In this document: piece after piece, positions 1-42,868 of the stretch | How positions within the stretch are numbered: the stretch's first letter is position 1 | Layout: each line of letters begins with the position of its first letter | Assembly (NCBI GenBank): GCA_017468385.1 | Contig: JAFUIQ010000031.1 | Location: forward strand, 1 to 42,868 | Length of the DNA stretch: 42,868 nt | Direction of reading: 5' to 3' | DNA from: Clostridia bacterium | GTDB lineage: Bacteria > Bacillota > Clostridia > Oscillospirales > CAG-272 | Notes under the pieces: generated by a model | The model's database searches: none | What the model was told of the DNA's origin: nothing | What the model saw: only the letters and a program-made list of their open reading frames with translations | Made by a program: the position numbers and the translations under genes

Positions 1-91
1 ACTTTTCTTCGGTAGGCATAAACATACAGTGTTTGTAAATCTCATATGTTTGTAAAATATCGTTCTTGTGAGTTAATTCTATTAGGTTCAT
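1..91 (-). CDS. N-terminal fragment of a probable GNAT-type acetyltransferase, cut by the window edge
   Basis: Only the first 30 codons are present: an ATG at 91-89 opens a frame that stays open to base 1. The peptide begins MNLIELTHKNDIL and ends KHCMFMPTEEK. This resembles the start of GNAT-family acetyltransferases as I remember them, but the acetyl-CoA-binding motif lies outside the window. The RBS is weak (taggtg). An extended -10 promoter (TGaTATAAT, minus strand, 131-136) sits about 40 bases upstream. The DNA is AT-rich like the neighbouring Xre gene and unlike the ribosomal genes to the right. The family call is an inference from a short fragment. Confidence 0.5.
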   Translation of the reverse strand, partial: MNLIELTHKNDILQTYEIYKHCMFMPTEEK

Positions 92-103
92 TGCACGCAC
101 CTA

Positions 104-121
104 CAAATTCAAGTTTATCGA
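104..121. repeat. 18-bp direct repeat, copy 1
   Basis: The 18-mer caaattcaagtttatcga occurs here and, identically and in the same orientation, at 1150-1167. The copies bracket the Xre gene and the 10-bp periodic array. This copy lies in the leader of the left-edge gene. Confidence 0.7.
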
Positions 122-130
122 ATTGGTATC

Positions 131-139
131 ATTATATCA
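131..139 (-). promoter_or_regulatory. Extended -10 promoter for the left-edge gene
   Basis: On the minus strand the sequence reads TGaTATAAT, a perfect -10 with a TG extension. The -35 position holds only a poor match. Transcription would start near 124 and cross the first copy of the 18-bp direct repeat before the ATG at 91. Confidence 0.5.
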
Positions 140-157
140 CAATAATGTGAATAAATA

Positions 158-194
158 AAGAAAACGGCACCCGCTGCCAATGCAATGGATGCCG
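158..194 (-). terminator. Rho-independent terminator for the Xre gene
   Basis: Read on the minus strand, an imperfect stem (CGGCATCC paired with GGGTGCCG, arms at the ends of 165-194) is followed by TTTTCTTT. It lies downstream of the Xre gene and upstream of the left-edge gene, so it separates the two minus-strand units. Confidence 0.6.
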
Positions 195-243
195 GATAAC
201 ACGTTTGTGGGTGTTGTTTTCTTATCTCTTGGAGTTTTGAGAG

Positions 244-335
244 TACCGTTTGATATCGTGAATATCGTGTAATATCGTTTGATATCGTAGCTTTATCGTG
301 TGATTTCGTGCGATATCGTGAATATCGTGAGTATC
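244..335. repeat. Degenerate tandem array with a ~10-bp period, core atatcgtg
   Basis: Eight near-copies of atatcgtg start at about 253, 262, 272, 282, 293, 303, 313 and 322, with steps of 9 to 11 bases. The best copies match exactly; others differ at one or two positions. The spacing equals one helical turn, so all copies face the same side of the DNA. The array lies in a non-coding gap between the Xre gene and its terminator. Confidence 0.7.
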
Positions 336-435
336 ATCGCATAAAGTGTTGCACCAAATTTGCACCAAAATCACACCACATTAAACGCCCATTCAGCTCG
401 ACAAATTGGAATTTGACACTCTCACAATTTGAAAA

Positions 436-1044
436 TTATTTGTTTATTACTTTCTTGCACCAAGTACGTTTGTTGCATTTAGGGCACAGCAAGTGACGTG
501 TAAATCCTCTGTGCATTGCCATCATTACTTCTTTATAGGTTGGCACAATTTCGTAACCGCAATTTTGGCACTTATAGGCACCCACACTCACTTCCAGCTT
601 TAAAGCATAAAAGCACGGTATCAAAAACAAAACACAAACACAAAGAATTGTAACAAGCTGCCACACTCCTTCAGGAATCAAAAATGCGGCAATAAAGATA
701 CCTGCAATGAGGGCGGTCATACTTACAATCATAATTGCCCACATAGAAGACCAAACTGTTTTGTTTTTCTTCTCTAATTCTTTCGCCATATCAAGCAAAA
801 GTTGTTCGTTTTTCTGATTATTGTTTTCCATATTGATTTTCTCCCCACTTAATAATTCGTTTACACTGATGCAAAGAATATCACAGAGTTCAAGCATTAT
901 CGAAGTGTCTGGCATTGCCACGCCACGCTCCCACTTGGATACTGCTTTATCGGTGATGCCCAGTTTTTCTGCCAACTGCATTTGCGTTAAGTTTTTCCGT
1001 TTTCTGCACTCGGCAATAAATCTTCCGATTTTAATTTGGTTCAT
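436..1044 (-). CDS. Xre-family HTH regulator with two membrane segments and a C-terminal zinc ribbon
   Basis: A 202-residue protein. Residues 5-60 form a Cro/C1-type helix-turn-helix (TQMQLAEKLGITDKAVSKWE), so DNA binding is well supported. A polar stretch with a short coiled-coil-like segment (about 75-97) leads to two hydrophobic helices (about 101-122 and 128-148). A C-terminal module carries two CxxC pairs (C159/C162 and C187/C190), typical of a zinc ribbon. The layout suggests a membrane-tethered repressor that senses something at the membrane or through metal binding; that is inference. The start is supported by AAAGGAGG about six bases upstream. An 11-bp palindrome, CAGTtatACTG (1065-1075), overlaps the probable -10 element and suggests autoregulation. 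The AT-rich composition and isolated position are compatible with horizontal acquisition. Confidence 0.85.
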   Translation of the reverse strand: MNQIKIGRFIAECRKRKNLTQMQLAEKLGITDKAVSKWERGVAMPDTSIMLELCDILCISVNELLSGEKINMENNNQKNEQLLLDMAKELEKKNKTVWSSMWAIMIVSMTALIAGIFIAAFLIPEGVWQLVTILCVCVLFLIPCFYALKLEVSVGAYKCQNCGYEIVPTYKEVMMAMHRGFTRHLLCPKCNKRTWCKKVINK

Positions 1045-1064
1045 AGACTGCCTCCTTTCGCATA

Positions 1065-1075
1065 CAGTATAACTG
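1065..1075. promoter_or_regulatory. Palindrome over the Xre -10 region, probable autoregulatory operator
   Basis: CAGTtatACTG is a perfect dyad. It overlaps a minus-strand TATACT (1066-1071) located about 20 bases before the Xre start codon. The -35 match is weak, which fits a regulated promoter. The operator role is inferred from position. Confidence 0.4.
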
Positions 1076-1097
1076 CTATATCACATAAAGTACACCC

Positions 1098-1132
1098 ACC
1101 GTTGGTTTAGTGAGGAGAAGTAAACCGTTGGT
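1098..1132. repeat. Two 9-bp direct repeats upstream of the Xre gene
   Basis: accgttggt occurs at 1098-1106 and 1124-1132, a 26-bp step. The copies lie just upstream of the Xre promoter region and could be regulator-binding sites. Confidence 0.4.
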
Positions 1133-1149
1133 AGAGTGGATTTGACCGT

Positions 1150-1167
1150 CAAATTCAAGTTTATCGA
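1150..1167. repeat. 18-bp direct repeat, copy 2
   Basis: Identical to 104-121. It lies about 105 bases upstream of the Xre start, close to where the AT-rich DNA ends. Confidence 0.7.
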
Positions 1168-1171
1168 GTAG

Positions 1172-1192
1172 ATAACTACCCAAAGTAGTTAT
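1172..1192. promoter_or_regulatory. 8-bp inverted repeat ATAACTAC / GTAGTTAT
   Basis: Two perfect 8-base arms are separated by five bases, immediately right of the second 18-bp repeat. It could be an operator or a small hairpin. Confidence 0.4.
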
Positions 1193-1217
1193 ACCATAAA
1201 GCATCTATAATGTAAAT

Positions 1218-1290
1218 AGGACGGCTCAATTCTTTACAAATTGAACCGCCCCATAAAACACAAAAAGCTCTGCCAAAGCAGAGCTTTTTG
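1218..1290 (-). terminator. Tandem terminator hairpins after rpsI
   Basis: The first hairpin read from rpsI has arms agctctgc and gcagagct around a four-base loop (about 1266-1285), flanked by A and T runs so that it can work on both strands. Further along is a second imperfect hairpin (about 1219-1250, arms ggcggttcaatt and aattgagccgtc). Together they end the rplM-rpsI transcript. Confidence 0.8.
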
Positions 1291-1308
1291 TATATAAGAA
1301 ATAATAAA

Positions 1309-1710
1309 TTATCTCTTGGAGAACTGAGGAGCGCGACGTGCGGCCTTCAGACCGTACTTCTTTCTCTCCTTCATTCTGGGGTCACGCATCAGGAAGCCGG
1401 CCTTCTTCAGAGGAGCACGGAAGGTCTCATCTGCGAGAAGGAGTGCACGGGCAACACCGTGACGGATGGCACCTGCCTGGCCGGACATACCGCCGCCGTT
1501 TACGTTGGCAACGATGTCAAACTTGCCCATAGTGCCGGTAACCTCAAACGGCTGGTTGATGATCAGCTTCAAGGTCTCCAGACCGAAGTACTGATCGATG
1601 TCCTTACCGTTGATGGTGATGGAACCGGAACCGGGATATACGCGTACACGCGCAACGGAGCTCTTTCTTCTGCCCGTACCGTAAAAATAGGGCTTAGCAC
1701 TTGTATACAT
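1309..1710 (-). CDS. rpsI: 30S ribosomal protein S9
   Basis: A 133-residue protein of normal length for bacterial S9. It has the N-terminal [17 protein letters not shown] signature, the central [19 protein letters not shown] motif and the conserved tail ending RRAPQFSKR, whose last residues reach the ribosomal P site. It follows rplM by 18 bases, the usual L13-S9 arrangement. AAAGGACG precedes the ATG. Two hairpins downstream end the operon. Confidence 0.98.
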
Positions 1711-1728
1711 CTTTATACTCGTCCTTTC

Positions 1729-2160
1729 TTACTTTACTTCATACGGGGTGGGATTCTGAGCCTGCTGCTTGTGCTCGGAACCAGCGTATACTTTCAAACG
1801 GGTGATGGCCTTGTCACCGATGGAGTTGTGGGGCAGCATACCCTTAACAGCGTACTGCATAGCCAACTCGGGCTTGGTTGCCATCAAAGTCTTGTACTGA
1901 ACCTTCTTCATACCGCCGATGTAGCCGGAATGATGGTAGTGATACTTGTTCTGCAGCTTGTTGCCGGTCAGAACAGCCTTATCTGCGTTGATGATGATAA
2001 CGAATTCACCGCAGTCAACATGGGGGGTGAACTCAGGACGGTGCTTGCCGCGCAGAATATTGGCAGCCGCGACCGCAGTCTTACCCAGCGGCTTGCCGGC
2101 CGCGTCGAGTACGTACCACTTGCGCTCAACGGTTTCTTTCTTTGCCATAAAAGTGGACAT
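1729..2160 (-). CDS. rplM: 50S ribosomal protein L13
   Basis: A 143-residue protein with typical L13 features: a WYVLDAAGKPLGK start, KHRPEFTPHVDCGEF, YHHSGYIGG, and the MLPHN motif near the C-terminus. I chose the ATG at 2160 (MSTFMAKKE) because GGAGG lies six bases upstream and the protein then has family length. The longer frame starting at 2232 would overlap the promoter -35 and cannot be used from that promoter. The 5' leader is only about 37 nt, too short to hold an L13-type autoregulatory leader. Confidence 0.97.
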   Translation of the reverse strand: MSTFMAKKETVERKWYVLDAAGKPLGKTAVAAANILRGKHRPEFTPHVDCGEFVIIINADKAVLTGNKLQNKYHYHHSGYIGGMKKVQYKTLMATKPELAMQYAVKGMLPHNSIGDKAITRLKVYAGSEHKQQAQNPTPYEVK

Positions 2161-2203
2161 AGCGTTCCTCCGAAAATTGATTGATATTTTTTCAGCATGC
2201 ATG

Positions 2204-2232
2204 ATTATAGCACTTTCCCCCTGCTCTGTCAA
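2204..2232 (-). promoter_or_regulatory. Consensus sigma-A promoter for rplM-rpsI
   Basis: On the minus strand: TTGACA (2227-2232), 17-bp spacer, TATAAT (2204-2209). Both hexamers are perfect, as expected for a ribosomal protein operon. Confidence 0.93.
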
Positions 2233-2336
2233 TACCTTTTTTCGATTTTTTCAAACTTTTTTCATTTACACCATGTGTTTCTTTCATTTTCTTCGATTTT
2301 CTCGCTTTTTCATGCATTTTGCGTCCTCCCGTGCCC

Positions 2337-2365
2337 TTGACTTTTTTTCTTACCCGTTGTACAAT
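2337..2365 (+). promoter_or_regulatory. Sigma-A promoter for mnmM
   Basis: TTGACT (2337-2342), 17-bp spacer, TACAAT (2360-2365). Transcription would begin about 30 bases before the mnmM start codon. Confidence 0.85.
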
Positions 2366-2401
2366 ACTCTTATCGGAATCTAAAATGAGGATATTTTAAT
2401 A

Positions 2402-2956
2402 ATGGTAGATTTGCTTGCACTGCAGAAATATTTTATCCTGTCCCATCTCCGCGAGGGAGATGTGGCGGTGGATTTCACCATGGGCAACGGCCATGACACC
2501 GCGTTTCTCTCCAAAACCGTGGGGCCCACCGGCCGTGTGACCGCCTTTGATATTCAGCCCCAGGCGCTGATCAGCACGGAGGCAACCCTCAAGGCGGAGG
2601 GCTGCCCCGAGAATTACCGTCTGATCTGCGCGTCCCACCACCGGGCGCCGGAGTTCATCCATGAGCCCATCAAGGCGGGGATGTTCAATCTGGGATACAT
2701 GCCGGGCAGCGGCAACAAATCCCTGACCACCATGCGGGAAACCACCCTTCCCGCCGTGGAAAACGCGGTGGGCATGCTGGGAAAGGATGCCATCCTTCTG
2801 GTGGCGGTATATCCCGGTCATCCCGAGGGAGCGGCGGAAGGGGAGGAATTGACCAAGTACTTCTCTACCCTCTCGCGTTACAAAATGACTGTGGCCAAGT
2901 TCAAGCTGCTGAACTCCCCCACCTCTCCGTTCTTCATGATCTGCGAAACGAAATAA
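2402..2956 (+). CDS. mnmM: MnmM-like tRNA wobble-uridine methyltransferase (YtqB family)
   Basis: A 184-residue class I SAM-dependent methyltransferase. The SAM-binding motif is DFTMGNGHDTAFL (about 24-36), followed by the acidic FDIQPQAL strand, and the later FNLGYMPG and VYPGHPEG motifs are characteristic of the YtqB family. Members of this family methylate 5-aminomethyl(-2-thio)uridine at tRNA position 34 to give the mnm5 group. Length matches the family. A GAGG lies 11 bases before the ATG, slightly far, but the promoter start leaves no better codon. The next gene begins 12 bases downstream, so the two are probably co-transcribed. Confidence 0.85.
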   Translation: MVDLLALQKYFILSHLREGDVAVDFTMGNGHDTAFLSKTVGPTGRVTAFDIQPQALISTEATLKAEGCPENYRLICASHHRAPEFIHEPIKAGMFNLGYMPGSGNKSLTTMRETTLPAVENAVGMLGKDAILLVAVYPGHPEGAAEGEELTKYFSTLSRYKMTVAKFKLLNSPTSPFFMICETK

Positions 2957-2967
2957 GGAGGGCCGCC

Positions 2968-4467
2968 ATGCAATACAACCCCCAACCGCCCCGCCGTCCG
3001 CCAAACGGCCATCGGCGGCCGATGGCGCAAGGTGCGCCGAATCCCCGGGCGAACCCGCAGAATCCTCCCCGTGTCCGGCGGGACGCATCCCAGGATTACG
3101 CCCGCCGCAAGGCGGCCTATGAGCGGCAGATGGCGGAAAAACGCCGCCGCGAGGCCCGGCGCAAGCGGAAGGTGCAGATCTTCTGGGGCCGTGTTCTGGT
3201 CTTTTTTGTGATTCTTCTTTTGCTGGCCGTGGTGGCCTGCGTAGGATTCGCTCTGTATTTCAACCACAGCGATCCGCCGCCGGAGCCCACCACCATCCGC
3301 TACACCTTCAACGGCGACGATTCCATCTCCCTCGCCGAGGATAAGGCCTATCTGGGCGGCGTCCTGTACGTGGATTTCAGCGATCTGGCATCGCGTTTCG
3401 GCCTGGTGGCCGTGGGCGGAGCCGATGAGATGCGCTTCGTTATCCCCACCGGGGATGAAACAGACAGCCGCGGCAGCGGCTCGGAGGAGGACGTAATCTT
3501 CCGCCGGGATAGCGATCTGTCCACTGTCAACGGACAGGATGTGCGGCTGAGCGGTCCGGCTGTTCTCCACGGAGAGCATTATCTGGTGCCCGCCGATTTC
3601 ATCACGGAATATATGGATGGAATTGCCCTCACCCGGGAGGGAAACACGGTATCCATCGCCCGCACCTACACGGATGAGATCCCCGACGCCCTGGCATTCA
3701 CCTTGAAGCGGGCCGCCGCGGTGGATCCGCTGCCGGAGGATACGGAATTGGGCGACATCGATCCCGGTGCCATCATCCCGTCCACCAGCGTGCCCGGTCC
3801 CTCGGAGGAGGATTTGGTCGTCACGTTCCTTACCGATCTGTCGGCCTATGAGGAATACATGAACCCCGCCGATCGGAATGCGTATCTCATTCTGGTGAAC
3901 AACGACAACACCGTGGACGAGACTCACAAGCCCACGGATCTGACCGATCTGGCGGACACCCGCAAGGATGGGCGCAACGTACAGCAGATGCGTCTGTATG
4001 CCGCGAAAGCCCTGGAGGCCTTGTATATCGAGATGCGGGCGGCGGGCTACAAGGATGTATCCGTCACCAGCGCGTATCGCTCCTACGCCTACCAGACTTC
4101 CCTGTTCAATATGTACACCGCCAACGAGATGAAGAAGGATCCTTCCCTGACGCTGGCCCAGGCCCAGGCCATCACCGCCACCTATTCCGCACGGCCGGGC
4201 ACCAGCGAGCATCAGACCGGTCTGTGCTGTGACATGCACAATCTGGGTGCTGCTGATGTGGCCTTTGCCAAGAAGGAAGCCTACACCTGGCTGACGGAAA
4301 ACGCATGGAAATTCGGATTCATTCTCCGCTTCCCCCAGGGGAAGGAGGACATTACGGGCATTTCCTTTGAGCCCTGGCACTACCGCTATGTGGGCCGCTA
4401 TCACGCCAAGGCCATACACGACGCCGGGCTGTGTCTGGAGGAATACCTGACCCCCGCCGGAAACTGA
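2968..4467 (+). CDS. Membrane-anchored VanY-type D-alanyl-D-alanine carboxypeptidase (peptidase M15B)
   Basis: A 499-residue protein. Residues 1-70 are Pro/Arg-rich and cytoplasmic, followed by one membrane helix (about 75-98). The first extracellular part (about 108-235) has the repeated strand pattern of copper-amine-oxidase-like stalk domains, often seen on Firmicute envelope enzymes. The catalytic M15 domain is C-terminal: SAYRSYAYQ, then SEHQTGLCCD with zinc ligands H415 and D422, and EPWHYRYVG with E468 and zinc ligand H471. The family trims the terminal D-Ala from peptidoglycan stem peptides. Nothing nearby suggests vancomycin resistance, so a housekeeping wall-trimming role is more likely. 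RBS AGGAGG lies close to the ATG. Confidence 0.9.
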   Translation: MQYNPQPPRRPPNGHRRPMAQGAPNPRANPQNPPRVRRDASQDYARRKAAYERQMAEKRRREARRKRKVQIFWGRVLVFFVILLLLAVVACVGFALYFNHSDPPPEPTTIRYTFNGDDSISLAEDKAYLGGVLYVDFSDLASRFGLVAVGGADEMRFVIPTGDETDSRGSGSEEDVIFRRDSDLSTVNGQDVRLSGPAVLHGEHYLVPADFITEYMDGIALTREGNTVSIARTYTDEIPDALAFTLKRAAAVDPLPEDTELGDIDPGAIIPSTSVPGPSEEDLVVTFLTDLSAYEEYMNPADRNAYLILVNNDNTVDETHKPTDLTDLADTRKDGRNVQQMRLYAAKALEALYIEMRAAGYKDVSVTSAYRSYAYQTSLFNMYTANEMKKDPSLTLAQAQAITATYSARPGTSEHQTGLCCDMHNLGAADVAFAKKEAYTWLTENAWKFGFILRFPQGKEDITGISFEPWHYRYVGRYHAKAIHDAGLCLEEYLTPAGN

Positions 4468-4480
4468 ACACGAAAATTAT

Positions 4481-4512
4481 GCTGCCGCATTCCCGTGCGG
4501 CGGCATTTTTTC
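4481..4512 (+). terminator. Terminator after the M15 carboxypeptidase gene
   Basis: A nine-base GC-rich stem (gctgccgca with tgcggcggc, one G-U pair) and a six-base loop are followed by a run of T. Confidence 0.85.
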
Positions 4513-4554
4513 TCGGATTCCCGCCGGAAGTGGGCATATTTTCGTCTCCTTTCG

Positions 4555-4583
4555 TTGACATGCACCGCGCGGCGTGCTATAAT
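4555..4583 (+). promoter_or_regulatory. Consensus sigma-A promoter for alaS
   Basis: TTGACA (4555-4560), 17-bp spacer, TATAAT (4578-4583). The leader to the ATG is only about 55 nt, too short for a T-box, so alaS seems not to be controlled by tRNA-Ala attenuation here. Confidence 0.93.
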
Positions 4584-4643
4584 AAACTGTATTACTATGA
4601 TATAAAATCCATTATATATCAGCAAAGCAAAGGAGTTATTTCC

Positions 4644-7277
4644 ATGCAGTGGACCTCTCTGAATGACTTGAGAGAAAAATATCTCTCGTTTTTTGAATCC
4701 AAAGGACATTTGCGCCTGCCCAGCTACCCGCTGATCCCCCAGGGCGACAAATCCCTCCTCCTCATCAACTCCGGTATGGCACCGATGAAGAAATTCTTCA
4801 CCGGTGAGGTTACCCCGCCCCGCAATCGCGTAACCACCTGCCAGAAGTGCATCCGCACCCCCGATCTGGAGCGTGTGGGTCACACCGCCCGCCACGGCAC
4901 CTATTTTGAGATGCTGGGAAACTTCTCCTTCGGCGATTATTTCAAGGAAGAGGCCCTCACCTGGGCATGGGAGTTTTTGACCTCTCCCGAGTGGCTGGAC
5001 ATCCCCGCCAATCTTCTGTGGCCCTCCATCTACGAAAACGATGAGGAAGCCTTTGAAATCTGGACGAAGAAGCTGGGCGTACCGGAAGAGCAGATCACCC
5101 GCCTCGGCAAGGCCGACAATTTCTGGGAGCACGGCACCGGTCCCTGCGGCCCCTGCTCCGAAATCTATTTCGACCGCGGCATCAAATACGGCTGCGGCAA
5201 GCCCGATTGCCGGCCCGGCTGTGACTGCGACCGCTTCATGGAGATCTGGAACAACGTATTCTCCCAGTTCAACAACGACGGTCAGGGCAACTACACCGAG
5301 CTTGCCCAGAAGAACATCGACACCGGTATGGGTCTGGAGCGCCTGGCATGCGTAATGCAGGGCGTGGACAACATGTTTGAGGTGGACTCCATCCGTGCCG
5401 TTATCAACAAGGTTTGCGAGATCGCCGGCAAAAAGTACGGCGACGATAAGAACGACGATATTTCCATCCGCGTGATCACCGACCACACCCGTTCCGCTAT
5501 GTTCATGATCAGCGACGGTGTTATTCCCTCCAATGAGGGCCGCGGATACGTGCTGCGCCGCATCATCCGCCGCGCTTGCCGTCACGGAAAGCTGCTGGGC
5601 ATAAACCGCCCGTTCCTAATCGATATGGTGAACGTAGCCATCGCCGAAAGCTGCGACGGTTATCCGGAATTGAACACCCGCGCGGACTATATCCGCCGCG
5701 TCCTCTCCATGGAGGAGGAGCGATTTGACGCCACCATCGACGCCGGTCTGTCCATCCTCTCCGATCTGATCCGCACCGCGGTGGAAAAGAACGCCGACAC
5801 CATCTCCGGCGAGGATGTATTCAAGCTGTACGATACCTTTGGATTCCCCATCGATCTCACCCGTGAGATCGCCGAGGAAAGCCATCTGAAGATCGACGAG
5901 GAAACCTTTGCCACTCTGATGAAGGAACAGCGGGACCGTGCGAGAGCCGCCCGCGGCAACATCAGCGGTTGGGCCGATTCCTCGAAGGATCTGCTGGAAG
6001 GCCTGTCCAAGACCGAGTTTGTCGGCTACACCACGGATTGCTGCGACGCAAAAGTGCTGGCGATCCTGGTGGACGAGGGCACGGTGGACGAGGTTTCCGA
6101 GGGCGAATTCACTCTGATCCTGGACAAGACCCCCTTCTACGGTGAGGGCGGCGGCCAGGTCGGTGACGAGGGCTCCGTGTACGGTCCCGACACTATGGCA
6201 CTGGTGCTGGACACCAAGAAGACCGACGGCATCTTCCTCCACATCTGTAATCTGAACAACGGCATTATCCGCGTGGGCGACACGCTGAAGGCACACGTCA
6301 ACTCCGATCGCCGCCACGCCATCATGCGCAACCACTCCGCGGCCCATCTGCTGCAGGCCGCTCTGCGCTCCGTGCTGGGCGATCATGTAGAGCAGGCCGG
6401 CTCCTACGTAAGCGAGGAGATCTGCCGCTTTGACTTCACCCACTTTGCCGCACTGACCGCTGAGGAAATCGCGGCGGTTGAGGCATTGGTGAACACACAC
6501 ATTCTTGCCGCTGAGGGAATCACCACGCTGGAGACCGATATCGAGACCGCCCGTCAGAGCGGTGCTATGGCACTGTTTGGCGAGAAGTACGGCAAGATCG
6601 TCCGTATGGTTAAGATGGGCGAGTTCTCCACGGAACTGTGCGGCGGTACCCACTGCACCAACACCGGCAACATCGGTCTGTTCAAGATCGTATCCGAGGC
6701 ATCCGTTGCCGCCGGCGTACGCCGTATTGAGGCTGTCACCGGCCAGGGTGTGTTGCACCTGATGGCGCAGAAGGATGCTCTGATCGCGGAAACTGCCAAG
6801 GAACTGAAGGCGGCCAACACCGCCGATCTGCCCAAGCGTGCATCCCAGCTGCAGAATGAGCTGAAGGAGGAGCGACGTCAGATCGAATCCCTGAACGCGA
6901 AGATCGCCTCCACCAAGTTGGATGCGCTCCGCTCCTCCGCCAAAGCGGTGGGATCTGTATCCCTGATCACCGCGGATATGGGCGCTATGTCCATGGATGC
7001 GGCACGATCCCTGTGCGACACCTTGAAGGAAACGCCCGATGCGGTCGGCGTAATCGCCATTCACGAGGGTGAAAAACTGAACTTCCTGGCTGTCTGCGGC
7101 GCCGATGCCGTGAAGGCCGGTGCCCATGCGGGCAATCTGTTGAGAGCCGTCAGCGCCGTTACCGGCGGTAAGGGCGGCGGACGTCCCGACAGCGCCACCT
7201 CCGGCGGGCGGGATATCTCCAAGATCGCCGAGGCATTGAACGCAGCCGAGGAAATCCTCATGGGAATGCTGAAATAA
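4644..7277 (+). CDS. alaS: Alanyl-tRNA synthetase
   Basis: An 877-residue class II synthetase of normal bacterial length. The aminoacylation domain begins at once (motif 1 region, SYPLIPQGDKSLLLINSGMA) and contains HTARHGTYFEMLGNFSFGDY. The editing domain holds H564xxxH568 and C666xxxH670 (CGGTH), the zinc and editing residues that remove misattached Ser and Gly. A coiled-coil region and a glycine-rich DHHA1/C-Ala domain (GGKGGGRPDSATSGG) close the protein. The ATG at 4644 is chosen because AAGGAG lies just upstream and it follows a consensus promoter; the frame is open further upstream but that part is not family-like. A strong terminator follows. Confidence 0.98.
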   Translation: MQWTSLNDLREKYLSFFESKGHLRLPSYPLIPQGDKSLLLINSGMAPMKKFFTGEVTPPRNRVTTCQKCIRTPDLERVGHTARHGTYFEMLGNFSFGDYFKEEALTWAWEFLTSPEWLDIPANLLWPSIYENDEEAFEIWTKKLGVPEEQITRLGKADNFWEHGTGPCGPCSEIYFDRGIKYGCGKPDCRPGCDCDRFMEIWNNVFSQFNNDGQGNYTELAQKNIDTGMGLERLACVMQGVDNMFEVDSIRAVINKVCEIAGKKYGDDKNDDISIRVITDHTRSAMFMISDGVIPSNEGRGYVLRRIIRRACRHGKLLGINRPFLIDMVNVAIAESCDGYPELNTRADYIRRVLSMEEERFDATIDAGLSILSDLIRTAVEKNADTISGEDVFKLYDTFGFPIDLTREIAEESHLKIDEETFATLMKEQRDRARAARGNISGWADSSKDLLEGLSKTEFVGYTTDCCDAKVLAILVDEGTVDEVSEGEFTLILDKTPFYGEGGGQVGDEGSVYGPDTMALVLDTKKTDGIFLHICNLNNGIIRVGDTLKAHVNSDRRHAIMRNHSAAHLLQAALRSVLGDHVEQAGSYVSEEICRFDFTHFAALTAEEIAAVEALVNTHILAAEGITTLETDIETARQSGAMALFGEKYGKIVRMVKMGEFSTELCGGTHCTNTGNIGLFKIVSEASVAAGVRRIEAVTGQGVLHLMAQKDALIAETAKELKAANTADLPKRASQLQNELKEERRQIESLNAKIASTKLDALRSSAKAVGSVSLITADMGAMSMDAARSLCDTLKETPDAVGVIAIHEGEKLNFLAVCGADAVKAGAHAGNLLRAVSAVTGGKGGGRPDSATSGGRDISKIAEALNAAEEILMGMLK

Positions 7278-7286
7278 ACAAAACGA

Positions 7287-7320
7287 ACCGGAGTGACAAA
7301 AACGTCACTCCGGTTTTTTG
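7287..7320 (+). terminator. Terminator after alaS
   Basis: A perfect 11-bp stem (accggagtgac with gtcactccggt), a six-base loop and a T run. Confidence 0.95.
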
Positions 7321-7385
7321 TTGGGTGCCTTTAAGGCGTGGAAATCCCCCCCTGTTTTACCGGGGGAAGAAAGGGAGCGGAGCAA

Positions 7386-7565
7386 TAAAAAAGCCTCCCC
7401 TGTGTAAGGGGAGGTGAGCAAACTCTATTGATTTTGCTCGGAGGGGTTGTGACAATCCCTCAGTCACCGCGACATTTCGAGTTGGCGAATGCCAACTCGC
7501 ATCGTCGAAGTCGGTTGACAGCTCCTCGAGAAACCTGTTTCTCGCCACAAGGGAGCCTTGGTGTG
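7386..7565. repeat. MITE-like intergenic element with imperfect terminal inverted repeats and nested hairpins
   Basis: The ends aagcctcccctgtg (7391-7404) and cacaagggagcctt (7546-7559) form inverted repeats matching at 12 of 14 positions. Inside are separate hairpins: CCTCCCCT/AGGGGAGG (7394-7414), GAGCAAA/TTTGCTC (7416-7439), a perfect 9-bp CGAGTTGGC/GCCAACTCG (7478-7499) and CGAGAAAC/GTTTCTCG (7527-7544). No credible protein is encoded. The layout resembles small palindromic repeats scattered between genes in gut Clostridia. Copy number elsewhere cannot be seen here. Confidence 0.65.
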
Positions 7566-7618
7566 GAACTACCCGTTTATGGGTTGCAGTGCGTGTGATG
7601 CGATAATATAGCTCGGTG

Positions 7619-7690
7619 CCCCTTTTAGGGGTTAAGCCGGTAATAGCCCCTTATAGGGGCTGTGCAAACCACCGGTTGAACCGGTGGTCA
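7619..7690. repeat. Second palindrome cluster upstream of the sugar operon terminator
   Basis: Two perfect hairpins: AGCCCCT/AGGGGCT (7645-7661, three-base loop) and ACCACCGGTT/AACCGGTGGT (7668-7688, one-base centre), plus a related gccccttttaggggt element just before. No gene is present. It lies between the MITE-like element and the terminator of the sugar operon. Confidence 0.6.
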
Positions 7691-7705
7691 TGATTTGGGT
7701 AAAAG

Positions 7706-7734
7706 AAAAGGCAAAGCGAAACGCTTTGCCTTTT
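7706..7734 (-). terminator. Terminator of the sugar-uptake operon
   Basis: A perfect 13-bp stem (aaaaggcaaagcg with cgctttgcctttt) and three-base loop, with A/T runs on both sides. It lies ten bases past the stop codon of the last gene and can act on both strands. Confidence 0.92.
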
Positions 7735-7743
7735 GCTTTTGTA

Positions 7744-8814
7744 TTAGCCGGTGATACCGGAGCGCTCGATACCCTGGATGATGTATCTCTGCATGAAGGA
7801 GTAGAGAATCAGCAGGGGGAGCAGAATCAGAATACCACAAGTATTGCGGATAGCGGCAACGTACATGTTTTCGCCCGCATACTTGGTATCCAGGGACTTG
7901 GGCACCTTGATGATATCGGGCATCAGGGTGGGTCCGCCGATGGTGTAGAACACTTCGGAGTAGAAGTTATCCGTCCACTGCCAGGAGAATGCGAACATGA
8001 AGACCGTGATCAGCATGGGCACAGACAGGGGAAGAATGATCTGGAAGAAGGTTCTGAACACGCCGGAGCCGTCCAGATATGCGGACTCTTCCAGTTCATC
8101 CGGAACGCCCTTGAAGAACTGACGGAGCATGAAGATGTACAGTCCGTTCTTGAATGCCAGGCCGGTGGCGGACATGATGATCAGAGGCCACATGGTGTTC
8201 AGCAAACTGATGGAGGTATCAGGCAGGATGTTGATCCATTCGAAGATACCGCCGCCCAGCAGATTGAACAGACCGCCGACTTCGCCAATCTTGAAGATAT
8301 CGAAGTAACGGAACTTCATAAACATGGACAACTGGATCGTGGAATGAGGAACGACCATCGTAAAGATAACCAGAAGGAACAGAAGACCGTTACCCTTGAA
8401 TCTAAACTTCGCGAAACCGTAACCAACCACGCAGCAAACGAAGGTCTGCAGAATAGCGCAGGCTCCGGAGAGGAGCAGCGTATTCAGGAAGGCCATGCCG
8501 TAGCCGTTGTCAGCAATGATGGCTTTGTAGGTGCCGAGAGTCGGCTGTTTGGGGATCAAACGAACCGTTACGTCTACGAAGTCGCTGGGACTCATGAAGG
8601 AGGACGCGATCTTCGAATAGAACGGGAACAGGATTACGTAGGAAATACCGAGCAGGAACAGGAACTTGAAAAGGTAAACCAGGACCTTCTTGAAGAAGAA
8701 GGTGTTTACGAATTTCGCCTTCAGACGTTCCATCAAAGGAGTACGTTCAAAGTCCACACGGATGCGATTCTTGGTTTCCTTGGTAATTTTGGTAGTTGTT
8801 TCAACATGATTCAT
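7744..8814 (-). CDS. Carbohydrate ABC transporter permease, MalG type (second pair)
   Basis: A 356-residue inner-membrane protein with about six membrane helices, the first near 45-68. The cytoplasmic EAA loop, which contacts the transporter ATPase, is visible at about 239-266 (DELEESAYLDGSGVF then ILPLSVP). The N-terminal tail of about 40 residues is long and charged. It would form a heterodimer with the product of the gene 18 bases upstream. It is the last gene of the seven-gene operon. GGAGG lies before the ATG. The substrate cannot be read from the sequence; the family transports oligosaccharides or related sugars. No ATPase gene is nearby, so a shared MsmX-like ATPase encoded elsewhere is likely. 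Confidence 0.92.
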   Translation of the reverse strand: MNHVETTTKITKETKNRIRVDFERTPLMERLKAKFVNTFFFKKVLVYLFKFLFLLGISYVILFPFYSKIASSFMSPSDFVDVTVRLIPKQPTLGTYKAIIADNGYGMAFLNTLLLSGACAILQTFVCCVVGYGFAKFRFKGNGLLFLLVIFTMVVPHSTIQLSMFMKFRYFDIFKIGEVGGLFNLLGGGIFEWINILPDTSISLLNTMWPLIIMSATGLAFKNGLYIFMLRQFFKGVPDELEESAYLDGSGVFRTFFQIILPLSVPMLITVFMFAFSWQWTDNFYSEVFYTIGGPTLMPDIIKVPKSLDTKYAGENMYVAAIRNTCGILILLPLLILYSFMQRYIIQGIERSGITG

Positions 8815-8832
8815 AAAAACGTGCCTCCTTTC

Positions 8833-9810
8833 TTAGTCTTTTCTCTGGTAGAACACGAATGCACCAACCAGACCGGCTACAGCGGCAATCATCAGGATGA
8901 CAATGAGGAAGTACATCCAGGACATGGCCGATGTGATCGGGTCACCGTAAGCCGTCGGGCTCTGGGATTCGATATACTTCATGACGGTATTGCTCGAAGA
9001 TGTGAAGGAGTCGATGACCGTATACACGGCATTTACCAGGATCATCGGGCTTACCATGGGAAGGGTGATCTTCCAGAAGGTTTCCCATCCGCTCGCGCCG
9101 TCGATGGAGCAGGACTCGTAGATGGCCGGGGAGATGGACTGCAGTCCGGAGAGGAAGATCAGCATCTGTACACCGGAGCGGTTGATGATGTTGAAGATGT
9201 TGTTAACCAACTCTGCAACATACTTAACCAGCTCGGTACCGATCATCATATCCCGGAACAGCAATTCGATATCCATGACGGACACGATCTCGGCCACCTG
9301 GCTCTCGCCGGAACCGGTGTCAATGCCTTCCGAGTCGCCCATGTAGTTGGCGAGGGTGTTGGAGGCGTCGATCTCTGCAATCAGACCGGTGGTCAGAAGT
9401 ACAGGGATGAAGAAGATCGCACGGAACGCTGCTCGTCCGGCGATCTTGCCATTCAGCAAGATCGCAACGAACAGAGAGAAGATAACGATAGCAGGAATGT
9501 CCAGAATGAGCTGGGTAACACCTTCGCCCAATTTCTGTACGAAGTTCGGGTCTACAAAGAGAGCGTTGCTGTAATTCTCAAAGCCAACCCAATCCAACTT
9601 GAAACCGCCGCCCGTCAGCATGCGGATATCGTGGAAGCTGTACTTGATGGAGTCGTAGATGATCGGCAGATACAGCAGCAGGAAACCGAGGATAAAGGGC
9701 ATTACGAACCACCAGCCAGCACGTGCTTTTCTCACGTCCAGAGATGCGCCGCGCTTTTTCTTTCGACCGGTAGAGGCGAACAGATCATTGTTTTTCACTT
9801 TTGCACTCAT
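8833..9810 (-). CDS. Carbohydrate ABC transporter permease, MalF/UgpA type (second pair)
   Basis: A 325-residue permease with a basic N-terminus, a first membrane helix near 33-55, and an EAA loop at about 228-254 (SPAIYESCSIDGASGWETFW). The segment between helices at about 145-200 is longer than usual and rich in acidic and Ser/Gly residues, suggesting an extended outer loop. It pairs with the permease just downstream. No solute-binding gene lies directly beside this pair; the only one in the operon is 7 kb upstream, next to the other pair. RBS AAAGGGGAG precedes the ATG. Confidence 0.92.
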   Translation of the reverse strand: MSAKVKNNDLFASTGRKKKRGASLDVRKARAGWWFVMPFILGFLLLYLPIIYDSIKYSFHDIRMLTGGGFKLDWVGFENYSNALFVDPNFVQKLGEGVTQLILDIPAIVIFSLFVAILLNGKIAGRAAFRAIFFIPVLLTTGLIAEIDASNTLANYMGDSEGIDTGSGESQVAEIVSVMDIELLFRDMMIGTELVKYVAELVNNIFNIINRSGVQMLIFLSGLQSISPAIYESCSIDGASGWETFWKITLPMVSPMILVNAVYTVIDSFTSSSNTVMKYIESQSPTAYGDPITSAMSWMYFLIVILMIAAVAGLVGAFVFYQRKD

Positions 9811-9827
9811 TATGTAACTCCCCTTTC

Positions 9828-12800
9828 TCAGTCGATTCGTACGAAGCCCAGAGCTTCGATGGTGTAGGTAGTGCCGTTATATACAACGGTGATGTCGAAC
9901 GAGTTGTAGTTCAGAAGGAAGTTTACGCCGCCTTCGTACTCAACGCGGACAACGGATCCGGCTGTGGTGGTGTACTTGGTCTTCACATACTCGGGTGCCT
10001 CATCCTCTGCGGATTCGGTTTCATCCGTGGTGTCGTCCGTAACATCCTCTTCCGGTGTTTCCACAGGAGCCACATAGGTCAGGCCGTGGAGCTCGGCGAA
10101 CAGACGCTCACGCTCCTGCTCTTCCTTCTTCTTGGCCTGAGCCGCCTGCGCTTCCTCTTCCGCCTTCAGAACCGCTGCCTCATCGGCTGCAATCTCATCG
10201 GCGTCGGGGATACGCTCTGCAAATACAAACTCATGATCCACGATCATAGAGGTCTGCAGATCCTTGGTAACTTCGTTCAGGGTGGTGTAGTGCTCAACCA
10301 CTTCATCCTTCCAGATATCGTAGGAAACGGAGTAGTATGCACTGAGCAGCATATCTTCCTTCAGAAGGCTGGTGTTCTGTTTGGAGAGGATGAAATACAG
10401 GCTGGAGCCGTTTTCAATCGCCTTCAGGATAGCAGACTTGATATCGCCTTCCATATTGATGGGAGAACCGGAGAAGTACTTGGATCCGTGGAGAACCATA
10501 CCGATGAACGGGATGGCCTCGCTGGCCTGGAGATAGCGGGAACTGTCGGTTGCGATGAACGCGATGTGGTTTGCGTACGGCAGGGTATATGCGTTACCGC
10601 CGTTGACCATCACATTCTCGTAATCCGCATCGATCTTCTGGAGGATTTCCATGGTGAACCTCTTGGAGTCCTCGCGGTTGTAAGGCTCATCCTCGTCGAA
10701 GTCGGAGTTCAAATCCGTACCGAGAGTGGAAACGGAAATGGACTTGGGCTCATACTTCGCATAGTTGGATGCGAACTTGTTGTAGAAGTACTCGTACACA
10801 GAGGGAGAAATGCAGAGGCTGAATATACTGCTGAAGGACTGGGTAGCCGCGTCATAGTTTCTCTTGCTGGTGTAACGATCGTCGATGGTCTTAACCGCAT
10901 GCTTGCGGAGGTTTACGCCATCGCCGAATTCCGAGTAACCCATATACGCAAAGTCGAAGTCCGGGAAGATACCGAAGTTCTTCTCATTGGAGTAGGCGAT
11001 CAGATCGCGGAATCCATCCGCGCCGCCGACCACGTCGTCCCACTTCAGATGGTAAGGCATGGTGGCATACATACCGCCGTTGGCATAGCCGGTCAGGCGG
11101 AAGTTGATGCGGCCTACACCCATCTCGGTAAGTTCGTCATACATAGCCTTGATGTCCTCAAAGGTGGTAAGGGGAACATCCACTTCCACGGGGAAGGACA
11201 GCACGCGCTTGGTAGTAACGGTAGAACCGAAGGTTTCGATGTACAGCGGGGTATTATCGGTGGTATCCGCCAGGGCAGTCAGAGCACCGTTCTGATACAG
11301 ATAATCGCGGTAAGCCTTCGCCATACCCACATAATCGGCGCTGTAGGTGTTTGTCAGATTGTTTGCCTCAGCAACCTTGTCATCGGTCAGCATCTTGAAC
11401 AGGATGCGGTAGCTGCCGGTGTACTTACGCTCGGACTCCACGGTCCAGGACGTATTGGCACCAACAGAAATGGATGCTGCCAAGTTATAGGAGTCGCTGG
11501 GACGGGGGGTAAAGATCGGATATACGGTGTTGAAGGAGTGGAGGGAACCGCCGTGGGAGCTCATCAGGGAGGTGAGGGAGTCACCTTCGGTGATGATGGC
11601 CAGGAATCCGTTGCTCTGCTTCAGTTCGCGCTCCACCTTCTGGGTTTCGGTAACTGCAGGAACAACCTTTCCGTCCGCATCGGTAGTCTCTTCGCTCACA
11701 ACGACCTCAACATCCTCTTTCCATGTCTTGTCGTAGTTGGTTACGTTACCGTACACAGGCCATCTCATGGTCTGGGTATGCTGATTGGAGATGGTATGGT
11801 ATGCGTAGTCCGCGCCATACATCTGACCGGAAACATTGTAACCGCCCTTAACATCCTCGTAACGGATCAGCGTACCGCTGCCGTCGGGGATCATGGTGTA
11901 GCCGGTGTAGGCATTGCTGCCGGCGCCGAAGTAGGGCAGAAGTGCCACAGTCTTCAGCTGGTAAGCAGATTCGTCGAAACGGATACCGTTGGCGGGAAGT
12001 CTGGCTTCCAGATCGCCGTCGGGAGTGATGGTATACTCGATAGCCAGCTTGAAGAGCGGCGGAGCAGCGTCATCGCCGGAATAACCGGTCATGTCGTGGT
12101 CATACTCCAGTTCTTCATAGGAGTACTCGGTACACCAGGTTTTGATGATGTTTTCAACCGTCTTTTTCTCTTTTGCCGAGGCGTTGTCGGAGTAGGTGTA
12201 GATCGCCATGGTCTGGGTTGCGGGGAATGCGGTCTGCATCTCGATGATCTGACGGTCGGTCAGAGAAGGATCAAAGGGGTCCTTCAGAGAGTAGAATGAC
12301 TCAACCTTACCCCACTGGAAGTCGTCCTTGATAGGCTCCAGGATCAACTTCTCAAAACGGGATTTTTCAATCATACGGGGTACCAGACGGGTGGTCTTTT
12401 CCTCACCCATCATGTACTCAACGCGAACACCGTTCTTGATGTTCTTGTAGGTAATCTGACCGCGGAGTGCAGCTTCCGTGTAGCTGTACATGGTTTTCTG
12501 CGCGCCGTTGTCGGTGAAGGTAATGATAAGCTGGGAAAGCAGCTGGGCTTTGGTGCTGTCTGTTGCCTTATTGTAAGTAGCAGCAATGTCCCACGGATTG
12601 GAGAAGAGGATCTGTCCGCTGGCGAGATCCTTATAGGCGATCTCACCGGTGAATTCCTCAAACCAGATCTGGTGACCGTTCTGCTCTCTTACCATGATCA
12701 TGTCCGCCAGCTTAGCTTCCGGATCGGTGTAGGCATCGGTTGTATACTTAATGATGGGCTTGCCATCACTATCAACTTTATCCTCCCACGCAGCGGAAAC

Positions 12801-12881
12801 GGGCTGAATGGACGCGGGAACAATGGCACCGAGTGCCATGACCAGGGACAGGACAGCGGATGTGATTCGTTTCATATTCAT
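9828..12881 (-). CDS. Large secreted DUF5696-like protein with a probable TIM-barrel domain
   Basis: A 1017-residue protein with a signal peptide (about 1-30, ending VSAAWED). The sequence resembles the DUF5696 family, which I recall from sugar ABC operons of Paenibacilli and Clostridia. The first half is beta-rich. The second half (about 540-830) has alternating strands and helices like a glycoside-hydrolase TIM barrel, with acidic motifs at strand ends such as FPDFDFAYMG and STLGTDLNSDFDED. A Glu/Lys/Ala-rich stretch (about 900-930) and an acidic linker precede a small C-terminal beta domain. A carbohydrate-active role is inferred, not shown. It sits between the NHL/Yip1 gene and the second permease pair, in the same transcript. 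RBS AAAGGAGAG precedes the ATG. Confidence 0.75.
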   Translation of the reverse strand: MNMKRITSAVLSLVMALGAIVPASIQPVSAAWEDKVDSDGKPIIKYTTDAYTDPEAKLADMIMVREQNGHQIWFEEFTGEIAYKDLASGQILFSNPWDIAATYNKATDSTKAQLLSQLIITFTDNGAQKTMYSYTEAALRGQITYKNIKNGVRVEYMMGEEKTTRLVPRMIEKSRFEKLILEPIKDDFQWGKVESFYSLKDPFDPSLTDRQIIEMQTAFPATQTMAIYTYSDNASAKEKKTVENIIKTWCTEYSYEELEYDHDMTGYSGDDAAPPLFKLAIEYTITPDGDLEARLPANGIRFDESAYQLKTVALLPYFGAGSNAYTGYTMIPDGSGTLIRYEDVKGGYNVSGQMYGADYAYHTISNQHTQTMRWPVYGNVTNYDKTWKEDVEVVVSEETTDADGKVVPAVTETQKVERELKQSNGFLAIITEGDSLTSLMSSHGGSLHSFNTVYPIFTPRPSDSYNLAASISVGANTSWTVESERKYTGSYRILFKMLTDDKVAEANNLTNTYSADYVGMAKAYRDYLYQNGALTALADTTDNTPLYIETFGSTVTTKRVLSFPVEVDVPLTTFEDIKAMYDELTEMGVGRINFRLTGYANGGMYATMPYHLKWDDVVGGADGFRDLIAYSNEKNFGIFPDFDFAYMGYSEFGDGVNLRKHAVKTIDDRYTSKRNYDAATQSFSSIFSLCISPSVYEYFYNKFASNYAKYEPKSISVSTLGTDLNSDFDEDEPYNREDSKRFTMEILQKIDADYENVMVNGGNAYTLPYANHIAFIATDSSRYLQASEAIPFIGMVLHGSKYFSGSPINMEGDIKSAILKAIENGSSLYFILSKQNTSLLKEDMLLSAYYSVSYDIWKDEVVEHYTTLNEVTKDLQTSMIVDHEFVFAERIPDADEIAADEAAVLKAEEEAQAAQAKKKEEQERERLFAELHGLTYVAPVETPEEDVTDDTTDETESAEDEAPEYVKTKYTTTAGSVVRVEYEGGVNFLLNYNSFDITVVYNGTTYTIEALGFVRID

Positions 12882-12903
12882 TTTATTCTCTCCTTTCCCC
12901 CGG

Positions 12904-15030
12904 TTACATGCGGTAATTTATTTCTACGATAATGCCGGAAATGAAGCCGACGATCTTCGCCATCAAGCTGGAGAACAGAAGCGCCAGGAACATGATAAAT
13001 GCCATACCGACAATCGTACCAACGGTCGTTGCCACGTTCTTCAGCATGGAGTAGTCATGGGTGACCATCATACCGAGGAACAAAAGGACAAACATCCAAA
13101 TGAATGCCACATCCACGAGCAGATTGATGATCTGCACCTCCGATGCTGCCAGAACGTTGGACAGGATAACGGAGGGAATGATGAGAAGCGGCATAGGAGT
13201 GAGGGAGTAGCAAGCGGCCACGAAGATATCCTTCAGGCTGCCTTCGCCCTCGAACAGGGTGGTCAGACACCAGTTTGCCACAACCCACAGAAGAAGCGGT
13301 ACGCTTACGGACAGGATCTGGCCGAAGATGTTCAGATAACCACTCTGACGGGGATTAAAGATATATCCGGTACCCACACCCTGGTAGGTAAACGCGGCGA
13401 TGGTAATCACCAGGATCAGGAACGCACTGCGGACGGAACCGCGCTTTTCGTGCTTCAGATCCCAGAAACCGTCGAAGGGATGGAAGATCAGGTGGAAGGG
13501 ATACAGCATCTCTTCCTTCAGACTCTTGCGTCCCACCTTCAGCTGTGCCTTCTTATTGATCTTGCCGGCGTAGCCGAAGAATTTACCGATCAGGACACAT
13601 ACGAGAACCACGCCGATGACCAGAACAACCAGCCACTTGGAGAGGATTCCCTTACGAACTTCCTTGAACGCGTTGGAGTAGTTGGTGGTATCGAATGCGG
13701 CACGGTAGTATTCCATAGCCTCTTCGTAGTCACCGCTGCGGTACAGCGCCTTACCGATTCCAATATACGCTGCGTCGTAGTTGTTGTTACGCTTCAGGAT
13801 CTCCGTCCAGTCGTCGATAGCCACGTCGTAAATACGGGCATTCTGGTGAGCCAGCGCATCGATCAGCAGATCACCGTACTCGGTGCGGCGGTATACCGTG
13901 ATGCAGTCCTTGCTCTTATCCAGAAGCAGGATCTTGGATCCCTGATAAGCGATCGCCTCGATGTTCTCGATGTTACCGGTCTGGATACCCTTATCACCGA
14001 AGATGAAGAGGCAGGCGCCGTCTTTATCGTAGGTGTACACCTTGGAACGCTTTTCGTCGATGATGGACCAGGTTCCCTCAGGACCAACGGCCGCATCAAT
14101 GATACGGGAAGCACCGGTGATGGCATTCAGCGAAGAAGTGGAGGGAGCTACCTCACCGCCGGGGCCGAAGAAGCCGTTACGTCTCATAACGTCCGCACCG
14201 GAAGCATTCAACTTCTTAACAGCGGCATTTTCACCGCTCTTGTTCTGAATAGATTTCATCTGTTCAGAATCGGTGGGGGCATCGGTGGTGATGTAGATGA
14301 AGTTGTCTTCATCGATGGTGATGTTGTTGTACTCCGTGGGGATGTACGCGGAGCTCAGCTCACGCTGTGCATCGGTCTGGAGGTTTCTCCAGAGGATCTC
14401 GATGGGAGAAATCTCAACCTTGGCAGCACCGATAAATCCGTGGAATCCACCGTCGTCACTCATAACGATGATACCCTGATAGGTAGTAGAGGAAACAACG
14501 AACAGACGACCGTAGGAGTCAACGGCAACCGCTACCGGCTTGTAGATCGCGCCCTCGTCGAAGAGGTCGCTGACTGGCTGGGGGATCACCTTATAGAAGG
14601 TGCCGTCCAGATGGAACATAACGATACGGTTGTTGTTGGAGTCACAAACGTAGATGTACTTGTCATTGACAAACACGCCGGAAGGATCGGAGAAGCTGTC
14701 CGGAACACCGTGGGAGTTCACGAAGGTAGCGATCTCAAAGCGAACTTTCAGGTATTTGTCCAGGCAAATCACGCGCGCGTTCTTTGCATCTACCAGATAA
14801 ACGTTTTCATCGGGACCTACAAACAGATCGCGGGGATCGTCCAGCGCCTTTGTCAGGCCCATGTAGCTGGAATTCACCACCATATCCGGGACATAGGCCT
14901 CAGGGGAGTTCAAAACGAACTTGGTGGAAGAATATGTATAGGTTGCGTAGGGGGCTGCTGCGCCGACCACGGTGGTCAGCATCATCAGCAGTGCCAGAAC
15001 GGTAAGCAGAACCTGTGATAATCTCTTCAT
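12904..15030 (-). CDS. NHL beta-propeller, TPR and Yip1 membrane-domain protein
   Basis: A 708-residue protein with a signal sequence (about 1-24). Residues about 60-410 carry repeated NHL/propeller strands such as DPRDLFVGPDENVYLVDAKN and DPSGVFVNDKYIYVCDSNNN. A TPR-like helix pair follows (about 413-445, YDAAYIGIGKALYRSGDYEE), then one membrane helix (about 460-480) and a C-terminal Yip1-type membrane domain with several helices (about 515-705, including YSLTPMPLLIIPSVILS). The propeller would lie outside the cell and the last domain in the membrane. NHL propellers bind proteins, RNA or ligands, so a sensor or scaffold role for the transporter is a reasonable guess. It lies between the first permease pair and the DUF5696-like gene. 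RBS AAGGAGG precedes the ATG. Confidence 0.82.
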   Translation of the reverse strand: MKRLSQVLLTVLALLMMLTTVVGAAAPYATYTYSSTKFVLNSPEAYVPDMVVNSSYMGLTKALDDPRDLFVGPDENVYLVDAKNARVICLDKYLKVRFEIATFVNSHGVPDSFSDPSGVFVNDKYIYVCDSNNNRIVMFHLDGTFYKVIPQPVSDLFDEGAIYKPVAVAVDSYGRLFVVSSTTYQGIIVMSDDGGFHGFIGAAKVEISPIEILWRNLQTDAQRELSSAYIPTEYNNITIDEDNFIYITTDAPTDSEQMKSIQNKSGENAAVKKLNASGADVMRRNGFFGPGGEVAPSTSSLNAITGASRIIDAAVGPEGTWSIIDEKRSKVYTYDKDGACLFIFGDKGIQTGNIENIEAIAYQGSKILLLDKSKDCITVYRRTEYGDLLIDALAHQNARIYDVAIDDWTEILKRNNNYDAAYIGIGKALYRSGDYEEAMEYYRAAFDTTNYSNAFKEVRKGILSKWLVVLVIGVVLVCVLIGKFFGYAGKINKKAQLKVGRKSLKEEMLYPFHLIFHPFDGFWDLKHEKRGSVRSAFLILVITIAAFTYQGVGTGYIFNPRQSGYLNIFGQILSVSVPLLLWVVANWCLTTLFEGEGSLKDIFVAACYSLTPMPLLIIPSVILSNVLAASEVQIINLLVDVAFIWMFVLLFLGMMVTHDYSMLKNVATTVGTIVGMAFIMFLALLFSSLMAKIVGFISGIIVEINYRM

Positions 15031-15043
15031 TATTATTACCTCC

Positions 15044-15919
15044 TTAGTCCTTCATACCGCTGGAACCCATCGTCTCGATGATGTTACTCTGGGAAATAAC
15101 GAATACGAGGATAGGAACCATCATCATGACCACCGTTGCAGCTGCGCTGGCGCCTGCACGGGCAACACCGCCGGCGGTGATCTGGCCGATTGCGTAGTTC
15201 AGTGTCTTCAGCTCTTCGCTGTACACATAGGGGGATGCGCCTGCGTTCCACAGACCCTGGAAGCAGTAGATGATCAGAGTCAGCCATGCGGGCTTAACCA
15301 TAGGCATGGCGATGGTCCAGAAGGTCTTCATCTCGGAAGCACCGTCCAGACGGGCACTCTCCAGAACTGCGGAGGATACGTTGGAGTCCATGAACTGTTT
15401 CATCAGGTACAGACCCAAGGTAGAACCGAACGCGGGGATAATGATTGCCCAGTAGGTATCAACCCAGCCCAGAATGGACATGGTGATGAAGTTAGCGATG
15501 CTGGTAACCGTAGAGGAGAACATCAGCGCGGTACGGATCAGCTTGAACATCCACTTGTGACCCGGGAAGGGGATCTTAGCCAGCGCGTAAGCGGCCATGG
15601 AGGAAAGCATCAGGTTACCGAATGTACCGACTACGGAGATGAACACCGTATTGAAGATGTAACGGGAGAAGGGCACCCAGGAGTCGCCCATCAGGCTGAA
15701 CAAGCTCTTGAAGTTGCCCAGGGTGGGAGAAACCACGTAGAAGCGGGGCGGGTAGATCCACAACTCAGCCATAGGCTTTACGGAGTTCATCAGGATGTAC
15801 AGCATGGGGAGAAACATGAATGCGCCGAAAATGGTGAGGATGATACTGATCACGGTGTCGCCGCCGGCACTGCGGTTAAGGACAACGCGATGTTTTCTTG
15901 TTCTTAATTTCTTTGCCAT
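15044..15919 (-). CDS. Carbohydrate ABC transporter permease, MalG type (first pair)
   Basis: A 291-residue permease of the usual MalG length with about six membrane helices, the first near 22-45. The EAA loop is clear (VLESARLDGASEMKTFW, near residues 190-206). It begins one base after the stop of the MalF-type gene, so translation is probably coupled. It is more typical in length than the MalG-type protein of the second pair. It should form the channel that receives sugar from the binding protein encoded two genes upstream. Confidence 0.95.
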   Translation of the reverse strand: MAKKLRTRKHRVVLNRSAGGDTVISIILTIFGAFMFLPMLYILMNSVKPMAELWIYPPRFYVVSPTLGNFKSLFSLMGDSWVPFSRYIFNTVFISVVGTFGNLMLSSMAAYALAKIPFPGHKWMFKLIRTALMFSSTVTSIANFITMSILGWVDTYWAIIIPAFGSTLGLYLMKQFMDSNVSSAVLESARLDGASEMKTFWTIAMPMVKPAWLTLIIYCFQGLWNAGASPYVYSEELKTLNYAIGQITAGGVARAGASAAATVVMMMVPILVFVISQSNIIETMGSSGMKD

Positions 15920-15920
15920 A

Positions 15921-16865
15921 TCACTGTCCCACCTTTGAAAGCAGTTTGGATATCGCCATATTGGATCCGATCATCATCAGGAACAATACAAACGATATAG
16001 CGGAGGCATAACCAACTTCCCAACGGGTATTCTGATACTCATTCAGATGGTGAGAAATCGTATATGCTACGTAGTTTACGGACGGATGACCTGCCAGGGT
16101 GGTTACGATACCGCCGAAGCTGAATGCACCGGTGATGGAAAGCACCGCACCGAAGAGCAGCTGAGAGTGCATGTTCGGCAGGGTTACGTACCAGAGCTCC
16201 TGCCAACGGTTCTTGATACCGTCCACGGCAGCGGCCTCAAACTGTGCCGAATCGATACCCTGCAGACCTGCGATAAAGGACAGGAAGGAGGTACCGAGGG
16301 AGGTCCACAGTGCGACCACAATACAGAGGCCCATAACGTATTTTTCGTTCTGGAACCACAGAATAGGAGCATCGATCAAACCCCAGGAGAGGAGTTTACC
16401 GTTGACCCAGCCGTAGGAGTCGCTGGCGAACAGCGTCTGCCAGATCAGGTATGCGTTACCGGAAATGGAGGGCGCATAGAAGATCAGAGTAACGATGGCA
16501 CGAATCTTAGGCGGGAGCTCGTTGATGAACCACGCAACCAGGAAGGAAAGAATATAGGATGCGGGACCAACGATAGCGGCGAAGATCAATGTATTCTTCA
16601 GAGCGGTGATCCAAAGATCATCGTCGAGGAACAAAGTAACGTAGTTATCGAGGAAGATGAATTTCGGGGTCTGCAACATATTAAATGTTGTCAAACTCAG
16701 AAAGAGCGATGCAACGACCGGGATAACCGTGAAGATCAGGAAGATGATCATGAAGGGCGCAACCATGAAATAAGCAACCTTATGCTGTTTCATCTGGAAC
16801 CATGTCCACTGCGCCTTTGTCATCTCGGTGCGTGTCGCAGTCTGTGAAGCGACTTTCTTTGACAT
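15921..16865 (-). CDS. Carbohydrate ABC transporter permease, MalF type (first pair)
   Basis: A 314-residue inner-membrane permease with about six helices, the first near 33-57. The EAA loop is near residues 215-242 (SAQFEAAAVDGIKNRWQELW). It follows the solute-binding gene by 35 bases, with AAGGAGAA before its ATG, and is followed almost directly by its MalG-type partner. This order (binding protein, MalF, MalG) is the standard core of a CUT1 sugar importer. Confidence 0.95.
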   Translation of the reverse strand: MSKKVASQTATRTEMTKAQWTWFQMKQHKVAYFMVAPFMIIFLIFTVIPVVASLFLSLTTFNMLQTPKFIFLDNYVTLFLDDDLWITALKNTLIFAAIVGPASYILSFLVAWFINELPPKIRAIVTLIFYAPSISGNAYLIWQTLFASDSYGWVNGKLLSWGLIDAPILWFQNEKYVMGLCIVVALWTSLGTSFLSFIAGLQGIDSAQFEAAAVDGIKNRWQELWYVTLPNMHSQLLFGAVLSITGAFSFGGIVTTLAGHPSVNYVAYTISHHLNEYQNTRWEVGYASAISFVLFLMMIGSNMAISKLLSKVGQ

Positions 16866-16900
16866 TGCTTTTCTCCTTAATCAGAATTTTCGAATCGGGA

Positions 16901-19900
16901 TTATTCGTACAGTTTGTAGGTTGCCAGCGCGTCGGCTGCCTCGGTGAGGTAGATCGCGATCTGTGCCAGCGTTTCATCGTTTGCGGATCTTGCGAACTTC
17001 TCAGCCACGCCTCTCATAGCGTCCACATCCTCGTTCTCCAAGGCTGCGGTGGCGGCCGCAATTTCTGCATCGTATCCGGTCAGTTCGGTCATCAGATCAA
17101 TGGCCTGGCCCGTACGCTTTTCTGCCAGCGTCTGGCCGATCTCCAGAGTCTCGTAGTCGAACTCGGTACGTTTACGATTGATTTCTTTATTGATCGTATT
17201 GATGTAATTAAGGAGCGAGTCTACAGGATCGAGCATCTTATTGTAGGCATCCAGGAAAGCAAATCCGGTATAACGATCGATGATGTAGCTGCCGGGGTAT
17301 GCGTGCTCGGCGCGGAGGTTGTTCATCTGCAGCGCCAGGTTCTCATACTCGCTGGAGGACCAGGGCAGCTCTTCCAGTGCCTCGCGGTTAGCGGTTGCAT
17401 TCTTAGCCGCAGGACCCATGATGGCAACGAGCTCGTTGGAGTAGTCCACCTGGAAATCGCGGTCAACCCACCAATCCATGAACTTCCATGCGTTCTCGGT
17501 GTTCTTGCAGCCCTTCATCATAACGATGGCGGCTACGGTGGAAGGAGATGCGTTGTTGATATTGCCCGCCTCGTCCTCGATACCGGGCAGCGGAACCATT
17601 TCCCACAAGCCGGCAATTTCGGTTGCGAAGAGGATCATCTGGTTGTATTCCGTGTAGGATACAACGCCGATAGGCATTTCACCGGTCTTGAAACGGTTTG
17701 CAAAGCTGTAAGTGTAAGGCAGGGAGTACTGTGTAAACATGTTACACATATCCTCGAAGGATTCCAGAACCAGGTTGGAGTCCAGATTGACTCTCATACC
17801 GTCGTCCACCCAGAGGCGGCCGCCCATCTGATACATGAACAGAGCGTAGGCATTCGGCAGACCGATCTGCATGTTATTGAACTGCAGAACGGGAACCATA
17901 GCCATCAACTCGTCCCAGGTCTTGGGAACTTCCAGGCCCAGATCGGCCAGGATGTCCTTACGGTAGAACATCATCCAGAAGGTCTGTGTCTCGGGCAGAC
18001 CGTAGGTCTTACCGTACAGAGTCAGCGGAATGATAGCTGCCTCGGTAAAGCGATCGCATACTTCGTCGAATGTATCGAAATCGTTCAGAGGAAGAACCGC
18101 ACCACGAATAGCGTACTGGATCGGATCGGCACCGTCAAGGGCAACGTCCGGACCAACGCCTGCGAGAACGGAAGGAAGAAGAGTACCGCCGGCAACCAGC
18201 TTCAGATCGACGCCGATGCCGCTTTCGGGAGTAAACTTATCGTCCACCAGATTACGCATGATGGTAGCCTGGTCACGGCCGGTAACCATCCATGCGGTTA
18301 CAGCGTCGCCGCCCTTCTCTTCGCCGCCCAGGGTGTTATAATCAGCGAAGAAGCTTCCGAAGAACATCTTCAATTCGTGCCAGATGCTCTCAAAGAAGTT
18401 GGCCTTTGCCTTCGGCAGTTCGGCAGATGCACCCTGGATCTGGATATAGTCCACTTCCAGGGACTGATTGGATACATTGGTCAGCCATGTACCCATGGTA
18501 CCCACGTTATCCTTCAGGGTCTTCAGGTTGCGGGCGATCTGATCCTCGTCCGTACCCATCTTCTCCAGAAGAACAGCTACCTGCTCCAGAGTACCGGTGT
18601 ACTGGCTCTTACCGCCGTTCACGCTTGCCATGTAATCGATGATCTCGTACAGGTTCATGCTCTCGAGAATCATGGACTCGATGGTGTCGGGCATAACGCG
18701 GGTGAAGCCGTAGTCACGGTACCGGTCGGGGGTAACGCCGGTCAGCTTCATGATCTGCAGATAAGCGTCGTCGATGGTGGAAAGGGACTCGGATACGCGG
18801 CGAACGATGTCACCCATATCACCGAGAGTTACTTCCAGGCGGAGGGTGTGATCACCGGGCTCCAGGTAGAACTGGAAGCCGCCCTTATCCGTACCGTCGT
18901 TCAGCGGGCCAACCTGCCAGTCGGTGTTGAAGTCGAAGCGGAGGTAGTTACACTCCTCGAAAGGAACCTTGCCGTCGATGGTCAGCTTACGGGATACGTA
19001 CAGACCGCTCAACTCAGACTGCTTGAAGCGCAGGTTGATGGTGTACAGACCGGCGTTGTCTACGTGGAAGTTGTATTCAATCCACTGGCCGGTGGTCTGC
19101 CACTTCTCGCTGCCGATGGTATTACGCATGATCTTGGTAGCATGCTGGGGCTCCGTGATAGCGGAGGTTCTGTCATAGATCGGGTAGATCGTATATTCAG
19201 AAACGTACGCCGGCAGCTCCGCATCCAGATGGATCACATCGGTGCCCTCGGTGTAGCCCTTCTTGGCATACTCTTCCAGTTTCTCCTCGTATGTGGGCAG
19301 ATCCTCATACGGATAGAGGCGGATGGAGGCAATGACGATATCCTCACGAACGCCTTCCAGAGAAATGGTATTGTCACCCTTCTCGAAATAGAATTCGAAG
19401 GGGTTGGCATAATATGTACCGGCGTCAGCGATGGTATACTTGGTCCATCTCCGCACCAGAGAGGTTACAGGGCGCAGCTCACTGCCGGTGGAATCCAGCT
19501 TAAAGCGGCCGTTCTCTGCATCGTAAGCGTGCTCCCAGGTCTTGGTCAGATTGATATAGCGCGCTTCTTTGAAAGGAACCCTGTCATTGATATAGAACAT
19601 ACGCTCGATGGAGTTGGTTTTGGTAGACTCCGAGCAGTACTCGATTTCAACGACATAAAGACCTGTCTTGGGAATCGAAACAGGCCAGGTTACTTTGCCC
19701 GTATCATCAATATACAGGCAGTTCTTCTTGGTTTCGCCGAACGCATCGGAAACGCTTGCGCGCACTTCCGTCTTTGCATCCGTGGAATCAGCGATGTATT
19801 TGGTTACATCGATTACCACCTCGGTGCCGCGGGCGGCATCCGGGTGCTTTTCCCGATACTCCGCATAAGAAATTGCGTTCAGGGATTCACTGATTTCTTT

Positions 19901-20026
19901 CAGCGTCGTTGTGTGGAGACTGCTCTGCTCATCGGACTCCGCCGCATAGACGGGCACGAGACAGCCAGCCAACATCAAAAGCGACAGCAAGAAAGCCATC
20001 AGTCTTCTCGTGGGGTTTCTTCTCAT
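16901..20026 (-). CDS. Very large multidomain sugar-binding lipoprotein of an ABC importer
   Basis: A 1041-residue protein, more than twice the usual size of an extracellular family 1 solute-binding protein. The signal peptide ends in LAGC (C22), a good lipobox. Two beta-rich modules (about 65-250 and 275-430) share motifs such as GLYVVEIEYCSES with RMFYINDRVPFKEARY, and GLYTINLRFKQSE with RKLTIDGKVPFEECNY, so they look like duplicated carbohydrate-binding domains. A helical region follows, then the solute-binding domain (about 575-950) with GVGPDVALDG, MFYRKDILADLGLEVPKTWDEL and AWKFMDWWVD. The C-terminal ~90 residues are helical and charged. It is the first gene of the operon; AGGAGG precedes the ATG. 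Fused binding modules could dock the lipoprotein on a polysaccharide; that is inference. Confidence 0.9.
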   Translation of the reverse strand: MRRNPTRRLMAFLLSLLMLAGCLVPVYAAESDEQSSLHTTTLKEISESLNAISYAEYREKHPDAARGTEVVIDVTKYIADSTDAKTEVRASVSDAFGETKKNCLYIDDTGKVTWPVSIPKTGLYVVEIEYCSESTKTNSIERMFYINDRVPFKEARYINLTKTWEHAYDAENGRFKLDSTGSELRPVTSLVRRWTKYTIADAGTYYANPFEFYFEKGDNTISLEGVREDIVIASIRLYPYEDLPTYEEKLEEYAKKGYTEGTDVIHLDAELPAYVSEYTIYPIYDRTSAITEPQHATKIMRNTIGSEKWQTTGQWIEYNFHVDNAGLYTINLRFKQSELSGLYVSRKLTIDGKVPFEECNYLRFDFNTDWQVGPLNDGTDKGGFQFYLEPGDHTLRLEVTLGDMGDIVRRVSESLSTIDDAYLQIMKLTGVTPDRYRDYGFTRVMPDTIESMILESMNLYEIIDYMASVNGGKSQYTGTLEQVAVLLEKMGTDEDQIARNLKTLKDNVGTMGTWLTNVSNQSLEVDYIQIQGASAELPKAKANFFESIWHELKMFFGSFFADYNTLGGEEKGGDAVTAWMVTGRDQATIMRNLVDDKFTPESGIGVDLKLVAGGTLLPSVLAGVGPDVALDGADPIQYAIRGAVLPLNDFDTFDEVCDRFTEAAIIPLTLYGKTYGLPETQTFWMMFYRKDILADLGLEVPKTWDELMAMVPVLQFNNMQIGLPNAYALFMYQMGGRLWVDDGMRVNLDSNLVLESFEDMCNMFTQYSLPYTYSFANRFKTGEMPIGVVSYTEYNQMILFATEIAGLWEMVPLPGIEDEAGNINNASPSTVAAIVMMKGCKNTENAWKFMDWWVDRDFQVDYSNELVAIMGPAAKNATANREALEELPWSSSEYENLALQMNNLRAEHAYPGSYIIDRYTGFAFLDAYNKMLDPVDSLLNYINTINKEINRKRTEFDYETLEIGQTLAEKRTGQAIDLMTELTGYDAEIAAATAALENEDVDAMRGVAEKFARSANDETLAQIAIYLTEAADALATYKLYE

Positions 20027-20262
20027 AGAACCTTCCTCCTGCTTGTTTTAGATTCGGCGATTGGTAAGGACCCGGAATCGCCGAATCATCAGCTCCGGGT
20101 AATGCTGGTACCGCCGCAGACGGTGTCTCCTACATATATAATAAGGAAGAGACACGGCAGAACGCCTGTCTGCCGCGGCATTTTTAGGGGTATTTCCGTG
20201 GTGAATCCCGGATTTACCGCCAAAAATAATGGAGAATACAAAGATTCACCATATATTTATAT
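20027..20262 (-). promoter_or_regulatory. Structured ~235-nt 5' leader of the sugar operon
   Basis: Between the predicted transcription start (about 20262) and the first ATG are three perfect hairpin pairs: an 11-bp stem ATTCGGCGATT/AATCGCCGAAT (20052-20086) directly before the RBS, a 7-bp stem CGGCAGA/TCTGCCG (20155-20175) and a 7-bp pair GTGTCTC/GAGACAC (20123-20155). The last two share one base, so they may be alternatives. I do not recognise a known riboswitch. The length and pairing suggest post-initiation control. Confidence 0.5.
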
Positions 20263-20268
20263 GTAAAT

Positions 20269-20297
20269 ATAATAGCATACAAGCCCTCAAAAGTCAA
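20269..20297 (-). promoter_or_regulatory. Sigma-A promoter of the sugar-uptake operon
   Basis: On the minus strand: TTGACT (20292-20297), 17-bp spacer, TATTAT (20269-20274). It is the only good promoter found ahead of the seven genes, whose gaps are all short. Confidence 0.8.
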
Positions 20298-20857
20298 GCG
20301 GACATCCGCCGCGGATACCGTCTCCGAAGCCACGGCCGGACCGCCTTTCGAGCGCACGGAAAATTTGTTGGTTTTGCCATATCTCCCGCAAGGCGGCAGA
20401 AGATTCTGCGGCGGGGAAAAGAGTAAGTTTTATTTACCTTTTGCGTTTTTTCGAGGGGCACACATCGGTAATACCCACGGGTATTATCCCTATATTTTGT
20501 TGTTTTCCGTCCATCGAATTGGCGTGGTAAATTTATTTTACCCATTTTGCTGTGTGTATTTGGCACAAAATCCCCCTCCCCTGCCCTTTTCGTAAAAAAA
20601 CACCTTCGTCGATTTGCACAATTTTTTAGCGTTTTTTTCTACACATGTACAACCTGCACAAAAATTTAAAAACACAGCCAAAATCGCCAATTCCTTCCAG
20701 ATAATTGCCTGTTATTTGCACAATCCACCATTTATTTCCTTGTTTTTTGAACAATCTGTGAGTGCACCGTCTACGCATCATGAATAACCTCTGAACCGTT
20801 TTCGGCGCCTCGCCGCCTTTCTGTAACCGCTTCGTGACGGGGATATAAACAAAAAAA
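20298..20857. other. AT-rich intergenic gap with small dyads and no credible gene
   Basis: About 560 bases separate the sugar operon from the iscU terminator. Possible frames here lack an RBS or any recognisable family. The base composition is clearly more AT-rich than neighbouring genes. Visible structures are TAATACCCacGGGTATTA (20469-20486), GGTAAA/TTTACC (20526-20542) and several repeats of tttgcacaa. No 6S, SRP, RNase P or tmRNA signature was found. Confidence 0.6.
20469..20486. promoter_or_regulatory. 18-bp palindrome TAATACCC-ac-GGGTATTA
   Basis: Perfect 8-base arms lie around a two-base centre, about 170 bp upstream of the sugar operon -35. The tight spacing is typical of a protein-binding operator rather than an RNA hairpin. 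The regulator is unknown. Confidence 0.4.
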
Positions 20858-20890
20858 CACAGCATGGAAAACCACGCTGTGCTTTCGTTT
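20852..20890 (-). terminator. Terminator of the nifS-iscU operon
   Basis: Arms cacagcatgg and ccacgctgtg (20858-20881) with one mismatch and a four-base A loop. On the minus strand the stem is followed by a T run. Confidence 0.85.
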
Positions 20891-20903
20891 TTAATAGGAT
20901 CGA

Positions 20904-21347
20904 TCAGTGCTCGCCATGGGCCGCCAGATGGCAGCAGCCTTCCTCGGTGCACTCCAGAAGCTTGGCATCGAAGGGGATATTGTTCCGCTTATAGTAATCC
21001 GCTACCGCAGACTTCACGGCCTCCTCGGCCAGAACGGAGCAATGGATCTTGACAGCCGGCAGGCCGTCCAGAGCCTCCACCACCGCCTTATTGGTCAGCT
21101 GCAGAGCCTCCTCAATGGTTTTTCCCTTGATCAGCTCCGTTGCCATGGAAGAAGTGGCGATGGCAGCACCGCAGCCGAAGGTCTTGAACTTGCAGTCCAC
21201 AATCACGCCGTCCTCAATCTTCAGAAACATCTTCATGATGTCGCCGCACTTCGGATTGCCTACGGTACCTACGCCGTCTGCATCCGGAATTTCACCCACA
21301 TTGCGGGGGTTGGTAAAATGGTCAAGTACTTTTTCGCTGTAATCCAT
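20904..21347 (-). CDS. iscU: Fe-S cluster assembly scaffold protein, IscU/NifU type
   Basis: A 147-residue scaffold on which [2Fe-2S] and [4Fe-4S] clusters are built before transfer to target proteins. The three cluster-ligand cysteines are present: C34 in GNPKCGD, C59 in FGCGA and C103 in IHCS; D36 is also conserved. It is slightly longer than classic IscU, with a C-terminal tail holding three more cysteines and two histidines (ECTEEGCCHLAAHGEH). NifU-like single-domain proteins of Clostridia often carry such tails. It lies 33 bases after nifS in one transcript. Confidence 0.93.
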   Translation of the reverse strand: MDYSEKVLDHFTNPRNVGEIPDADGVGTVGNPKCGDIMKMFLKIEDGVIVDCKFKTFGCGAAIATSSMATELIKGKTIEEALQLTNKAVVEALDGLPAVKIHCSVLAEEAVKSAVADYYKRNNIPFDAKLLECTEEGCCHLAAHGEH

Positions 21348-21380
21348 ACGGTCACCTGTCCGTCATCGGACAATCCTTTC

Positions 21381-22553
21381 TTAAAACTCGTTGCCGGGGT
21401 AGATGGGGCTCATATCACGGAGCCGCTGCACGATACCGGGCAATGTCTGTATAATATAGTCTACATCTTCCTCGGTGTTCTGATGGCCAAGGGAAATGCG
21501 GAGGGAGCCGTGGGCATCCTCAATGGGCACGCCGCAGGCTACCAGCACGTGGGAGGGTTCCAGAGAAGCGGAGGAGCAAGCCGAGCCGGTGGACACGCAG
21601 ATACCTGCCTGATCCAGCAGCAGAAGCATTCCCTCGCCCTCGATATACTGGAAGGTAATATTCACATTACCGGGGAGTCGCTCGGTGGGGTGGCCGTTCA
21701 GGTGGGAGTAAGGAATCTTGGTCAGCTCACGAACCAGACGATCCCGGAGGGTAATAAGGCGGGCATTGTCCGCCATCTTCTCCTGGGCCAGTTCCATGGC
21801 CTTGGCCAGTCCCATAATGTACGGCACGTTCTCCGTACCGCCGCGTCGGCCGCTTTCCTGTCCGCCGCCGTCCACAAACCGATCGATACGCACGCCGCGG
21901 CGCACATACAATCCGCCGATGCCCTTGGGGGCATTCAGTTTATGGCCGGAGAAGCTGAGCAGATCCACGCCCAACTCGTCCACGCGAAGCGGGAGAGCAC
22001 CCATTGCCTGCACCGCGTCGGTGAACATCAGCGCACCGACTCTGTGAGCCAGCTTCGCCGCTTCCGCGATGGGCTGCAGAGTACCGATCTCGTTATTGGC
22101 CGCCATAATGGCCACAAGGGCCGTATCCTCATCCAGTGCGGCTTCCAGCTGATCCAGACGGACCACGCCGTAGTTATCCACATCCAGCCGGGTTACGCGA
22201 TATCCCTGTTTTTCCAGCTTTGCCACGGTCTGCAGCACCGCGGGATGCTCGATCTTGGTGGTGATGATGTGTTTCTTCTTGCTGAGCGCCACCGCGCCTT
22301 TGATGGCCCAGTTATCGGATTCCGATCCGCAGGAGGTAAAGAAGATTTCCTTGGCGGTACAGCCCAGGATGTTCGCAATCCGCTCGCGGGCACCGTTGAT
22401 GGCGCGCTTGGCTTCCAGACCTTTTCTATATATGCTGGAGGGGTTGCCCCAGCACTCTTCAAAATACGGCTGCATTTCTTTGATTACTTCCGGGGCCACC
22501 GGAGTCGTAGCCGCATTGTCAGCATACACAAAACGCTTTGTATCGTTTGCCAT
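21381..22553 (-). CDS. nifS: Cysteine desulfurase, NifS/IscS type
   Basis: A 390-residue PLP enzyme that removes sulfur from cysteine and delivers it to the scaffold encoded next. The PLP lysine is K205 in SFSGHKLNAPKG, H103 lies in the TKIEHPAVL motif, and the catalytic cysteine is C326 in STGSACSSAS. The flexible Cys loop follows the class I (NifS/IscS) pattern. The ATG at 22553 starts MANDTKRFVYADNAATTPVA, matching the family; the best purine-rich RBS (GGAAAGGATGG) is somewhat far upstream. No IscR-like regulator is adjacent. Confidence 0.95.
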   Translation of the reverse strand: MANDTKRFVYADNAATTPVAPEVIKEMQPYFEECWGNPSSIYRKGLEAKRAINGARERIANILGCTAKEIFFTSCGSESDNWAIKGAVALSKKKHIITTKIEHPAVLQTVAKLEKQGYRVTRLDVDNYGVVRLDQLEAALDEDTALVAIMAANNEIGTLQPIAEAAKLAHRVGALMFTDAVQAMGALPLRVDELGVDLLSFSGHKLNAPKGIGGLYVRRGVRIDRFVDGGGQESGRRGGTENVPYIMGLAKAMELAQEKMADNARLITLRDRLVRELTKIPYSHLNGHPTERLPGNVNITFQYIEGEGMLLLLDQAGICVSTGSACSSASLEPSHVLVACGVPIEDAHGSLRISLGHQNTEEDVDYIIQTLPGIVQRLRDMSPIYPGNEF

Positions 22554-22593
22554 GGGTTATTGATATCCATCCTTTCCAATTTCAATCATAGTT

Positions 22594-22622
22594 ATTGTAT
22601 ACTATTTTCGCCCTTTTTTCAA
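22594..22622 (-). promoter_or_regulatory. Sigma-A promoter of nifS-iscU
   Basis: On the minus strand: TTGAAA (22617-22622), 17-bp spacer, TACAAT (22594-22599). Transcription would start about 34 bases before the nifS ATG. Confidence 0.8.
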
Positions 22623-22663
22623 CCACCTGCGCCAACACTGCACCGAAAACATACGTTAATTTT

Positions 22664-22686
22664 TTGTGAATATGATTTTTTCACAA
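22664..22686. promoter_or_regulatory. Inverted repeat TTGTGAA / TTCACAA between divergent promoters
   Basis: Perfect 7-base arms separated by nine bases lie between the nifS and glucokinase promoters. The arms look like Rex or Crp/Fnr half-sites, but the spacing is about five bases too long for either. It may be an operator of another regulator. Confidence 0.35.
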
Positions 22687-22723
22687 TTATGGTACCCCAA
22701 AAAGAAAAAATACCTTGCAACAG

Positions 22724-22752
22724 TTGACACATCCCGGGAAAAAATATATAAT
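22724..22752 (+). promoter_or_regulatory. Consensus sigma-A promoter of the glucokinase gene
   Basis: TTGACA (22724-22729), 17-bp spacer, TATAAT (22747-22752). The ATG lies 34 bases beyond the -10. Confidence 0.92.
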
Positions 22753-22785
22753 GAATGCAAGCAATATACAAGGATGGTGACAGTT

Positions 22786-23748
22786 ATGTATTCGATCGGA
22801 ATTGATCTTGGCGGCACCAATATCGCCGTAGGTATCGTGGACTCCCATTACCACATTATTCAAAAAGCAAGCACGCCCACCCGCGCACAGCGTCCCGCGG
22901 ATGAGATCACGGCGGACATCGCCGCCCTGTGCCGCAAGCTGGTAACGGACGCCGGCCTGACGATGGCTGACATCGATTTCGCCGGTATGGCCACCCCCGG
23001 CACCGCCAACAGCGACACCGGCGTGATTGAATACGCCAACAATGTCCCCTTCTTCATGTATCCCATGTGCGAGAAACTGAGTGCCCTGCTGGACGGCACC
23101 AAGGTGTACATTGAAAACGACGCCAATGCCGCCGCCAAAGCGGAAGCCATGGCAGGCGCCGCCAAAGGCGTGCGGAATTCCGTCATGATCACCCTGGGCA
23201 CCGGCGTGGGCGGCGGCGTGATCCTGGACGGCAAAGTGTATGCGGGATTCAATTTCGCAGGTGCGGAATTGGGCCATACCGTCATTGAGAAGGACGGCCG
23301 GAAATGCTCCTGCGGCCGCCGCGGCTGCTGGGAAGCCTATTCATCTGCCACCGGCCTGATCGCCATGACCAAGGATAAGATACTGGAATACCGCGAAAAG
23401 GGCGCCCACACGCTGATGGAGAAGCTGATCTGCGGCGATCTGAATCGGATTTCGGGCAAGACCGCCTTCACCGCGGCGAAGCAGAACGACACCGCCGGCC
23501 GGGAAGTGGTGGATATGTACATCGATTATCTGGCCTGCGGCATTGCCAATATGATCAACATCTTTCAGCCGCAGGTTCTGTCCATCGGCGGCGGCATTTG
23601 CCACGAGGGCGACTACCTGCTGATTCCGCTGACGGAGCGGGTGTTCAAGGAAGTGTACACCAAGGACCGGACTCCCTCCACACAGATCAAAATCGCGGAA
23701 TTGGGCAACGATGCGGGCATCATCGGTGCCGCGTCCCTGGGCCGGTAA
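22786..23748 (+). CDS. glk: ROK-family glucokinase
   Basis: A 320-residue sugar kinase of normal ROK length. It begins with the ATP-binding motif IGIDLGGTN (D7-N12). The catalytic aspartate is D112 in ENDANAAA, and the glucose-contacting ELGH motif (H164) and the ROK zinc site CSCGRRGCWE (C174, C176, C181) follow. This combination is typical of glucokinases that phosphorylate glucose with ATP; N-acetylmannosamine kinase is a less likely reading. The ATG at 22786 is chosen because AAGGA lies about ten bases upstream; an in-frame ATG four codons earlier would overlap this RBS. It is monocistronic and could phosphorylate glucose released from sugars imported by the 7.7-20.0 kb operon. Confidence 0.9.
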   Translation: MYSIGIDLGGTNIAVGIVDSHYHIIQKASTPTRAQRPADEITADIAALCRKLVTDAGLTMADIDFAGMATPGTANSDTGVIEYANNVPFFMYPMCEKLSALLDGTKVYIENDANAAAKAEAMAGAAKGVRNSVMITLGTGVGGGVILDGKVYAGFNFAGAELGHTVIEKDGRKCSCGRRGCWEAYSSATGLIAMTKDKILEYREKGAHTLMEKLICGDLNRISGKTAFTAAKQNDTAGREVVDMYIDYLACGIANMINIFQPQVLSIGGGICHEGDYLLIPLTERVFKEVYTKDRTPSTQIKIAELGNDAGIIGAASLGR

Positions 23749-23761
23749 GAAACGACGCAAA

Positions 23762-23794
23762 AGGAGGTGTCGCATTTAGCAATGCGTCACCTCC
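23762..23794. repeat. Long imperfect hairpin after the glucokinase gene
   Basis: GGAGGTGtCGCAT pairs with ATGCGtCACCTCC around a six-base loop, with one internal mismatch. On the minus strand it is followed by TTTTGCG, so it may also terminate transcription coming from the right. Confidence 0.6.
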
Positions 23795-23808
23795 GTGAGC
23801 TTTCCCTT

Positions 23809-23832
23809 GGCCGCTGATGCGGCCATTTTTTT
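23809..23832 (+). terminator. Terminator after glucokinase
   Basis: A 6-bp GC-only stem (ggccgc/gcggcc), a four-base loop, then ATTTTTTT. Confidence 0.8.
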
Positions 23833-23885
23833 GCCCGACATGGGCAAAAACACGGGCTATCTCGCCGCAAATTTCTACGAAATTT

Positions 23886-23916
23886 CGAATTTTTACGTCG
23901 CAAACGTAAAAATTCG
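23886..23916. repeat. Perfect 13-bp inverted repeat
   Basis: CGAATTTTTACGT pairs with ACGTAAAAATTCG around a five-base centre. It directly abuts the next hairpin and lies between two convergent genes. Confidence 0.6.
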
Positions 23917-23950
23917 GGGCTGTTGCATCTACTCGCAACAGCCCCTTTTA
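23916..23950 (-). terminator. Terminator of the sipL-like gene
   Basis: A perfect 11-bp stem (ggggctgttgc with gcaacagcccc) and an eight-base loop. The better T tract is on the plus strand (ttttatt), but the hairpin sits only a few bases past the minus-strand stop codon and probably serves both convergent genes. Confidence 0.7.
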
Positions 23951-25477
23951 TTATACCAGAATCGGCTCGCCGCTGCACACGGCATGGGCATCGGCAATCC
24001 CGTTCCGCTCGCACAATGTGCGCTGGCACGCCCGGTACCGCTTGCCTACCTCCCAGATGGGCTCGCCTGCGTCGGGATAGCAGATACGCACCGTGCTGTC
24101 CTCCGTCTGCGTGCCGGCAGATGTATCCAGCGTGACCGTCCGGACGCATCGGATCTTCTCCCGGGAAAGCACCGTCATGCTGAGAGACAGGTCCAGATTG
24201 ACCGCGATCTTATCCCCCTCCGTCCGCGCCGTTCCGTCAATCACGTCGGCGGAGCATCGCCACAGAAGATCCGCGGAGCCGGCGATTGCCATGGCATCCG
24301 TTTCGTAGCGGAACGGCAAAGTGAATTCCTCCGTGATCACGTCGCCCTCCGCGGCGATCAGCACCCGCACGGCGGCGGTGCCATGGAGAATCAGCCGGCC
24401 CTTCCCCTCCGCGCATTCCACATGATCCGGGTTCACCGCCGCGTCCACGCGGAGGATCTTCTCCCCGGGAACGCTCTTGCTCTGGCGGCCGCTCTCCCCG
24501 CTGAAGGACAATGCCCCAACGCCGCATTTCAACAGCCGCAGGCTGTCCCGCTCCGCCATCTCCACGCCGGATGCACAGGATGTGGCATAGGCATCCGCCG
24601 TATAGGCGGTTTCCGCCGCCCGGGCGGATTCTGCCTCCAGATCAAATTCGATCTCCCACGCCGCGGCGGATTCATCGGCAGTGTTGACAGTCACGGCGGC
24701 ACAGCGACCCCAGGCGCGGGCGGCATCTCCCTGGGCAGCATCGGGCACGCTCACCGATTCGCTGAAACGGCCTTTGGCCGATGTGGTAAAAAAGGCGCCG
24801 TCCGGGGACAGGCACAGCAGGCGCACTACCCCATCCCCCTGCACGGATACCGCATCCTGGCCGGGGCGGACTTCTTCCACACGGATCGCGCCGTCACAGG
24901 ATATAATCTTCGTGCCGGGTGCCAGATGCACCGTCCCGCCGACGGTGGAGGTGATCTCCCCCCGGGAGGTACACACATCCGGCGCCGTGTACGTCAGCCG
25001 CTCCAGGGGCCATTCGTCTGTATTCTGCGGCCGTGCGGCAGAATCCTTCACCGTTTCCGTGAGCGGCACGGGTGCGAAGGCGGTGATTTTCGTCTTCATG
25101 CGGCATTTGAGCGTGAGTTTGCGGGGAGCGATGACCCGGCAAGTCACATTCTCCACCGAGGTATCGATCCCCACGGCCGATGCATCGGAGATCACGCTGT
25201 CCCCCAAGGCGGCGGAGGCGGAATACTCGCTGGTCAGAGGCGCGCAATAGATCTCGTCCCCCTCCCCCAGATAGAGAACGGAATAGGCGACGGTGCCGCC
25301 GAACTCCATGGCCGCACCGGTAAGGAACCGGGATTCGGGCAGGGGGGATGCGGTGACGGAGATCACGCGGCGGATGGGGGGCATGTAATCCGGCAGGGAA
25401 AAATCCTCGGCGGATTCGTGGGTAAGCGATGTAAGCCAGGACACCGCCGTCAGGGAGCGTTCGTTATTCATATCCAT
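23951..25477 (-). CDS. sipL: SPOCS (DUF3794) and LysM-like spore morphogenesis protein, SipL-like
   Basis: A 508-residue protein without a signal peptide, fitting a mother-cell cytoplasmic protein. Most of it is beta-rich with SPOCS/DUF3794-type features in the second half (for example EEFTLPFRYETDA and VNLDLSLSMTVLSREKIRCV). The C-terminal ~45 residues look like a LysM domain (AGEPIWEVGKRY, ending GEPILV). This architecture and length match SipL of Clostridioides difficile, which binds the spore ATPase SpoIVA through its LysM domain during coat assembly. A sigma-E-like promoter lies 26 bases upstream, which independently supports a sporulation role. GAAAGGATGA precedes the ATG. Sequence identity to SipL cannot be measured here, so the symbol is tentative. 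Confidence 0.75.
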   Translation of the reverse strand: MDMNNERSLTAVSWLTSLTHESAEDFSLPDYMPPIRRVISVTASPLPESRFLTGAAMEFGGTVAYSVLYLGEGDEIYCAPLTSEYSASAALGDSVISDASAVGIDTSVENVTCRVIAPRKLTLKCRMKTKITAFAPVPLTETVKDSAARPQNTDEWPLERLTYTAPDVCTSRGEITSTVGGTVHLAPGTKIISCDGAIRVEEVRPGQDAVSVQGDGVVRLLCLSPDGAFFTTSAKGRFSESVSVPDAAQGDAARAWGRCAAVTVNTADESAAAWEIEFDLEAESARAAETAYTADAYATSCASGVEMAERDSLRLLKCGVGALSFSGESGRQSKSVPGEKILRVDAAVNPDHVECAEGKGRLILHGTAAVRVLIAAEGDVITEEFTLPFRYETDAMAIAGSADLLWRCSADVIDGTARTEGDKIAVNLDLSLSMTVLSREKIRCVRTVTLDTSAGTQTEDSTVRICYPDAGEPIWEVGKRYRACQRTLCERNGIADAHAVCSGEPILV

Positions 25478-25509
25478 AGTTCATCCTTTCGGGGCATGAT
25501 TTTTACTAC

Positions 25510-25538
25510 AAGATATGATGGGGTGGACGAGAATATGC
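25510..25538 (-). promoter_or_regulatory. Predicted sigma-E sporulation promoter for the sipL-like gene
   Basis: On the minus strand: GCATATT (25532-25538), 14-bp spacer, CATATCTT (25510-25517). The -35 fits the consensus KMATATT fully, and the -10 keeps CATA and the final T. The start codon lies about 26 bases after the predicted transcription start. No sigma-A pair is evident in the same gap. Confidence 0.65.
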
Positions 25539-25544
25539 AAAAGA

Positions 25545-25572
25545 AAAAGGCACCCGAAGGTGCCTTTTTTTG
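25545..25572 (-). terminator. Terminator of the SLH protein gene
   Basis: A 10-bp stem (aaaaggcacc with ggtgcctttt) around a cgaa tetraloop, with A/T runs on both sides. Confidence 0.9.
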
Positions 25573-25581
25573 CGGGGTTAA

Positions 25582-28500
25582 TTATTTGTAGAGCTCCAGC
25601 TCATAGATGAACTGGTACTGACCGTTTCCGGAGTAACCGAAAGCGTTGAAATCAGTAGGAGCAACTGCTACATACTTAGCGCCGGTAACACCGGTCAGCT
25701 CGATCTCAACCAGCCAGTAAGCGTTGCCATTCTCGTGAATGTGCTTAACCCACTTGCCATTTGCGTACAGGTCCTTAACGGATGCTGCAACAGTCCAGTT
25801 CTCGCCGTCAGCGGAAACCAGAACGTCCAGATCATCGAACAGGGACTTGTAACCCTGGTAGTCGTCAGCAGCGAACAGACGGAGAACCTTCAGATCGGAA
25901 GCAGATGCAACCTTGGTGATGAATGCACCAAAGTATGCAGCCTCGTTACCGCTGTTCTTGGTGTTCTTCAGCTGAGCGTCGTACTTGGTAGCGAAAGAAT
26001 GATACTTCAGAACAGAACCGTTCTTCTGCCAGCCCTGAGGAGCGGTGTCACCATCATACATGAAGGTGGAGTGGTCGAAGGAGGTTCCGTAGACGTGAGG
26101 ATAGAAGTTCAGCATGCCGGGGTTATCGCCGGACAGCTGATCTGCAGCCAGATCCAGGTCATCAGCGATTGCCAGACCGGTCAGCTTGGTCAGCTTGGTA
26201 GCGGTGATAACGGGAGCTGCAGTGTAGGTAGCATCAGCAACCTTGAAGGACAGACCGTCGATGGTAACAACCAGATCGGTGTACTCACCCTCGATCTGAA
26301 CGTCGGTTACGTCCAGAGCGCTATCGAACTTAACGGTAACAACAGTCTCGTTCTTCAGAACGTTGGATGCATGAACAACTTCAGCAGCAACGCCTGCAAC
26401 GGTAGCCTCAGTGGTGGTCTCGGTAGCCAGAACTACGGGAGCGAAGCTATCGAAGAATACCATAGCGGACATGTTAGCGTAGTCATACATTACGTATGCA
26501 ACTACAGCAGTGGTGTCGGTACCAATGGTTCTCTCGGTGAACGCATTGTCAGCGTAACCCTTCCAGGTAGCACGCTTGCCGGTCTCAGTGCGGTCAACGA
26601 AGGTAACGTTAGCCATCAGTTCCTTCTCGATAGCGGCGTAAACGTCGGTAGCGGTAGGATCATTGGTGAAGTCACGATCGTAGATTACTTCGTACATGTT
26701 CTGAGCCATAGCCTGTCTCAGAGCGGTGTAGGAAGCGAAGTGGCCGGTAACACCAGCGGGAATTGCGGGATGAGTGTAGTCGAGTTCTTCGGGCAGACCT
26801 GCGCCTACTACGTAAGCGGTGTAAGCCTTGCCGTTGTACTTACCGGTTGCAAACTCAGTGGAAGCAACTTCCTTCATGGAGTAGGTGTCCATGGTCTTCA
26901 GAACCTTATTGGTTGCCTGATAGATAGCACCCTCTACCATGGGAACGTAAGTGCCGTTGAACTTGTCGTAAGCCAGAGCGGAGTCATAGGTTACGAACTC
27001 GATAGCGCCAGTTCTCAGGTTGGTCATGAAGTGACCGTATACGAACTGACCGAAGAAGTTCTGGTTGTAGTACTTGTCTACTTCCTTGTTGTACAGCCAG
27101 TAATCAACGCCTTCAGTTACATTGCCGAGGATCGGACCAAGGTTGGTGTTCAGATCAGCAATTGCAACGAACTGGTTGTTCTTAGCCTTGTAGAAGTCAA
27201 GACCCATCAGCTCAACAGTGGACAGCTTGCCCTGGAACATATGAATCTTGTCACCCTGCAGGATGATCCACAGATCCTTGTCGCTGGTAGCAACGCGGTT
27301 AGCGCCGTCGAATTCGCCATCCTTGTCAACGCCGAGGATGTAGCCGAAGTTGTTTACGTATACGTTCTTATCCTTTGCATAGGGCTCGCCAGCCTCGATG
27401 AGGTTGTAGCTGCCGTCTTCTGCAACGTAGCGAACCTTGTAAACCTTCTTCAGTTCTACGGGCAGGGGATAATCCTTAACGGTCAGACCGAGGTCAGCCA
27501 TCTGCTTCAGCAGAGTGAAGAGCTCGTAGTCGAAGCCGCCCAGGTTCCAGCCGTTCAGCTCGCTGATGGTGATCTCAGCATAGCCGCCTGCAACGGTGGA
27601 GTAAGCCATAGCCTTCAGACCGTCCTCAGTGAAGTCGGTGAAGGAGTCGAGGATTACGTAGTTGTCTGCATCGGAAACCTCTGCAACGAAGATGATGTTG
27701 CCGTTCAGAACGTACATGGTTACGTACTTGTTCCAGAAGTTGCGCAGGTAGTTAGCAGTAGCGGATGCGCATGCAGCCTGCTGCTTGCCAAACTGTGCGG
27801 GAACGTAAGCGGTGGTGTTAACAACGCCGAAGTAACCGAAGGGCAGGGTCTCATAGTTGGAACCGAAGATTACGCTGTTAGTAGTAGCATCGTAACCGCG
27901 GAGGTATGCATTGAATACGTAGGTGTTGTCGTTCTCGTCAGCCTTAGCGCCGCCAACAACTTCAACGATCTCGAGCTCGCGGCCGCCAGCAACGCCGTCA
28001 GCCATGTAAGCTACGAAGAAGTCGCCAACAGCAACCTTGTTCAGAGCAAGGCCGGTGAAGCGCCAGTCTGCGATGGTGCAGTCGATCTTTTCGGAAGCAA
28101 CAGCATCAATGCCGTTTACAGGAGCAGTGTAGCTAACTACAGAGAAGGTCTTGTCGGCCTTTGCAGTCAGTCTGAACAGCTCATACTGACGAACGGTTAC
28201 GCGATCGTAGTCGCCGTCGCCGTCGATGTCAGAAGCGATTGCCTTGTAGTAATCGTAAGGAACACCGTAATCCTTGTTGATCTTGGTGTTGATGTAAGCG
28301 TCTGCGCCGATGTTGGAGAAGCCTTCAACGGTAGGAGTTACCAGCTCGAGGAGAGCGAGAACTTCTTCGTCAGACATCTTGGTGTAGGTGGTCTTGCCGG
28401 CCTCATCAGTGCCTACGAGGAACCACATATCAACCAGTGCGCTGTAGAGAGCGTAGGGGGTGAAGGGGTTATCTACGGAGTAGATGTTGCCGTTAGCAGC

Positions 28501-29580
28501 CAGAACGTACTTGCTGGAAGCGAGGCCAGCCTTAACTGCGCCGAATGCCTTAAATACCTTGATCTCACGGATGCCGGAGAGGGTACCCTGGTTGTTGGTG
28601 ATGTTGGTGTAGTCTACACCTACGGGAAGAATGGTGTACTGAGTCTTGCCCAGCTTGATCTTACCGTCAGCAACGGTAACGTCCTTCTTCTCGGTGGTGT
28701 TCTCGAATACCTCAGACAGGCTCTCGCATGCGAGGAACTCAGAGAAGTTGTTCTTGTGGGTCAGCTTCAGGGTAGTACCCAGAAGAGCGTTTGCCTGAGC
28801 AACGTTCTTAACGCCGATAGCCTTGAAGGGTGCGTAGTACTCGGTACCCATGGGCTCGCCGTCAACGTCAACAGCTGCAACGCGAACCATGCCAGCCTTG
28901 ATGGACTTGGAAGCGTCTGCGCCGTAAACAGCCTGCTCAGTAGCGGTAACCATAACGATGGTCTCAGCTACGCCGAATGCGGTCTCAGCAAGGGTTGCGC
29001 CTGCGATCTCTGCGTTCAGAGCGTTGTACAGGAGCTGTGCGATAACTTCGCGCTTAACTTCAACAGTGTAGGTAACACCGGTGATGCCGTCAAGAACGCC
29101 AAGCTCGCGAGCCTTGTTGATGTAGCTCCAGGGATATCCGCTTGCGGGATAGTTGAAGCCCAGAGCACGTACGATCATAACGATCGCATCGCGGTAGGTT
29201 ACGTTATCGAAGGGAGCGAATTCGCCGCCGCCGATACCGTTAACGATTCCCTGCTGTGCTGCGTAGGATACGCCGCCCAGACCTTCAGCATCGAGAGCAT
29301 CGATGTCGGTGAAGCCGGAATCGTTCACTTCAGTCTCCCAGTATGCCTTGTCGACACGACCGGTAGACATACGAGCAGTGAACAGCGCCATCTGATAGCG
29401 CAGAACCTGATCGTCGGAGCCATCTTCGCCGTCACCATAGCCCTTCCACAGGCCGATGGCTGCCAGATAATCGATGGCTGCCTGGTAGTCAGACTCGCTT
29501 TCGGTCTCTGCTGCGAATACAGCAGGAACCATGCTGATGATCATCAGCATAGCGAGCACCAGAGAAAGAATCTTTTTCAT
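25582..29580 (-). CDS. Giant S-layer-homology surface protein with a discoidin-like C-terminus
   Basis: A 1332-residue secreted protein. A signal peptide (about 1-23, MISMVPAVFAAE) is followed by three SLH modules (about 30-75, 85-140 and 145-195; for example EFAPFDNVTYRDAIVMIVRALGF), which bind secondary wall polymers and hold the protein on the cell surface. The long middle part (about 200-1140) is beta-rich, aromatic and acidic; I do not recognise a domain in it. The last ~180 residues resemble an F5/8-type discoidin domain (DLDVLVSADGENWTVAAS, GAKYVAVAPTDF), a carbohydrate- or surface-binding fold. The codon use looks like that of a highly expressed gene. AGGAGATC precedes the ATG. It could be an S-layer protein or an adhesin. 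The opposite strand also has a long open frame, a by-product of the codon bias. Confidence 0.88.
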   Translation of the reverse strand: MKKILSLVLAMLMIISMVPAVFAAETESESDYQAAIDYLAAIGLWKGYGDGEDGSDDQVLRYQMALFTARMSTGRVDKAYWETEVNDSGFTDIDALDAEGLGGVSYAAQQGIVNGIGGGEFAPFDNVTYRDAIVMIVRALGFNYPASGYPWSYINKARELGVLDGITGVTYTVEVKREVIAQLLYNALNAEIAGATLAETAFGVAETIVMVTATEQAVYGADASKSIKAGMVRVAAVDVDGEPMGTEYYAPFKAIGVKNVAQANALLGTTLKLTHKNNFSEFLACESLSEVFENTTEKKDVTVADGKIKLGKTQYTILPVGVDYTNITNNQGTLSGIREIKVFKAFGAVKAGLASSKYVLAANGNIYSVDNPFTPYALYSALVDMWFLVGTDEAGKTTYTKMSDEEVLALLELVTPTVEGFSNIGADAYINTKINKDYGVPYDYYKAIASDIDGDGDYDRVTVRQYELFRLTAKADKTFSVVSYTAPVNGIDAVASEKIDCTIADWRFTGLALNKVAVGDFFVAYMADGVAGGRELEIVEVVGGAKADENDNTYVFNAYLRGYDATTNSVIFGSNYETLPFGYFGVVNTTAYVPAQFGKQQAACASATANYLRNFWNKYVTMYVLNGNIIFVAEVSDADNYVILDSFTDFTEDGLKAMAYSTVAGGYAEITISELNGWNLGGFDYELFTLLKQMADLGLTVKDYPLPVELKKVYKVRYVAEDGSYNLIEAGEPYAKDKNVYVNNFGYILGVDKDGEFDGANRVATSDKDLWIILQGDKIHMFQGKLSTVELMGLDFYKAKNNQFVAIADLNTNLGPILGNVTEGVDYWLYNKEVDKYYNQNFFGQFVYGHFMTNLRTGAIEFVTYDSALAYDKFNGTYVPMVEGAIYQATNKVLKTMDTYSMKEVASTEFATGKYNGKAYTAYVVGAGLPEELDYTHPAIPAGVTGHFASYTALRQAMAQNMYEVIYDRDFTNDPTATDVYAAIEKELMANVTFVDRTETGKRATWKGYADNAFTERTIGTDTTAVVAYVMYDYANMSAMVFFDSFAPVVLATETTTEATVAGVAAEVVHASNVLKNETVVTVKFDSALDVTDVQIEGEYTDLVVTIDGLSFKVADATYTAAPVITATKLTKLTGLAIADDLDLAADQLSGDNPGMLNFYPHVYGTSFDHSTFMYDGDTAPQGWQKNGSVLKYHSFATKYDAQLKNTKNSGNEAAYFGAFITKVASASDLKVLRLFAADDYQGYKSLFDDLDVLVSADGENWTVAASVKDLYANGKWVKHIHENGNAYWLVEIELTGVTGAKYVAVAPTDFNAFGYSGNGQYQFIYELELYK

Positions 29581-29650
29581 CTTTTTCTGATCTCCTTATA
29601 AAAAATATTTTTTATACAGGAAATGCCGAGAGGTATTCCCTGCGGATACT

Positions 29651-29679
29651 ATCATACCCTATGGAAGAAATTTTTGCAA
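29651..29679 (-). promoter_or_regulatory. Sigma-A-like promoter of the SLH protein gene
   Basis: On the minus strand: TTGCAA (29674-29679), 17-bp spacer, TATGAT (29651-29656), giving a leader of about 65 bases. Each hexamer departs from consensus at one or two positions. Confidence 0.65.
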
Positions 29680-29702
29680 GTAGGTTGGCCGAGATGTAAT
29701 GT

Positions 29703-29737
29703 GTTTGTAATATTAAACTGCATTTAATATTACAAAC
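29703..29737. promoter_or_regulatory. 15-bp perfect palindrome upstream of the SLH gene promoter
   Basis: GTTTGTAATATTAAA and its exact reverse complement flank a five-base centre. It lies about 24 bp upstream of the -35, a position fitting an activator site. It could also be a weak hairpin, but it has no GC-rich stem or T tail, so a terminator is unlikely. Confidence 0.5.
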
Positions 29738-29793
29738 GGGTAATTTTTGGCCATTTATGTTACAAAACCCGTCTTAGGCAGCCGCCAAACGAA

Positions 29794-29823
29794 ATATCCG
29801 CCGGCAAAGCGGCGGATATCCGG
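29794..29823 (-). terminator. Probable terminator of the macroglobulin-like gene
   Basis: A 10-bp stem (atatccgccg with cggcggatat) and a six-base loop lie just past the stop codon. The following bases on the minus strand (ttcgttt) are only moderately T-rich. Confidence 0.65.
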
Positions 29824-29842
29824 TATTATATATTATATATAA

Positions 29843-32800
29843 TTATTTGAAGGAAATCTTTGCGCGATCGCTGGCGGCCACCGTATTCGATGCCCGATCG
29901 ATCACAAACGCGCTCTCCACCACAAACGTGCCCTTCGTATAGGCGCGGATCACATAGCTGTAGGTGGCGGAGAAGGATTTCTCCCGCCGCCCGGCGGTGG
30001 TGGGCGTGCCGTAATTGCCCACGTACAGGTATCCCTCCATCTGGCCGGCGTTTTCATACATCCAGCCGTGGGTATGCGTATCGCTTCCCGTGAAGGAGCT
30101 GTTCTCCAGCCGCACGAAGGATGCGCCGCTGGGGATCGGATCCGTGATGGATGCGTAGTAGGAATCCCGGTCGGTTGTGCCGCGAACGGTGACCGTCACC
30201 CGATAGAAATCCGTTTTTCCGGAAACTGGCGTGACGTTTTTCTCCACCGTCACGTTCTCCGCTATCCGGGCGGATGCCTCCGCGGGGGCTCCCCAATACA
30301 TGGCGCGGACCGCCACGCCCTCCGTCACTTCCGTGATGCGGAAATCGGCGTAATTGTCCCGGTGCAGCGTGACCGATGCCGCCCGGCGGCCACTCAGCTC
30401 CACGGTATGGGACTCGCCGTCCAGCAGGTACGTAACCGTCTGGGGGACGTAAGAATCCGGCGCATAGGCGCAGGCGAAGACCGCGGATTCCAGCGCATAC
30501 ATTTCATACGCAGAGGTGCGGCGGCTGAGGTATTCCATGAGGATCTCCGCCTCCGCGGGCTGGGTCAGGGACGCGCACAGCAGGGCCGCGTAGGTGATCT
30601 CCAGCGCATCCTCCAGGGTGTCGCCGGCAAAATACACTTCCCCGTCCTCCTCGGTGCGCAGGACGGCAGCCACATCCGCGTACAGCGACAATGCGTTTTC
30701 CCGATCGCCGATGGCGGCAAAGGCAGTTGCCAAATACAGCCGCGCTACGGCGTCCGCGTCCTTCATCTCGTCCAGATGATCCCGTGCGTAGTACAGATCG
30801 CCCAGCACCGGCTGATCCAGCGCGGCCAGGCCCATAAGTGATGCGGCCAGGCTCCGGGCATCCTGGGCGGACAGCACCGACTGCGACAGGTAGGCCGCCA
30901 GGCTTTCCTTGGCGGAATGGGACAGCTGATGGGACAGAAGCAAGCAGATCTTCGCCGTCATGACGGGGTCCTCCTCCGCGTAGGAGTAGATCCGGTAGCC
31001 GCCATTCACCCCATTCATCTCCGCAAGAAGAGTATCGATCTCATCCGCGTACAGCTGGGATGCGCCGTACAGCTTCTCACACACCAGCAGCGCCGCCAGA
31101 TAAGCCGCCTTGGAATCGGTGCGGCCGTTGCGGCCGGAGAGAATCCGATCCACCGCACCGCCCACCAGGGTATGGGAGGTGTCCACAAAGGTGAGAGTCA
31201 GAGGATACAGGGAGGGGTTCAGCGTCATGGCTTCGGCCGGCGGGATCAGCTTATTGACCCGGAGAAGCACAGCAGAATCCACCACGGTGAATGTCTGCCG
31301 GAGGGCATCCGCATACTCGCCCGCGCGGGCGGTGACGGTTACGGCATATTCGCCTGCGGGAACAACTCCGAAATTGAAGGGGACGGAGGCGAACTTGACG
31401 CCCTTGCCCCGCTCAGTGCCGATGACCCGCCCGGCGGCATCCGTCAGTTCCGCGGTAAATTCGGCATTTGCAAAATCTCCCACGCCGCTGACCTTGGCGT
31501 TCATGGCGATATCATCGCCTGCGATATATACCTTTTCCGCCGTGGTATTGATGAAGAACGGCAGGGTGACCACCACTGCGTCCCGGGACGCGCCCATCAT
31601 CACATCCACGGGAGAGATGTTGTCCCCCTCCCTCTCGGAGGCGATGGCGCTGAGGCGCCAGGTGGTAATATTATCCGGCAGTTTGGCGGCGATAACGGCA
31701 CGGCCGTTTTCGTCAGTACGCACCGTATCGAACAAGGGATTATCCGCGAAGACGGAACGGACATAGGTGTCTGATCCGACCGATTCGTTTTCCGCCGGGG
31801 CTTCCGCGGAGGGAGCCGCCGTGGCAACCATGTCCTTGGATTCCGTAGTATAGAGATACCTGAAATGGGTTCCGCCGTCGAACACGGAATACCGCTTATT
31901 GATTCCGTGACGGATCGTGCGGAAGCGGATCAGGCTGTGGAGGGGCGTGCTTGCCTCCAGCGTCTGATTCTGCATGGCGAAGCAGGCCTCATCCACCACG
32001 CTGAGGAGCACCTCCGCCCCCGGCACGGGATGGCCGTCGGGATCGGTGACCGTCACGGTCACATCTACCGTCTCGCCGGGCAGGGCTTTATGGACGGCGG
32101 TATCCACCGTCACGGTGAGCTGATTCAGCCGCTCGAAGTCGTACATCATATCGCCCGTCAGGGCGGCCACGTCCGTTCGGCCGTCGCTGACCACTGCGGC
32201 GATCCGCGTATAGGGGATCCGATCTCCCGCAAAGGAAACGGAGGTGGCATTGTCCTCCGCCACGCGGACATCGGCAATGCCGTCGGGAGTCATGACCACA
32301 AACAGGGTGCGGTACTTATCGGCCAGAACCTCTCCATTGTTATACACCGCGAACCGGGCAGTTTCATTCGGAACATATGCGCCCGATGGGTCTGTGGTCA
32401 CGGTGCCATCCTCCCGGATGGTGCGCAGCTCGTACCGATCCCCGTCGGCCGGGGAATTTTCGTATTCATAATAGGTGGCGGCGGCGTACTGCTTGAAGGT
32501 GCGAACGCCGTCGTTGTAGGTGATCTCGTACTGGTAATGGGAGCCCGCGATGGGATTCTCCACATAAGGCAGGACGATCACCCCATCCGCAAAGGCTTCC
32601 GTGAAGGTGCGGAGCACTTCTTCCCGGGATTCGTAGCGGTAGGTGGTCTTATTCTGCTTGGTGATGGGATCGTAATAGGTTCCTCCCGGCACCTGCACCG
32701 ACCAGCGGCGGCGGAGCGTCACGGAAACGCGGCCCTCGGCGGGATCACCCTTCAGCTGTTCCCGCACGGTATAGTAGGACGCCATATCCGTCAGGGCCGT

Positions 32801-34945
32801 GGTGTCCAGATGGTGGAGCGTCAGATGGACCCCGTCCTTCTCCCGGGCGGAATCCCACACATAATCGCTGTGGAAGTAGAGGAAACTGCCCTGGGTATAC
32901 AGGCTGCTCCACTCGTCCCCGATCAATTCAAAATAGATACTGCCGTAGGTGGGATCGGTGGAGTGGGCCCGCAAACCGCTCTCCCGCAGGGTGACGGTGG
33001 CCATGCCGTTTTCGTCGGTGACCACTTCCCCTTTTCCGCCGAATCCGTAGGAATTGTAGAGGAACCGGAGACCGCCCGCCGGCGTGCCGTCAAAGAACGT
33101 AACGCTGAGAGTGGCGCGAATCGCCTCGCCCCGGGTGTAAAAGGGCTGATCGAAGGAAACCGTGGCGGTATACACCGGCTTCTCTTCCCGGGTGATGGAT
33201 TTATAGGCCGAGGCAACGGAGTTGCCCGCCTCGTCCGCAAAGGACAGACTGACGCCGTATCCGGCGAAATCCGCATAAGGGAGACTGCCGCGGAAGGTGC
33301 CGTCGGGGGACACCGTCACCGTACCGCCGGCGGCGGCATTGGAGGTGTATGTCAGCGTACCGATCCCCTCGGCGGGAGTGATCACGCCCCAGAAGTTGAC
33401 GGTATCGCTGGGGAAATATTCTTCTCGGTCCGTGTAGATGTACACGCGGTGCCGGGATGCATCCGTCAGCGTGGCACCGATGCACACGTAGCGGGATGCG
33501 TCGCCCGACGTGATCACCGCCAGAGCGGAGGTGCGCCCCGCGGTATCGATGCGGCACAGGCCGTTTTCATCGGATGTGCCCGATCGGATGGTAACGGTAT
33601 CCGCGCCGTCCTCCCGTGCCCGCAGACTCCATCCGGAAACCCGGTTGTACAGGTACGCGTTCACATCGGCACCGGTCACGGCGCCCGCGCCGTTCTGCAG
33701 CCAAAGCACCAGATCCTCCCCGGAGGAAACGGTGGTCACGGCCAGATCCGTCACCTGCAGAATCACCTGTCCGTCAAAGGAATAGGAGGACAGCCCCGTT
33801 CTTCCCGACGCGGTGAAGCCGATCAGATAGCATCCTGCCTCCAGCACCGGCAGGGACACGGTATATTTCGGGCGGTACGTGGCACCGCCCGTCTGGGTGG
33901 TCAGGGTGTAGGTGCCTACTTTTTTCAAATCATCCGTGGGGAATACGTACTCCTTGCCGGGCAGAACGAACTTGCCCGCCTGCTCCTCGTACGCCACCAG
34001 TGCGGCAGCGGCCGCCGCGGCATCCCGATAGCGGTACACGGTGCACACCGTGTCATCCGGCGTGACGGACGTATCGCCGTTCTTCGGATATATATAATAG
34101 GAAAGATCCGCACACTCCCCGGGATACGCCGTGATCTCACGGGCGTGATATCCCATGGTGGTTTTGGATTCAGATGCATCGTACACCGTGCGGAAGGTGG
34201 TGGTAGCGGGAGCCGCCGTTGCCCGGCCCGATGCCAGCGGCACGCCTGCCGCCAGGGTCACGGTATAGGCCTCGCCCTCCGCCAATTTCTTATCGGGGAT
34301 CACCACCAGCGTCCGCCCGTGCTGGTATACTTCCACCCGGAAGTCCACCGCCGGCGCGACGGTGATGTACTGCGACAGATCCGCCGTGTCGTTCAAAACC
34401 TCATTGAGAGTGAACTCAATGCCCGTATTGGTGGGCACGTTCGTAGCCCGATCCGCGGGGAACATGCCCGTCACCCGGGGCGCATCCTCCGTCTGGAACA
34501 CAAAGGAGGCGGCACTCAGCAAGGCAGGGCTTTCCGCCATAGTATCGGTGACGCTGAAGCGGTAGAGAGTATTGGCTTCCAGCGCGGTGCGGGGGCGCAT
34601 GGTGAACTCCGTCCCCTCTCCCGTGATCTCCATATCCGCCAAAGGCGAAATGCGCAGGTAGCGGGACAACTCCTCAGCCGTAGTCTCCCCACCCGTGCGG
34701 ATAGTGAAGATACTGTCCGAGGCGATAACGCCCCGCTTGGCCGTGTCATTGGACACGGTGATCTGGCGCAAAGCTTCGGGGATATCCGCCGAAGCGCTGT
34801 CTACACGAATCGCGTCATCCAGGGGGATAATGGTCATTTCTTTCTCCTTTTCGGGTGGTGATGTGGGTGTGCAGGATGTCAGCGGCGACACCATCAGGAT
34901 CGCGCACAGGACGCCTGCCAATATGCGTTTACCGATTTTCTCCAT
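29843..34945 (-). CDS. Alpha-2-macroglobulin-like lipoprotein without a visible thioester motif
   Basis: A 1700-residue lipoprotein; the signal peptide ends LTSC (C25). Two Ig-like Big_5-type domains (about 75-160 and 165-265, FPADRATNVPTNTGIEFTL) are followed by macroglobulin-type beta domains (VYIYTDREEYFPSDTVNFWG near 505) and the A2M signature region near 1080-1110 (AKLPDNITTWRLSAIA). The alpha-helical part (about 1200-1450) corresponds to the thioester domain, but I find no CxEQ motif, so covalent trapping of proteases is not expected. Bacterial A2M proteins guard the envelope against proteases. I use the ATG at 34945, which has AAAGGAG upstream and opens the lipoprotein signal; earlier in-frame ATGs overlap the promoter. 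The ECF-type promoter suggests induction by envelope stress. Confidence 0.88.
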   Translation of the reverse strand: MEKIGKRILAGVLCAILMVSPLTSCTPTSPPEKEKEMTIIPLDDAIRVDSASADIPEALRQITVSNDTAKRGVIASDSIFTIRTGGETTAEELSRYLRISPLADMEITGEGTEFTMRPRTALEANTLYRFSVTDTMAESPALLSAASFVFQTEDAPRVTGMFPADRATNVPTNTGIEFTLNEVLNDTADLSQYITVAPAVDFRVEVYQHGRTLVVIPDKKLAEGEAYTVTLAAGVPLASGRATAAPATTTFRTVYDASESKTTMGYHAREITAYPGECADLSYYIYPKNGDTSVTPDDTVCTVYRYRDAAAAAAALVAYEEQAGKFVLPGKEYVFPTDDLKKVGTYTLTTQTGGATYRPKYTVSLPVLEAGCYLIGFTASGRTGLSSYSFDGQVILQVTDLAVTTVSSGEDLVLWLQNGAGAVTGADVNAYLYNRVSGWSLRAREDGADTVTIRSGTSDENGLCRIDTAGRTSALAVITSGDASRYVCIGATLTDASRHRVYIYTDREEYFPSDTVNFWGVITPAEGIGTLTYTSNAAAGGTVTVSPDGTFRGSLPYADFAGYGVSLSFADEAGNSVASAYKSITREEKPVYTATVSFDQPFYTRGEAIRATLSVTFFDGTPAGGLRFLYNSYGFGGKGEVVTDENGMATVTLRESGLRAHSTDPTYGSIYFELIGDEWSSLYTQGSFLYFHSDYVWDSAREKDGVHLTLHHLDTTALTDMASYYTVREQLKGDPAEGRVSVTLRRRWSVQVPGGTYYDPITKQNKTTYRYESREEVLRTFTEAFADGVIVLPYVENPIAGSHYQYEITYNDGVRTFKQYAAATYYEYENSPADGDRYELRTIREDGTVTTDPSGAYVPNETARFAVYNNGEVLADKYRTLFVVMTPDGIADVRVAEDNATSVSFAGDRIPYTRIAAVVSDGRTDVAALTGDMMYDFERLNQLTVTVDTAVHKALPGETVDVTVTVTDPDGHPVPGAEVLLSVVDEACFAMQNQTLEASTPLHSLIRFRTIRHGINKRYSVFDGGTHFRYLYTTESKDMVATAAPSAEAPAENESVGSDTYVRSVFADNPLFDTVRTDENGRAVIAAKLPDNITTWRLSAIASEREGDNISPVDVMMGASRDAVVVTLPFFINTTAEKVYIAGDDIAMNAKVSGVGDFANAEFTAELTDAAGRVIGTERGKGVKFASVPFNFGVVPAGEYAVTVTARAGEYADALRQTFTVVDSAVLLRVNKLIPPAEAMTLNPSLYPLTLTFVDTSHTLVGGAVDRILSGRNGRTDSKAAYLAALLVCEKLYGASQLYADEIDTLLAEMNGVNGGYRIYSYAEEDPVMTAKICLLLSHQLSHSAKESLAAYLSQSVLSAQDARSLAASLMGLAALDQPVLGDLYYARDHLDEMKDADAVARLYLATAFAAIGDRENALSLYADVAAVLRTEEDGEVYFAGDTLEDALEITYAALLCASLTQPAEAEILMEYLSRRTSAYEMYALESAVFACAYAPDSYVPQTVTYLLDGESHTVELSGRRAASVTLHRDNYADFRITEVTEGVAVRAMYWGAPAEASARIAENVTVEKNVTPVSGKTDFYRVTVTVRGTTDRDSYYASITDPIPSGASFVRLENSSFTGSDTHTHGWMYENAGQMEGYLYVGNYGTPTTAGRREKSFSATYSYVIRAYTKGTFVVESAFVIDRASNTVAASDRAKISFK

Positions 34946-34976
34946 AATACCTGCTCCTTTTGAGATGTGTATGTCC

Positions 34977-35006
34977 ATTAGACGAGTGAAACCCGGAAAT
35001 GTTTCG
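34977..35006 (-). promoter_or_regulatory. Predicted ECF-sigma promoter of the macroglobulin-like gene
   Basis: On the minus strand: CGAAACATTT with GAAAC at 35001-35005, a 16-bp spacer, and CGTCTAAT (34977-34984). This fits the GAAAC-N16-CGTC pattern of sigma-M/W/X-type ECF promoters. The start codon follows about 25 bases after the predicted transcription start, and no sigma-A pair competes in this gap. Confidence 0.65.
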
Positions 35007-35109
35007 GGAAAATAACAAAAAATAGCCCCCGGCCATGCCAAAGCCCGTTTTGGGGCGTGTTGTCATCCATGCGGTGCGCACCGGATGGGACGCGTGCCGC
35101 ATTCCCGCC

Positions 35110-35138
35110 TTGACAACGCCGTCCCGGCGTGCTATACT
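35110..35138 (+). promoter_or_regulatory. Sigma-A promoter driving the cobalamin riboswitch
   Basis: TTGACA (35110-35115), 17-bp spacer, TATACT (35133-35138). The start site lies just before the riboswitch. Confidence 0.88.
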
Positions 35139-35149
35139 TACCCCATCGC

Positions 35150-35310
35150 AGGACGGAGAAAAAGGAAGGCGGTGCGAATCCGCCGCGAACCCGTCGCCGT
35201 GTTTGGGAGCTGCAAGCCCTGTATCCGCCGCGGATACCGACTGCCACTGCACTTTGTGTGGGAAGGCGGCTTGCAGCGATCCCCATCAGCCGAAAGACTT
35301 TGCTCCCAAG
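35150..35310 (+). ncRNA. Cobalamin (adenosylcobalamin-type) riboswitch
   Basis: The core elements appear in order: aaggaaggcggtgcgaatcc with a matching CGCC, then CGAACCCGTCGCCGTG, which resembles the conserved CCCGC-CTGT segment. Later come GCCACTG paired near TGGGAAGGC, and a B12-box-like agccgaaagactttgc (35288-35303). Long stems close it: GCTGCAAGCC/GGCTTGCAGC (35209-35277) and TTGGGA/TCCCAA (35203-35309). No T-rich terminator is evident between its end and the ATG at 35405. Control may instead act on translation; a cctcct stretch (35355-35361) could take part. Confidence 0.82.
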
Positions 35311-35404
35311 TGTGCCGCTGCCGCGGATCGTCGGACGACTCAGTCGTTGCTGTACCTCCTGCGATAAAATAACTATATTTTATTAAAAGAAAGGAAAACA
35401 AAGA

Positions 35405-35800
35405 ATGAAACAAACAAAACTTTTTCGCAGAATTTCTCTTGTTTTCGCAGTGCTGATCGCGGCTATGGTACTGTGCACGGCCTGCACGCAGGCAGAGCCC
35501 CAGGCGGGGACAAAAACCATCACCGTGGCGATCATCGTGGATGGCACCGACACCGTGACCAAATCCATCACCACCGACTCGGAGTATCTGCGCGGGGCAT
35601 TGGAGGAGGAAGATCTGATCGCGGGGGAGGAGAGCCAGTACGGGCTGTTCGTGAAAACGGTCAATGGGATCACTGTGGATAACGCCAAGCAGCAGTGGTG
35701 GTGCTTCACCAAGAGCGGCGAGGATCTCTTCACCGGCGTGGACGACACGCCCATCGCTGACGGCGACAAATTTGAGATCACGCTGAAAACGGGATACTGA
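35405..35800 (+). CDS. DUF4430 lipoprotein, probable cobalamin-binding surface protein
   Basis: A 131-residue protein. The signal peptide leads to a lipobox-like LCTAC (lipid cysteine probably C27; the C at -3 is unusual). The mature part is one DUF4430 domain (YLRGALEEEDLIAGEESQYG, then NAKQQWWCFTKSGE and GVDDTPIADGDKFEI). DUF4430 is the beta-grasp-like fold of the C-terminal domain of human intrinsic factor and transcobalamin, which covers one face of vitamin B12. With a cobalamin riboswitch in front and an S-component gene overlapping its stop codon, capture of cobalamin outside the membrane is a good inference. AAAGGAAA precedes the ATG. Confidence 0.85.
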   Translation: MKQTKLFRRISLVFAVLIAAMVLCTACTQAEPQAGTKTITVAIIVDGTDTVTKSITTDSEYLRGALEEEDLIAGEESQYGLFVKTVNGITVDNAKQQWWCFTKSGEDLFTGVDDTPIADGDKFEITLKTGY

Positions 35801-36336
35801 TGAAATCCCGCACCTACGCCCGCACGCTGGACATCGTTCTGGGAGCGTTGTTCGGTGCGCTGCTGTTTATCTCCCAGATCATCGCCGCATCCTTGCCCAA
35901 TATTGAGATAGTATCCCTTTTAATCCTCGTATGGACACGGGTGTACCGCTATGGCGCGCTCCCCGGTATCGGGGTATTCATTCTTTTGCAGGGCCTGTTT
36001 TACGGATTCGGCATCTGGTGGGAATCCTATTTGTACATATGGTTCATTCTGTGGGGACTGGTCATGCTGGTTCCCCGCCCCAAAACCGAGCCGTCTCCCC
36101 TTTTGTCCGCTTTGGGCTGGGGATGTCTCAGCGGCCTGTACGGTCTGGCTTTCGGATCCCTTACGTCCCTCTCGTGGCTGATCCGCGGCGGTCCGTCCAC
36201 CGCTTTTGCCTATATTGTGTCGGGGATTCCCTTCGATATCACCCACGGCATCGCCAATTTTGTTCTGGCGTTTCTGCTGGCCGTGCCGCTGATCCGACTG
36301 CTGAACCGCCTGAAAAGCAAAACCCGACTGGGCTGA
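35800..36336 (+). CDS. ECF transporter S-component, probable cobalamin specificity
   Basis: A 178-residue, very hydrophobic protein with about five or six membrane helices and a short basic C-terminus, matching the length and layout of ECF S-components. These bind a vitamin and use a shared module of two ATPases and EcfT, encoded elsewhere, for import. Its ATG shares one base with the stop of the DUF4430 gene, so translation is coupled. The upstream cobalamin riboswitch points to a B12 compound as substrate. I cannot tell whether it belongs to a described cobalamin S-component group such as CbrT. A terminator follows at once, so this two-gene unit is complete. Confidence 0.82.
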   Translation: MKSRTYARTLDIVLGALFGALLFISQIIAASLPNIEIVSLLILVWTRVYRYGALPGIGVFILLQGLFYGFGIWWESYLYIWFILWGLVMLVPRPKTEPSPLLSALGWGCLSGLYGLAFGSLTSLSWLIRGGPSTAFAYIVSGIPFDITHGIANFVLAFLLAVPLIRLLNRLKSKTRLG

Positions 36337-36341
36337 CACCG

Positions 36342-36371
36342 GAGGTGCCGTTTTTGCGGCACCTCTTTTTT
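36342..36371 (+). terminator. Terminator after the S-component gene
   Basis: A perfect 9-bp stem (gaggtgccg with cggcacctc), a six-base loop and six T. Confidence 0.92.
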
Positions 36372-36409
36372 GTTTGTAAAATATCGTAATTATTTTCTTC
36401 CCGTTCCGC

Positions 36410-36438
36410 TTGACAGCGGGATGTTTTTGGGTTATCAT
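36410..36438 (+). promoter_or_regulatory. Sigma-A promoter of the dehydrogenase operon
   Basis: TTGACA (36410-36415), 17-bp spacer, TATCAT (36433-36438). Confidence 0.85.
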
Positions 36439-36490
36439 ACAAATAGAATCTTTGAATTTATGCGCTGAGCGCTTTTTGTGGAGGTACATT

Positions 36491-37585
36491 ATGGCAATCG
36501 CAACATCGGACAAGGTACGGGTAGGCATTATCGGATGCGGAGGCATCGCAAATCAGAAGCATATGCCCTCTCTGAAAAAGCTCCCCAATGTGGAGATGGT
36601 GGCATTCTGCGACATCGTGCGCGCGCGGGCCGAGCGGGCCAAGGACACCTTTGGCACATCCGACGCGGCGGTATACGAGGATTATCGCAAGCTGCTGGAG
36701 GATAAAACCATCGACGTGGTGCACGTCTGCACCCCCAACCGCTCCCACAGCTTCATCACCGTGGATGCGCTGAATGCGGGCAAGCACGTGATGTGCGAAA
36801 AGCCCATGGCCATCAACTCCGTGGAAGCGAAGAAGATGCTGGACGCCGCCGCCCTCTCCGGAAAGATGCTGACCATCGGCTATCAGACCCGCCAGCGCAA
36901 CGACTCCATCTTTATGAAGCAGGAAGCGGAGGCAGGCACGTTTGGCGATATCTACTACGCCAAGGCCACCGCCATCCGCCGCCGCGCCGTTCCCACCTGG
37001 GGCGTATTCCTCAACGAATACGAGCAGGGCGGCGGTCCGCTGATCGACATCGGCACCCACGCCCTGGATCTGACTTTGTGGATCATGGACAACTACAAGC
37101 CGAAATACTGTCTGGGCACCACCTTCCACAAGCTGAACGACCAGACCCAGACGGGCAACGCCTGGGGCGACTGGGATCCGGATAAGTTCACCGTAGAGGA
37201 CAGCGCATTCGGATTTGTGGTGATGGAAAACGGCGCCACCATCAATCTGGAATCCGCCTGGGCTCTGAACACCCTGGATGTGCGGGAGGCAGTTACCTCC
37301 ATCTGCGGCACGAAGGCCGGTGCGGACATGGTGGACGGCGTGCGGATCAACCACATCAAGAATGGCCGTCAGTGCGTGACCACCGCCAACATGAAGGCGG
37401 GCGGCGTGGCCTTCTATGAAGGATCCGGCGGGGATGATATGTCCACCCGCGAGGCCCGCCAGTGGATCAACGCCATCGTGAATCACAAGCAGCCCACCGT
37501 TCTGCCGGAGCAGGCATACACCGTAACCCGGATCCTGGAGGGCATTTACGAAAGCGCCAGAACCGGCACGGTATACAATTTCTGA
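36491..37585 (+). CDS. Gfo/Idh/MocA-family sugar or inositol dehydrogenase
   Basis: A 364-residue NAD(P)-dependent oxidoreductase. The Rossmann fold starts at once with GIIGCGGIA, followed by the VHVCTPNRSH and MCEKPMA motifs; the EKP lysine is the usual catalytic residue. The C-terminal substrate domain has GGGPLIDIGTHALDL, with the Asp and His of the active site. Members act on sugars, inositol or amino sugars; the substrate cannot be read here. The ATG at 36491 is used because GGAGGT lies about six bases upstream and the promoter is just before; an earlier in-frame start overlaps the promoter. A TIM-barrel isomerase, a frequent partner in inositol or rare-sugar breakdown, lies three genes downstream. 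Confidence 0.93.
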   Translation: MAIATSDKVRVGIIGCGGIANQKHMPSLKKLPNVEMVAFCDIVRARAERAKDTFGTSDAAVYEDYRKLLEDKTIDVVHVCTPNRSHSFITVDALNAGKHVMCEKPMAINSVEAKKMLDAAALSGKMLTIGYQTRQRNDSIFMKQEAEAGTFGDIYYAKATAIRRRAVPTWGVFLNEYEQGGGPLIDIGTHALDLTLWIMDNYKPKYCLGTTFHKLNDQTQTGNAWGDWDPDKFTVEDSAFGFVVMENGATINLESAWALNTLDVREAVTSICGTKAGADMVDGVRINHIKNGRQCVTTANMKAGGVAFYEGSGGDDMSTREARQWINAIVNHKQPTVLPEQAYTVTRILEGIYESARTGTVYNF

Positions 37586-37595
37586 GAGGATACGA

Positions 37596-37621
37596 GTGGG
37601 GCTTTTTGAAAAAAGCCCCAC
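37596..37621 (+). terminator. Hairpin after the dehydrogenase gene, possible partial terminator
   Basis: gtggggcttttt pairs with aaaaagccccac with almost no loop. T residues lie in the stem rather than after it. It could attenuate transcription into the following genes, for which no separate promoter was seen. Confidence 0.5.
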
Positions 37622-37661
37622 ACCCCAAAAACTTTTCATCATGGAAAAGGAGACGGACGCT

Positions 37662-38114
37662 ATGAAATGGATTCTGATTATTGCCGCCGCCGTCTGTATA
37701 GTTCTTTTGATCGTACGGTGTGCCAAGCCGCAAAATATAGGGCAGTCCCCATCGCCTGATCCCTCCCATGCATCGGACGGCGCGCAGGATTTTGCCCCCT
37801 TTCTGATTGTGGAGGGCACATCTGTCGTTTTAAACGTATCGGATTACCCCACCATGATGGATCTCTTCCTCACCCGTGAGGAAGATGGTTTTCTGGGAAA
37901 CGGGTACGATTGGGAAGCTCTGGCGGGCACCTATCTGCGTGAAAAGTGTGACGCGGAAATGCGAGACGCCATCTCCTTCGACAGCGAGGCGGAAATGTTC
38001 TGTGCCTATGCGGAGGAGGAAGCCATCCTGATGCAGTTCGTGGCCGGCTTCGCCGCATTCTGCCAAGACACTGCCGCGGTACAGGATCTTCTGTCCCGCA
38101 CCGAACCCGGCTGA
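37662..38114 (+). CDS. Membrane-anchored Imm51-like immunity-type protein
   Basis: A 150-residue protein with one N-terminal hydrophobic helix (about 3-20) and a short Ser/Pro-rich linker. The rest resembles the Imm51 family of polymorphic-toxin immunity proteins: GFLGNGYDWEALAGTYLREK, then ISFDSEAEMFCAYAEEEAIL and a C-terminal helix. I chose the ATG at 37662 because AAGGAG lies nine bases upstream; in-frame ATGs further up overlap the hairpin. No toxin gene lies beside it. It may be an orphan immunity protein, or the fold may do something else in this operon. The family call rests on recall of the motif pattern. Confidence 0.65.
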   Translation: MKWILIIAAAVCIVLLIVRCAKPQNIGQSPSPDPSHASDGAQDFAPFLIVEGTSVVLNVSDYPTMMDLFLTREEDGFLGNGYDWEALAGTYLREKCDAEMRDAISFDSEAEMFCAYAEEEAILMQFVAGFAAFCQDTAAVQDLLSRTEPG

Positions 38115-38158
38115 AAACAGGAAAACTGCACCGGAAATCACATCACAAGGAGTCTGAC

Positions 38159-38323
38159 ATGACGAAACCTATGCGCTGGATGCTGATGGGCATCGCACTT
38201 CTGGTATTGGGGACATGGGGCGCGGCACTGAACGAATACGGTAATTTTTATGGCCTTGTGGCTATCTTTTCCCCCATCGCCGGCATCATCAGCATCGTAA
38301 TCTCTTTTTTGGAAACGGAATAA
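38159..38323 (+). CDS. Small two-helix membrane protein, 54 residues
   Basis: A short frame starting MTKPMRWMLMGIALLVLG and ending VISFLETE. AAGGAG lies about seven bases before the ATG, and the frame sits tightly between two real genes (44 bases after one, 18 before the next). Two hydrophobic stretches (about 8-22 and 30-50) are separated by a short polar turn with a NEYGNFYG motif. I do not recognise a family, though small proteins of this pattern are frequent in Clostridia. Its good RBS and spacing make it a likely real gene. Confidence 0.7.
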   Translation: MTKPMRWMLMGIALLVLGTWGAALNEYGNFYGLVAIFSPIAGIISIVISFLETE

Positions 38324-38341
38324 TAAGCGGAGGATACTGAT

Positions 38342-39310
38342 ATGAAACTGAGCGTATTATCCAATCTGTACGGCGACCGGCCGCTGGCCGATGTGCTCTC
38401 GCATTTCCGTGATCTGGGGGTGGAGAAAATCGAGATCGGCTGCGGCGGATACCCGGGCAAGGCCCACTGCGATCCCGATGTACTGCTGAAGGACGAGGGC
38501 AAGCTGGAAGAATTCCGCGCGCTGTTCGCCGCATACGGCATCGGCATCTGTGCCCTGTCCTGCCACGGCAACGCGGTGCATCCCAACAAGGAAATTGCCG
38601 CCGCCTTTGACCGGGATTTCCGCAACTGCGTGCTTCTGGCGGAAAAACTGGGCGTGGACACCATCGTCACCTTCTCCGGCTGTCCCGGCGATTCCCCCAA
38701 GGCAAAATACCCGAACTGGGTGACTTGTCCGTGGCCCGGTGATTTTCTTACCATTCTGGACTATCAGTGGAACGAGGTACTGATCCCCTACTGGAAGGAA
38801 GCCGCGGCGTTCGCTGAGGCTCATAACGTCCGCCGGATCGCCTTTGAGATGCATCCCGGCTTCTGCGTATACAATCCGGAGACCTGCCTGAAGCTGCGGG
38901 AGGCGGTCAGCCCCATTCTGGGTGCCAACCTGGATCCGTCCCATCTGCTCTGGCAGGGAATCAAGCCGGCCAACGCCATCCGCTATCTGGGCGATGCCAT
39001 CTATCACGTCCACGCCAAGGACACCAAGATCGATGAGATCAACACCGCGGCAAACGGTGTGCTGGACACCAAGCATTACAGCGACGAGATCCACCGCGCC
39101 TGGGTATTCCGCACCGTAGGCTACGGTCACGGCGAGGAATTCTGGCGGGATTTTGTGGACAATCTCCGTCTGGTGGGATACGATCGGGTACTGTCCATCG
39201 AGCACGAGGACAGCCTGATGTCCATCGACGAGGGTCTGGAAAAGGCCGTCCACTTCCTGAAACCCATTCTCATGCGGGATCCCAAACCGGGCACCATGGG
39301 CTGGGCATAA
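38342..39310 (+). CDS. Sugar phosphate isomerase/epimerase, xylose-isomerase-like TIM barrel
   Basis: A 322-residue TIM-barrel protein of the AP-endonuclease-2/xylose-isomerase-like family. The likely metal ligands sit at the ends of barrel strands: E169 in RIAFEMHPGF, D198 in GANLDPSHLLW, H224 in YHVHAKDTK and an acidic residue of LSIEHEDSL (E287 or E289). Proteins like this are often paired with Gfo/Idh/MocA dehydrogenases in inositol or rare-sugar breakdown, as here. GGAGG lies before the ATG. The exact reaction cannot be assigned from sequence alone. It is the last gene of the unit; a strong terminator follows. Confidence 0.92.
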   Translation: MKLSVLSNLYGDRPLADVLSHFRDLGVEKIEIGCGGYPGKAHCDPDVLLKDEGKLEEFRALFAAYGIGICALSCHGNAVHPNKEIAAAFDRDFRNCVLLAEKLGVDTIVTFSGCPGDSPKAKYPNWVTCPWPGDFLTILDYQWNEVLIPYWKEAAAFAEAHNVRRIAFEMHPGFCVYNPETCLKLREAVSPILGANLDPSHLLWQGIKPANAIRYLGDAIYHVHAKDTKIDEINTAANGVLDTKHYSDEIHRAWVFRTVGYGHGEEFWRDFVDNLRLVGYDRVLSIEHEDSLMSIDEGLEKAVHFLKPILMRDPKPGTMGWA

Positions 39311-39323
39311 ACACACAAAGCAA

Positions 39324-39358
39324 ACGCCTCTGCTGCAAAACAGCAGAGGCGTTTTTTG
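39324..39358 (+). terminator. Terminator after the TIM-barrel isomerase gene
   Basis: A perfect 12-bp stem (acgcctctgctg with cagcagaggcgt), five-base loop and T run; it may also serve the convergent thioesterase gene. Confidence 0.95.
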
Positions 39359-39363
39359 TTCTG

Positions 39364-39846
39364 TCAAAAATGCTCCCGTCGGCGGATGTCCCGGTATTCT
39401 CGCCGGCGGATCGCTTCCTCGTATTCCCGTTTTTCCTCCTCGGTTTCGGGAATCACCGCCGGCACCGGCGTGGGCTTTCCGTTTTCGTCCAGGGCCACCA
39501 TCACCAGATAGGCCCGGTTGATCTCCCGACGGGATCCGTCCAGATTTTCCACAAAGGTGCGGACGCAGATTTCCATGGAAGTCCGGCCCGCGTGGGTGAT
39601 GTATCCCTGCAGGATCACCGTATCATCCACAAAAGCGGGGGCGGTAAAGGTCAAGGTATCCACCGACGCGGTGGTAACGGCGCGTCCGGAATGACGGCGG
39701 GCGACCACGGCAGCCACCACGTCGATCCACTCCATCAGCCGCCCGCCGAACAGTCTTTTGTATCCGTTCAGCGTATCGTACATCAAAATCTGCGCCTGCT
39801 CCGTGCGGGAGGCCGACACCGGTTTTCCCGGGCGTTGTGTATCCAT
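39364..39846 (-). CDS. Hotdog-fold acyl-CoA thioesterase
   Basis: A 160-residue protein of the YciA/ACOT-type hotdog family, which hydrolyses acyl-CoA to free fatty acid and CoA. The central helix motif FGGRLMEWIDVVAAVVARRH and the strand ASVDTLTFTAPAFVDDTV are typical. The C-terminal 30 residues are Arg/Glu-rich and helical. The ATG at 39846 (MDTQRPGK) is used because GGAGGAGAG lies close upstream; an earlier in-frame start exists but has no RBS. It is a single-gene unit with its own promoter. Confidence 0.9.
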   Translation of the reverse strand: MDTQRPGKPVSASRTEQAQILMYDTLNGYKRLFGGRLMEWIDVVAAVVARRHSGRAVTTASVDTLTFTAPAFVDDTVILQGYITHAGRTSMEICVRTFVENLDGSRREINRAYLVMVALDENGKPTPVPAVIPETEEEKREYEEAIRRREYRDIRRREHF

Positions 39847-39955
39847 ATTCTCTCCTCCGGATGTGTGAATAAAAAATGCCGCATGTTGGAAAGCAAACCG
39901 CCTCGCAAGCATAACAGCAAAAAAATTTTTACTATTTTTCTCTTTTTACACCCAT

Positions 39956-39984
39956 AGTATACCACAAATCGGCGAAAAAGTCAA
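39956..39984 (-). promoter_or_regulatory. Sigma-A promoter of the thioesterase gene
   Basis: On the minus strand: TTGACT (39979-39984), 17-bp spacer, TATACT (39956-39961). It lies back to back with the promoter at 39988. Confidence 0.85.
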
Positions 39985-39987
39985 GTC

Positions 39988-40016
39988 TTGTAATTCTACG
40001 GCGGCCATGGTACACT
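39988..40016 (+). promoter_or_regulatory. Sigma-A-like promoter of the DUF6323/DUF6179-like pair
   Basis: TTGTAA (39988-39993), 17-bp spacer, TACACT (40011-40016). Only three bases separate it from the divergent thioesterase -35. Confidence 0.7.
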
Positions 40017-40045
40017 ACAGTACCACACACGATTGGAGGATGCCT

Positions 40046-40552
40046 ATGAACCAAATGTCCCTGTTTTTTCCCACAGACCAATCCGCCACCGTACAGATGA
40101 TTCTGTCCCGCAATGAACTGTGTGCCCGCCACTCTCTGCACCTGACAGCGGAGGATGCCAAATCGATTGCGGAAACCCATGCCGTCGCCCTCAGGGAGAA
40201 CGAACTGGTGGAGATCGGCGCCGGATCCGTGGACAAAATCATCACCGAATTTGCCGCGTCCCCGTATGCGGATCGGGGAAATTTCGCCCAAATTGTGGAA
40301 ACCATGACCGAGGTATTCTGTTATTTGAAGCGGGAGGCCAACCGGGAACTGAGCGATACCGCCGTCATCGCCGCCATGCGGGAGATGTTTGACGAGGTAA
40401 GCTGTGGCTGCGAGGAGTTGTTTCTCGGGCGCGATCTGGATTTTCTTCTGAAATATCTGCGGCAGAATCGGCTGGGGCGGGACGGCCGTCCGGACTACAA
40501 AATCCGAGAGGAGGACAATTATGGAGCACAGCCTGACATCCCCCGGGACTGA
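40046..40552 (+). CDS. DUF6323-like cytoplasmic protein of unknown function
   Basis: A 168-residue soluble protein, mostly helical, with no signal or membrane helix. It resembles the DUF6323 family (SRNELCARHSLHLTAEDAK, ELVEIGAGSVDKIITEFAAS), for which I know no function. The ATG at 40046 has GGAGG about six bases upstream. The last 32 bases overlap the next gene, so the two are probably translated together. Confidence 0.75.
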   Translation: MNQMSLFFPTDQSATVQMILSRNELCARHSLHLTAEDAKSIAETHAVALRENELVEIGAGSVDKIITEFAASPYADRGNFAQIVETMTEVFCYLKREANRELSDTAVIAAMREMFDEVSCGCEELFLGRDLDFLLKYLRQNRLGRDGRPDYKIREEDNYGAQPDIPRD

Positions 40553-41123
40553 TCTGTTTCCGGATCGCACGCCCTGCCGGGAAGACTATTTTACGGAATT
40601 GCTGGCCGAAGCCCTTCGGTGCGGCCGCATCCCGGAGGAGAAGGAGATGCATGTGCGCAAGCAAGTGATGGATCTGCTGGCCGAGCGGATTCTGTTTTTC
40701 ACCAAAGGGGAATCCACTTCCGTGCGGGCGGAGACCGCCCAAACGATTCTGGCATCCATCCTGTATTCCGTCAGTGCGGAGCTCTTGCGCACCGGCAGTC
40801 ACGACGCCGCGCTGGCCATGCTGACGGAGCAGTCCATTTCCGTCCTCCACGAAAGCGGTATGGCACATCTGATGCACACCAAAACGCGGGCGGAGCTTCT
40901 GTCCCTCCTTCTTCTGCGCACCCAAAAATCGGGCATGAGTCGGGGGTACGATCAGTTCGTGGGGCGGGACGCCTATCGCTATGTGCGCTCCTACAATGCG
41001 CTGTACAGCGCGGCAGAGGAGTTGTATGTACAAATCCCGGAAATGGGCATACGGGAAATCTGCCGCGGGATTCTGCGCGTCACGGAAATTATGACGCAAG
41101 TGCTGAAATTCAATCGATGCTGA
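40521..41123 (+). CDS. DUF6179-like protein of unknown function, partner of the preceding gene
   Basis: A 200-residue soluble helical protein. It resembles DUF6179 proteins, which in Clostridia tend to lie next to DUF6323 genes; many of those I recall are about twice as long, so this may be a short form. Visible motifs are LLAERILFFTKGESTSVRAE and GYDQFVGRDAYRYVRSYNAL. Its ATG lies inside the preceding gene, with GAGGAGGA just upstream. A strong terminator follows. Function is unknown. Confidence 0.65.
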   Translation: MEHSLTSPGTDLFPDRTPCREDYFTELLAEALRCGRIPEEKEMHVRKQVMDLLAERILFFTKGESTSVRAETAQTILASILYSVSAELLRTGSHDAALAMLTEQSISVLHESGMAHLMHTKTRAELLSLLLLRTQKSGMSRGYDQFVGRDAYRYVRSYNALYSAAEELYVQIPEMGIREICRGILRVTEIMTQVLKFNRC

Positions 41124-41125
41124 CA

Positions 41126-41160
41126 AAAAGGAGTTGCCCGCCGGGCAACTCCTTTTGTTC
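41126..41160 (+). terminator. Terminator shared by convergent units
   Basis: A perfect 14-bp stem (aaaaggagttgccc with gggcaactcctttt) and a three-base loop. A/T runs on both sides allow it to end the plus-strand DUF pair and the minus-strand Pth2 unit. Confidence 0.92.
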
Positions 41161-41162
41161 GG

Positions 41163-41690
41163 TTATTCTTCCGTTTTCCCATCCGTAAACTGCTTCGCGG
41201 GATATGCGCACAAAATCGGCGATCCGGCGGCTTTGGACACCACAAAATAGGCATCGCCGATCTCCGCCGACCGGCACACTGCTTCTCTGTCGGCACCGCC
41301 CACGGGATCTGCCCGCCACTTTCTCTCGCCGAAGCAAAGGTGGGGTACGGACCGTTTCACCACGGAATGGCGGCTTTTGGACTCGATCACCGTCCGCTCT
41401 TCCACGCCGGTGAGGGTGGCGGTTTCAATTATGTATTTTCCGTCCCGGACGGATTTTTTATACACCGCATAGCGGATCATCTCAAAAAAGTACCACAAAG
41501 AGATCACCAGCGCCACGTAAAACAGAATCCGTCCCACGATGGATTCAAACACCCAAATGATAAACAAGGCAATCAGATGCAGCGGCACAAACGTCAGCAA
41601 AAACACGGTGCGAATCACCGCAAAGCGGGATTTTCGGATAGCCAGCAGATCCCCCCTGACAGTTTCTTTTGTCAGCATTTCTTTTGTCAT
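41163..41690 (-). CDS. Small membrane protein of unknown function
   Basis: A 175-residue protein with two adjacent membrane helices (about 24-48 and 53-73) and a C-terminal soluble domain of about 100 residues rich in beta strands. The last motif, IGDAYFVVSKAAGSPILCAYPAKQF, resembles the end of small membrane proteins common in Clostridia, but I cannot name the family. GGGGAG precedes the ATG. It starts 12 bases after pth2 ends, so it is co-transcribed with that gene. Confidence 0.7.
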   Translation of the reverse strand: MTKEMLTKETVRGDLLAIRKSRFAVIRTVFLLTFVPLHLIALFIIWVFESIVGRILFYVALVISLWYFFEMIRYAVYKKSVRDGKYIIETATLTGVEERTVIESKSRHSVVKRSVPHLCFGERKWRADPVGGADREAVCRSAEIGDAYFVVSKAAGSPILCAYPAKQFTDGKTEE

Positions 41691-41702
41691 CGCAATCTCC
41701 CC

Positions 41703-42125
41703 TCAGTACAGCGGCAAGCCGCCGGTCAATGTATCCGCCACCTCGGTGGGCAAAGGCTCCAGCGCCAGGCAGGTGCGGGTGGGCACGCCGTGGAATTCCG
41801 TAGCGCCGGCGTCGGTGATCACCGCCGCGATGATGCCCATCTCTTCCGCTTTGGCCGAGATAGCCATCAATTCCTCCTCGGAATCCACGTAGACGCAAAT
41901 CTTGGCCACTCCGCCGCCGAACCATTCCGTCAGGGGGGATTCTTCCCTTCCCTCCATTTGGAGCATCATCCCTGCCGGAGTATCCAGAAGATCGCCCAGC
42001 CGGTTCTCTTTATACATCGCCATCAGCAGGGCCTCGGTGCAGGCATGGCCCGCCTGGGCTGCGATCTTTCCCTTGCGCATTTTCAGATCCCGCCGCATGA
42101 CGATCATCATTTTTGTATTGTACAT
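41703..42125 (-). CDS. Pth2-family peptidyl-tRNA hydrolase
   Basis: A 140-residue protein matching the Pth2 family, found in archaea, eukaryotes and some bacteria. It frees tRNA from peptidyl-tRNAs that drop off the ribosome. The N-terminal motif MRKGKIAAQAGHACTEALL carries the conserved Lys (K20) and His (H27), and the C-terminal ITDAGATEFHGVPTRTCLAL matches the active-site loop. Bacteria usually rely on the unrelated Pth1, so this is probably an additional enzyme or has a changed role. AAAGGAAC precedes the ATG. A TATAAT (42187-42192, minus strand) without a good -35 lies upstream. Confidence 0.85.
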   Translation of the reverse strand: MYNTKMMIVMRRDLKMRKGKIAAQAGHACTEALLMAMYKENRLGDLLDTPAGMMLQMEGREESPLTEWFGGGVAKICVYVDSEEELMAISAKAEEMGIIAAVITDAGATEFHGVPTRTCLALEPLPTEVADTLTGGLPLY

Positions 42126-42266
42126 AGTTCTGTTCCTTTATCTCCGTATCCTTCCCGGCCGTGCCGTTTCACGAATCTGTGTACATTATACCACAGGAGT
42201 GCCCCGTTGAAAAGCACCTGTGTGAAATCAAAGGGAAGAAAAGCGTCGCCTTTTTTTCAGTCAGCC

Positions 42267-42295
42267 TTTACAAAGCCATTTCTTTGCCGTATCAT
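42267..42295 (+). promoter_or_regulatory. Sigma-A-like promoter of the right-edge lipoprotein gene
   Basis: TTTACA (42267-42272), 17-bp spacer, TATCAT (42290-42295). Confidence 0.7.
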
Positions 42296-42336
42296 ATAGG
42301 TATGGTTCCTTTACTATATCCGAAGGAAGAATCGAA

Positions 42337-42868
42337 ATGATACAAAAATCACGTCTGTGCCTGTTCGCGGCACTCCTTCTGTGCGTGGCGGTGCTGAGTG
42401 CCTGCGCGGAAGATGTCCCGCCTGCACCCGCTGACCCGATCCCCCCGGCCGTTTCCTCCGCCGAGGAGGAAACATCCGCCCCGCCCCACACCCACCGGTG
42501 GGGAGAATGGACCGTGCTGACGCCGCCCGACTGCACAAAACCGGGTGAAAAAGCGCGGCAGTGTCCCTGCGGTCAGGCGGAGCGGGAATCGATCCCGATG
42601 ACGGAACACACTCCGGGCGAGTGGGCGGTGATCCGCACCCCATCCTGCACCGCGGAAGGGGAGCGGCAGAAAAAGTGCGCGGTTTGTGAGAAGGTCCTCG
42701 CCACGGCGGCCATCCCCCCGGCGGAGCATATTCCCGGCGAGTGGATAGTGATCCGTGACGCATCCTGTACTGAGGCGGGGGAGCAGCAGCAGAGCTGCAC
42801 CGTTTGTGAGAAGATCCTCGCCACGGCGGCCCTTCCCATGACCAGGCACACCCCCGGCGAATGGGAGG
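42337..42868 (+). CDS. Cys-rich repeat lipoprotein, truncated by the window end
   Basis: The frame opens at the ATG at 42337 with AAGGAAGA just upstream and stays open for 177 codons to the window end. The signal peptide ends in LSAC (C23). After an acidic/Pro linker come modules of about 40 residues with the pattern HxPGEWxVIR, then C, eleven residues, CxxC, then VLATAA. Starts of equivalent modules are at 42607, 42727 and 42847, an exact 120-base period; an earlier, more divergent module starts near 42493. The three cysteines and the histidine per module could bind metal; that is inference. The function of the protein is unknown, and its C-terminal part is outside the window. Confidence 0.8.
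   Translation, partial: MIQKSRLCLFAALLLCVAVLSACAEDVPPAPADPIPPAVSSAEEETSAPPHTHRWGEWTVLTPPDCTKPGEKARQCPCGQAERESIPMTEHTPGEWAVIRTPSCTAEGERQKKCAVCEKVLATAAIPPAEHIPGEWIVIRDASCTEAGEQQQSCTVCEKILATAALPMTRHTPGEWE

Follow-up and report, generated by a model that had tools for sequence, protein, structure and literature searches.

A seven-gene set in the window (42,868 nucleotides, the whole stretch of Clostridia bacterium DNA that was analysed) divides into two modules. Module A comprises a giant solute-binding protein (SBP1) and the permeases MalF1 and MalG1; module B comprises an NHL/TPR/Yip1 protein (YIP), a DUF5696 protein and the permeases MalF2 and MalG2. The set is conserved, its parts co-occur, further binding proteins lie near the locus in relatives, and in the genomes examined their dispersed homologues are in excess over permeases. 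We give an even chance to the reading that module B acts as a hub importer supplied by numerous binding proteins encoded elsewhere, with the propeller/Yip1 and GH129-like proteins serving for docking or trimming.

The seven genes and their products

The seven open reading frames, called mechanically and some of them possibly spurious, all lie on the minus strand: SBP1 (16901-20026), MalF1 (15921-16865), MalG1 (15044-15919), YIP (12904-15030), DUF5696 (9828-12881), MalF2 (8833-9810) and MalG2 (7744-8814). The gaps, in that order, are 35, 1, 13, 22, 17 and 18 bases, which bears out the compact, single-strand arrangement of the preliminary description. The terminator placed there at 7706-7734 (minus strand) was also recovered, as a hairpin directly 3' of the MalG2 stop, followed by TTTTCTTTT, with a T-rich tail on the minus strand. 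The candidate sigma-70 promoter (TTGACT-17-TATTAT, 20269-20297, minus strand) is well placed; it remains unproven, since the region holds no more promoter-like matches than shuffled sequence does (13 against 13.2). An Rfam scan at the operon found no riboswitch.

SBP1 (1041 aa) matches Pfam SBP_bac_1 (E 6.8e-24), its closest solved chain being Lin1841 (5ysb, E 5.6e-30). Its signal peptide carries the lipobox LMLAGC (residues 17-22, read by eye), and its N-terminal half has a CBM35-like stretch ahead of the SBP_bac_1 core. All four permeases match Pfam BPD_transp_1, three of them over the cut-off and MalF1 below it (24.0 bits against 26.4). Each keeps the EAA loop, whose Glu and Gly are conserved in 95-100% of 71 sequences. 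The window's cluster contains no ATPase gene; its own genome encodes a UgpC-type ATPase, over cut-off, away from the cluster (C21), and in the cluster on a Paenibacillus cellulosilyticus plasmid ugpC is the first gene. This fits the earlier suggestion that the set could borrow a general ATPase, and a UgpC/MsmX-type enzyme from elsewhere would be the candidate to drive both permease pairs.

YIP (708 aa) consists of a signal peptide, an NHL propeller, a TPR-like stretch, a transmembrane helix and a Yip1 membrane domain with the motif HPFDGFWDLKHEKRG. The Yip1 match (PF04893) reaches 61.4 bits against a cut-off of 28.6 and NHL is also over its cut-off, while every TPR match is below its own; in many relatives the protein is two adjacent open reading frames. 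Importers do not usually include a protein of this propeller-TPR-Yip1 type, and some relatives are flanked by AraC-type, LacI-type or two-component genes. Both observations would suit a module B acting mainly as a transport-coupled sensor (transceptor), with the propeller/Yip1 protein reporting flux and import by the second pair being minor. We regard this as very improbable: all four permeases retain the EAA loop for ATPase coupling, and YIP has no Pfam match at E<=0.01 to a kinase or other signalling family.

The DUF5696 protein (1017 aa, secreted) matches its Pfam family at E 9.2e-136. This family, PF18952, is the sole match at E<=0.01, with none to Glyco_hydro_129. Its fold was assigned by comparing sequence profiles with the PDB, where it resembles 5opq and 8rzg (E about 3e-10) and 5wzn (1.6e-7); the similarity covers the N-terminal domain plus the initial portion of the TIM barrel. 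This significant profile similarity to GH129-type structures favours the previously suggested glycosidase-like character. DagB (5OPQ) is described as a GH129-like 3,6-anhydro-D-galactosidase that its authors assign to a new family (PMC5698469). In alignments that are sub-threshold and were counted by hand, D727 is a possible equivalent of Asp435 in the GH129 enzyme NagBb (5WZN) and of Asp486 in DagB, and the position of DagB Glu517 would correspond to N760 in the window protein. In three groups of sequences, an acidic residue occupies the latter position in 19 of 25, at least 7 of 39 and 9 of 21 members. Judged from these alignments, the second catalytic acid is thus not strictly conserved. 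The DUF5696 protein differs from GH129 enzymes and DagB in this, in lacking the GH129 Pfam match and in having its gene tied to an importer. Weak DUF5696 matches in other genomes were set aside, as by eye they resembled other TIM-barrel glycosidases, GH13- or GH36-like (five of seven fetched stretches read). A Pfam GH129 search of 149 genomes gave no match; its controls were equally silent, so it is uninformative.

Conservation of the set

We collected 84 loci, chosen for DUF5696 alone: 80 hand-picked from its matches, in some cases several from the same genome, and four named ones found with the window protein. They fall into 24 loci of the window's group, 39 elsewhere in its order and 21 outside the order (18 genomes). 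Loci L073-L076 are included in the window's family, having been retrieved with the window protein and for the most part clustering with that family in trees, where L074 is weakly placed. The canonical seven-gene order, defined as profile matches in order, with a few parts cut short or broken as in L065 and L122, occurs in 68 of the 84. Another three have the two blocks swapped, [YIP-DUF5696-MalF2-MalG2]-[SBP1-MalF1-MalG1], and 13 hold a partial set. Since relatives repeat the same arrangement, it is beyond chance. The earlier proposal would have been refuted by a gene order conserved in no relative; this condition clearly fails, and a conserved unit with two complete permease pairs is supported.

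Within the window's order, 139 of 295 sampled genomes combine DUF5696, the Yip1 domain and the SBP1 N-terminus, and none has the Yip1 domain without DUF5696. Across the phylum DUF5696 recurs mostly with the same neighbours; a scan of viral_contigs with the MalF1 profile gave no relative.

Two modules

The split into modules A and B follows from block swaps and divergence patterns. The latter come from 70 loci and the window, loci without single copies having been dropped. In the 25 sequences of the window's group, pairwise divergences correlate at r 0.81-0.86 within A and 0.79-0.85 within B, against 0.21-0.62 across modules, and of the 35 possible ways to split the seven genes into three and four, A|B ranks first. 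Outside this group the correlations differ little (within A 0.88, within B 0.86, between the modules 0.83): the within-B value exceeds the cross-module one in 99.3% of bootstraps, and YIP tracks MalF2 better than MalG1 in just 38%. The preliminary description had set the propeller/Yip1 protein between the two permease pairs; both the swaps and the divergence within the window's family place it with the second pair, so that it does not separate two equal halves.

In the window's group the trees of A and B largely agree, although they differ in rate shifts and conflict in some placements. We therefore read the pattern as covariation of divergence and not as exchange, and make no claim of horizontal mixing of modules within the group. 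We also rejected an origin of one permease pair by recent duplication of the other, cross-pair scores being far below within-pair scores.

That the halves are separable, as the swaps and the module-wise divergence indicate, would also be expected of two self-sufficient importers with different substrates, co-transcribed by happenstance; on this account the DUF5696 protein would simply be a glycosidase that is secreted, and the dispersed binding proteins would serve sensing or other transporters. Three loci (L112, L113 and L117) have module B without module A in the stretch fetched, and a sensor role has been suggested for orphan binding proteins in the TTT family (PMC5994714). We think this account unlikely, on the evidence of the dispersed binding proteins given below.

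Binding proteins beside the cluster

The preliminary description held that the second pair lacks a dedicated binding protein and that it either shares SBP1 or takes up the DUF5696 product. The lack of a dedicated binding protein is not supported, and the two options omitted a third: binding proteins near the locus or dispersed. Relatives encode one or two ordinary ones near the cluster, and the window's own genome has nine dispersed homologues. A second ordinary binding protein (SBP2) lies within 3.3 kb of the cluster at 17 of 21 loci outside the order; such a protein is near the cluster at 9 of 39 loci elsewhere in the order and 0 of 24 in the window's group. The swapped loci L120 and L124 have it 516 and 96 bases ahead of module B, and in L127 it is on the opposite strand. 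Two extra binding proteins accompany the cluster on the Paenibacillus cellulosilyticus plasmid, and two extra annotated ones on a plasmid of Butyrivibrio fibrisolvens.

The flanking open reading frames scanned were 51 of 121 picked and 66 of 80 picked; SBP_bac_1 proteins made up 15 of the 51. The SBP2 HMM behind the locus counts was built without the apiosidase-like protein of L113, and ten of the counted SBP2 proteins, first found as SBP_bac_1 flanks, also trained it. SBP2 tracks module B better than MalF1/MalG1 in just 84% of bootstraps, and its divergence tracks SBP1 nearly as well as module B.

These neighbours bear on whether the set is a single polymer-processing machine, in which SBP1 captures a polymer and passes it to a DUF5696 protein held by the propeller/Yip1 protein, and both pairs take up the products. 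The near-total co-occurrence, the tight spacing and the CBM35-like stretch of SBP1 are in its favour. So is the correlation of YIP with SBP1 (r 0.62), which within the window's group is higher than for any other cross-module pair and exceeds those of DUF5696, MalF2 and MalG2 with SBP1 in at least 99.9% of bootstraps. However, a further binding protein is nearby at most loci outside the order, divergence shifts are module-specific, and a second catalytic acid of DUF5696 is, by the alignments above, not invariant. Altogether, we judge a single machine improbable.

Dispersed binding proteins

Two binding-protein-rich genomes, G702 and G690, were directly confirmed to contain the cluster; they hold at least 52 homologues against 13 permeases and at least 20 against 10, respectively. 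The window's own genome, with 9 orphans against 23 permeases, shows this pattern less sharply. For G702, G690, G693 and G704 each count is a minimum, with 52 of 208, 67, 86 and 61 candidates scored. The assemblies are drafts with some contigs of a few kb, and some permeases may have escaped the counts. A family member without the Yip1 and SBP1 markers (G167, a single genome) has no homologue; G198 has the cluster, yet no homologue at E<=1e-8.

With an HMM made only from cluster-adjacent binding proteins outside the family, the nine in the window's genome score 59-82 bits. Five loci of that genome have a binding protein next to permeases; a single one of these reaches 29 and the rest go unmatched. 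Against the SBP2 HMM, two further binding-protein-like genes that lack nearby permeases (L197 and L199) give 14 bits or no match. A BPD permease stands less than 10 kb away from 0 of 9 homologues in the window's genome, 0 of the 17 listed of 20 in G690 and 2 of 52 in G702, the two cases there being amino-acid-type and Opp-like. The only MalF/MalG-type pairs found in G690 are those of the cluster; its other permeases are Opp-like, PotBC-like, amino-acid-type and one unclassified single. Among the families listed (25 of 54), glycosidase domains were seen in only about seven of 40 scanned orphan neighbours (35 of 42 picked and five further open reading frames). Homology to the cluster-side proteins, location away from permeases and the finding of no other MalF/MalG-type pair in G690 all argue against two independent importers.

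A proposed shared port

Under the hub reading, the seven genes would be two ABC sugar importers kept together. Module A would be a conventional importer, in which the N-terminal carbohydrate-binding part of SBP1 binds a glycan and SBP1 hands an oligosaccharide to MalF1/MalG1. Module B would join MalF2/MalG2 to two dedicated extracytoplasmic parts: YIP, anchored in the membrane, and the DUF5696 protein, which is secreted and GH129-like. Its ordinary binding proteins would be interchangeable. Most relatives outside the order encode one or two of them close to the locus, whereas the window's family would have increased their number and scattered them, in some cases next to genes for glycoside hydrolases. 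Each may then dock on the shared port, perhaps with the propeller/TPR part as docking station, while DUF5696 may trim or present the glycan there. A stronger form, which we advance tentatively and hold at somewhat under an even chance, is a universal glycan port: MalF2/MalG2, a propeller/TPR/Yip1 docking tower and a GH-fold presenter would receive cargo from tens of interchangeable dispersed binding lipoproteins and replace dozens of sugar transporters, and in some family members (G690) the set would be essentially the sole ABC sugar importer.

Like CUT1 importers of the MalEFGK2 type, the set has an SBP_bac_1 protein and MalF/MalG-type permeases with EAA loops, and a UgpC/MsmX-type ATPase, encoded elsewhere or at the locus, is its candidate partner. 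A CUT1 importer has one permease pair per locus; here the 68 canonical and 3 swapped loci of 84 have two, the propeller/TPR/Yip1 and GH-fold proteins are tied to the second pair, and many binding proteins are dispersed. TTT transporters are not ABC transporters; TctA/TctB membrane proteins mark them, whereas the cluster permeases are BPD_transp_1 proteins. As far as the available text of PMC5994714 goes, the TTT families of Bordetella and Rhodoplanes show orphan expansions with likewise many binding proteins and very few membrane components, some orphans possibly being sensors; these are proteobacterial, and that text does not mention accessory proteins like YIP or DUF5696. In Bacillus YknWXYZ, the Yip1-family membrane protein YknW is likewise a dedicated ABC transporter partner and modulates transporter assembly; that system is an exporter, and the portion of PMC4887032 consulted mentions no propeller or TPR part. 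No description of the seven-gene set was apparent in the literature searched for it or for its components.

Should module B be a hub, permease counts or gene neighbourhoods would badly underestimate the sugars taken up, and dozens of 'orphan' binding proteins would acquire a transporter. The hub reading would also give a Yip1-domain protein and DUF5696 a testable role.

Structure and conservation of the seven-gene cluster

The cluster comprises seven ORFs, all on the reverse strand (20026 to 7744), with intergenic gaps of 35, 1, 13, 22, 17 and 18 bases. Pfam assigns SBP_bac_1 to the giant binding protein (SBP1), BPD_transp_1 to the four permeases (MalF1 under the cut-off, at 24.0 versus 26.4 bits), NHL, TPR-like and Yip1 regions to the protein that we call YIP (the TPR models under their cut-offs), and DUF5696 to the fifth protein (E 9.2e-136). 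A hairpin with a T-rich tail stands directly 3' of the last stop codon. The promoter of the preliminary description (20269–20297, reverse strand) is well placed, but such motifs are not above chance, with 13 found for 13.2 expected. The window also carries a cobalamin riboswitch distant from the operon (RF00174, 62.5 bits, 35105–35320, forward strand) and two very long reverse-strand ORFs of 1332 and 1732 aa (25582–29580 and 29843–35041).

The DUF5696 profile PF18952 matches 161 of 295 genomes of the order Oscillospirales (153 over the cut-off) and 46 of 398 in a phylum sample (39 over the cut-off). We retrieved 80 stretches around hand-picked DUF5696 matches, added four named loci, and scored these 84 loci for gene order with profiles of the seven proteins. 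The seven-family arrangement first described in the window recurs in relatives: SBP1-MalF1-MalG1-YIP-DUF5696-MalF2-MalG2 lies on one strand in 68 of the 84 loci. These are 24/24 in the window's group (20 from its family, plus the four named loci), 31/39 in the rest of the order and 13/21 outside it, the last 21 loci coming from 18 genomes. In three loci (L120, L124, L126) the blocks are swapped, YIP-DUF5696-MalF2-MalG2 preceding SBP1-MalF1-MalG1. Thirteen of the 84 are partial, several reaching contig ends; L112, L113 and L117 hold the last four genes without the first three in the fetched stretch, and DUF5696 is the sole gene of the set in L137 and L139, which show no importer. The stand-alone genes of L137 and L139 lie near metallophosphoesterase-like and Amidase_3 proteins. 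YIP is a single gene in the window's group and elsewhere is often split into two adjacent genes (26 YIP-YIP neighbours). In one locus (L122) MalG1 is interrupted: its two fragments lie about 1.6 kb from each other and flank a 442-aa ORF on the opposite strand.

The markers also co-occur genome by genome. Across the 295 genomes of the order, DUF5696 at E<1e-20 is found in 149, the Yip1 domain in 140, the N-terminal half of SBP1 in 144 and all three together in 139 (Fisher P 1e-66 to 1e-77, kinship ignored). None of the 295 has the Yip1 domain without DUF5696; nine have strong DUF5696 without the Yip1 domain. All three occur together in 23 of the 24 relatives from the window's family; in one family genome, G167, neither the Yip1 nor the SBP1 marker is present and the DUF5696 match is weak.

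Two modules

Pairwise divergences among 71 sequences correlate with a mean r of 0.88 within SBP1, MalF1 and MalG1 (module A), 0.93 within YIP, DUF5696, MalF2 and MalG2 (module B) and 0.81 across them. When the window's group is taken by itself (25 sequences), r is 0.81–0.86 within A, 0.79–0.85 within B and 0.21–0.62 across, and this partition is the best among all 35 three/four splits. There, YIP correlates with MalF2 at 0.79 versus 0.41 with MalG1, though its gene adjoins MalG1. In the 46 sequences outside the group the contrast is weak (0.88 in A, 0.86 in B, 0.83 across), and YIP is no closer to MalF2 than to MalG1. The block-swapped loci are consistent with the split. Since YIP tracks SBP1 best among module B proteins (r 0.62, window's group), it may bridge the two modules. 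The EAA loop is kept in all four permeases, so that coupling to an ATPase is expected for each pair.

A glycosidase-like DUF5696 protein

A DUF5696 profile of 22 sequences matches DagB, a 3,6-anhydro-D-galactosidase (5opq, 8rzg), at E about 3e-10 over the N-terminal domain and the initial portion of the TIM barrel; a collinear C-terminal stretch is not significant alone. The same profile matches the GH129 enzyme NagBb (5wzn) at E 1.6e-7. DagB, assigned by its authors to a new family, is inactivated by mutation of Asp486, Glu517, Glu531 or the partner-chain Asp202, and of NagBb's two catalytic residues only Asp486 is reported as common to DagB (PMC5698469). A sub-threshold, hand-counted alignment would put D727 of the window protein at the position of Asp486 and N760 at that of Glu517. 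Aspartate occupies the former in 24/25 sequences of the window's group, 21/39 in the rest of the order and 19/21 outside; an acidic residue occupies the latter in 19/25, at least 7/39 and 9/21, respectively. Judged by sequence, the protein is thus glycosidase-like and a putative enzyme.

The protein has a signal peptide and, in a hydropathy scan, no further hydrophobic segment, so it would need a partner for retention at the cell, YIP being the obvious candidate. YknW, a Yip1-family protein, is described as modulating the assembly of an ABC exporter (PMC4887032).

Binding proteins near and away from the cluster

An ordinary second binding protein (SBP2), mostly of 435–540 aa, lies within 3.3 kb of the cluster in 17/21 loci outside the order, 9/39 in the rest of the order and 0/24 in the window's group. 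The Butyrivibrio fibrisolvens plasmid pNP243 joins GH43, the whole seven-gene set and two more annotated binding proteins, and a Paenibacillus cellulosilyticus plasmid joins ugpC, the whole set and two more. On the latter, genes for four LLM-class flavin-dependent oxidoreductases are interspersed among those of the added binding proteins; this hints at an unusual substrate. Flanks outside the order include GH26, GH10, GH28, GH30, GH31, GH35, pectate lyase and LacI; 66 flanks in the order gave ROK (4), GH26 (1) and GH4 (1), with no family above 4 among the best 25 of 99 families.

In the window's own genome, six SBP-like genes have no permease nearby. Four of them score 59–82 bits with the relatives' SBP2 profile, the other two 14 bits or none; among five binding-protein loci with adjacent permeases, four have no match and one reaches 29 bits. 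A tree places the four orphans among cluster-adjacent proteins; the branches are long and the placement has modest support. They share a lipobox-position cysteine with seven other aligned SBP2 proteins. A profile of orphan and SBP2 proteins (A12), which includes these four, matches 28/30 family genomes at E<=1e-8. The own genome has 9 such proteins; the lower bounds are 52 for G702, 20 for G690, 18 for G704 and 14 for G693; G167 and G198 have none. An independent profile, built solely from cluster-adjacent SBP2 outside the family, matches all nine own proteins and every full-length one in 13 inspected G702 stretches (L216–L228), at E 1e-15 to 1e-34. Three orphan genes stand in tandem on one contig of the own genome (L209).

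Orphans within 10 kb of any BPD_transp_1 permease number 0/9 in the own genome, 2/52 in G702 (beside amino-acid-type and Opp-like permeases) and 0/17 in G690, among the matches listed. Forty scanned neighbours include MGH1-like/GH63 (2), GH36-type, GH38, GH127, GH109-type, GH123-like and DUF6259 proteins, among the best 25 of 54 families, and many unrelated genes too.

G702, of 3.6 Mb, has 13 BPD_transp_1 permeases against its orphans, and G690 has 10; the seven-gene clusters of both are complete and canonical. Of the six non-cluster permeases of G690, NCBIfam leaves one stand-alone permease unclassified and the others are Opp-like (two), PotBC-like (two) and amino-acid-type (one), so no MalF/MalG-type pair beyond the cluster's was found in this 91% complete assembly. 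G702 has nine outside its cluster: three of the amino-acid type, two Opp-like ones and two pairs of sugar type. One sugar-type pair, on G702 contig C21 (L231), lies beside an HlyD/RND adaptor-like and a MacB-like protein, with no binding protein there.

Proposed mechanism

The word DUF5696 was absent from a full-text search of papers readable without subscription, and no description of the seven-gene set was apparent there from titles and abstract openings. Lin1841 is linked to beta-1,2-glucooligosaccharides, in agreement with paper titles.

We propose that both permease pairs would be driven by a UgpC/MsmX-type ATPase, such as that on contig C21 of the own genome (487.9 bits; cut-off 432). 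Module A would import in the conventional way, using a giant receptor that binds carbohydrate. Module B is best read as a hub importer, on which many interchangeable lipoproteins would dock and deliver their ligands. The arrangement resembles the TTT transporters, with many receptors and few membrane components: Bordetella is reported to have up to 181 binding-protein genes and at most four membrane-component representatives (PMC5994714). Unlike these, the hub proposed here would import sugars as an ABC transporter and have additional parts dedicated to it.
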